This document shows positions 1-36,056 of a stretch of DNA of 36,056 nucleotides, piece by piece. The stretch is taken from positions 1 through 36,056 of IMG/VR virus record IMGVR_UViG_3300025769_011338; one strand, written 5' to 3'. Below the pieces are notes generated by a model. That model was not told the origin of the DNA and made no database searches. It worked only from the letters and a program-made list of their open reading frames with translations. Each line of letters starts with the position of its first letter. Positions within the stretch are counted from its first letter, which is position 1. The DNA is from a virus. Position numbers and translations under genes: made by a program.

Positions 1-896
1 CCACAAAGTGGACTCACATCCGAAAAATGATTCATACAATGTCTTTTACTGCTAATCCTGGTCGTAATGTTAAGATTAATGTTAAGGACAGGGTTAGTGG
101 TAAACTCTTAGGTCAGATATCACTTGCGTCTGATGTAACATCAATGGCAGTTAGAGATAACTACATTGGGTGGAGTAAAGACAATAAGTTCAAAGATGGA
201 AAACTCAATCATACAACAATAGCATCTACGATCGTATGTACCCAACCATTGGGTTATAATTTCTTAGGTGGTAAATTGGTTGCTATGATGACTACGGTGC
301 CAGAAGTAAGAGAGTTTTGGAAACGGAAGTATGGACAAACTCTTGTAGCAGTTGGTACTACATCATTATATGGTATACATTCACAATACAATGGAATACC
401 ACATTTCAAAACATTGGGCGAATCAGCAGGTAAGATATCAATCAAACCAGATGATTCAATATATGAACTGTGGCACGATTGGATTAAAGAGAATCAGCCT
501 GAAGAGTATGAACGACAAACAACTCAGAAGGAAGGTATTGAGGGGCCTGTCTCAGGCGTAAAACAAAGAATCCTCAGTATGATTTTCAAAGAGTCTGGTA
601 TCAAACAATCTGAATATCATCATGGGTTTAAGAGAGGTGTATATCTTGCTATGATGTATGAGAATGGTGCTGAGTTTCTTCGGTCAGAAATATCTGAAGA
701 CGAACTAAGGATGAAACAAAAGTTCGAAGAGGGTGTAGATTATATCAGTAAGTGGTGGAAGAAGAAAGCTATCAAAAGGTACACCAAGCTACATTCAGAG
801 GGAAGGTTGAAGCCAGAGAATCTATTTTACTTAGATGCTATTGGTATGAGTTGGGATAAGATGAAAGAAACATATTTAAAAGAAGTCGGAAGATAA
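1..896 (+). CDS. DruA-like DUF4338 protein, 5' partial
   Basis: The reading frame is open to the left edge (codons before the first ATG at 27 read TKWTHIRK), so the true start is probably outside the window and at least 297 residues are visible. The stretch GKLLGQISLASDV, then RDNYIGW, GGKLVAMM, EVREFWKRKYG, TTSLYG and SQYNGIPHFKTLG follow in the order I associate with the DUF4338 family, which includes DruA of the Druantia anti-phage system. DruA-like proteins also occur singly in phage genomes, where their role is not established. No helicase or other Druantia partner is visible. Its stop overlaps the clamp-loader start by one base (TAATG), which suggests co-transcription with the replication genes. 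The family call is fairly sure; any activity is unknown. Confidence 0.72.
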   Translation, partial: TKWTHIRKMIHTMSFTANPGRNVKINVKDRVSGKLLGQISLASDVTSMAVRDNYIGWSKDNKFKDGKLNHTTIASTIVCTQPLGYNFLGGKLVAMMTTVPEVREFWKRKYGQTLVAVGTTSLYGIHSQYNGIPHFKTLGESAGKISIKPDDSIYELWHDWIKENQPEEYERQTTQKEGIEGPVSGVKQRILSMIFKESGIKQSEYHHGFKRGVYLAMMYENGAEFLRSEISEDELRMKQKFEEGVDYISKWWKKKAIKRYTKLHSEGRLKPENLFYLDAIGMSWDKMKETYLKEVGR

Positions 897-1825
897 TGAA
901 CAATAACGAACACAGTTTATGGGTTGAAAAATACAGACCCGATACATTGGAAGGGTATGTTGGTAATGAACATATCTTAGAGAAGGTAAAAATATACATT
1001 GAGAATGAAGATGTACCACATTTGTTATTGTATGGGCAGGCAGGTACTGGTAAAACCACTCTTGCTAAAATCATCACTAATCAAATTGATTGTGATGTTA
1101 TGTACATCAATGCATCTGATGAAAATAATGTAGATACGGTCAGAGATAAAATCAGAGGGTTTGCATCATCAATGGGATTCCGAAAGTGGAAGGTTATTAT
1201 TTTGGATGAAAGTGATTATCTGACTCCAAATGCACAAGCAGCACTCCGTAATCTAATGGAAACATTCTCTAAAACTACAAGGTTCATTTTGACCTGTAAC
1301 TATGTAGAGAAAATCATCGACCCTATTCAGAGTAGATGTCAAACCTTTGGAATTACACCACCATCCAAAAAAGAGGTGGCTATGAGGTTGAAGGACATTT
1401 TGGATGGTGAAGCGGTCAACTACCAAATGGAGGATTTGGCAGTTTTGGTGAATAGTGGATACCCTGACATTCGTAGAGTGTTGAATGCAGCACAACGACA
1501 AGTCATTGGTGGTGAACTAAAGATTGATAAAACATCTACCATTCAGGCAAACTATATGGATGATGTTTTGGGTGTATTGAAATCAAATGATAATCTCAAA
1601 GATTCATTTAGAAACATCAGACAGATTATTGCAGATTCTAAGGTTAGAGACTTTACACCATTCTACAGATACTTATATGATAATGTAGATGAGTATGCTA
1701 GTGGTAAGGTAGGTAATATCATCCTCAAAATCGCAGAGGCTCAGTACCAAGACGCATCAGTAGTTGATAAAGAAATCAATGTGATGGCAATGATGCTACA
1801 AATTTTAATGGATATAAAAGGATAA
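896..1825 (+). CDS. Sliding clamp loader large subunit (gp44/RFC-small-like)
   Basis: This is a 309-residue AAA+ ATPase of the replication factor C small subunit/T4 gp44 type, which opens the sliding clamp and loads it at primer-template junctions. The N-terminal WVEKYRPDTL is typical of RFC proteins. Walker A is GQAGTGKT (residues 47-54), Walker B ends in LDESD (103-107), and the SRC motif carrying the arginine finger is at 146-148 (QSRCQTF). A C-terminal helical collar region follows. The length fits gp44 (about 320 residues). The gene starts inside the stop of the DruA-like gene and ends three bases before the zinc-ribbon gene. The probable small subunit is two genes downstream, as expected for a T4-like clamp-loader pair. 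Confidence 0.93.
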   Translation: MNNNEHSLWVEKYRPDTLEGYVGNEHILEKVKIYIENEDVPHLLLYGQAGTGKTTLAKIITNQIDCDVMYINASDENNVDTVRDKIRGFASSMGFRKWKVIILDESDYLTPNAQAALRNLMETFSKTTRFILTCNYVEKIIDPIQSRCQTFGITPPSKKEVAMRLKDILDGEAVNYQMEDLAVLVNSGYPDIRRVLNAAQRQVIGGELKIDKTSTIQANYMDDVLGVLKSNDNLKDSFRNIRQIIADSKVRDFTPFYRYLYDNVDEYASGKVGNIILKIAEAQYQDASVVDKEINVMAMMLQILMDIKG

Positions 1826-1828
1826 AAG

Positions 1829-2089
1829 ATGGCAAAAGAAAAAGGAAAGGTGATTGGAATGAATCAACAACAACAAGCACCACAAATGAATATCGACCCA
1901 ACAAAGTTGGACACTGTAGAATGTGAAAATTGTGAGAGTATCTTTTTTGAAGAGGTTACAATGTTCAAAGAAGTACCTGCAGTAAAATCACCGAATGGAC
2001 AAAAGTCAATGTTACCCATTCCTGTAATCAGATGCGCAGATTGTGGTGAGGTATCAGAAAGGTTCTTACCAAAGGAACTGTTACCCTAA
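1829..2089 (+). CDS. Small zinc-ribbon protein
   Basis: This 86-residue protein has two CxxC knuckles, C32/C35 and C69/C72, spaced as in a zinc ribbon, after a glutamine-rich N-terminus (MNQQQQAPQM). No enzymatic motif is seen. It lies between the two clamp-loader subunits, with its stop overlapping the next start (TAATG), so it is probably translated with them. A role in replication or transcription by protein or nucleic-acid contact is plausible, since T4-like phages keep transcription accessory factors near the clamp-loader genes. That is inference from position only. Confidence 0.7.
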   Translation: MAKEKGKVIGMNQQQQAPQMNIDPTKLDTVECENCESIFFEEVTMFKEVPAVKSPNGQKSMLPIPVIRCADCGEVSERFLPKELLP

Positions 2090-2532
2090 TGAGTGAAAAG
2101 AAAACCAAAGCAAAAACTATATTTGAACATCTTAGTGGTATCAAAGAGAAGAAGGTGCCTTGGAAATCATTGTCCGATATGGACAAAAAGTCATTTGATG
2201 TCTATAGGATAAATCGATTTTTAAGTATGAATTTAGATTTACTACCAATTGTCAATGTTCTTCAGAAATACACCATTGGCATCCTATCACCAAAAGATGT
2301 TTATAATCTGTATTTGGACTTCTTACCAAAGAAGAAAAGCTTTGATAAGTATGTGAAGGGTAAGAAAGAGGGTAAGTACAACAAAGAGCTTTTGGGTTAC
2401 TTATCATCGTGGTATGGTGTATCTCAAAGAGAAGTCATTGACTACTTAGAATTGTTACCCAAAGAGGATACAATTAAGATTTTAATGAAATATGGTTTAA
2501 CAGAAAAAGAAGCTAAAAAGTTATTGAAATGA
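2089..2532 (+). CDS. Clamp loader small subunit candidate (gp62-like)
   Basis: This 147-residue, lysine-rich, helical protein has the core YRINRFLSMNLDLLPI, then a segment around DFLPKKKSFDKYVK and a C-terminal KYGLTEKEAKKLLK helix. Patterns of this kind (NRxLS near the N-terminus, a middle segment on exit from a helix bundle, a lysine-rich tail) are those I associate with phage gp62-type clamp-loader subunits, which lack an ATPase site. It is slightly shorter than T4 gp62 (187 residues). Its place just after the gp44-like gene supports the call, although here a zinc-ribbon gene separates them. Sequence similarity is low, so the assignment is moderate. Confidence 0.6.
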   Translation: MSEKKTKAKTIFEHLSGIKEKKVPWKSLSDMDKKSFDVYRINRFLSMNLDLLPIVNVLQKYTIGILSPKDVYNLYLDFLPKKKSFDKYVKGKKEGKYNKELLGYLSSWYGVSQREVIDYLELLPKEDTIKILMKYGLTEKEAKKLLK

Positions 2533-2771
2533 GTAAAGTAACGGAAATGTTAAGACTATCAGCAGAGTCTGATAAAGCAAAAGCATTATTGAGTTTGGAG
2601 TTGTTGATGGATAAATCAGTTGGTATTGGTGACCACTCTACTTCTGACTTCTACAACAACGCAGAGGAAGCGTTGAGAATGTTGGTTGATGCAGACGATA
2701 GATTGACCGCATTAGAGAAATACTTCAGAGTAAACATTCACGATAAACCAAAACAACAACTCAATGGATAA
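2529..2771 (+). CDS. Hypothetical 80-aa protein
   Basis: I do not recognise a named family. The protein is mostly helical by composition: an N-terminal helix (VTEMLRLSAESDKAKALLSLELL), a short GIGDHSTSDFYNN loop and a second helix (AEEALRMLVDADDRLTALEKYF). It starts with an ATGA overlap on the gp62-like gene and overlaps the next gene by eight bases, so it is embedded in the replication operon. It is real by context and coding quality; its function is unknown. Confidence 0.65.
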   Translation: MSKVTEMLRLSAESDKAKALLSLELLMDKSVGIGDHSTSDFYNNAEEALRMLVDADDRLTALEKYFRVNIHDKPKQQLNG

Positions 2772-3165
2772 TATTAAAGAATCAAAGACAAAAGTAGTAC
2801 ATAAGGGTGAGAGGGTTGTCCCTACTGAAGAGTCCGCAGTTGATTATTGTGAAAGGGTGTATCCTCAAACAACAGATGAGTTCAAAACCATAATGGATGA
2901 GATGTATGTAACCTTTTGTAAGAAACAAAGGAACTATGGGCCTGATAATATTTCGGTAGGTACTGATTTGAAAACCACCGATGATATTAAGATTTCACTT
3001 ACGGGTATTTGGTTCAGACTTAATGACAAAATCCAACGACTAAAACAATTGGTAGTGTTGGGTCAGCCAGATGAGGTTGGTGAGAGTATTCAAGACACCT
3101 ATGAGGATATGAGTGTTTACGGAGTAATCGCTCAGATTGTACAGAGAGGTAAGTGGGCTAAGTGA
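2764..3165 (+). CDS. DUF1599 / Nmad1-type protein
   Basis: This 133-residue protein has the pattern MDEMYVTFCKKQRNYGPDNI, then DIKISLTGIWFRLNDKIQRLKQL and a C-terminal EDMSVYGVIAQIV. It resembles DUF1599, also called nucleotide modification associated domain 1. Proteins of this domain are helical and found in phages near nucleotide-metabolism genes, and they have been proposed to act in base modification or nucleotide housecleaning. Here it directly precedes the dCMP deaminase, with overlapping stop and start, which fits a nucleotide role. No catalytic residues could be assigned by eye. Confidence 0.65.
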   Translation: MDNIKESKTKVVHKGERVVPTEESAVDYCERVYPQTTDEFKTIMDEMYVTFCKKQRNYGPDNISVGTDLKTTDDIKISLTGIWFRLNDKIQRLKQLVVLGQPDEVGESIQDTYEDMSVYGVIAQIVQRGKWAK

Positions 3166-3617
3166 TGAATTGGAATGAGTACTTTAGAAATATTGTACAC
3201 CAAATCAAACTGAAATCAAAAGATGAGAGAACTCAAATAGGAGCTCTCATTGTGGGTGTCGATAACGAAATTGTATCATCAGGATACAACTCATTCCCAA
3301 GAGGAATCGTAGATGACATCAAAGAACGGCAAGAACGACCTGAGAAGTATTATTGGTTTGAACATGCCGAACGGAACGCAATCTACAATGCAGCTCGTAT
3401 TGGTGTATCAACTAAAGGGTGTACGATGTATTTGACTTGTGGGATTCCATGCGCTGATTGTTGTAGAGGAATCATCAATGCAGGTATCAAATCAATTTAT
3501 TGTGAAAGTGTTGGTGGTGCGGTTGGAAAGAAGTGGGAAGAATCGGGCAATCGTTCATTGGAGATGTTCAAAGAAGCTGGCGTCAAAATAAATTACTATG
3601 ACAATCAAACGCAATAA
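3165..3617 (+). CDS. Deoxycytidylate (dCMP) deaminase
   Basis: This is a zinc-dependent deaminase of about 150 residues that converts dCMP to dUMP and so feeds dTTP synthesis. The zinc site is intact: HAE (H67, A68, E69) and PCADC (C96, C99). The segment SSGYNSFPRGI matches the substrate-side loop of dCMP deaminases. I choose the ATG at 3165, which overlaps the upstream stop as TGATG; a GTG lies one codon earlier at 3162. The 3' end overlaps the nuclease gene by 20 bases. Supplying dUMP/dTTP suits an AT-rich phage genome. The family is near certain; choice between dCMP and related substrates is by context. Confidence 0.9.
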   Translation: MNWNEYFRNIVHQIKLKSKDERTQIGALIVGVDNEIVSSGYNSFPRGIVDDIKERQERPEKYYWFEHAERNAIYNAARIGVSTKGCTMYLTCGIPCADCCRGIINAGIKSIYCESVGGAVGKKWEESGNRSLEMFKEAGVKINYYDNQTQ

Positions 3618-4551
3618 AATAAATAACATCTTTACACTTGGATTGAGAGAACCACAACCTGGCGACTCAAAAGTATCTTACTCCCAATACACAATGTACG
3701 CCAACTGTCCTAAACAATGGAAGTTGAACTATATGGATGGCCATCGTTCATTCGACCCATCACTACATTTGGTGTTTGGTACTGCAATGCACGAAACTCT
3801 TCAAACTTGGTTAGATGTTCTGTACAATAAATCACCTAAAGAAGCATCCCAAATAGATTTGGGTAAGATGTTATATGATGGGATGGTTGCAGAATACACA
3901 AAGATGAGGCAACAGACTGGTGGAGATTTCAGTACACCATCTGAAATGGAAGAGTTCTTAGAAGATGGGGTTGAGATTCTCAACTTTATTACCAAAAATA
4001 GAATTGATTATTTCAACACCCGTCAACTAAAGTTGGTTGCTATTGAGTTACCGATTTACGCCAAAGCTATAGAATCACATAATGTCAATATGATGGGATT
4101 CTTAGACTTGGTGTTTGAGGATACATATCAAAACAAATTGGTTATATGGGACATCAAAACCTCAACCAATGGTTGGAACAAATATCAGAAGGCTGACAAA
4201 ACAAAGACTGCTCAGTTGGTGTTGTACAAAAAGTTCCTATCTGAACAATTCGGATATCCATTGGATAAGATTGATGTAAAGTACTTCATCGTAAAGAGGA
4301 AGTTGATGGAGGGTATGATGTATGCACAGAAGAGAGTGCAGGAGTTTGTACCATCTAATGGTAAACCTACTCTGAATAAGATAACCAAAAATTTTGAAGA
4401 CTTCATCCGAAACGCATTCAATGAGGATGGTAGTTATAAAACAGATTCAGAGTTCCCTGCTATGGCTGGTAAGAACAATAAGAATTGTAAGTACTGTCCA
4501 TTCAAAAATGACTTTGATAAGTGTCCAAAAGAAAATCGTCATAGAGTGTAG
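3598..4551 (+). CDS. PD-(D/E)XK nuclease, Cas4/RecB-like, probable Fe-S cluster
   Basis: This 317-residue nuclease has the full RecB/Cas4-type motif set: SYSQYTMYANCP at 27-38, GTAMH with H65, D170 in GFLDLVFED, D185 and K187 in WDIKTS, and the QLVLYK motif near 206-211. Cysteines C37, C297, C300 and C309 are arranged one N-terminal and three C-terminal, as in Cas4 and AddB nucleases that hold a 4Fe-4S cluster. Such enzymes act as 5'-3' or end-processing exonucleases in recombination and replication. No CRISPR array or cas1/cas2 is in the window, so a role in phage DNA processing is more likely than adaptation. It closes the replication operon. Confidence 0.85.
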   Translation: MTIKRNKINNIFTLGLREPQPGDSKVSYSQYTMYANCPKQWKLNYMDGHRSFDPSLHLVFGTAMHETLQTWLDVLYNKSPKEASQIDLGKMLYDGMVAEYTKMRQQTGGDFSTPSEMEEFLEDGVEILNFITKNRIDYFNTRQLKLVAIELPIYAKAIESHNVNMMGFLDLVFEDTYQNKLVIWDIKTSTNGWNKYQKADKTKTAQLVLYKKFLSEQFGYPLDKIDVKYFIVKRKLMEGMMYAQKRVQEFVPSNGKPTLNKITKNFEDFIRNAFNEDGSYKTDSEFPAMAGKNNKNCKYCPFKNDFDKCPKENRHRV

Positions 4552-4555
4552 AAAG

Positions 4556-4609
4556 TTTAACATTTAAAAATTGTATATTAACAAAATATTCTTTATCTTT
4601 ACTATGTAA
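4556..4609 (+). promoter_or_regulatory. Promoter P1 (Bacteroidota-type with upstream box)
   Basis: The upstream box TTTAACATTTAAA is at 4556-4568, the -33-type ATTGT at 4570-4574, a 19-base spacer follows, then the -7-type TATCTTTA at 4594-4601 and TGTAA at 4605-4609. The same elements at the same distances recur at 33426 and 33978. It would drive the small genes at 4625 and 4710. Confidence 0.6.
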
Positions 4610-4624
4610 TAAAGAGATAAAGAG

Positions 4625-4702
4625 ATGTTCACAATCACAATGACAACGATATTCCTACTGATAGTAAACCTTTTTGGACTAACCCTTAAAGCCTGTAAAT
4701 AA
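4625..4702 (+). CDS. 25-aa hydrophobic miniprotein
   Basis: This short reading frame encodes a single hydrophobic helix (MTTIFLLIVNLFGL) with a short polar tail ending ACK. It is preceded by a purine-rich AAAGAGATAAAGAG and sits directly downstream of promoter P1. It could be a small membrane peptide or only a leader reading frame before the next gene. Coding status rests on position and RBS alone, so confidence is low. Confidence 0.35.
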   Translation: MFTITMTTIFLLIVNLFGLTLKACK

Positions 4703-4709
4703 AAGAGAT

Positions 4710-5060
4710 ATGAAAACAGAAACGCTTAAATCAATTAAAGAGCTTCTACTACGTGAAGACCTTACCAATCTTGAGAAAAAAGTTGTCGAAGTAGCGGGTG
4801 AAAATCTTTGGACTTGGATAGGTATCGAAGATTATTCATGTATGACCTTCCACGAGTTATGGGTTTGGTGTAACAGTAAGCACCCGGAAAGAGGTTATGA
4901 GGGTGTTGAAATAACGTATGATGAACTGAAAGGTGTAATCGGTTCTTTGGTCAAGAAGGAGATATTTTTTACCTACGATAGAAACGAGGGTTTGAATCCT
5001 CTCCTCTACCCGCCACGTCATGAAGTCGTCTTCGTGAATCAATCAGAAATGGAACGATAG
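4710..5060 (+). CDS. Hypothetical 116-aa protein
   Basis: I do not recognise a family. It has an N-terminal helical half (LKSIKELLLREDLTNLEKKVVEV), a tryptophan-rich middle (LWTWIGIEDY, HELWVWCNSKHP) and a helix-turn-helix-like piece ITYDELKGVIGSLVKKEIFFTY. That last piece resembles the second half of a winged helix, so DNA binding is conceivable but not shown. It is expressed from promoter P1 and followed by two hairpins with T-tracts, so it is the last gene of a short early-type transcript. Confidence 0.6.
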   Translation: MKTETLKSIKELLLREDLTNLEKKVVEVAGENLWTWIGIEDYSCMTFHELWVWCNSKHPERGYEGVEITYDELKGVIGSLVKKEIFFTYDRNEGLNPLLYPPRHEVVFVNQSEMER

Positions 5061-5068
5061 TCAATAAT

Positions 5069-5090
5069 TACACATTGAAGTGTAGTTTTT
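5069..5090 (+). terminator. Weak hairpin plus T-run
   Basis: TACAC (5069-5073) pairs with GTGTA (5080-5084) around a six-base loop, and a T-run begins at 5086. The stem is short; it probably only assists the stronger hairpin just downstream. Confidence 0.4.
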
Positions 5091-5095
5091 ATTTA

Positions 5096-5120
5096 GGGGA
5101 GAGGGCATCTCCCCTTTTTT
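5096..5120 (+). terminator. Rho-independent terminator
   Basis: The seven-base stem GGGGAGA (5096-5102) / TCTCCCC (5108-5114) has loop GGGCA and is followed by six T. It ends the 4625-5060 transcript and directly precedes promoter P2. Confidence 0.85.
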
Positions 5121-5124
5121 GTTA

Positions 5125-5156
5125 TTTGTATATTTCATAAATTATTTGTATATTTG
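5125..5156 (+). promoter_or_regulatory. Promoter P2, canonical Bacteroidota -33/-7
   Basis: TTTGT lies at 5125-5129, a 19-base spacer follows, and TATATTTG is at 5149-5156, an exact match to the TAnnTTTG consensus. The transglycosylase ATG is at 5161, so the mRNA leader would be very short or absent. Confidence 0.75.
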
Positions 5157-5160
5157 TATT

Positions 5161-5676
5161 ATGAAAAAATTAATTATGATAATCCCATTCATATTGGGAT
5201 ACAATAGTGTACAACATTCAGAGGTTGAACCAATTGTTGAAATAAAAACAAAAGATATTGTAGTTGATGTTACACCTCCAAATGTGGTGGACTCTTTGGA
5301 TTTGACTCCATTAGTAAACGCTATGATTATGGTTGAGAGTGCTGGTAATGATTCGGCATACAATCACAGTGAGAAGGCAGTTGGGTGTCTGCAAATTAGA
5401 CCTATAATGTTGAGAGAGTGTAATCGGATTCTCGCATTAACCAAATCAAATGTTAGATACAACCTATCAGACAGGTGGAATCGGGGTAAGTCAATTGAAA
5501 TATTTTATATAGTTAGTAATTATCATCATAAAGAGGGAGTATATGAAGAAATCGCAAGAGCATGGAATGGTGGGCCGAAGTGGTCTGAAAAGAGTGGTAC
5601 AGAAAGATATTGGAACAAGGTACAGAACAAACTTAAAGAAGATGAATATAGCAATCATAGGCTCTCAGAGGTATGA
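5161..5676 (+). CDS. Secreted lysozyme-like lytic transglycosylase
   Basis: This 171-residue protein starts with a short basic and hydrophobic leader (MKKLIMIIPFILGY), likely a signal peptide or anchor. The lysozyme-fold core follows: MVESAGNDSAYN with catalytic E59, then EKAVGCLQIRP (residues 71-81), the conserved region after the catalytic glutamate in SLT-type enzymes, and RAWNGGPKW near 133-141. It should cleave peptidoglycan glycan strands in the periplasm. An in-frame upstream ATG at 5119 was rejected because it lies before promoter P2. It overlaps the next gene by 35 bases. It could serve entry, lysis or cell-wall remodelling; it is far from the endolysin/holin pair at 22.9 kb. Confidence 0.75.
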   Translation: MKKLIMIIPFILGYNSVQHSEVEPIVEIKTKDIVVDVTPPNVVDSLDLTPLVNAMIMVESAGNDSAYNHSEKAVGCLQIRPIMLRECNRILALTKSNVRYNLSDRWNRGKSIEIFYIVSNYHHKEGVYEEIARAWNGGPKWSEKSGTERYWNKVQNKLKEDEYSNHRLSEV

Positions 5677-6037
5677 CAATGTTAGGAATATAAGAGACTT
5701 CATATTCAACATCAGAGAGAATCTGGGTGTTGATGTTAATATAATAACGAGGGGTAATAAAGATGGTTGTGAGAAATGGGTTAGGAAGTACGCATTAGAG
5801 TTCGGACTCAGATACACAGAGTATAATCCAGCACATACCACAAGAAATCTATATAGTGGTATGAGTGATGATTACTACGATAAACCATATCACCCAACAC
5901 AAATACTTCATCAGTATGATTGTGTTGTAAAACATTCAGATAAGATTTTTTACTTTGGTGGCATAAAAGAATCAGAACAAAAACACTTTGAGAGATTGTT
6001 AGTAAGATTCGGAAAAAAAGTTGTATATTTGAATTGA
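5642..6037 (+). CDS. DUF2493/SLOG-type nucleotide-binding protein
   Basis: The 131-residue product begins MNIAIIGSQRYDN, followed by an alternating fold with VNIITRGNKDGCEKWVRKYALEFG, the glycine-bearing pattern of the SLOG/DUF2493 (YspA-like) Rossmann family that binds nucleotides or nucleotide-derived ligands. The ATG at 5642 follows a purine-rich AAAGAAG and is preferred over an upstream in-frame ATG at 5543, which would overlap the transglycosylase gene much more. The C-terminal half (YDKPYHPTQILHQYDCVVKH) is not familiar. Ligand and role are unknown. Confidence 0.6.
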   Translation: MNIAIIGSQRYDNVRNIRDFIFNIRENLGVDVNIITRGNKDGCEKWVRKYALEFGLRYTEYNPAHTTRNLYSGMSDDYYDKPYHPTQILHQYDCVVKHSDKIFYFGGIKESEQKHFERLLVRFGKKVVYLN

Positions 6038-6064
6038 TTAATTTTATTCGGATATTTATATTAA
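6033..6064 (+). promoter_or_regulatory. Candidate promoter P3
   Basis: ATTGA (6033-6037), a 19-base spacer and TATATTAA (6057-6064) fit the spacing of the other promoters; the -7 box is weaker. It would start the glycan operon at 6077. The overlapping TATTTATA at 6053-6060 is also the candidate late motif seen elsewhere. Confidence 0.45.
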
Positions 6065-6076
6065 ATAAGTTTTGAA

Positions 6077-7465
6077 ATGAGTAAAAGAAAAAAGATTGTA
6101 TTGTTGTCCGATGATTTGCGATTACATAGTGGTATCGCAACAATGTCAAAGGAAATCGTATTACATACAGCACATAAATATGATTGGCTCCAAGTCGGGG
6201 CAGCGATGAAACACCCTGATGAGGGTAAGTTCTTCGATGTATCAGATTCCATAAACGAAGAGGCGGGTATTGATAACGCAAATGTTAGAATCATTCCTAC
6301 ATCAGGTTATGGTAATCAAGATATGATTCGACAGATAATGATTGCTGAGAATCCAGATGCAATCTTACACTTCACCGACCCAAGATTTTGGGGATGGTTA
6401 TACTCAATGGAAGATGAGATTCGTAGACACATCCCAATCTTCTACTATAACATTTGGGATGATTTGCCAGACCCACAATGGAACGCACCATTCTATGGTA
6501 GTTGTGATTTGTTGATGTCTATCTCAAAACAAACCTATGGTATCAACAAAAGAGTGTTGAAGAGGTTTGGTATGGATTATGAAGATTGGCAGATGGGTTA
6601 TGTACCACATGGTGTATCTGAAAAGTTCAAACCAATCACCAAAGACTCAGAAGAGTATGGTAAGGTAACCGAAATGAAAGCTAAGTTTGGTGTATCTAAT
6701 AAAGAGTTTATAGTACTCTATAACAACAGAAACATTCGTAGGAAGAATCCTGGAGATGTCATATTAGCATACAAAGAGTTTTGTGATACACTAACCACCG
6801 AAGAAGCTAAGAAGGTTGTGTTGTTGATGCATACTCAACCTGTAGACCAAAATGGTACAGACTTGCCTGAGGTAGTAAACAATATTTGTCCTGATTATGA
6901 TGTGAAGTTTACCAACTCACAACTGACAACAGATGAGTTAAATGTATTATACAACCTATCAGATGTTACAATCAATATGGCATCTAATGAAGGGTTCGGT
7001 TTGGCTACTTGTGAATCAGTAAAAGCAGGAACACCGATCGTGGTGAATGTCACAGGTGGATTGCAAGACCAATGTAACTTTACAATCGATGGTAAGTACA
7101 TTACCGCAGAACAATATATTGATTTGGGGTCACTCCACAATAAGAGGGACTTACCACAGAATCTCAGTTGGGGTAGTTGGGTAAATCCAATCTGGCCATC
7201 CAATCGTTCTCTGCAAGGTTCACCTCCTACACCATACATTTTTGATGACAGATGTTCATTTGAAGATGCTGCAAAAGCATTGAGGCAATGGTATGATACA
7301 CCATCCGAAAGAAGAACAGAATGTGGTATCGAAGGTTCAGAGTGGATTAACTCTGAAGAGAGTGGAATGAGTGCAAGATTTATGGGTGAGAGATTCATCG
7401 AATATATGGAGGGTGCGTTTGATAATTGGAAACCAAGAAACAAAGTTGAATTATGGAAAGTGTAA
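6077..7465 (+). CDS. Glycosyltransferase, GT-B fold (GT4-like)
   Basis: This 462-residue GT-B enzyme would transfer a sugar from a nucleotide donor to an acceptor that cannot be named. The N-terminal Rossmann half opens with KIVLLSDDLRLHSGIATMSKE, a glycine-bearing loop typical of retaining GT4 enzymes. YVPHGV is at the domain junction. The C-terminal half has YNNRNIRRKNP and the donor-binding NEGFGLATCES with the E-x7-E pair (E305, E313), then GTPIVVNVTGG. It overlaps the second GT4-like gene by 13 bases. The base composition is like the replication block, not the AT-rich core, so it is probably part of the older phage backbone. Confidence 0.85.
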   Translation: MSKRKKIVLLSDDLRLHSGIATMSKEIVLHTAHKYDWLQVGAAMKHPDEGKFFDVSDSINEEAGIDNANVRIIPTSGYGNQDMIRQIMIAENPDAILHFTDPRFWGWLYSMEDEIRRHIPIFYYNIWDDLPDPQWNAPFYGSCDLLMSISKQTYGINKRVLKRFGMDYEDWQMGYVPHGVSEKFKPITKDSEEYGKVTEMKAKFGVSNKEFIVLYNNRNIRRKNPGDVILAYKEFCDTLTTEEAKKVVLLMHTQPVDQNGTDLPEVVNNICPDYDVKFTNSQLTTDELNVLYNLSDVTINMASNEGFGLATCESVKAGTPIVVNVTGGLQDQCNFTIDGKYITAEQYIDLGSLHNKRDLPQNLSWGSWVNPIWPSNRSLQGSPPTPYIFDDRCSFEDAAKALRQWYDTPSERRTECGIEGSEWINSEESGMSARFMGERFIEYMEGAFDNWKPRNKVELWKV

Positions 7466-8799
7466 AGTTATGTGTAATTAGTTGTCCCATCGCAACGAGG
7501 AGTGGTTATGGGGCACGAAGTAGAGATTTTGTGAGGGGGTTGATTAAATCCAAACCAGATTGGGATATCAAAATACTTTCTCAGAGATGGGGTCAAACTG
7601 CGATGGACGCACTCAAAGAAGGTGTTGATGATGACTTACTATCAAGAGTAATTGTAGGTCAGTTACAACAACAACCTGATTTATGGATTCAAATAACTGT
7701 ACCCAATGAGTTTCAACCTGTTGGTAGATACAACATCGGAATGACTGCTGGTGTAGAAACCACCATCATGCCACCTGAATGTTTGGAGGGTATCAATCGT
7801 ATGAATAAGGTTATCGTATCATCACAATTCACAAAGGATGTGATTATGAACACCACATATGATAAGAAAGATGAGAAGACAAATCAGTTGGTAGGTCAGT
7901 TAAAGTGTAATGTACCTATTGAAGTTCTGTTCGAAGGAATCAATTTGGATATCTACAATGAGAAAGAACCATCAGAGGAAAGAATCAATGATGTACTCAA
8001 AGATGTTAAAGAATCGTTTGCATTCTTATTTGTAGGTCATTGGTTGAAGGGTGATTTTGGACAAGATAGAAAGAATGTAAGTGGTTTGATTTGGACATTC
8101 CTACAAGCATTCAAAAACAAATCCAACCAACCCGCACTCATCCTAAAAACATCAGGTGGTTCAACTGCATTGGTGGATAGGGTGAGATTGAAAAAGATGA
8201 TTGAGAATATCAAAAATCAAATCGGTTCAGTAAGGTTACCAAATGTTTACCTACTCCATTCAGATTTGACTGATAAGGAGGTTAACGCATTGTATAATCA
8301 CCCAAAGGTAAAGGCTCATGTGTCACTCACTAAGGGTGAGGGATTTGGAAGACCACTTTTGGAAGCAACAATTAGCGGTAAACCAATGATTGTTAGTGGT
8401 TGGAGTGGACATATGGATTTCATCAAAAATGAGTTTGTATCAGTAGTCAATGGTAAGTTGGAGAATGTACATCCATCTGCCTCTGATAAGTTTTTGTTGA
8501 AAGAAGCACAATGGTTCACCGCAGACTACAATTTGGCAGGTGGTGTTATGCGTGATATGTTTGATAACTACAAACCCTATTTGGAGAAGTCACGCAAACA
8601 TCGAAAGTGGAGTAAGGACAATTTCTCATATGATAAGATGGTTGAGAAGATTGGTGAGTTGTTCGATGAGAGTACTATGAGTGGCACAGCACAACAACCA
8701 CAACAGGTTGGATTGAAGTTACCCAAACTAAAGAAGGTTGGAGAACAAACTAATGAACCACCAAAGTTAAAATTACCTAAATTAAAGAAGATTCAGTAA
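7453..8799 (+). CDS. Glycosyltransferase, GT-B fold, with KLPKLKK tail
   Basis: This 448-residue GT4/GT1-like enzyme has an N-terminal SCPIATRSGYGARSRDFVRGL loop, a middle FVGHWLKGDFGQDRKNV segment and the donor-site TKGEGFGRPLLEA with E-x7-E (E296, E304), then GKPMIVSGWSGHMDF. The last about 40 residues form an unusual tail with a Gln/Pro-rich piece and two copies of a LKLPKLKK-like motif. That tail is likely disordered and basic and could bind nucleic acid or anionic glycan. The stop overlaps the next start (TAATG). The acceptor is unknown. Confidence 0.83.
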   Translation: MESVKLCVISCPIATRSGYGARSRDFVRGLIKSKPDWDIKILSQRWGQTAMDALKEGVDDDLLSRVIVGQLQQQPDLWIQITVPNEFQPVGRYNIGMTAGVETTIMPPECLEGINRMNKVIVSSQFTKDVIMNTTYDKKDEKTNQLVGQLKCNVPIEVLFEGINLDIYNEKEPSEERINDVLKDVKESFAFLFVGHWLKGDFGQDRKNVSGLIWTFLQAFKNKSNQPALILKTSGGSTALVDRVRLKKMIENIKNQIGSVRLPNVYLLHSDLTDKEVNALYNHPKVKAHVSLTKGEGFGRPLLEATISGKPMIVSGWSGHMDFIKNEFVSVVNGKLENVHPSASDKFLLKEAQWFTADYNLAGGVMRDMFDNYKPYLEKSRKHRKWSKDNFSYDKMVEKIGELFDESTMSGTAQQPQQVGLKLPKLKKVGEQTNEPPKLKLPKLKKIQ

Positions 8800-9281
8800 T
8801 GCCAGAATACACTACACAAAATAGAAACAGAATGGCCGACCCGATGCGTATTTCAAAATCACAATTAGAGCCGGGTATGGTAGCAAAACTTAAATATACA
8901 AAATTAGATGGGTCTACTAGAGACTTTTATGTATTTGTTCTAAATCCAAAATACAAAAAACATTTACATTGTTTGGATTTAAAGCATGTTAACCCACCAC
9001 AGATGGTTTCTTTTGCTAAGAATTTGGATGAGGTATTTAGTAATACACCTAAAATAAAAAGGTTAAATCTAACTAAAATGCAGTTAGACGAAGATGCAAA
9101 TAAATTCTATATAAGTAATGTTAAAAACTTTAAGTTAACAAAGGGTTATAGAACTTTAATTGAAAAAAACATAACTTCTGTTACTGTATACAATTACTAT
9201 TATGGAATTTATGATAAAATATCGCCAAAATCACCATCTGATTTAGAAAGAAGATATGATATTAAGGGTAGAAAAGATTAA
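8799..9281 (+). CDS. Hypothetical 160-aa protein
   Basis: I do not recognise a family. After a polar N-terminus there is a beta-rich stretch (GMVAKLKYTKLDGSTRDFYVFVLNP, residues about 25-49) like a small SH3/OB barrel, and HLHCLDLKHVNP follows. The C-terminal half is basic and ends SDLERRYDIKGRKD. The gene is visibly more AT-rich than its neighbours on both sides, and a single Cys is present. It sits between glycosyltransferases but carries no transferase motif. It may be a structural or accessory phage protein. Confidence 0.55.
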   Translation: MPEYTTQNRNRMADPMRISKSQLEPGMVAKLKYTKLDGSTRDFYVFVLNPKYKKHLHCLDLKHVNPPQMVSFAKNLDEVFSNTPKIKRLNLTKMQLDEDANKFYISNVKNFKLTKGYRTLIEKNITSVTVYNYYYGIYDKISPKSPSDLERRYDIKGRKD

Positions 9282-9283
9282 GT

Positions 9284-9907
9284 ATGAAGATAAGTTACGC
9301 AATACCCGTTTGTAATGAGCATGTAGAGATACAAAGGTTAGTTTCATTCCTATTACAAAACAAAAGGAGTGTAGATGAGATTGTTGTACTCTTTGACTCA
9401 ACTAATGGGACTCAATCTGTAGAAGATTATTTGAGAGCAAAATCTGTCAATTGTGAAATCAATTGGTTTCCCTACGAATTTGATGGTGACTTCGCAAAAA
9501 TGAAGAACCATCTAAATAGCATGTGTAATGGAGACTACATCTTTCAGATTGATGCAGATGAAATGATGGGAGTACATTTGATGGAGTTAGTCCCACAAAT
9601 AGTATCAATCAATAAGCATGTAGATTTATTCAGAGTACCACGAATCAACAAAGTCGATGGGTTAACCAAAGAACACATCCAAAAGTGGGGGTGGGTAGTT
9701 GATGATAGAGGAAGAGTAAATTGGCCTGACCCACAATGGAGGATTTACAGAAATGAAGACCACATTAAATGGGAGGGAAATGTACATGAAAGAATAGTTG
9801 GACACTCCAACCACTCTATCTTACCTTTAGAAGAAGATTACGCATTGATACATATTAAGAGTATCGAACGGCAAGAACGACAAAACGAATTCTATAGTAA
9901 GTTATGA
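9284..9907 (+). CDS. Glycosyltransferase family 2-like (GT-A)
   Basis: The 207-residue protein opens with ISYAIPVCNEHVEIQRLV and reaches the metal-binding DAD at D90-D92 in YIFQIDADEMMG, the classic GT-A DxD arrangement. A later VHERIVGHSN resembles the acceptor-side motif of GT2 proteins of the SPBc2 type (WWxxHE). It is short for GT2 and probably a single catalytic domain. It overlaps the HAD gene as ATGA. The sugar and acceptor are unknown. Confidence 0.8.
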   Translation: MKISYAIPVCNEHVEIQRLVSFLLQNKRSVDEIVVLFDSTNGTQSVEDYLRAKSVNCEINWFPYEFDGDFAKMKNHLNSMCNGDYIFQIDADEMMGVHLMELVPQIVSINKHVDLFRVPRINKVDGLTKEHIQKWGWVVDDRGRVNWPDPQWRIYRNEDHIKWEGNVHERIVGHSNHSILPLEEDYALIHIKSIERQERQNEFYSKL

Positions 9908-10197
9908 ATATTTATGTAGACATAGATGAGACTATTTGCTTTTACGAAGGTGAACGAAATTACGAAAAAGCTATCCCAAACTTTGATAATATAAAAAAAA
10001 TTTGTATATTGTATGATAAAGGTCATACCATAACCTATTGGACTGCTCGTGGAAGTGTTACTGGTATAGATTGGTATGATATAACTAAAAAGCAATTAGA
10101 TGATTGGGGGTGTAAATATCATCATCTAATCGTAGGAGAAAAACCAGCATACGATTTACTAATATGTGATAAAACAAAAAGAATAGAAGAGTTATGA
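9904..10197 (+). CDS. HAD-family phosphatase, capsule-biosynthesis type
   Basis: This 97-residue minimal HAD protein has motif I DIDETI (D6, D8), the motif II threonine in YWTARG and a late lysine/aspartate pair in EKPAYDLLICDK. The size and pattern resemble the small phosphatases found in capsule and polysaccharide clusters (BcbF/EcbF type), which remove phosphate from sugar intermediates. It starts the markedly AT-rich core of the glycan block and overlaps the oxygenase gene as ATGA. A substrate such as a nonulosonate 9-phosphate is conceivable given the NeuB-like gene nearby, but is not shown. Confidence 0.7.
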   Translation: MNIYVDIDETICFYEGERNYEKAIPNFDNIKKICILYDKGHTITYWTARGSVTGIDWYDITKKQLDDWGCKYHHLIVGEKPAYDLLICDKTKRIEEL

Positions 10198-10964
10198 AAG
10201 ATTCTTTAAAAAATATAATTCCTATTGATTGTGAATCATATAATATATCACATGATGCTAATTTAGCAAACTCTGGAATTTATATTATGAATTGGTTACA
10301 AGATAATAATAAAATAAAATTAACACATTCTTATGGTGGTATAGATTATAGATGGGCGTTTGGTATTAGTGGTATTGGTTCTATCGATTATATATCTGAT
10401 AGTCTACCAATTCAACTTAAAAACACATTCAATAATGACATTATAGACTATTTAGGTATTCGCAATCTAAATGTTAACGAAATAAAATTTGAAATATTAG
10501 GGCCTAACAACTTAGTAGATAACATTCATTTAAAAAGATGTAGATTTGGTGAAATAGTTCCAGTTTTAGATGATGATATGCCAATTGAATATGAAAAGAC
10601 TATATTTTACAGTTCATTATGGCATACTGATAAATCATTCGAATTAAACAACTATAAAATATTAGTGTACCTTAATGACATAAATGTAAATCAAGGTGGT
10701 TTGATGATTGCTGACCCAATAATGTCCCCTAAAATGATTGAATCAAAATGTGTATTGCATGAAAGTGGTGTAAAATACAATTCTGATACCATTAAATCAA
10801 AGGAAGTAATCGGTGCTGCTGGAACATGTTCTAGCTTTAATAGTCATATATTACATAGAGCTAATTTACCAAAATATGGATATAGATATTGTATGCATTT
10901 ATCTTTCTTATTGAACGATTCTAAATATTATCATAACGCTTACAGTAAAAATCATATAAAATGA
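10194..10964 (+). CDS. 2-oxoglutarate/Fe(II) oxygenase-like protein I
   Basis: This 256-residue protein has a double-stranded-helix oxygenase signature: the HxD pair H144-T-D146 in SLWHTDKSFE, then YKILVYLNDI and QGGLMIADP. The distal histidine is H218 or H221 (SFNSHILHRAN), followed by R231 in a YRYCMHLSF strand that would bind 2-oxoglutarate. Phytanoyl-CoA hydroxylase and prolyl-hydroxylase-like proteins share this order. It probably hydroxylates a sugar, lipid or protein side group in the glycan pathway. DNA-base hydroxylation is a less likely alternative. It overlaps the NeuB-like gene as ATGA. Confidence 0.65.
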   Translation: MKDSLKNIIPIDCESYNISHDANLANSGIYIMNWLQDNNKIKLTHSYGGIDYRWAFGISGIGSIDYISDSLPIQLKNTFNNDIIDYLGIRNLNVNEIKFEILGPNNLVDNIHLKRCRFGEIVPVLDDDMPIEYEKTIFYSSLWHTDKSFELNNYKILVYLNDINVNQGGLMIADPIMSPKMIESKCVLHESGVKYNSDTIKSKEVIGAAGTCSSFNSHILHRANLPKYGYRYCMHLSFLLNDSKYYHNAYSKNHIK

Positions 10965-11812
10965 AAAGAACTTATATCATAGGAGAAATTGGAATAAATC
11001 ATCAAGGTGATATTAACATAGCCAAAAGACTTATTGATATCGCAGCTGCGGCCGGCTGTGATGCAGTTAAGTTTCAAAAAAGAAATCCAGATGTTTGTGT
11101 TCCTGAAGAACAAAAGTCCAAACCAAGAATCTGGCAAGGTGAAGAAATGACATATTTGGACTACAAATATAAAGTGGAGTTTGGTAAGGATGAATACGAT
11201 GAAATAGACACATATTGTAAACAACAAAAAATAGAATGGTCGGCATCACCTTGGGATATGGATTCATTGGAGTTCTTATCTCAGTATGATATTCCTTTTA
11301 TAAAACTACCATCAGCTATGCTGACAAATGATGAACTATTAGATGGGTGTGTTGGTACTGGTAAAAGAGTCATATTCTCTACGGGAATGTCCACATACGA
11401 AGAAATTGAACATTCAGTTGATGTACTCCGTAACGCAAAAGAAAAATATAACAATCCACATCCAATCGGATTACTACATTGTAACTCAACATACCCAGCA
11501 CCGATAGAGGAATTAAATCTATCAGGTATAAAGACATTATCTGAAACATATCCTGACTTTGAAATAGGATACTCGGGTCATGAATTTAGATTAGGTACAA
11601 CAGTTGCCGCAGTTTATTTAGGTGCATCTATTATTGAAAGACACATTACATTAGATAGAACAATGGAAGGTTCAGACCATATGGCATCAGTTGAACCACA
11701 AGGTTTATTTAAGTTGGTAAGTGGTATTAGAGAATTAGAAAGTGCTTTTGGTGATGGGTTGATTAGAGTCACAGAATCAGAAAAACCAGTTAGAGAAAAA
11801 TTAAGAGGATAA
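10961..11812 (+). CDS. NeuB-like nonulosonic acid synthase lacking SAF domain
   Basis: This condenses phosphoenolpyruvate with an N-acylated hexosamine to give a nine-carbon sugar (sialic, legionaminic or pseudaminic acid type). The NeuB motifs are consecutive: IGEIGINHQG at 7-16, AVKFQ at 35-39, SASPWDMDSLEFL, KLPSAMLTNDELL, FSTGMS at 139-144, LLHCNSTYPAP, IGYSGHE and IERHITLDRTMEGSDHMAS. Family members usually have about 340-350 residues, with a C-terminal SAF (antifreeze-like) domain that covers the active site of the dimer partner. Here the protein ends after PVREKLRG at residue 283, at that domain boundary, so SAF is missing. Which nonulosonate is made cannot be told. Confidence 0.88.
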   Translation: MKRTYIIGEIGINHQGDINIAKRLIDIAAAAGCDAVKFQKRNPDVCVPEEQKSKPRIWQGEEMTYLDYKYKVEFGKDEYDEIDTYCKQQKIEWSASPWDMDSLEFLSQYDIPFIKLPSAMLTNDELLDGCVGTGKRVIFSTGMSTYEEIEHSVDVLRNAKEKYNNPHPIGLLHCNSTYPAPIEELNLSGIKTLSETYPDFEIGYSGHEFRLGTTVAAVYLGASIIERHITLDRTMEGSDHMASVEPQGLFKLVSGIRELESAFGDGLIRVTESEKPVREKLRG

Positions 11813-11815
11813 TTT

Positions 11816-12664
11816 ATGAATGAATTTAGTTATTTATCGGAAAAAATATTAAAATCGGAATTTGAATATATTCCCTTCAAACATATTCTTATAGAAGATT
11901 TTTTATCAGAGGAGCATTTTCAAAAAGTTATTAATGACCCTCAAATCCATTGGGATGCAAATAAAAATACAGAGGAATTAGTAAATACTTTATTTCAGAA
12001 TGGTTATGAAGTACAAAAGTTTCCTGGTTGTATTACAGACCCATATGAATACATTCAAAGATATAATACAAATGATTTTCCAAAAGGAAGAAAGGGTAAT
12101 CCTGTTGAAAGTTTTGGAATAACATTTAGATTAGGTAAATATGACAATCCATTTATTGATAGGTTGGTTACATATCTTAATAGTTCTGAGTTTAAATTAG
12201 CATTGATTAATAAATTTGACATAAAATTTAAAACAAGAATTATTACTGCAATTCAAAAGAATTTGTCTCACTATGAAATTAGTCCACATCCTGATGTAAG
12301 AGAAAAGGCTTTGACTTACCTTTTGAATATTAACAAAGACTCATCTGTTGATGATGAAAATGTTCATACTCATTTATTAGAATTCAAAGACGATTGGAAA
12401 TTTATTCCGGAATATTGGAGAACTAATTTGTCTAAAAACAGATGTTGGATTCCTTGGGAATGGTGTAATTCTAAAAAAGTTTGTTCTAAAAACAATTCTA
12501 TAGTGTTGTTCGCCCCAAACATTGATACACTACATGCCATCAAAATGGAGTATGACCATACTAAATTTCAAAGAACACAATTGTATGGTAATTTAATGGG
12601 AGTTGGTGATATAGTTCCACAAATGAATTGGAAAGAACTTAAAGATATGAAAAATGTTAGATAA
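11816..12664 (+). CDS. 2-oxoglutarate/Fe(II) oxygenase-like protein II
   Basis: This 282-residue protein contains the iron ligands H158-P-D160 in YEISPHPDVREKALTYLLNIN, the distal H240 in NIDTLHAIK and R253 in TKFQRTQLYGNL. Together these give the HxD...H...R order of 2OG/Fe(II) oxygenases. The N-terminal FKHILIEDFLSEEHFQKVIN is typical of the helix-strand start of this fold. It lies between NeuB-like and sialyltransferase-like genes, so it may decorate the nonulosonate or its glycan. Substrate unknown. It overlaps the next gene by 11 bases. Confidence 0.62.
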   Translation: MNEFSYLSEKILKSEFEYIPFKHILIEDFLSEEHFQKVINDPQIHWDANKNTEELVNTLFQNGYEVQKFPGCITDPYEYIQRYNTNDFPKGRKGNPVESFGITFRLGKYDNPFIDRLVTYLNSSEFKLALINKFDIKFKTRIITAIQKNLSHYEISPHPDVREKALTYLLNINKDSSVDDENVHTHLLEFKDDWKFIPEYWRTNLSKNRCWIPWEWCNSKKVCSKNNSIVLFAPNIDTLHAIKMEYDHTKFQRTQLYGNLMGVGDIVPQMNWKELKDMKNVR

Positions 12665-13304
12665 GTATATAAATAAAAATATACTTGTATTAGGTGCGGG
12701 TACTTCTACTTTAGATACAAAGTGGGAAAACTTAGACTATGATTATGTTTGGACTTGCAATGACTTTTATCTATCAGATAGATTAGTAGACACTAATATT
12801 GATTTAACATTAGTTAGTTACAACACAGACATTAGTGATGTACGATTACATGATAGGTTACATCGTGATAACCCATTAGTGTTGATTGAACCACACCACT
12901 ACAGAGAAAAAATTAATTCTTTAGAGTTAAAAAAATTTAGTTCTGAGTTTGATGTTTTTTTGATTGATATACCATTGAATTCAATAGCAGGTGCGGCTGC
13001 CAGATTAGTTAAACTAGCTTTAATGTGTAATCCAAAAACAGTATATTTTGCTGGTGTTGATGGATTTAATAAAGAATTTTCAAATCTACATTCATTTACT
13101 TTACATAAAGGTTTAAAAGATACTGATACACGTAGAGATTACGAAATATATTATAAAGGTTTTATTGAATGCTTTGAACAATATTTACAAGACGATTACA
13201 CTAAATTACAAAATTTAGGTGAAGGCTTTGATTACAACTGTGGAACGGATGTAAGTAAGAAATATTTTCCTTTAAAAAAAGAGATATATGAAGTCATCAG
13301 ATAA
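12654..13304 (+). CDS. GT42/DUF115-like putative sialyltransferase
   Basis: The 216-residue protein starts NILVLGAGTSTLDTKWENL, followed by YDYVWTCNDFYLSDR, which lines up with the Cst-II (GT42) opening motif GNGPSL and its CNQFYFED. A later SIAGAAARLVKLALM, then VYFAGVDGFN, matches the second conserved block of the same fold (SGVYMCAVAIAL, YLSGIDFY in Cst-II). Histidines near LHSFTLHKGLKDTD fall where the Cst-II catalytic histidine lies. It sits between NeuB-like and NeuA-like genes, which strongly suggests it uses the CMP-activated sugar. DUF115/MptE-like proteins share the motif, so the activity is not certain. Confidence 0.55.
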   Translation: MLDKYINKNILVLGAGTSTLDTKWENLDYDYVWTCNDFYLSDRLVDTNIDLTLVSYNTDISDVRLHDRLHRDNPLVLIEPHHYREKINSLELKKFSSEFDVFLIDIPLNSIAGAAARLVKLALMCNPKTVYFAGVDGFNKEFSNLHSFTLHKGLKDTDTRRDYEIYYKGFIECFEQYLQDDYTKLQNLGEGFDYNCGTDVSKKYFPLKKEIYEVIR

Positions 13305-13968
13305 CATAGCAATTTTAGTACAAGCAAGACTAAACAGCCAAAGAGTCCCTAAAAAAATGATTAGACCCTTTGGCAATACTACATTATTTGATTTAGTATT
13401 GGACAAAATTACGAACGCTCTTCCTGATAAAAAACAGCACATATGGGCATCGGTATATGAAAATGAGTTAGTTAAAATAGCCGAAAATCATAATGTAAAC
13501 ATATTTAATAGGAGTCAACTTTCTGCTAATAATGACAACTCCTTACAAACAATATATGAATGGCATGATAAATTACCAAAACATTATAAATATGTGATTA
13601 TAGTGTCTGGGTGTAATCCATTGTTAGAGCCAAAAACTATCAGAGATTTCTATGATACATTCAGTTCACAGATTGAAGAAAATCTATTTGCTGTTATAGA
13701 AAAAAAACAATACTATTGGAATAAAGATGGATGTTTAATTACTCCATGGCCTGATGGACAGACTATAATGAATACCAAGGCAGTAGAACCAACATATGAA
13801 GCAGCTCATGTATTGTACGCTTCTAGATTAGATTTAATCAAAGATAATAAGTTTATGGGTGATTTCCAAACACCCAATGGGATAAAGTTATTTAAAATGG
13901 ATGAGTTAGAATCTTTTGATATAGATTATGAATGGCAGTTTAAATTAGGAGAAAGATTATGTCGATAA
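13288..13968 (+). CDS. NeuA-like acylneuraminate cytidylyltransferase
   Basis: This 226-residue nucleotidyltransferase has the signature AILVQARLNSQRVPKKMIRPFGNTT (split: QARLNSQRVPKK is the CTP-binding loop with R14, R19, K22), matching the ARxxSxRxPxK motif of CMP-sialic acid and CMP-KDO synthetases. YVIIVSGCNPLLEP gives the metal-binding strand, with C and N in place of the usual D-D pair, so metal binding may differ. It would activate the NeuB product with CTP for transfer. It is about the usual length of CMP-NeuAc synthetases. Neighbours: sialyltransferase-like upstream (17-base overlap), FkbM downstream (10-base overlap). Confidence 0.75.
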   Translation: MKSSDNIAILVQARLNSQRVPKKMIRPFGNTTLFDLVLDKITNALPDKKQHIWASVYENELVKIAENHNVNIFNRSQLSANNDNSLQTIYEWHDKLPKHYKYVIIVSGCNPLLEPKTIRDFYDTFSSQIEENLFAVIEKKQYYWNKDGCLITPWPDGQTIMNTKAVEPTYEAAHVLYASRLDLIKDNKFMGDFQTPNGIKLFKMDELESFDIDYEWQFKLGERLCR

Positions 13969-14711
13969 AAATTATTACAGTAGAGTACGATAAAATACCT
14001 TATAAATTATACGTTAATACAAGTGATACGAGGTCAAGCTTAGTAGAAGCTAGAAAAGGTACACAAGAAGGTAAAGTTAAAACGTGGAAAAATATTATCA
14101 GAAAATTAGACTCAGACAATGTATTTGATATTGGAACAAATTATGGAGAGTTTTTAGTCCCTATATTGGATATAGCTAATAAAATAAAAGCATACGAACC
14201 TAATAAAAGTGTATTTGATTGTTTACAAAAAACATTTAAAGGATATGATAATGTAGAAGTAAATAATATTGCGGTAGGAAATATTACAAAGACATCTAAA
14301 CTGTATATACCAAAAAGCTCTGGTAATGGTAGTATTGATTTAAGTTATGTTACTAACAAAACTGGAGTAATAACACAAAATGTTCAACAAATTGATGTAA
14401 TAGATATAATTGGCAATGTTACGGAATTTGTTATGAAAATTGATGTGGAAGGTATAGAACATACAATATTACAAAGAATACATGAAAAAGATAATTTTAT
14501 CAAATATGTTATAATGTTTGAGTTTAATAGATTTGGTAACAAAGAAGCTTTAGATATTATAGATAAGTTTTTAGTTGGTAAACAAGTTATGGGTATTGGT
14601 AACAATCAACAACAATTAATAGCTGAAAATTTTCATACATATAAATCAGGTGATATTAATAAATTTAGCAATGCCCATGACATAATTGTTTCAAAAAATA
14701 TTGTTTGGTAA
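13959..14711 (+). CDS. FkbM-family methyltransferase
   Basis: This 250-residue SAM-dependent methyltransferase has VFDIGTNYGEFLVPIL as the SAM-binding glycine-bearing loop, KAYEPNKSVFDCL as the acidic ribose-binding strand, and MKIDVEGIEH, the FkbM hallmark, near residues 158-168. FkbM proteins O-methylate sugars, glycolipids or small molecules and are frequent in surface-glycan clusters. It follows the NeuA-like gene, with a stop/start overlap to the PhyH-like gene. It most likely caps or modifies a glycan; the acceptor is not known. Confidence 0.82.
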   Translation: MSIKIITVEYDKIPYKLYVNTSDTRSSLVEARKGTQEGKVKTWKNIIRKLDSDNVFDIGTNYGEFLVPILDIANKIKAYEPNKSVFDCLQKTFKGYDNVEVNNIAVGNITKTSKLYIPKSSGNGSIDLSYVTNKTGVITQNVQQIDVIDIIGNVTEFVMKIDVEGIEHTILQRIHEKDNFIKYVIMFEFNRFGNKEALDIIDKFLVGKQVMGIGNNQQQLIAENFHTYKSGDINKFSNAHDIIVSKNIVW

Positions 14712-15547
14712 TGAAACATCTAATTAAAAAATTTATTACAGAAGAAGACATACATTTAATCGATTCTATTACAGGTAAATCAATTAAAACCATTATTGAT
14801 TCTCATAATTTGAGTGAGTTTAACAGTAATAGTAAGCATGTAGTTTCTGTTTTTGATGAAGATGGTATTCATTTACTTCGCTGCATATTAGCTGAAAAAA
14901 TATTTAATTATAAGCGTTTAAATTTCGAAGGAAATGAATATACTGATAAGTTTTTATGTGATGGTGTTTTAGTATTAAACCCTGGAATAGAGCATGAAAC
15001 ATTTTTGGACATAATGAAATATATTACAGCTAATCAAAATTATGATGTAAGTCCTTTATGGGTCAATATTACAAGAGAAGATTCGGCAACTGATTATGAT
15101 ATACAATACACAATGCATGTAGATACATTTCATCCTTGTTTTAAGGTGTTCCGTTATAATAATGATATTGAGCTTGAACATGGCCCATATTCTTATGTAT
15201 TAGGTAGTAATAAAAATTCAAAAGAAAAGCTGACATTACTATATGAGTTATCGACACGAAGAACTCGTAATTTGACATTAGAAAATGTAACTAGAAATTC
15301 TAATCATATTTTATGGACTGATAGTTTACGTTTAGCTACTACTGAAGATTACTGTATTGACACAAACAAAATAAATCAGTATTTATCGTCATACGGATTG
15401 AAAAAAGAAACACCTATTACAGGAAAAAAAGGATCTATTATCATAACAGATACCAGTGGTTTCCACAGAAGATATCCGACCACTAAAGATTACGTTAGAC
15501 ATAGTAGTAGATTAATTTTGAAAAGACCAAATCCATTTTTAATATAA
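14711..15547 (+). CDS. Phytanoyl-CoA dioxygenase-like (PhyH) oxygenase III
   Basis: This 278-residue 2OG/Fe(II) oxygenase-like protein has H136-V-D138 in YTMHVDTFHPCFKVFRY, the PhyH-type follow-up GPYSYVLGSNKNSKEKL, and the distal H252 in IITDTSGFHRRYP with an arginine at 263-267. The motifs are closer to PhyH than the two other oxygenase-like genes. The ATG at 14711 sits in the upstream stop as TAATG and is preferred over a TTG two codons earlier. PhyH-like proteins in sugar clusters are thought to hydroxylate sugars. The nearby FkbM and pyruvyl transferase support a glycan-tailoring role. Confidence 0.68.
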   Translation: MKHLIKKFITEEDIHLIDSITGKSIKTIIDSHNLSEFNSNSKHVVSVFDEDGIHLLRCILAEKIFNYKRLNFEGNEYTDKFLCDGVLVLNPGIEHETFLDIMKYITANQNYDVSPLWVNITREDSATDYDIQYTMHVDTFHPCFKVFRYNNDIELEHGPYSYVLGSNKNSKEKLTLLYELSTRRTRNLTLENVTRNSNHILWTDSLRLATTEDYCIDTNKINQYLSSYGLKKETPITGKKGSIIITDTSGFHRRYPTTKDYVRHSSRLILKRPNPFLI

Positions 15548-15556
15548 AGGTTACAT

Positions 15557-16630
15557 ATGAGATATAGAATTGCACACATTGGTTCTTTTAACAGAAATTT
15601 AGGTGATAACATTGCATTGTATAACATACAAAAAGAATTTAATAGACAATTGAACGGAATTGATTGGGTTTTGTTTGATATAATGGATATTTTTTGGAAA
15701 CGAAATAATAATATAGAGTTTGTAAAAAATCTATTCTCTCATAATAAATTTGATGCAATTGTCGTAGGCGGCGGTGGGTTGATTGAGTATGAGGGTTATG
15801 GTCATCATGATACAGGATACAAATTACCATTCAATAAAGAGATAATTGAGTCATTAGGATGTCCTGTATTTTTTATGGGATTGGGAATTAACTATTTTAG
15901 AGGAAAAGAGGGTTTTTCTGATAAAGCAAAAAAATCACTAAAAGAAACAGCAGAGGGTGCTGCTTATTTTTCATTAAGAAATGATGGGTCATTAAAAATA
16001 TTCAAAGATTTATTAAATATAGAAACAAACGAAATACCAGATCCAGGCCTTATTTATTCATATGAAAAACGAGATAATTACTATAGTAAATATAATGTAA
16101 TTCAACCGGCTTTTAATAGTAGTGAGGGTATAAATCAAAACAGATTTTTGGGTAAACAAAACATAGATAATCTAGTGGAGTACACTAAAAATTCTGATAT
16201 GATTGTTATGCCACATACACCAAAAGATTTCAGATATTTTTCAAACTATATTTTAGATGTTGATAGTTTAAAAGATATGTTGAAATTTGATTATACAGAC
16301 GAACTTGTAAAAGTGTATTTAAAATTTGATTCAATAATAGCATTAAGAGGCCATGGGCAATTAATATCAATAGGATTGAATATTCCTGGTTTATATTTGA
16401 GTACGCAAGACAAAGTTAGAGATTTCTCATACCAAAATGGTTTTGAAAACTACAATATTGATATTAAAGATGAAAATTGGTTAAATACGTTAGAATCTAA
16501 ATTTATAAGATTACAATCTGATGAAAAGTACAGAGCAGAGTGGTACATTATCAGGAAAAAACAAATAGATAAATGGAATGAACAATTGAATCATTCTGTA
16601 AATGAATGTATTAATATATTAACTAAGTAA
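15557..16630 (+). CDS. Polysaccharide pyruvyl transferase family protein
   Basis: This 357-residue GT-B-like protein opens with HIGSFNRNLGDNIALYNI, the GDN motif of polysaccharide pyruvyl transferases. It then shows AIVVGGGGLIEYEGYG, a FSLRNDGS segment, IPDPGLIY, and in the C-terminal half ALRGHGQLISIGLNIPGL, the RGH-type motif of this family. These enzymes add a pyruvyl ketal from phosphoenolpyruvate to sugars of exopolysaccharide. Length is normal. An RBS-like AAAGG precedes the start, with a nine-base gap after the PhyH-like gene. Acidic pyruvyl groups plus nonulosonates would give a strongly negative glycan. Confidence 0.83.
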   Translation: MRYRIAHIGSFNRNLGDNIALYNIQKEFNRQLNGIDWVLFDIMDIFWKRNNNIEFVKNLFSHNKFDAIVVGGGGLIEYEGYGHHDTGYKLPFNKEIIESLGCPVFFMGLGINYFRGKEGFSDKAKKSLKETAEGAAYFSLRNDGSLKIFKDLLNIETNEIPDPGLIYSYEKRDNYYSKYNVIQPAFNSSEGINQNRFLGKQNIDNLVEYTKNSDMIVMPHTPKDFRYFSNYILDVDSLKDMLKFDYTDELVKVYLKFDSIIALRGHGQLISIGLNIPGLYLSTQDKVRDFSYQNGFENYNIDIKDENWLNTLESKFIRLQSDEKYRAEWYIIRKKQIDKWNEQLNHSVNECINILTK

Positions 16631-16632
16631 TT

Positions 16633-17352
16633 ATGAATTGTATTGTATGTGATGAAAGTATGGATTTGATTAAAACGGATGTACATAAATGTACTGAATG
16701 TAATCACATCTTCATTGATTATAAAGATAATGGATTGGATTATCACAAAAATGAGTACAGAAAAAATGGACAAGGCAATAGGACTAATTCAAATATAGAA
16801 ATTGTAAATGGTGTATTTACAAATGAATTTCACAAAGTTCGTGATCGGATAATGAGTAAAAGAGTAAAACTCGTTAAGAAGTATACTAATGTTAATTTAG
16901 ATAGTAGTATATTAGATATAGGTGCTGGTGGTGGAACATTTGCTAAAAAAATGAAAAGTGATTTAGGTATTCAAATAGAAGTTCAAGAGATTAGTGATAT
17001 TTGCATAAATAATTTAATTATGATGAAATTTAATGTACACAAAGGAGACTTTTCAGAAATTAAATTTGATAAACAATATGACTTAGTAACTTGTTGGCAT
17101 GCATTAGAGCATATAAAAGATTTACATAGTTATGCAGAAAATCTTTCTGAAGTAACCAAAGACATTTGTATATTAGAAGTTCCAATTAACAGAAGTTTAA
17201 AAGAACCTAATAATGGTAATTGGGATGGTCATTATCATTTTTTTACTGAAAAATCTATGACAAAATTATTTGGTAAATATTTTAGTTCTTTAGAATTTTC
17301 AACAACAGAATCAGTACAACAACCTGCATTATTAACTATACTAAAAAAGTAA
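16633..17352 (+). CDS. Zinc-knuckle class I SAM methyltransferase
   Basis: This 239-residue protein begins with a CxxC...CxxC knuckle (MNCIVCDESM, then HKCTECNHIF; C3, C6, C20, C23). The methyltransferase domain follows, with ILDIGAGGGTFAKKM as the SAM loop and VTCWHALEHIKD in the post-II region typical of Methyltransf_23. Zn-knuckle plus methyltransferase is the architecture of sugar C-methyltransferases in polysaccharide clusters, although the extra C-terminal domain of those is absent. The function is probably sugar methylation in this operon. Confidence 0.78.
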   Translation: MNCIVCDESMDLIKTDVHKCTECNHIFIDYKDNGLDYHKNEYRKNGQGNRTNSNIEIVNGVFTNEFHKVRDRIMSKRVKLVKKYTNVNLDSSILDIGAGGGTFAKKMKSDLGIQIEVQEISDICINNLIMMKFNVHKGDFSEIKFDKQYDLVTCWHALEHIKDLHSYAENLSEVTKDICILEVPINRSLKEPNNGNWDGHYHFFTEKSMTKLFGKYFSSLEFSTTESVQQPALLTILKK

Positions 17353-17353
17353 C

Positions 17354-18148
17354 ATGACGATTACGAAAGAATTTAAAGATGAGTTGGTATCATTTGAAAC
17401 TATAGAAGAGCGGTTAGATTTTTTGAAAAACAAATTTAAAGATAAAACTGCATATTTAGTATCTTGTGGGCCGAGTTTAACAAAAAATGACCAATCATTA
17501 CTAAAAGAAAGATTAAAAGATGAGTTGGTGATATGTGCTAAACAATCTCTGAATTATCTGAATGAGATATGTGACATACATTTAGTATCAACATACAATT
17601 TCCAACCATATGATTATAAGAACCCAAACACAATTAAGTCTTGGCAGCTTACAGCAATGAATATGCAAAATGAATTAAATAGAATTGTGTATGAATGGGG
17701 GCATGATATTGATTTGTATTTTCCAGTTATATCAGGCCCTTGGATTACATTAGAAGGTTCAACTGCATATACAAGAAATTTTGATAACTGGAAAAAACTA
17801 GGTACAGATACACAAGTTCTATGGGGACCTGGAATATTATACGAATCTGGATTCCCAATGTGTTATCTACTTGGAGTATCTAAAATAGTTACTATTGGTT
17901 GGGACATTGGTGACATTAGTAGATATAATGGTAACGATCGTGACCCTAATTGGATAGAACAACACGCACAAGAATTATATACATCTAATGTGGGCAAGGG
18001 CCCAAGTTATATAGAATTAAAAAATACAATAGAATGTACATCGGATATGTATGAATGGTTTGAAAGACAGAGTATTCAAGTAGAAATACTATCAGATACA
18101 AATCCAGCAGATAATAGGTTTAAACGAATAAAAATAGAAGATTTATGA
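17354..18148 (+). CDS. DUF115/GT42-like putative glycosyltransferase II
   Basis: This 264-residue protein has AYLVSCGPSLTKNDQSLL (the GPSL loop), LVICAKQSLNYL, CDIHLVSTYN and a late FPMCYLLGVSKIVTIGWDIG. This is the same two-block layout as the GT42-like gene at 12654, but the two are not close copies. Proteins of this fold include sialyltransferases, DUF115 motility-glycan transferases and MptE-like pyrophosphokinases. Given NeuB- and NeuA-like genes a few kilobases upstream, a second nonulosonate transferase is a fair hypothesis. Overlaps the next gene as ATGA. Confidence 0.5.
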   Translation: MTITKEFKDELVSFETIEERLDFLKNKFKDKTAYLVSCGPSLTKNDQSLLKERLKDELVICAKQSLNYLNEICDIHLVSTYNFQPYDYKNPNTIKSWQLTAMNMQNELNRIVYEWGHDIDLYFPVISGPWITLEGSTAYTRNFDNWKKLGTDTQVLWGPGILYESGFPMCYLLGVSKIVTIGWDIGDISRYNGNDRDPNWIEQHAQELYTSNVGKGPSYIELKNTIECTSDMYEWFERQSIQVEILSDTNPADNRFKRIKIEDL

Positions 18149-18918
18149 AGAATGTAATTGTTATTTATAGAATTAGTGACCATTCTAATCCTGAAAAAAT
18201 AAAACCACAATACGCTACAAAAGAAAATTGTCTTAAAACATTAGTTAGAGAATTTGGTTCTGAACATTTGTATGTTGTATGTGACAATGTATCAGAGCAA
18301 ACACATATTATGGTAAAAAAATATTCTAACAATATAGATTTAACAAATAATGGTAATACTGGTACATTTTTATATAGTTGGAGAAAAGCATACGATATAA
18401 CAAAAAATATGTCAGATGACACAATCGTATATTTTGTAGAGGACGATTACATTCATTGTCGTAATTCTAAAAATGTTTTAATAGAGGCTTTTGATTTGTT
18501 AGGTGCACCATATGCCACATTGTATGACCATCCTGACAAATATCAAGATAAAAATGATATTAGATTTAAATGGGGTCATGGTAAGATTGATATTGATGAT
18601 AATGGCGTTAGAAAACCATTGAATGTTTATGCACATGGTGAGGATACTGTGGTTTACGCATCAAAATCATGTCATTGGAAATTAACAAGTAGTACAACAA
18701 TGACATTTGCTACAAGTGTAAAAAATGTTAGAGAGGATATGGATGATATGATTAAACTCCATACAGGTAAAAATTTACCAATGGGTGGATCTACATTTAA
18801 GTTATTAGCAAAAAAAGGTAAAGGGTTGATTAGCTCGATTCCAGCTTATACTGCACATGCTGAAGAAAGGTGGTTACCATATTTTAGAAATTGGCAAGAA
18901 GAGGCGACAGCTATATGA
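18145..18918 (+). CDS. Putative GT-A glycosyltransferase
   Basis: This 257-residue protein has a Rossmann-like start (KNVIVIYRISDH), an acidic segment IVYFVEDDYIHCRNSK near residues 92-107 where EDD could be the metal site of a GT-A enzyme, then AFDLLGAPYATLYDHPDKY. No exact family is recognised beyond GT-A resemblance. Its position between two other putative transferases and the ATGA overlaps on both sides place it firmly in the glycan operon. An alternative is a non-catalytic relative. Confidence 0.55.
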   Translation: MKNVIVIYRISDHSNPEKIKPQYATKENCLKTLVREFGSEHLYVVCDNVSEQTHIMVKKYSNNIDLTNNGNTGTFLYSWRKAYDITKNMSDDTIVYFVEDDYIHCRNSKNVLIEAFDLLGAPYATLYDHPDKYQDKNDIRFKWGHGKIDIDDNGVRKPLNVYAHGEDTVVYASKSCHWKLTSSTTMTFATSVKNVREDMDDMIKLHTGKNLPMGGSTFKLLAKKGKGLISSIPAYTAHAEERWLPYFRNWQEEATAI

Positions 18919-19850
18919 AAACAAAGTTCGCAATAGGTTGTTTAGTACAATGGTATGAATCTGAAATGATATCAGAATATGTTGAAACACTAAAAGAAGC
19001 AATATCACAATATGATGGAGAGGTGGTAGTAGACTTTAGAGTTGTAACAAATGAAGATTTGGAGAAATGTATCAGTACTGAACAAAAAGAGAAATGTATT
19101 AACAACATAAAAAGTACATTAGAGGATTTTGATGTTGTATTTGAAGATAGGTTATACACCATAGCAGACTATCGTAGAGAGTTCAACGATAGGTATTGTG
19201 ATGAAGTAGATGTTTTGGTTTGGGGTGAATCTGATATGTTAGTTCCAAAACAAATGTTTATCATATTGAACACCTTACATCAAATGTCTACTACTAATAA
19301 TCCAAAATATTTAGCATTCTTTGGTACTTGCAAAATGTGGGATGATTCTTGGAAATGTGTTGAACATACAGATATGACTGATAAACCTATTGATAATAAA
19401 AAGTGGTGGGGCACTCGTTATCAGATGTCTATTGACGAAATGAACGATATTAATGATAAAGTAGAGGAATTGGATGTTAGAATAGTATCACCACATAAGT
19501 TCAATGGTTGTGGTTTGGTAATCTCATCAGAAGTAATAAAATCGGGTGTCAATATACCCAAATCAGTATTTTTTACGCATGAGGATTCCGCTCTTATGTA
19601 TGTAACTAATAAACTTTTAGGAAACATACCACAATATGTTATAAAAAACATTTTGTTAGTACATAATAGAGAACATAAGAATAAAAGAAATTACATATTA
19701 GGTGAGTGTGGTAACACATTAGGAGAACGCCGTAAATCTAGTAGTTGGTACAACTCCGCTAGTAAAATGAGCGAAGAAAATTATAAAAATATATTCAACC
19801 CTAATTACAAATCTAAAACTTGGAATGATGTATGGAACAACATAAAATAA
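18915..19850 (+). CDS. Putative GT-A glycosyltransferase, large
   Basis: The start at 18915 gives an ATGA overlap with the upstream gene; an in-frame ATG at 18891 would overlap it by 28 bases and is less likely. The 311-residue product has VLVWGESDMLVPKQMF (an ESD acidic motif at the expected GT-A metal-site position), KFNGCGLVISSEVI and FFTHEDSALMYV. These resemble the glycosyltransferase order of metal site, acceptor glycine loop and ED catalytic patch. Base composition is intermediate between the AT-rich core and the flanks. The sugar specificity is unknown. Confidence 0.55.
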   Translation: MKTKFAIGCLVQWYESEMISEYVETLKEAISQYDGEVVVDFRVVTNEDLEKCISTEQKEKCINNIKSTLEDFDVVFEDRLYTIADYRREFNDRYCDEVDVLVWGESDMLVPKQMFIILNTLHQMSTTNNPKYLAFFGTCKMWDDSWKCVEHTDMTDKPIDNKKWWGTRYQMSIDEMNDINDKVEELDVRIVSPHKFNGCGLVISSEVIKSGVNIPKSVFFTHEDSALMYVTNKLLGNIPQYVIKNILLVHNREHKNKRNYILGECGNTLGERRKSSSWYNSASKMSEENYKNIFNPNYKSKTWNDVWNNIK

Positions 19851-20716
19851 CAACCTGCATTTCCACTAACAACAATTTAGACTATGTAAAGTTGGCTTAC
19901 CAATCTGTAAGAAAAAACGCATACTACAAAGACCAACCAATTGTTATCATAGCTGAAAATTGTAATGATGGTACAAATGAGTGGTTGGAATCGCAGATGA
20001 TAGTGGACACAAATCTTAAAGGGTACATAGAATCAAATGAAATCCCATTGGGAATTGGTGGTGGTATGGACTATTGTGTAGACAAAGCAAATACCGAATA
20101 TGTAAATATCATTCATTCAGATATGTGGATTGCGCCCAACCAAGACTTAGAGTTACAAAAGATAGTAGAATCTAATAAGGGTAGGGTTATCGCATCATCA
20201 TTCAGAATCCAACCAAAGATATTCCCAAACGATCCTGACTATAGACCAGGTACTGTCTTTGTACCTATATCTGAATTTGGTGAGTATCATCACAACTTTA
20301 ACACAGACCATTTTGATAAGTGGGCAGTCGAATTTTCAAATGAAAACAACATTAGTGTTCGTAAAGGTGGTGGTGCAGGATTCTTTTGTAGGAAAGAAGA
20401 CTATGAGTGGATTGGTGGAAACGACCCAATATTCTCACCTGCATCATTTGATGATATGGACTTATTCATTAGAATGCAATTAGAGGGGTATGAATTTGTA
20501 ATGACTACTAAATCTGTGGTGTATCACTTCTCAGCTAGAGGTTCACATTTCAGAGATGATAATCTCAATAAAAAATCAGACAGACAAATACTTGCTGAAG
20601 TTGATAATACTCATAAATTTTTTAAAAAATGGGGGCAATTACCTGAAGTAGATGATCAAACCTTTGTTAAACCAATTTATGGTACTAACAACCCTAATAG
20701 AATACAATTGTTGTAA
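19832..20716 (+). CDS. Glycosyltransferase family 2
   Basis: This 294-residue GT2 protein opens with KITTCISTNNNLDYVKLAYQSVRKN, has IAENCNDGTNEWLE, and places its metal site in VNIIHSDMWIAPN (SDM in place of DxD). GGAGFFCRKEDYEWIGGNDP marks the acceptor region, and VYHFSARGSHF is the late histidine motif. It overlaps the previous gene by 19 bases. It is a close relative of the next gene in layout (same motif order), so the pair probably arose by an old duplication. The composition returns to that of the phage backbone. Confidence 0.8.
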   Translation: MEQHKITTCISTNNNLDYVKLAYQSVRKNAYYKDQPIVIIAENCNDGTNEWLESQMIVDTNLKGYIESNEIPLGIGGGMDYCVDKANTEYVNIIHSDMWIAPNQDLELQKIVESNKGRVIASSFRIQPKIFPNDPDYRPGTVFVPISEFGEYHHNFNTDHFDKWAVEFSNENNISVRKGGGAGFFCRKEDYEWIGGNDPIFSPASFDDMDLFIRMQLEGYEFVMTTKSVVYHFSARGSHFRDDNLNKKSDRQILAEVDNTHKFFKKWGQLPEVDDQTFVKPIYGTNNPNRIQLL

Positions 20717-20741
20717 GTTAAAAAAATAATTCGTATATTAG
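20710..20741 (+). promoter_or_regulatory. Promoter P4
   Basis: GTTGT (20710-20714), a 19-base spacer and TATATTAG (20734-20741) precede the GT2 start at 20756. The -33 box overlaps the last codons of the upstream gene, and the leader would be short. Confidence 0.55.
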
Positions 20742-20755
20742 TTAAAATTTACACT

Positions 20756-21940
20756 ATGGTAAATAAAAAAGACATATCATTCATACAACCAAGCAGAAAC
20801 AATCTAAAGTATCTGAAGTGGTCTTATGAATCAATCAGAAAGAATGGTGGTAGTGAACCACATATTTGTGTTGCTGATGATTTCTCAAATGATGGAACTT
20901 GGGATTGGTGTAAGGAGATGATGGAGAAAGACCCAAATTTCCATGCAATCAGAAACGAAGGGCCAACGAGATTAGGACATACAATCCTATACGATCGTTT
21001 GATTAATGATGTAGCACCCACAGATATTGTGGGTATCTATCATGCTGATATGTACCTTTGTCCAAACGCATTGGAGTCAGTACTTAAATACATCAAACCA
21101 CAAACTGTGGTGTCACTTACTCGTATTGAACCACCACTACATCCCGATGGGCCTGAGAAGATACTTATGGATTTCGGTACAGAGCCAGAAGATTTCCAAC
21201 CATTGGAGGAGGACTTACTACATCAAATTCCATCATTGATGCAAGGTAGAACAACAGAAGGTATCTTTGCACCTTGGTTCTTATACAAAGAAGACTTTCA
21301 GTCAATAGGTGGGCACGACCCATTATATGCACCACAATCAAAAGAGGACTCTGACATCTTCAATCGATTCCAACTCAACGGATATAAGTTCGTTCAGACA
21401 TGGGATGGGTTTGTGTACCATATGACTTGTAGAGGTAGTAGATACAATCCAACCCTAACAACAGTTGGTAAGGAATCGGATGAGTGGTTAGCACAGAATG
21501 TTCGTTCGACTAGAAACTTCATTCGTAAGTGGGGACACTTTGTAAAGCATGACACATTGATGAAACCAATCGTACCACCAAAGTATGATGTTGATTTCGT
21601 AGTGGAGAACGCAAATGAGAAGATTCTGAATATGTTAGAACCTTGGTGTAGTAGGATAAATGTGGACATACCAAAGGAAAAAGTAGATGATTATATCCGA
21701 TTAGAACAACCAAACACTCAATTCGATTTGACTAAAAGAATCAACCAAACCACAGATTCAGACATAGTTGTAAGCTTCGATGCAAACAAATTGACTCAAT
21801 ACTCATACAATCTAATAACCGAATTGTCGTCAGTACTTGAGTCATCTGAAATTGAGGTTGGTGAGTTCGAATTGGATATATTCAGAGTCAAAGTGAATAA
21901 AGTAAAAACATACGAAGATACACTAATTCATCTGAATTGA
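20756..21940 (+). CDS. Glycosyltransferase family 2 with C-terminal extension
   Basis: This 394-residue protein begins with ISFIQPSRNNLKYLKWSYESIRKNGG and has VADDFSNDGTWDW, the metal-site stretch IVGIYHADMYLCPNAL (HAD for DxD) and GGHDPLYAPQSKEDSDIFNRF, followed by VYHMTCRGSRYNP, equivalent to VYHFSARGSHF in the upstream gene. Residues from about 270 to 394 are an extra domain without recognised motifs, rich in strands and with a DLTKRINQTTDSDIVVSFD segment, possibly an oligomerisation or acceptor-binding part. It has its own promoter and closes the glycan block. Confidence 0.8.
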   Translation: MVNKKDISFIQPSRNNLKYLKWSYESIRKNGGSEPHICVADDFSNDGTWDWCKEMMEKDPNFHAIRNEGPTRLGHTILYDRLINDVAPTDIVGIYHADMYLCPNALESVLKYIKPQTVVSLTRIEPPLHPDGPEKILMDFGTEPEDFQPLEEDLLHQIPSLMQGRTTEGIFAPWFLYKEDFQSIGGHDPLYAPQSKEDSDIFNRFQLNGYKFVQTWDGFVYHMTCRGSRYNPTLTTVGKESDEWLAQNVRSTRNFIRKWGHFVKHDTLMKPIVPPKYDVDFVVENANEKILNMLEPWCSRINVDIPKEKVDDYIRLEQPNTQFDLTKRINQTTDSDIVVSFDANKLTQYSYNLITELSSVLESSEIEVGEFELDIFRVKVNKVKTYEDTLIHLN

Positions 21941-21942
21941 TG

Positions 21943-21950
21943 TATTTATA
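21943..21950 (+). promoter_or_regulatory. TATTTATA motif (candidate late promoter)
   Basis: TATTTATA lies seven bases before the GGAGAT RBS and the ATG of the next gene at 21957. It is one of a set of such motifs at late-looking gene starts. Confidence 0.3.
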
Positions 21951-21956
21951 GGAGAT

Positions 21957-22199
21957 ATGAGATACTATATTTTACTTCCAGATGATGTGGATGGTGAAGA
22001 GGAATACTCAACAAACATCTTAGGTGAATCGTCTTTCAAAAACTTTTGGGCAGAATCAGGCTTTGAAATATTTGAAAGGATGGTACACAAATATCCTGAT
22101 ACATTAGAATCTATTACAATCAAAGATGAAAAGGGAAAGGAATATACGCCAGAACAATTCTTAAACGCAATAAGTAAACTTAAAATCATAAAGGAATAA
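21957..22199 (+). CDS. Hypothetical 80-aa protein
   Basis: This small acidic protein starts MRYYILLPDDVDGEE, has TNILGESSFKNFWAESGFE and a C-terminal helix PEQFLNAISKLKIIKE. Similar short proteins (opening with a strand ending in LLPGD/LLPDD, then a GESSF box) are known to me from T4-like phages, but without a function. A GGAGAT precedes its ATG. Likely real; unnamed. Confidence 0.6.
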   Translation: MRYYILLPDDVDGEEEYSTNILGESSFKNFWAESGFEIFERMVHKYPDTLESITIKDEKGKEYTPEQFLNAISKLKIIKE

Positions 22200-22202
22200 C
22201 GA

Positions 22203-22439
22203 ATGTCAAAAATCAGACTTAATCAAATCAACTTTGAAAATTTTGATGAGTTAGAAGAGTTATATGAAGATTCTGTAGGAATGGTTCATAACAAAAAGAG
22301 AAAACATGGAAAATTTAAAGAAAACAATGATGACGAAGAGTTATCACAATCACAATGGGTGTCTTCCAGAAGGGGAGAGGGTGATAGTTTTATCAGTAAA
22401 CGAACAAAAGCAAGAAGCCAAAGTAGCAGACCCATTTGA
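22203..22439 (+). CDS. Hypothetical 78-aa protein
   Basis: A strongly acidic N-terminal half (NFENFDELEELYEDSVG) is followed by a basic C-terminal half (KKRKHGKFKENN, then serine- and arginine-rich WVSSRRGEG and KRTKARSQSS). No family is recognised. From 22306 on, a second reading frame (22306-22482) overlaps it, so only the N-terminal part may be under coding constraint. A frameshift or a true overlap are both possible. Confidence 0.45.
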   Translation: MSKIRLNQINFENFDELEELYEDSVGMVHNKKRKHGKFKENNDDEELSQSQWVSSRRGEGDSFISKRTKARSQSSRPI

Positions 22440-22482
22440 TAGGGAATGGATTGTCCCAATGGGTAGTGTTAAATTAGATTAA
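22306..22482 (+). CDS. Overlapping 58-aa ORF, basic N-terminus then beta-rich
   Basis: The ATG at 22306 opens a frame one base away from the 22203 gene and runs 43 bases past its stop. The product contains GCLPEGERVIVLSVNEQKQ, then KVADPFDREWIVPMGSVKLD. It reads as a compact barrel-like domain (PEGERVIVL, DREWIVP, VKLD) and looks more protein-like than the overlapping part of the 22203 frame. No RBS is evident. It may be a separate small gene or the true C-terminus of the upstream gene if a frameshift occurs. Confidence 0.45.
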   Translation: MENLKKTMMTKSYHNHNGCLPEGERVIVLSVNEQKQEAKVADPFDREWIVPMGSVKLD

Positions 22483-22486
22483 CCCA

Positions 22487-22494
22487 TATTTATA
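22487..22494 (+). promoter_or_regulatory. TATTTATA motif (candidate late promoter)
   Basis: TATTTATA lies 25 bases ahead of the ATG at 22519, just after the stop of the preceding small gene. Confidence 0.3.
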
Positions 22495-22518
22495 TTCAAA
22501 GAACTTACGAAGGAATCC

Positions 22519-22827
22519 ATGCCATCGGTTAGTAAACAACAACAGAAGTTATTTGGGTTAGCATTGTCAGTAAAGAGAGGTGACACTCCAAAGTCCAAAG
22601 TATCCAAACAAGTAAAGGATTTGGTGGACAGAATGAGTGATAAAGATATTGAGAAGTATGCTAAAACAAAACGGAGTGGTTTACCAAACAAAGTTGAGAT
22701 GGAATTGGAATCATTGATTAATAAGATTGATGAGGAGTGGTCAGACAAATACAAACGAAGTATCGATTGTAACAACCCCAAAGGGTTCAGTCAGAAAGCT
22801 CATTGTCAAGGTAGAAAGAAAAAGTAA
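22519..22827 (+). CDS. DUF3008-like phage protein with cysteine tail
   Basis: The 102-residue protein starts MPSVSKQQQKLFGLALSVKRG and continues SKQVKDLVDRMSDKDIEKYAKTKRSGLP, the pattern of DUF3008-like proteins (a short basic helical domain). The C-terminal motif SIDCNNPKGFSQKAHCQGRKKK has two cysteines and a basic end. Tails of the form DCxNPKGFSQ(K/R)AHCxGRKK recur in marine phage proteins, often structural ones. It is expected in the virion or a head-assembly role by association, not proof. Confidence 0.6.
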   Translation: MPSVSKQQQKLFGLALSVKRGDTPKSKVSKQVKDLVDRMSDKDIEKYAKTKRSGLPNKVEMELESLINKIDEEWSDKYKRSIDCNNPKGFSQKAHCQGRKKK

Positions 22828-22849
22828 ATAGTAAAACACAGGGGTATGA

Positions 22850-23467
22850 ATGGGAAGTTTCACAAGGGATGAAGTACGAAACGTAGTAAAGAAAAAAGGA
22901 TACAGATGGTTCGAAGGAGGTGACTATAACCTTAACATCGTAGGTATCAGAAATTCAGAAACAGGTGATAAGGTAACCAACCGATTTGATGATTGGGTAA
23001 CGGTATCATATTCGATTGGTACTAATATGATGTATCATCAGTTTGAAGCAACTACGGATCCTGGCTCCCATTGGGAAAAAAACTTACTGAACGAAGCTGG
23101 TGTCGCAATCTTAGTTCCAGGACAATACAGAGGTTCACATAAAATTGGCTTACATCAAGGTAAGTACCAAGCACTCAGACAAAAGTCCCCACTCAAAGTC
23201 TATAGGGACAACAACAAAGATGGTACATACGATTTCTCAGAGGAAAGCATCAAAGAGGGAATCTATGGTATCAATATTCATAGAGCCACAGGAAGAGAGG
23301 GTGGTAAATCTGTACAAATAGATAAATGGTCTGCTGGCTGTCAAGTAATCGCAGCAAATGATGACTTCAAATTGTTTATGGAGTTGGTCAACAAAAGTGC
23401 AACACTCTATGGAAACTCATTCACATATACATTAATCGAAAGTTGTGACATCGAAAGTGGAAGCTAA
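22850..23467 (+). CDS. Endolysin candidate, L,D-transpeptidase/YkuD-like
   Basis: This 205-residue protein has H144 in YGINIHRATGRE and SAGC at 161-164 in DKWSAGCQVI, with 16 residues between H144 and S161. That fits the HX14-17SxGC pattern of the YkuD L,D-transpeptidase family, whose cysteine attacks peptide cross-links. An earlier DNNKDGTYDF segment may be a metal- or loop-forming region. It is directly followed by a holin-like gene, so it is likely the lysis enzyme, probably an amidase/endopeptidase-like use of the fold. No signal peptide is seen, consistent with holin-dependent release. Confidence 0.6.
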   Translation: MGSFTRDEVRNVVKKKGYRWFEGGDYNLNIVGIRNSETGDKVTNRFDDWVTVSYSIGTNMMYHQFEATTDPGSHWEKNLLNEAGVAILVPGQYRGSHKIGLHQGKYQALRQKSPLKVYRDNNKDGTYDFSEESIKEGIYGINIHRATGREGGKSVQIDKWSAGCQVIAANDDFKLFMELVNKSATLYGNSFTYTLIESCDIESGS

Positions 23468-23471
23468 TAAG

Positions 23472-23909
23472 ATGACACTAATCAAATCAACAACTGCCCA
23501 AATTATTATGGCGTTATCCACATTTTGTGGGTTTATGATGAGTTACTTTATGAAACTCACAGCAGACAATGTAGAACAATACTTAGCAGTTGTATCGGTA
23601 ATGTTGTTGGATGGATTCTTTGGAATCATCGCAGGTATCAAAAGAGAGGGTTTCAAAACCTATAAGGCACTTAGGGTGTTAAAGAACATATTCGCATGGG
23701 AGTTGATACTGACTGCTATACTATCAATCGAATTAGGATTTACAGGTACGGCGTGGTTGTCAGAAACAATATTAGCACCATTCTTAGTCTTCCAACTTAT
23801 ATCAGCACTCAAAAACGCATCAATGGCTGGGTTCATCAAAAACGAATTACTGAATGAGATTCTTGATAAGATTGATAGGCATAAGGGAGAACGAGATAAG
23901 AGTCAGTAA
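23472..23909 (+). CDS. Holin-like membrane protein
   Basis: The 145-residue protein has several membrane segments: MALSTFCGFMMSYFM, VVSVMLLDGFFGIIAGI, IFAWELILTAILSIEL and ETILAPFLVFQLISAL. It has a charged C-terminal tail (LDKIDRHKGERDK). The layout matches phage holin family proteins of Bacteroidota, which form membrane lesions that free the endolysin. The start at 23472 follows the endolysin stop by four bases; an in-frame start at 23445 would overlap it by 23 bases. The last base overlaps the kinase start (TAATG), tying the kinase to the lysis operon. Confidence 0.72.
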   Translation: MTLIKSTTAQIIMALSTFCGFMMSYFMKLTADNVEQYLAVVSVMLLDGFFGIIAGIKREGFKTYKALRVLKNIFAWELILTAILSIELGFTGTAWLSETILAPFLVFQLISALKNASMAGFIKNELLNEILDKIDRHKGERDKSQ

Positions 23910-25159
23910 TGAACATATTCAGAGGTATATCAGTTACAGGTAAGTTATCACTATTAACATCAATCATCATTATGGTGGTTTTTTTTGTTATACAAACTTG
24001 TGTAGTATTTGAATTAGTTGAAACATCCTTAACATTAGAAAGATTTGGTTGGTGGTGTATTGTACTCTTCATGCCACCATTTTTCAAAGTGGGATACGAA
24101 CTAAGTAACAATGTTAAGGTAAGAGAAGAAACTGTAGATGCACAACTATCGGCAATCAATAGGTCTAACCTCGTTGTAACAATTGGTATGGATGGTAACA
24201 TCATTCAAGCAAACGAAAACTTCTGTAATCTTATGGGGTATACTACATCAGAGGTCATAGGTAAACCACATAGACTTATGGTGACCAAATCATACTCAAA
24301 GAGTAAAGAGTACGCCAACTTTTGGGAAACGCTACGAAGGGGTGATATCATTACTAATCAGTTTCAGAGAGTTGCAAAGGATGGTAGTGAAAGGTGGTTG
24401 TATGGTAACTACACCCCAATCAGAAACAAAGATGGTGAGTACACAAAGGTACTAAAGATAGCAACTGATGTAACAGCACAACATGATGCAGAAGAGATAG
24501 TAAACCAAAAGAACTCATACTTAGAACACGCAGCTAAGATACTCAGACATGATATGCATAGTGGTATCAACACATACATGCCGCGTGGACTATCATCATT
24601 AAAAAGAAGGTTAACGAAAGACTCAATAGATGAATTGAAAATAAAAGCACCTCTCAAAATGTTAGAAGAAGGGTTGAAACATACCCAAAAGGTATATGAG
24701 GGTGTTAAGGAATTTACCAATTTGGTAAAAGAGAATGTACAATTAGATGTTGAGGAGTTTAATTTAGGAGAGATACTCGAAGACTATCTTTCATCTACAT
24801 CGTACAAAAAGCAAGTTTTAATCGGAGAGTTACCCACAATAGAGGTAAACGATGCATTATTTTGTACAGCCATAGACAACCTCATTCGTAATGGATTGAA
24901 GTACAACGATAGTTCTACGAAGATGGTTTCAATATATATGGAAGACAAAGATACATTATGTGTAGAAGATAATGGTAGAGGGATGACTACAGAAGAGTTT
25001 GTTGAGTTGTCCAAGCCATATAAGAGAAGAGAAGGTCAAGAAGAAGGCGGATCGGGATTGGGGTTGAATATATGTATCGCAATTCTGAATCAGCATGGTT
25101 TTGATATGAGTGCAGAAAAAGTTAAATCAGGAACTAAATTAAGGATAAGGTTAAAATGA
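23909..25159 (+). CDS. Membrane-bound PAS sensor histidine kinase
   Basis: This 416-residue hybrid-free kinase has two membrane segments (about 13-35 and 46-63), a PAS domain (about 80-190: LVVTIGMDGNIIQANENFCNLMGY, ITNQFQRVAKDGSERWLYG, VLKIATDVTAQHDAE), a HisKA-like helix pair with H214 in ILRHDMHSGIN, and a HATPase_c domain. The latter shows the N box (DNLIRNG, N324/N328), G1 (VEDNGRGM, D354) and G2 (GGSGLGL, 380-386). Autophosphorylation of H214 would pass phosphate to a receiver such as the next gene, which it overlaps as ATGA. It starts inside the holin stop. The periplasmic loop is only about 10 residues, so sensing is probably via the membrane or the PAS domain. All key residues seem intact. 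Confidence 0.9.
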   Translation: MNIFRGISVTGKLSLLTSIIIMVVFFVIQTCVVFELVETSLTLERFGWWCIVLFMPPFFKVGYELSNNVKVREETVDAQLSAINRSNLVVTIGMDGNIIQANENFCNLMGYTTSEVIGKPHRLMVTKSYSKSKEYANFWETLRRGDIITNQFQRVAKDGSERWLYGNYTPIRNKDGEYTKVLKIATDVTAQHDAEEIVNQKNSYLEHAAKILRHDMHSGINTYMPRGLSSLKRRLTKDSIDELKIKAPLKMLEEGLKHTQKVYEGVKEFTNLVKENVQLDVEEFNLGEILEDYLSSTSYKKQVLIGELPTIEVNDALFCTAIDNLIRNGLKYNDSSTKMVSIYMEDKDTLCVEDNGRGMTTEEFVELSKPYKRREGQEEGGSGLGLNICIAILNQHGFDMSAEKVKSGTKLRIRLK

Positions 25160-25602
25160 GCACAATGATTAATTCTATTTTGTTGGTGGATGATGAGGAT
25201 TTGTTCCACTTAGTATTTGAAGATGCGTGTAGTATTTTGGATATAACCCTTTCATTGGAAGCATTGAATTCTTCCGATGAAGCAGATGCAATGTTTAAGA
25301 AATGGTTTCCAGACGACCCAAATCACGAAAGACCCGAATGTGTATTCGTTGATTTGAACATCGTTGGTTCATCGTTTGATGGAATCGAACTGATTCATAA
25401 AATCAACTTTGACTATGGGAACGGATGTGTAATTGGTATTATTTCATCATCTGATGATAACCAAGAAATTGAGAAAGCAAAAGAAGCAGGTGCTCAGTTT
25501 TGGATTATCAAATCAGATGACATTGAACCAAGATTGGAAGAGTTCAGAAATGACTACGAAGGATACTTAAACAAAACTAACCCATTCAAAGTATATAAGT
25601 AA
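25156..25602 (+). CDS. Stand-alone response regulator receiver
   Basis: This 148-residue REC domain shows LLVDDED (acidic D12, D13), phosphoacceptor D66 in CVFVDLNIVG, the switch serine in IGIISSSDD (97-99) and the invariant K119 in FWIIKSDD. There is no DNA-binding or enzymatic output domain; the about 20 residues after the domain end with NKTNPFKVYK. Single-domain receivers work by protein contact or as phosphate shuttles, as in CheY. An insertion between the third strand and the phosphoacceptor (WFPDDPNHERPE) lengthens it. It overlaps the kinase gene, so cognate pairing is likely. Confidence 0.9.
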   Translation: MSTMINSILLVDDEDLFHLVFEDACSILDITLSLEALNSSDEADAMFKKWFPDDPNHERPECVFVDLNIVGSSFDGIELIHKINFDYGNGCVIGIISSSDDNQEIEKAKEAGAQFWIIKSDDIEPRLEEFRNDYEGYLNKTNPFKVYK

Positions 25603-26178
25603 GTGGTTGTAACAAGTCATACGAGAGATGTACTCTTAGAGTTAGCCTCAAAGAAGAGGGTTTACTTAGAGGGAAACATCTTAAAGATAATCAAAGCAGA
25701 AGATGGTGATACGGATTTTGCTGAGTATCTTCAGACTTGTATAGAGAGGGATGCTACTGCTAGGAAGAAGAGGTTGTCTGTAACTAAACAAGTCCAAGAA
25801 CAAAACAAAGAGTTAGAGACATTGTTCAAAGACGCAGAATCTGCGAGGGAAGAATCTGAGAGGTTAAAGGATGAGGCGGAGGACGCTAGAGAAGAAGCAG
25901 AACGAGCAAAGGAGGTAGCCGAAACCGACCTATCGTTACTTCAGAAGAAAACCCAAACAGAATTGATGGGTAGTATTGTGAAGGTGGCTCTTTGGGTGAT
26001 AATGGGTGTTGGTATAATAACTACGGCATTATATATGTTCGTATTGTTAAATGGTAACGATGCAAAGATAATTGAATCAACATGGTCTAACCTATTTGGT
26101 ATCTTACTTACCAACTCATTCAGTATCATCGGAACTATTATGGGTGTTAAACACGCAACTAATACTGATAAAGAATAA
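25603..26178 (+). CDS. Coiled-coil two-TM membrane protein
   Basis: The GTG at 25603 directly follows the regulator stop; no nearby ATG serves as an alternative start. The 191-residue product has an N-terminal globular region to about 50, a long heptad-like charged coiled coil (about 55-118, with runs such as AREESERLKDEAEDAREEAE) and two membrane segments (about 123-149 and 161-183). Position makes it the likely partner or output of the receiver, perhaps a membrane effector acting on lysis timing or on host signalling. No family is recognised. Confidence 0.65.
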   Translation: MVVTSHTRDVLLELASKKRVYLEGNILKIIKAEDGDTDFAEYLQTCIERDATARKKRLSVTKQVQEQNKELETLFKDAESAREESERLKDEAEDAREEAERAKEVAETDLSLLQKKTQTELMGSIVKVALWVIMGVGIITTALYMFVLLNGNDAKIIESTWSNLFGILLTNSFSIIGTIMGVKHATNTDKE

Positions 26179-26183
26179 TACCA

Positions 26184-26219
26184 TATTTATATGTAATATG
26201 TAATAAACTAATATTTATA
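26184..26219 (+). promoter_or_regulatory. Two TATTTATA motifs
   Basis: TATTTATA occurs at 26184-26191 and again at 26212-26219, just before the small gene at 26223. The gap between lysis genes and the following block is about 45 bases and holds only these. Confidence 0.35.
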
Positions 26220-26222
26220 GAT

Positions 26223-26384
26223 ATGGTACGAGAATACAGATGGCAAGATTGGATGAGTAATCCCAAAAACAAAGAACTCTATGAGAGGGATATGAAAGAG
26301 GGGTTACGGCAATTTCAATTGGAGAAACAAAGAAGAGATAATGTTGCAAAGGCAGCAGTATTCAATCTGAAGGGTTTGAGGTGA
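26223..26384 (+). CDS. Small basic 53-aa protein
   Basis: The frame gives MVREYRWQDWMSNPKNKELY, then a charged helix (ERDMKEGLRQFQLEKQRRDN) and a tail ending in GLR. It is preceded by the TATTTATA motif. The next gene starts with GTG one base before its stop codon, a tight coupling that supports translation. No family is recognised. Confidence 0.5.
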   Translation: MVREYRWQDWMSNPKNKELYERDMKEGLRQFQLEKQRRDNVAKAAVFNLKGLR

Positions 26385-26524
26385 ATGAACTAAAACAACA
26401 TTTGGAAGAGGTGTACACTAAATACAAAAACTCTAAGTTCACCAAATATGAGTCACAAATCAAAGAAATCATCCGTGAGGAGATTGAGCTTGTATCAAAA
26501 TATCTGAAGGGGAAGAGTGCCTAA
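26381..26524 (+). CDS. Small 47-aa protein with IREEIEL helix
   Basis: Read from the GTG at 26381 (overlapping the previous TGA), the product is MNELKQHLEEVYTKYKNSKF..., with SQIKEIIREEIELVSKYLKG at its end. The LK/IREE helix is common at the termini of small proteins and N-terminal propeptides of T4-like phage structural genes. It overlaps the next gene's GTG by eight bases. A scaffold or propeptide role is guesswork. Confidence 0.45.
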   Translation: MNELKQHLEEVYTKYKNSKFTKYESQIKEIIREEIELVSKYLKGKSA

Positions 26525-27929
26525 TTTTAGTCGAAAAGATATGCCGCAGGTAAAGACCCAAGATTTGGGTAAGGCACTTTCTATGGTTGCTGATAAGGTA
26601 AAAGTGACCAAAGAAACTATTGTAGCATCAAAGTTGAAGAAATCACAAAAGGAACTATATAAAGATAAGGTTCAAGGTATAGCAAACAGATTCACATCTC
26701 CAAATAAAATGAAACCCCTAATCATATCAAAAGACAATCATATTGTAGATGGTCATCATAGATGGGGAGCTGCAATCCATAAATGGGGTGATGATGTAAA
26801 GTTGAATGTACACCGAATCCATCTATCAGCTAAGAACGCCATCAAACTATACAAACACATTGCAAACACAATCAATGAGATATTAGAAAATATCACAATC
26901 CCTATCAAAGTGGGTGATACTGTATTGGGTGGTAAGTTCAAAAACAAACGAATTGTAGTGAAGTCAATCGATAAGAACGAAAAGGGTGACATTACAATCA
27001 ATGGCAAGCCATTACTTAAATACAGATTGGTGAATGAAGGTAAACTAGACTCTGAGTTAGAGAGTAAGTATGGTGTAAGTGTTGATGTGTTTGAATACCC
27101 AACACATTTAGAACTTAAAAGAATAGTAGTTCCAGATGATAAACGAGGTATGGGTATTGGAACTGATGTTATGAATGATTTGATTAAATATGCCGTAAAA
27201 AACAATAAAGACATCTTCACAACCCCAAGTTCGGACTTTGGTGGTACTAAATCTAGATTAGTCAAGTTCTATAAATCATTTGGATTCAAAAATAATAAAG
27301 GGTCTAAACGAGATTTTAGGAGTAGAGAGAGTATGGTTCGGTTAAATTCAGTATTAGATGAAGGTAACGACCAATTAGAAATGATGAAGTTACTCAGTAA
27401 GGCAATGAAGGCAATGCCAGGTTCACCAAAACAGAAGAAGATTAAGCAGGAGTTGAATAAACTCAGAATCAAAAATGGGTTAGAACCAATTCCAGAATCA
27501 GTATTAGATGAGGCATGTTGGAAGGGATACAAACAAGTAGGTGGTAAGAAGAAAGGTGGTAAGATGGTGCCAAATTGTGTACCTATCAATGAAATTCCAA
27601 TGAGTGACCTTAAAAAGATTGACAGATTTGCAGACTTTAAGTTGAGTCCAGTTGATATGGTATTAACCGACAAACATTTTTTTGACAGACTAAACGACCC
27701 CAGAAACGAAAAAGAGATTTCAAACGCAGAGTTGATTGGTTTTATAAAAAGGTTATCAAAAAAGAAATCTGAGTTTATAGAGTTCTTAAATAAGTACAAC
27801 TCATTAGTAGCTACTGATGACAGAACCAACATTAATATACCATTTATGAAGAAGGCTAATAAGGCAATTGCTAAGACTGTGATGAGAAAGAGGGGCTTCA
27901 AAACTCCTGACAAAAGGTTGGATATATAA
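26517..27929 (+). CDS. Mosaic protein: ParB-like, SH3-like and GNAT domains
   Basis: The 470-residue product (GTG start at 26517; internal ATG at 26541) reads as a chain of unrelated domains. Residues about 55-115 are ParB/sulfiredoxin-like (IISKDNHIVDGHHRWGAAI). Residues 128-170 form a KOW/SH3-like barrel (IPIKVGDTVLGGKFKNKRIVVKS). Residues 185-278 are a GNAT acetyltransferase domain (LKRIVVPDDKRGMGIGTDVM, LVKFYKSFGF). After these come two SVLDE sites (278-282, 328-332), then ACWKGYKQVGGKKKGGKMVPNCVPINE, a motif I know from marine phage structural proteins. The last 110 residues contain KHFFDRLNDPRNEKEI, a pattern seen in phage proteins of unknown role. Probably a virion or ejected protein cut by a protease. 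Confidence 0.65.
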   Translation: MPNFSRKDMPQVKTQDLGKALSMVADKVKVTKETIVASKLKKSQKELYKDKVQGIANRFTSPNKMKPLIISKDNHIVDGHHRWGAAIHKWGDDVKLNVHRIHLSAKNAIKLYKHIANTINEILENITIPIKVGDTVLGGKFKNKRIVVKSIDKNEKGDITINGKPLLKYRLVNEGKLDSELESKYGVSVDVFEYPTHLELKRIVVPDDKRGMGIGTDVMNDLIKYAVKNNKDIFTTPSSDFGGTKSRLVKFYKSFGFKNNKGSKRDFRSRESMVRLNSVLDEGNDQLEMMKLLSKAMKAMPGSPKQKKIKQELNKLRIKNGLEPIPESVLDEACWKGYKQVGGKKKGGKMVPNCVPINEIPMSDLKKIDRFADFKLSPVDMVLTDKHFFDRLNDPRNEKEISNAELIGFIKRLSKKKSEFIEFLNKYNSLVATDDRTNINIPFMKKANKAIAKTVMRKRGFKTPDKRLDI

Positions 27930-27948
27930 AAAATATTTCGTATATTAT
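27917..27948 (+). promoter_or_regulatory. Candidate promoter P5
   Basis: GTTGG (27917-27921), 19 bases, TATATTAT (27941-27948). The -7 box overlaps the ATG at 27947, so if real the transcript starts inside the reading frame and the true start is later, for example the ATG at 27980. Confidence 0.35.
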
Positions 27949-28714
27949 GGTTCGACTAAGACATTTAATAGTAGAGAGTATGTACGACAAACTCACAGGT
28001 GAAATCAACAAAGACATCTTCAAAACAATGAAGAATGCTATCAAAGGTAGTGGTACTCAAGAAAGACCCAAAAAGTATAAGGGGTATGTTGTTCGTAAAG
28101 ACCCGATTCCAAACACAACTATGAACAAATTATTTGATAGTGAGAGAGCCACACTTTATGTTAACGACTATGATGATAAGGTGAGTGGTATCGAAGTTAC
28201 TGTTGAACTAAAACTAGCCGTTACAGAAGATGGTGTAGAGCCGGGCAATTTTTTCATAGATGGTTCGGCTGATGCTGATATAGATTGGCCTCAAATTGAA
28301 GTAAATATTGGTATCCACCCAGATGATGTTAAAAGTGGTAGAATATTTTCTAAAATACAACCTGTGTTGAGGGATTTGGTTAGACATGAGATAGAACACC
28401 TAACGCATGGTAAGGATTCAGCAGCAGAAAAACCAGGAAAACGAATGCAAGGTGATAAGGCAATGCGTAGAAAAATCAGACAGAATCCTGAAATATACTA
28501 TAAGTACTATCTGTTACCAAAAGAGGTTGATGCAAACATTCATGGGTTGTATTCTAGAGCAAAGACATTGAAACAACCATATCAGAAGGTAGTAGATGAT
28601 TACTTAGATTCATTGGTTGATGATGATGTAATAGACATCAAAAAAAGAAAACTGATTTACAACACTTGGAAGAATAGAATACCAAAGATTGGTGGTATTC
28701 CAACACTAAAGTAG
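27947..28714 (+). CDS. HExxH metallopeptidase-like protein
   Basis: The 255-residue protein has LRDLVRHEIEHLTHG with H147-E148-x-x-H151, a zincin signature, and a later E193 in YYLLPKEVDANIHGLY placed as a third zinc ligand would be. The N-terminal MVRLRHLIVES is like the short propeptide of phage internal proteins. If promoter P5 is used, translation would begin downstream at residue 12 (MYDKLTG). Prohead assembly or ejection-linked proteolysis is plausible. The sequence is not a recognisable member of a named peptidase family. Confidence 0.55.
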   Translation: MVRLRHLIVESMYDKLTGEINKDIFKTMKNAIKGSGTQERPKKYKGYVVRKDPIPNTTMNKLFDSERATLYVNDYDDKVSGIEVTVELKLAVTEDGVEPGNFFIDGSADADIDWPQIEVNIGIHPDDVKSGRIFSKIQPVLRDLVRHEIEHLTHGKDSAAEKPGKRMQGDKAMRRKIRQNPEIYYKYYLLPKEVDANIHGLYSRAKTLKQPYQKVVDDYLDSLVDDDVIDIKKRKLIYNTWKNRIPKIGGIPTLK

Positions 28715-28715
28715 T

Positions 28716-29858
28716 ATGGAAGCATTGAAACTTAAAATACCATCGGACATAACCAAAATCCACAGAGCATTCAAAAAGAGTGGTAAGAAACTCTATGTTG
28801 TTGGTGGAGCGGTAAGAGATGCGATTTTGGGTAAGAGTCCAAAAGACTTTGATTTAGCTACTGATGCAAAACCTGATGAGGTTCTGAAGATTGCTACCGA
28901 TAACGGATTCAACACCGCTGAAGTTGGTAAAGCATTTGGAGTGGTGATTGTAAATGGTAATGAGATTGCTACATTCAGAAAAGACATCGGTAAGGGTAGA
29001 CGACCCACATCTGTAGACTACACAGATATTGAAGGTGATGTACGAAGACGAGATTTGACTGTCAACGCTCTTTTCTATGACATTGATAAGAAAGAGATAG
29101 TCGATTTGGTTGGTGGTATAGAAGACCTAAAGAAGAACAAAATCAGAACTGTAGGTAAAGCAGTAGAGAGATTCGAAGAAGACCCACTCAGAAAATTGAG
29201 GGCATTGAGATTCCAAGCCCGATTGGGAGGTACATTCGATAAAGACTTACTATCAGCACTACAAAACGACCCAACACTAAAAGGGGTAAGTGCTGAGAGA
29301 ATCAGAGATGAGTTCATCAAATCAATTAAGTCAGCAAAGAGTCCAAAGGCCTATATGGAGATGAATGATAAGATTGGGTTCACCAAACTTATACTACCAT
29401 CTTTGAAAGTAACCAAACCATACATAAACGACAACGACTACATTATATTCTTAGCATCTCTACTGAGAAAGAACCCACCAACTTTATTATCTAAACAACT
29501 AAACAAATTAACATACTCAAATGAGGAGTTAAACAACATAGTGTTTTTGGTGTCATTACAACACTTCAAGCCTGAGATGATAGTGGACTACAAAAGATTT
29601 CAAAAGAGAACCACTTTATCAGATGACCAAATTGTAAATTTCGGTAAGGTTATCAAAATGAACCTACAGAAGTTTACTAACTTTAATTTATCTGTTAGTG
29701 GTAAGGATGCACCATCAGATATGAAGGGGCCAGATATTGGTACTTGGATTAAGAACACAGAAAGAGATAAGTATGTGAATGAAAATTCAAATAATATTAC
29801 TTTTGATGTGTTGTTGTCTGATATATTCAAAGACGAAATCAATAAGATAATTCACTAA
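28716..29858 (+). CDS. cca: CCA-adding tRNA nucleotidyltransferase
   Basis: The 380-residue class II nucleotidyltransferase adds CCA to tRNA 3' ends (or poly(A), in the PcnB relative). The head domain has LYVVGGAVRDAILGKSPKDFDLATDA, with catalytic D44 and D46, then FGVVIVNGNEIATFRKD and the RRRDLTVNALFYD and GGIEDL motifs; then VERFEEDPLRKLRALRFQARLG, the tRNA-binding neck. The C-terminal third is short and does not look like an HD domain, unlike PcnB/Cca of enteric bacteria. The symbol cca is used by function; the PcnB alternative remains. No tRNA gene was seen in the window. Confidence 0.88.
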   Translation: MEALKLKIPSDITKIHRAFKKSGKKLYVVGGAVRDAILGKSPKDFDLATDAKPDEVLKIATDNGFNTAEVGKAFGVVIVNGNEIATFRKDIGKGRRPTSVDYTDIEGDVRRRDLTVNALFYDIDKKEIVDLVGGIEDLKKNKIRTVGKAVERFEEDPLRKLRALRFQARLGGTFDKDLLSALQNDPTLKGVSAERIRDEFIKSIKSAKSPKAYMEMNDKIGFTKLILPSLKVTKPYINDNDYIIFLASLLRKNPPTLLSKQLNKLTYSNEELNNIVFLVSLQHFKPEMIVDYKRFQKRTTLSDDQIVNFGKVIKMNLQKFTNFNLSVSGKDAPSDMKGPDIGTWIKNTERDKYVNENSNNITFDVLLSDIFKDEINKIIH

Positions 29859-29869
29859 ATTTAAAATCA

Positions 29870-29877
29870 TATTTATA
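29870..29877 (+). promoter_or_regulatory. TATTTATA motif (candidate late promoter)
   Basis: TATTTATA in CATATTTATATAC lies five bases ahead of the ATG at 29882. A leader this short is unusual for a promoter, so it could also be a start-associated sequence. Confidence 0.3.
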
Positions 29878-29881
29878 TACA

Positions 29882-30121
29882 ATGAACTACGAAAAGAAAG
29901 TAATGGTCAACGCATATGAAATTCTAACCAAAAAGGATTTTGAATGGAGTTATGAGTTCAACCATAGTATGAGAGTTCAGTTTGTAAACCTGTTATTGGA
30001 ATACTTTACTGAGGTGGAACACTATGAGAAATGTGCAAAGTTGGTTACCATACTAAAAGGTTTGGAGAATATGAATGAAAATATTAGTGAAACAACTACC
30101 ACAGGAAGTGACAACAATTAA
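29882..30121 (+). CDS. Hypothetical 79-aa protein
   Basis: The protein is mainly helical (MNYEKKVMVNAYEILTKKDF, QFVNLLLEYFTEVEHYEKCAKLVTILKGLE) with a Thr/Asp-rich low-complexity tail (SETTTTGSDNN). No family is recognised. The 3' part overlaps the next small gene in another frame by 47 bases; the low-complexity tail lies in that overlap, so its coding value is doubtful. Confidence 0.5.
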   Translation: MNYEKKVMVNAYEILTKKDFEWSYEFNHSMRVQFVNLLLEYFTEVEHYEKCAKLVTILKGLENMNENISETTTTGSDNN

Positions 30122-30236
30122 AGGTCACATTGTGTATGTTATGAATGATGATGGAAGGCCTATTGAGGCTGATGTTTGTGATTTGATAGACTTAAAAGAA
30201 GTGATAGAGAATTTCAAACTGAAATACGATTTATGA
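30075..30236 (+). CDS. Small 53-aa protein
   Basis: This product starts MKILVKQLPQEVTTIKGHIVYVM and ends DLKEVIENFKLKYDL, a plausible small strand-helix fold. It overlaps the tail of the previous gene and joins the ClpS-like gene by an ATGA overlap at 30233. No family. The chain of tight overlaps makes it likely real. Confidence 0.5.
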   Translation: MKILVKQLPQEVTTIKGHIVYVMNDDGRPIEADVCDLIDLKEVIENFKLKYDL

Positions 30237-30463
30237 GACTATTTATATTAAATGATAATGTAAATACCTTTGAACACGTCACTATGGTGATTCAAAAGTA
30301 TCTCAATTATCCACATCTTCAGGCTGGGTCAATAGCAAACATCGTTCATAATAATGGTGTATGTGAAGTAAAAGACTCAGACGATGAGGTTTTGATAACA
30401 GAGATATATCAATCGATGGTGAAAGAAGGTTTGAGCATGAGAATAGAAGGTGGTGATGAGTAA
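30233..30463 (+). CDS. ClpS-like protease adaptor core
   Basis: The 76-residue protein matches the ClpS core: FILNDNVNTFEHVTMVIQKYL resembles the YNDDVNTFDHV start of Bacteroidota ClpS, and IANIVHNNGVCEVKDSDDE matches the HNNGKCAVK block. The N-degron pocket residues are mostly kept: N7 and D8 for NDD (third residue N9 instead of D) and H39. In cellular ClpS an N-terminal extension of 20-25 residues is needed to hand substrates to ClpA. Here the protein starts directly at the core, so that extension is absent. It could bind N-degrons without delivering them. It overlaps the next gene (ATGAG). Confidence 0.72.
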   Translation: MRLFILNDNVNTFEHVTMVIQKYLNYPHLQAGSIANIVHNNGVCEVKDSDDEVLITEIYQSMVKEGLSMRIEGGDE

Positions 30464-30623
30464 ATCAAGAGGATTGGGTGATGATATCAAAAAGATAACA
30501 TCGGCAACTAAGTTGGATATCTTAGCAGAAAAGATTGCCAAATCAGTTGGTAAGTCCGATTGTGGGTGTAGTGGTAGACAGGACAAATTGAACAAAATGT
30601 TCCCATACGGAGATAAAAAATGA
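30456..30623 (+). CDS. Small cysteine-containing 55-aa protein
   Basis: The product has RGLGDDIKKITSATKLDILAEKIAKS, then KSDCGCSGRQDKLNKMFPY. A CxC motif with conserved KLNKMFPY is a pattern I have seen in Bacteroidota phages without function. It overlaps the start of the 821-residue protein by four bases (ATGA), and the ClpS-like gene by eight bases. Likely real; no function. Confidence 0.55.
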   Translation: MSKSRGLGDDIKKITSATKLDILAEKIAKSVGKSDCGCSGRQDKLNKMFPYGDKK

Positions 30624-33085
30624 ATTTAAGAGAATTTATACAATCAGAGATAAAATCACAAATAAGTGAATCAGTAAACGAAGCCAAAACATATAAAAAA
30701 GGTGATAAACTTAAAATCAAATTAAAAAACGGAAAAAAGTTTGATGTAGTATTTGATTCATATTCTCGTACAAAAGGAGTGGCATTGGGTAAGTTTAAGG
30801 ATAGAAGTGGAGAATATGACACTAAACCATTCAATTTAGATACAATCGTAGAATCAGTAAACGAAGGATTCAAATCAGAATATGAAGGAAATGATGGTAT
30901 AGTTTGGAAAAAGGGAAAAACACGAGGCGATGTTACTAACTTTACTCCATATTATAAAGGACACGATATTGATAAAGGTGGGTATAATTTTAAAACAGAA
31001 AAAGAATTAAAAGATTTCATTAAAGATTATATTCTTTCAAATCAGTTATACAACAAATATAGATTTGAATCAGTAAACGAAGAAAAAGAGGTCAGGCTTA
31101 ATGAACTTTCCACAGGTACATATAGAGCGGCAATGCAAGCAGGTCTTGATAGAAACGATTCTAAAGGTGATAAAATTGCAAAAGATGCCTTAAATAACTT
31201 TGGTCGAGCACTTGCTAAAAATTTACAAAGTCAAAAGTGGGAAGTAAAATCGGCTCGAAACCCAGGAGCACTTTATTATTCTGCTGGACTTAGTGGAGAT
31301 GCACCTAAACATGGTCAATATGAAATCGAATTTACTGGGAAAGGTAGATTCTTAAGCGTAAGTCCTAGAGAAGTTATTGGTTCTAATGATGTAAGTTGGT
31401 TAATGGAAGTAATTGTTAGACCTGGAGACTCTATGGGGTCGGGGTCGGAGTTTAAATTTACTGGATATAGAGACTTTGGAAATAAGGCTATTGCAAATGT
31501 CCAACTCTCTATCAGAGGTGGAAGTGTAGAAGTTTATACTAGAGGATCCGATAGGGCAATATTAGAGTTTACAAGACGAGGTGCTAGAAAGCTTGCAAAT
31601 GTAGCTCAATTAATTTCTCTTGAACTTGAAATGCCGGATAAAATAAAACATAATTCCATCAAGCAATTTAATCCATTAACTGTTAGTGAATCAGTAAACG
31701 AAGCTTCAGATTCATTAAAGTTAAAGGGTATTAAAATTAATAAAAAGAATCCTATGACTTTTGTTTTAGAAGTTAGTTTCTTTGTTGGAGGTGAAGTTGT
31801 TACAAGTTATTTAAGCACGGGAACACAACAAGATGCACAAAAACTAAAAAGTAAAGTTGAAAAAGCATTTAATGCTGGAAAAATAGATTCTCCATCGGGC
31901 ATTGGTTATTACGCATATAATGAATCAGTAAACGAAAAATACACTGGAAATCCGGGTGATAAGTTAGTACATAAACACTATAAAAATATTGAAATTGAAC
32001 TAATAGAACCTACAAATAAAGGATGGAAGGTATATCAAAGTGTAGATGGTAAAAAACCAAAGATAAAATATTTTCATAAACAAGATATAGTAGGGAACAA
32101 GGCTTTGTTCGAATCAGAACACTTAGATGAAAAACTAATTACATTCTCAAACAGGTCACCCTACGGACAGATAGTCTTTATGGCAGGTGGCGCTGCTAGT
32201 GGTAAAGGATACGCTATTGATAACTTTATTGACGCAGCTGGATTCAAAGTGAGAGATGTTGATGAGATGAAGAAAGCCGTTGGTAAATTAGACCAATTGG
32301 GTAAGTTCTCAGTTGATAAGTGGTATAAGAAATATGGTAACAAACTCAAACCAAAAAACAAAGCTCACATTGAAGAATTTGTATTAGGTAAGGGAATGAC
32401 TATCGCAGATGTCGCATCAGACCTAAAGAATCCTAACAATGTAATGTCACTACACCTTATCGTAGATGCAATGGGACTAAAGGATAAGTGGTTAATCAAT
32501 ATGTTGAAAGGAAAGCAAAATAAAGAAACTTTACCTAACTTACTATTCGACATCACAGCTAAAAAGGTGGGTTCAATCACATCTGTAATCAAGCCATTGG
32601 TGGATGCAGGTTACGACTCCAAAAACATTCACCTTATATGGGTATTAACAAACTATCATTTGGCAGTTAAGCAGAATAAGGAAAGGAGTAGAGTAGTTCC
32701 TGATGATATCTTACTCTTAACGCATGAAGGTGCTGCTAAAACTATTTGGAGCATTTTGACTTCTGGCTTACCTAAAGGGTTGGATGGTAGAATTGATGTA
32801 ATCCTAAACAACAGAGAGAACACATTGTATTGGGTTAAACCAAGCATAAGAAAATCAGATGATGATGGTAAAAAATTCGGAATGAGTAAGAGTTTGAAAG
32901 GTGATAATGTAAAGGTAGGTGTTGTGGCTGGATTTAAATCATTACCAATCAAAAAACAAGGTGGTGGTATTACTCCAGAAAAAGAGTGGAAGAAGGAATT
33001 ATATGGGTGGGTTTTAGATAATGGGCCTAAGACTGTCGATTTAAGAAAACCATTGGATACTCAGTTGGAGGGAAGGGATGGCTAG
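30620..33085 (+). CDS. 821-aa repeat-linked polyprotein with P-loop domain
   Basis: The protein is a string of modules separated by ESVNE at residues 17-21, 78-82, 150-154, 357-361 and 435-439, with a variant (ESEHLDE) at 498-504. Module 1 (22-77) is an SH3-like basic barrel (KGDKLKIKLKNGKKFDVVFD). Modules of about 70, 200 and 75 residues follow, without recognised families. The last part (505-821) holds a P-loop, GGAASGKG at 523-530, in QIVFMAGGAASGKGYAIDNF, of the zeta-toxin/kinase-like type. The short N-terminus (MNLREFIQSEIKSQIS) looks like a prohead propeptide, and VNE/LDE fit a T4-type prohead protease rule (hydrophobic-x-Glu). Likely an ejected or internal virion polyprotein. Confidence 0.65.
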   Translation: MNLREFIQSEIKSQISESVNEAKTYKKGDKLKIKLKNGKKFDVVFDSYSRTKGVALGKFKDRSGEYDTKPFNLDTIVESVNEGFKSEYEGNDGIVWKKGKTRGDVTNFTPYYKGHDIDKGGYNFKTEKELKDFIKDYILSNQLYNKYRFESVNEEKEVRLNELSTGTYRAAMQAGLDRNDSKGDKIAKDALNNFGRALAKNLQSQKWEVKSARNPGALYYSAGLSGDAPKHGQYEIEFTGKGRFLSVSPREVIGSNDVSWLMEVIVRPGDSMGSGSEFKFTGYRDFGNKAIANVQLSIRGGSVEVYTRGSDRAILEFTRRGARKLANVAQLISLELEMPDKIKHNSIKQFNPLTVSESVNEASDSLKLKGIKINKKNPMTFVLEVSFFVGGEVVTSYLSTGTQQDAQKLKSKVEKAFNAGKIDSPSGIGYYAYNESVNEKYTGNPGDKLVHKHYKNIEIELIEPTNKGWKVYQSVDGKKPKIKYFHKQDIVGNKALFESEHLDEKLITFSNRSPYGQIVFMAGGAASGKGYAIDNFIDAAGFKVRDVDEMKKAVGKLDQLGKFSVDKWYKKYGNKLKPKNKAHIEEFVLGKGMTIADVASDLKNPNNVMSLHLIVDAMGLKDKWLINMLKGKQNKETLPNLLFDITAKKVGSITSVIKPLVDAGYDSKNIHLIWVLTNYHLAVKQNKERSRVVPDDILLLTHEGAAKTIWSILTSGLPKGLDGRIDVILNNRENTLYWVKPSIRKSDDDGKKFGMSKSLKGDNVKVGVVAGFKSLPIKKQGGGITPEKEWKKELYGWVLDNGPKTVDLRKPLDTQLEGRDG
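30668..31936 (+). repeat. Five exact 15-base repeats GAATCAGTAAACGAA
   Basis: Identical 15-mers lie at 30668-30682, 30851-30865, 31067-31081, 31688-31702 and 31922-31936, each encoding ESVNE in frame inside the polyprotein. Identity at all third codon positions exceeds what protein constraint requires. Confidence 0.85.
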
Positions 33086-33212
33086 AGCATTATCAAATAC
33101 AAAAATAGAATCCAAAAGTAGAAAGAGGAGGGGTGTTCACTCAAAAAAGAGGACATCCAAAATGAAACACTCTAAACACTACAAAAAAAAGTACAGAGGA
33201 CAAGGAAAATAA
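33078..33212 (+). CDS. Highly basic 44-aa protein
   Basis: The product is MARALSNTKIESKSRKRRGV, then HSKKRTSKMKHSKHYKKKYRGQGK: more than a third Lys/Arg, with RRGVHSKKRTSK and YKKKYRGQG blocks I recall from small phage proteins. It overlaps the polyprotein end by eight bases and is followed by a terminator. Probably a nucleic-acid-binding or condensing peptide of the virion; function unproven. Confidence 0.6.
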   Translation: MARALSNTKIESKSRKRRGVHSKKRTSKMKHSKHYKKKYRGQGK

Positions 33213-33216
33213 TTTG

Positions 33217-33245
33217 AAGGGGATTTGGATAAGTCCCCTTTTTTT
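33217..33245 (+). terminator. Terminator with promoter box in its loop
   Basis: Stem AAGGGGA (33217-33223) / TCCCCTT (33234-33240), ten-base loop TTTGGATAAG, T-tract to 33245. The loop contains TTTGG at 33224-33228, the -33 box of promoter P6. Confidence 0.85.
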
Positions 33246-33255
33246 ATTATATTGT
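33224..33255 (+). promoter_or_regulatory. Promoter P6, overlapping terminator
   Basis: TTTGG (33224-33228), 19-base spacer, TATATTGT (33248-33255); the ATG of the next gene is at 33263. Confidence 0.5.
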
Positions 33256-33262
33256 AGTACAA

Positions 33263-33424
33263 ATGGCAAAGAATAAGAAACATAAGGATACTTTGGACTT
33301 CAATGGTGGTTGGACATCAGGTGAAGCTGCTCGCCACATCGGTAAGAAAATGACCGAACAAGTGGTAAAGAGTAAGAAAGTCTACACTCGTAAGAAGAAG
33401 CATAAGAACAAAGATTTAATATAA
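33263..33424 (+). CDS. Small basic 53-aa protein
   Basis: The product is MAKNKKHKDTLDFNGGWTSG, then EAARHIGKKMTEQVVKSKKVYTRKKKHKNKDLI. A short central WTSGEAARHIGKKM between lysine-rich ends hints at a DNA- or RNA-contacting peptide. It is downstream of promoter P6 and ends before the next promoter. No family. Confidence 0.5.
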   Translation: MAKNKKHKDTLDFNGGWTSGEAARHIGKKMTEQVVKSKKVYTRKKKHKNKDLI

Positions 33425-33425
33425 T

Positions 33426-33479
33426 TTTAACACTTAGGATTTGGATATATCAACTATTATTCGTACTTTAGTTCTGTAA
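33426..33479 (+). promoter_or_regulatory. Promoter P7 with upstream box
   Basis: Upstream box TTTAACACTTAGG (33426-33438), TTTGG (33440-33444), 19 bases, TACTTTAG (33464-33471), TGTAA (33475-33479). The final A is the first base of the start codon at 33479, so the transcript is probably leaderless. Confidence 0.65.
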
Positions 33480-33982
33480 TGATTAAGGATATGTACCAAA
33501 TAGTATTAGACTTCGCAACCAAAGCGCATGGTACACAACTGAGGAAGTACACCAACGACCCTTACATCATCCACCCCATTGCTGTCGCTAAGATGGTTAA
33601 GGATATGGGTGGTGATGACAATATGGTTTACGCAGCTCTCCTCCACGATGTGTTAGAGGACACCGATGTTACTCATAGTCAGTTGAGGACATTTCTGTTT
33701 CAGAACTTTGATGTCGCTGACGCTACTGACATTCTAAGTTTGGTGGTTGACCTAACTGATGTATTCACAAAAGATAGTTTCCCTCAACAAAACAGAAAAC
33801 TAAGGAAGACCAACGAAGCAAAGAGATTGGGTGTGGTAAGTGACCGAGCAAAACTCATCAAAGTCGCAGACATCAAACACAACTCAGACTCTATCACTAA
33901 GTATGACCCTAAGTTTGCTAAGGTGTTTTTGGCGGAGAAGGATGTACTCTTACAATATATGGGAATGTTAACAAAACTTTAA
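33479..33982 (+). CDS. SpoT/MESH1-like HD (p)ppGpp hydrolase
   Basis: The 167-residue HD-domain protein keeps RKYTNDPYIIHP (H32), the HD pair H56-D57 followed by E60-D61 in LLHDVLEDTDVT (the HDxxED signature of RelA/SpoT hydrolase domains), and D131 in IKVADIKHNSDSI. It has no synthetase or regulatory domain, like small alarmone hydrolases. It would remove the 3' pyrophosphate of (p)ppGpp and lift the stringent response. Its own strong promoter and separation from late genes suggest early expression. Other HD nucleotide hydrolases remain possible. Confidence 0.78.
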   Translation: MIKDMYQIVLDFATKAHGTQLRKYTNDPYIIHPIAVAKMVKDMGGDDNMVYAALLHDVLEDTDVTHSQLRTFLFQNFDVADATDILSLVVDLTDVFTKDSFPQQNRKLRKTNEAKRLGVVSDRAKLIKVADIKHNSDSITKYDPKFAKVFLAEKDVLLQYMGMLTKL

Positions 33983-34031
33983 CATTTAAAGTTTGGTAGT
34001 CTCAGATATTATTCATACATTAGTACTGTAA
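33978..34031 (+). promoter_or_regulatory. Promoter P8 with upstream box
   Basis: Upstream box TTTAACATTTAAA (33978-33990) overlaps the end of the hydrolase gene; TTTGG (33992-33996), 19 bases, TACATTAG (34016-34023), TGTAA (34027-34031). It drives the genes from 34034. Confidence 0.65.
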
Positions 34032-34033
34032 AA

Positions 34034-34231
34034 ATGAGAGATATGACAAACGAACAGAAGATTCAACAACGAAAGCTGGAGAAGCAAATACACTATGGAC
34101 GTGGTATTACTCCCCAACAATGGGATGTGTTGATAGAACTACGCAAGATAGATTTAACGGCGCGAGGTCTAAATCCTAACCATTTCAATTTGGACTCACG
34201 TTATTGTGAAAAAAAGCTAAGTTACAGATAA
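34034..34231 (+). CDS. Hypothetical 65-aa protein
   Basis: A small charged protein, MRDMTNEQKIQQRKLEKQIHY, followed by GRGITPQQWDVLIELRKIDLTARG. No family. It starts three bases after the promoter's TGTAA and overlaps the next gene's leader. Real by context; function unknown. Confidence 0.5.
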   Translation: MRDMTNEQKIQQRKLEKQIHYGRGITPQQWDVLIELRKIDLTARGLNPNHFNLDSRYCEKKLSYR

Positions 34232-34232
34232 A

Positions 34233-34391
34233 ATGAAAGAACTAACATACATCCCCACAAAAAAAGACACCGATACCGCATATCGTACAATGATTACGGC
34301 GATGCGAAAAAGAGGATTGACAGATGTTCAGATTGCAAAACAATTCGGACTGACTGTTGATGAACTGAAAACGACAGGTATCATCAAATAA
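34233..34391 (+). CDS. Small helix-turn-helix-like 52-aa protein
   Basis: The product starts MKELTYIPTKKDTDTAYRTM and ends MRKRGLTDVQIAKQFGLTVD..., where GLTDVQIAKQFGLTVDELK has the spacing of a helix-turn-helix. It may be a small DNA-binding regulator of the adjacent early genes. Only this short motif supports the idea. Its last codons lie in a direct repeat shared with another gene end. Confidence 0.5.
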   Translation: MKELTYIPTKKDTDTAYRTMITAMRKRGLTDVQIAKQFGLTVDELKTTGIIK

Positions 34392-34409
34392 AACCAAAGC
34401 TATGACAAA
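34381..34409 (+). repeat. Direct repeat copy 1 (gene junction)
   Basis: A 29-base junction: the last codons of one gene, its stop, AAAGCT and the next ATGACAAA. It differs from the copy at 34676-34704 at one position (AAAACC versus AAAGCC). Confidence 0.75.
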
Positions 34410-34686
34410 TCTATCTGAAAAAACTAAAGCTCTACTCCTAATGGGAGCTGGAATGTCTGGAGACTTTACTGGAGGATATGTATACGCTGAAGAATCTCTT
34501 TCCGCCGATGAGGCTCAAGAAATCTTTGAGTTTTGTAAGTGGATTGACAAAGAGATTGGTGGAGCTAGTCGGTTCAACATTGACACTCTATGGTTAACCT
34601 TTAAGAACCCAACAGACAAAGGACTTGCTGATGAGGTTAACAAAATTGCAGAAGAAATCAAAAGAATCAAATCACTCATCAAATAA
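34402..34686 (+). CDS. Hypothetical 94-aa protein
   Basis: The protein has LLLMGAGMSGDFTGGYVYAEE, DEAQEIFEFCKWIDKEIGG and a C-terminal helix DEVNKIAEEIKRIKSLIK. No family known to me. It starts at the duplicated junction sequence and ends in the second copy. It is likely an early protein of unknown role. Confidence 0.5.
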   Translation: MTNLSEKTKALLLMGAGMSGDFTGGYVYAEESLSADEAQEIFEFCKWIDKEIGGASRFNIDTLWLTFKNPTDKGLADEVNKIAEEIKRIKSLIK

Positions 34687-34704
34687 AGCCAAAGCTATGA
34701 CAAA
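34676..34704 (+). repeat. Direct repeat copy 2 (gene junction)
   Basis: Second copy of the junction repeat at 34381-34409, covering the end of the 94-aa gene and the start of the LPD29-like gene. Confidence 0.75.
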
Positions 34705-35281
34705 GAAGTTTAAATTCGAATTGATGGACATGATGTTCCAACTTCCTGTGAAGTTCCTAAGAACAAAGGATTGGAGTGGGAATAAGTTAGAACGGCCTGA
34801 GATTTATATGAGTCACGCAGCCACTTCTAATGTGATGAAACAATATGTTAAGATGAACTACCCAAATGTTGTGGTAAGTGTATCATCCTCCTCATTTGCA
34901 AATGGTAACTCAGTTGATGTCTACCTATCAGATGAACGTGGATTTGAGGTAGACCAATCCATAGTAGACGATGTTCGATTGTTTGGGTCTATCTTTGTGC
35001 CTGGAAACTTCAATGGTATGACTGACTCATATGATATGAAGGAGGGGCCTAAACCACAGACTGACAACCAAACAAAAATCTACCCAGCAACTAAGTATCT
35101 GCATGTACAGAACAGACCAAAGTTCGGTTCAGTACCTGATATCGTTCGGATGCTAAGGGAGATGACGACAACCGAAAATTATGTCTTTGGTAAGATTTCA
35201 TTGGATGACGCTATGAGTCGGGCAATCGGTTACGGAGCTACTGAAAAAAATGTGGCTAAAGCAGTAAATCTTTTGACCTAA
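34697..35281 (+). CDS. LPD29-like protein
   Basis: The ATG at 34697 lies at the junction repeat and is preferred over an in-frame ATG at 34625, whose extension would run through the upstream gene. The 194-residue protein has MKQYVKMNYPNVVVSVSSSS, then NGNSVDVYLSDERGFEVDQSIVDDVRLF and FNGMTDSYDMKE. This order (helix, Y/FP-start strand, serine-rich turn, beta strand, acidic GxxD end) resembles the LPD29 large-polyvalent-protein-associated domain found in phage and mobile-element polyproteins. The C-terminal MTTTENYVFG region is unassigned. Function is not established. Confidence 0.5.
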   Translation: MTKKFKFELMDMMFQLPVKFLRTKDWSGNKLERPEIYMSHAATSNVMKQYVKMNYPNVVVSVSSSSFANGNSVDVYLSDERGFEVDQSIVDDVRLFGSIFVPGNFNGMTDSYDMKEGPKPQTDNQTKIYPATKYLHVQNRPKFGSVPDIVRMLREMTTTENYVFGKISLDDAMSRAIGYGATEKNVAKAVNLLT

Positions 35282-35283
35282 AG

Positions 35284-35323
35284 TTTGGTTAATTCAAAGT
35301 TAATTCGTATATTTACACTGTAA
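35284..35323 (+). promoter_or_regulatory. Promoter P9
   Basis: TTTGG (35284-35288), 19-base spacer, TATATTTA (35308-35315), TGTAA (35319-35323); only the AAAG end of the upstream box is kept. The HAD gene starts at 35334. Confidence 0.65.
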
Positions 35324-35333
35324 AAGTGAGGTA

Positions 35334-35687
35334 ATGAAACAAAAAACAATCTTCAGCGATATTGATGGGACTCTTGTCCATCAAGTCAACTTCGATGACA
35401 TTAATCCACTAACTTCTAAGGCTTTGCCTGGTGTGGTTGAAACATTCACAAAACTATTCAAAGAGGGTCACCACATTGTTCTAACTACTGCTCGTCCTGA
35501 GTATCTGCGTGATACCACTATCCAAGAGATGGGCTTGTTGGGTATTCCATTCCACCAATTGGTGATGGGTATCGGTCGAGCCGAGCGGATTCTCATCAAC
35601 AACAAAAGTATAAAGAACCCCAATGAGAAACGAGCCACCGCCGTTGAGGTAGAAAAGAATGGTGGTCTTGTTGGTTACGGGCTGTAA
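35334..35687 (+). CDS. HAD-superfamily phosphatase
   Basis: The 117-residue protein has motif I FSDIDGTLV (D9, D11), motif II in HIVLTTARPEYL, and a later NNKSIKNPNEKRATA that could supply the lysine. Cap and acidic-loop regions are short, as in small HAD phosphatases. Substrate is unknown; nucleotide or sugar phosphates are usual. It is expressed from promoter P9, and the next start follows its stop directly. Confidence 0.75.
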   Translation: MKQKTIFSDIDGTLVHQVNFDDINPLTSKALPGVVETFTKLFKEGHHIVLTTARPEYLRDTTIQEMGLLGIPFHQLVMGIGRAERILINNKSIKNPNEKRATAVEVEKNGGLVGYGL

Positions 35688-35966
35688 GTGAGGACGATAG
35701 TAGTACATATTCCAAAGAGGTGTAAAAAACCAAGGTTAGATGTGTTTGATGCACATATAGATTTGGTGAATAGTGTTCGTTCAAAGAAGTATCTACCCGA
35801 AGATACAAACATCATTGTGATGGGTATTGGTGGTGATAATTTGATTGAATACTATAAGGAGACGTACTTAGGTAAAAAGAAGGTGTCTGTAGATAAGTCT
35901 GAACTGAAGAAGGCTATACAGAAACAGAAGAAATTTTTAAATGGTGATGTAGATAAATTTTGGTAA
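35688..35966 (+). CDS. Hypothetical 92-aa protein
   Basis: The GTG at 35688 directly follows the HAD stop. The product contains RTIVVHIPKRCKKPRLDVFDAHIDLV, EDTNIIVMGIGGDNLIEYYKE and a lysine-rich C-terminus (ELKKAIQKQKKFLNG). The strand-glycine-helix NIIVMGIGGDN could be a nucleotide-binding start, but it is not recognised as a family. Coding by context. Confidence 0.5.
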   Translation: MRTIVVHIPKRCKKPRLDVFDAHIDLVNSVRSKKYLPEDTNIIVMGIGGDNLIEYYKETYLGKKKVSVDKSELKKAIQKQKKFLNGDVDKFW

Positions 35967-35967
35967 T

Positions 35968-36056
35968 ATGAAAACAATAGCACAACAATTAAACGTCAAA
36001 GAGTTTCCATTTGAAATCAAAGACAAGAATGGAAATAAAATCTACTATGAAAACTC
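35968..36056 (+). CDS. Repeat-type phage protein, 3' partial
   Basis: The frame is open from the ATG at 35968 to the right edge. The visible residues, MKTIAQQLNVKEFPFEIKDK and NGNKIYYEN, match the start of phage proteins made of repeated GNxIYYE units. The protein is cut by the window end. Confidence 0.45.
   Translation, partial: MKTIAQQLNVKEFPFEIKDKNGNKIYYEN

Follow-up and report, generated by a model that had tools for sequence, protein, structure and literature searches.

What is a 15-base sequence doing five times over, without a single change, inside one phage gene? The window analysed here, a virus record of 36,056 bases taken at its full length, contains an open reading frame (ORF) at 30620-33085 in which GAATCAGTAAACGAA occurs in five exact copies, each encoding ESVNE in the frame of the ORF. 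The copies, each on the + strand, start at 30668, 30851, 31067, 31688 and 31922, and the record holds no further exact copy beyond these five. With up to three mismatches allowed, 12 matches were found against 2.3 expected, a number reached in 0 of 100 shuffles. A first-pass annotation had pointed out the five identical in-frame repeats and proposed that they serve as recombination joints for module shuffling and as cleavage sites for a prohead protease. The repeats are confirmed, and the interpretation is largely borne out. We consider it probable that the encoded protein is a polyprotein of the prohead core, that the phage is an uncultivated T4-like one and that each joint is both a recombination repeat and a gp21-type cleavage site. 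Its parts are as follows.

30620 to 33085, + strand: mosaic polyprotein ORF of 821 codons
30620 to 30682, + strand: N-terminal leader MNLREFIQSEIKSQISESVNE, a predicted capsid-targeting propeptide that ends at joint 1; predicted helix at 3-14; resembles MKTYQEFIAEA of T4 ipII/ipIII
30668 to 30682, + strand: joint 1, GAATCAGTAAACGAA, encoding ESVNE; a breakpoint in the relatives L319 and L321
30683 to 30850, + strand: module 1, 56 aa; found alone in L033, L355 and L358 at 85-94% identity, with homology stopping at the joints
30851 to 30865, + strand: joint 2, exact 15-mer
30866 to 31066, + strand: module 2, 67 aa; found in L191 without module 1, at 83% identity and between two exact 15-mers
31067 to 31081, + strand: joint 3, exact 15-mer
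31082 to 31687, + strand: module 3, 202 aa; without a relative in the fetched loci and without a Pfam match
31688 to 31702, + strand: joint 4, exact 15-mer
31703 to 31921, + strand: module 4, 73 aa; in other contexts in L090 (84%) and L334 (79%), with joint-bounded homology over 355-437/359-442
31922 to 31936, + strand: joint 5, exact 15-mer; fused directly to the N-terminal leader in L321
31937 to 32110, + strand: module 5, 58 aa; in the 200 nt that follow the joint, 98-99% identical to L321 in DNA
32111 to 32131, + strand: sixth, degenerate joint (ESEHLDE), recognised by comparison with L319; a low-confidence loop (486-497) lies just before it
32132 to 33082, + strand: C-terminal module, predicted zeta-toxin-like P-loop kinase (phrog_5268, Foldseek against BFVD, T4-like isolates)

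The junctions thus listed are six rather than five. The sixth reads GAATCAGAACACTTAGATGAA and precedes the zeta-like module. At the same place the close relative L319 has GAATCAGTAAACGAATCAGAACAATTAGATGAA, the full 15-mer followed by SEQLDE, so that the window's sixth joint resembles, and apparently is, a 12-nt in-frame collapse of a 15-mer.

An AlphaFold model of the full-length product is of modest confidence (pLDDT 59) but shows separate domains and a helix in the leader; joints 2-5 sit in loops with pLDDT below 50, and joint 1 does so only partly, bordering such a region. A common 61-aa module, trimmed exactly at its joints, folds confidently as a complete domain (pLDDT 88). Foldseek against the PDB gave no significant match for either the full ORF model or this module. 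By profile and by model, the C-terminal module is predicted to have a P-loop kinase fold with phage zeta-like homologues: it matches phrog_5268 (E 2e-43) and, in Foldseek, predicted phage zeta-toxin-domain proteins of BFVD (TMt 0.78, E 7.6e-18), it contains an AGGAASGKG motif, and it is about 35% identical to proteins of T4-like isolates. The Pfam zeta-toxin model did not match, and no Pfam family covers the C-terminal region. Searches of isolate phages with the whole ORF and two other mosaics matched the zeta-like domain alone and returned no ESVNE mosaic. Further, none of ten module representatives scored above the Pfam cut-off, no peptidase or LPD domain was found by Pfam in the ORF, and one module from elsewhere gave a non-significant LPD30 match (E 0.14).

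Several other genes of the window deserve mention. A second mosaic protein (26517-27929), with a GNAT-like domain and a ParB-like region, contains the modules 'ITVPIKVGDTVLGG' and 'CWKGYKQVGG..NCVP' and has looser joints (LVNEG, SVLDEG); two of its modules also lie inside the zeta polyprotein of L028, which indicates that modules move between different genes. A DUF3008 protein (22519-22827; PF11450, 6e-14) ends in a tail, KYKRSIDCNNPKGFSQKAHCQGRKKK, that is found again where the L341 mosaic begins, and DUF3008-like starts head several other mosaics (L107, L123). DruA is known from Druantia defence, and a DruA-like protein (27-896; PF14236, 6e-21) adjoins clamp-loader genes. Judging from the translations, 23909-25602 encodes a PAS-type sensor histidine kinase and, after it, a receiver protein resembling response regulators, which is unusual in a phage, and 6077-20716 is a long sugar-modification island with glycosyltransferase, NeuB-like, FkbM-like and other genes.

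If the 15-mers are recombination joints, as the annotation suggested, relatives should gain, lose or swap modules exactly there, and many do. L319 is 97.9% identical to the window over 29820-30689 and 97% identical over 33078-34059, and its two exact 15-mers enclose a single, unrelated module instead of window modules 1-5. L321 goes straight from the leader to module 5, with joint 1 fused to joint 5: upstream of its joint it is 96% identical to the sequence at window joint 1 and 29% to that at joint 5, and downstream 98-99% identical to joint 5 and 40% to joint 1. Sixteen distinct module presence/absence events were found between near-identical genes (blocks of 90-99.8%). In these the shorter gene retains a single 15-20-nt overlap containing the 15-mer, and the modules gained or lost measure 174-642 bp, every length being divisible by 3. 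Such collapse to a single repeat, as read from the alignments, is what recombination between direct repeats leaves behind. The full 15-mer lies in the overlap of only 17 of 46 presence/absence cases, with the reading frame kept in all 17; in many of the other 29, the overlap consists of pieces of the joint.

The same holds in bulk. In BLASTP of the window protein, homologies begin and end at joints (module 1, 15-83; module 2, 76-156; module 4, 355-437). A breakpoint test at the protein level gave 21.5% against 6%, diluted by other linkers, and DNA-level tests were added for this reason. Among DNA alignments of at least 88% identity across all mosaics, 12.9% start exactly on a joint start against 0.4% under the null and 13.6% stop on a joint end against 0.7%; in 87, each end lies no more than 6 nt from a joint. 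Where near-identical blocks differ by a replacement or indel, 47% of the events have a breakpoint no further than 3 nt from a joint, against 2% at random (one-side null). Many alignment breakpoints fall away from any recognisable joint. The 640 segments contain 85 module families with at least two members, internal modules having a median length of 72 aa. In 26 of the 27 families with at least four members, three or more different neighbours occur on a side, and the 61-aa module, which occurs 28 times, has 19 neighbours to its left and 20 to its right. Sequence comparison therefore establishes module swapping at the joints, and relatives that keep the same modules on divergent linkers without exchange, the pattern that would have spoken against the proposal, are not what was found. 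As an observation apart, the L319 ORF that starts from 5755 has EVVSE twice, at residues 516 and 616, with identical DNA (GAAGTAGTATCCGAA), which suggests other joint families.

The second proposal was that the ESVNE peptide fits a T4-type prohead protease rule, hydrophobic-x-Glu. This fit stands for the phages concerned, whose own capsid site is [VL]-x-E before A, but valine at P3 falls outside the strict T4 rule, by which gp21 cuts after L/I-X-E and ten residues suffice as a capsid-targeting sequence (CTS) (PMC9026906). When the major capsid protein, gp23, of 19 records was aligned to T4 gp23, all 19 had QL[VL][SDTK]E followed by A at the T4 E65/A66 site, which matches the joint, VNE followed by A or G. 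The C-terminal tail of the gp21-type protease holds P.NE[GS]-type motifs. Among breakpoint peptides [ILVM].E[AG] is enriched 3.7-fold, against 1.07-fold for the control [ILVM].K[AG].

The protease itself, for which a search had been suggested, is absent from the 36-kb window, itself a fragment, but is found in relatives: in two sets of records with mosaic genes, gp21-type PF03420 occurs in 22 of 31 and in 28 of 46. Of 39 contigs no longer than 15 kb, 24 contain it by our own count; for a genome of roughly 170 kb, chance would give less than 10%. Mosaic genes flank gp21 in 152 gene pairs at 112 loci, partly overlapping between searches, on the same strand in all and with a median gap of 542 bp. 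The head clusters follow T4 order, namely TerL, gp20, gp21, mosaic gene, gp22-like and gp23, with TerL, gp20 and gp22-like assigned by eye and gene order. In the 169-kb record of L321 (G079) gp21 is missing because the head cluster is where this contig begins and ends. Both of its ends break inside mosaic genes beside that cluster, and repeats of the 15-mer kind may fragment assemblies and so hide gp21.

Leaders point the same way. In many proteins of these phages the first 9-10 residues form a leader with [LI]xE at its end, as in T4 capsid-targeting sequences such as the shared N-terminus of IPII and IPIII, and the pattern M..L..[LI][LIVM].E is found in 247 ORFs, of which some, e.g. TerL starts, may be unrelated, against at most 28 with any other residue in place of the Glu, which mostly lies at residue 9-10. 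The leader of the window polyprotein fits a short N-terminal targeting sequence with a predicted gp21 site at its end. Elsewhere in the window, the protein of 27947-28714 begins MVRLRHLIVES, with a leader 10 residues long that is of the capsid-targeting type, and is possibly another internal head protein.

The joint might instead be a recombination hot spot or hitchhiking repeat in a covalent multidomain protein, in which it would form an exposed linker that stays uncut. Such a linker would suit a DNA identity that exceeds peptide conservation, and cleavage is so far deduced from sequence. However, when joints diverge (ESINE, ESVTE, ESVVNE, ESLNE) the DNA changes while the hydrophobic P3 and the Glu at P1 stay. 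As the capsid maturation site and the tail of the protease show the same pattern, and as mosaic genes adjoin gp21, we regard an uncut linker as unlikely.

Is the joint, conversely, a protease site and nothing more? The DNA-level conservation bears on this question. An exact 15-mer scan of viral contigs returned at least 120 stretches; about 114-115 of the 120 listed loci carry ESVNE in frame (counted from the table), and among the matches listed dozens of ORFs hold several copies. As this set was selected by DNA, more loci were gathered by protein, with two common modules, the zeta-like domain and window modules 1-2 as queries, giving 77 non-redundant proteins with 162 joints. Of the ESVNE sites in this protein-selected set, 59% are the exact 15-mer; the codon usage of these genes would predict 4.4%, which makes the excess 13-fold. 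Compared with the background of the same genes, joints use AAC in 80% against 37%, GTA in 94% against 48% and TCT in 2% against 31%, AAC being a minority Asn codon in such genes. Further, codon identity of aligned joints stays at 0.86-0.90 across 20-79% amino-acid identity, whereas that of E/S/V/N codons in the modules climbs from 0.55 to about 0.75 over the same range; the two converge above 80%.

On the protease-only account, the DNA identity would stem from recent linker duplication or codon preference, and modules would move by illegitimate recombination. Variant joints and the breakpoints that fall elsewhere agree with it. The 13-fold excess, a joint identity that does not decay as modules diverge and the single-repeat collapse in 16 distinct events all argue against it, and we give it little credence. 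Together with the module swaps, this identity beyond codon expectation supports the first-pass view of the 15-mers as recombination joints.

The conserved block extends slightly beyond the 15-mer. The next base 3′ is G in 80% of copies, so that the block is taken as 16 nt; in the DNA logo the 15 nt and this G are conserved and flanking bases lie near background. This G is the first base of Ala or Gly codons, and these two residues are the most frequent ones at the predicted P1′. A strongly conserved 16-nt block with near-background flanks, including codons other than the commonest, is also what the recognition site of a dedicated site-specific recombinase or nuclease moving modules as cassettes might look like. 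T4-type microhomology recombination would suffice, however (PMC9391042). Joints of altered sequence also exchange modules and no recombinase gene was found, though without a systematic search, so a dedicated enzyme of this kind appears very improbable. Finally, chimerism of short-read assemblies at repeats, suggested by the 15-bp identical repeats at joints and by the one contig whose ends fall in mosaic genes, is hardly credible as the source of the mosaics, as the k-mers of ordinary assembly are longer than 15 bp, the same arrangements occur in independent contigs (e.g. L046 and L053, L011 and L099) and the frame is kept in 17 of 17 joint cases.

Returning to the dual-use joint, the following course is proposed, with packaging, cleavage and ejection modelled on T4. 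The amphipathic N-terminal leader would target the polyprotein into the prohead, where the gp21-type protease would cut after each [VIL]-x-E joint (ESVNE before A or G) during maturation, so that the zeta-like kinase and the small modules come free within the head. The freed pieces would then be ejected into the host with the DNA, as T4 internal proteins and Alt suggest. As DNA, each joint is an identical phase-0 direct repeat of 15-16 bp; recombination between repeats, by a presumed enzyme and either within one genome or between co-infecting phages, deletes, inserts or swaps whole modules. T4 recombines at microhomologies of 2-10 bp (PMC9391042). Because the repeat is in phase 0, modules could be exchanged without loss of frame, and because the peptide is a putative gp21-type site, regenerated at each exchange, any new arrangement could be cut apart in the prohead.

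If correct, this gives a concrete mechanism by which phages diversify the proteins delivered at the start of infection: with a fixed DNA joint, every swap is in frame and every product cuttable. It predicts that many hypothetical ORFs of T4-like environmental phages are internal head polyproteins whose cut sites are legible from sequence, and it offers a catalogue of small uncharacterised domains (85 families) as candidate anti-defence or takeover factors. The idea that one sequence is both DNA joint and peptide cut site becomes directly testable.

Among known systems, the T4 internal proteins IPI, IPII and IPIII and Alt are the most similar. The two systems share a short N-terminal leader with an [LIV]xE cleavage motif (predicted here), a gp21-type protease and the head gene order TerL, gp20, gp21, gp22-like, gp23, and an ejected host-takeover payload is plausible here as well; T4 IPIII is needed on some hosts (PMC9391042). 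However, T4 internal proteins yield one mature protein per gene, whereas here six modules lie between predicted sites and the repeats are identical in DNA; no homology between them and the modules was apparent in a comparison made without IP profiles. The mosaic polyprotein is probably a variant of the T4 internal head proteins. By gp23, the nearest phages in culture are Microcystis phage Mel-JY01 (60%) and Flavobacterium Immutovirus (56%). LNE/VNE (phi-N-E) joints lacking the 15-mer are present in the 841-aa gp191 of Immutovirus, and a search for the 15-mer and repeats found no identical joints in the head clusters of either phage.

PeSL modules, the mobile regulatory cassettes of T4-type phages, are short conserved DNA elements that promote shuffling of small units; they combine a promoter and a stem-loop, are intergenic and flank whole genes. 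PeSL cassettes share short conserved DNA and small-unit shuffling with the present case, but all five 15-mers are coding, in frame and inside one ORF. In the literature searched, 'ESVNE' was not found, and the only related work joining 'prohead protease' and 'polyprotein' concerned polyvalent proteins. These multidomain proteins of phages and plasmids are thought to enter the host with the DNA and to rely for their processing on embedded peptidases, most of them zincin-like (Iyer et al. 2017, PMC5512222). The polyprotein analogy and multidomain build are shared, whereas here no peptidase domain was found and the protease would act in trans. In the texts consulted, repeated identical DNA joints are described neither for polyvalent proteins (PMC5512222) nor for the T4 internal proteins with a CTS. 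Mosaic phage proteins with recently exchanged domains, among which tail fibres, lysins and replication proteins were highlighted, present a similar domain shuffling, and the terms 'linker', 'microhomology' and 'head protein' are absent from that text (Smug et al. 2023, PMC10684548).

A bolder version, which we hold only tentatively, sees a dedicated in-frame cassette system, its 15-16-bp joint selected both as recombination signal and as protease site and serving a shared pool of injected effector modules. Such a system would be comparable to exon shuffling, whose design the polyprotein resembles without introns, and to integron cassettes, but it would operate inside one reading frame and sort itself by proteolysis.
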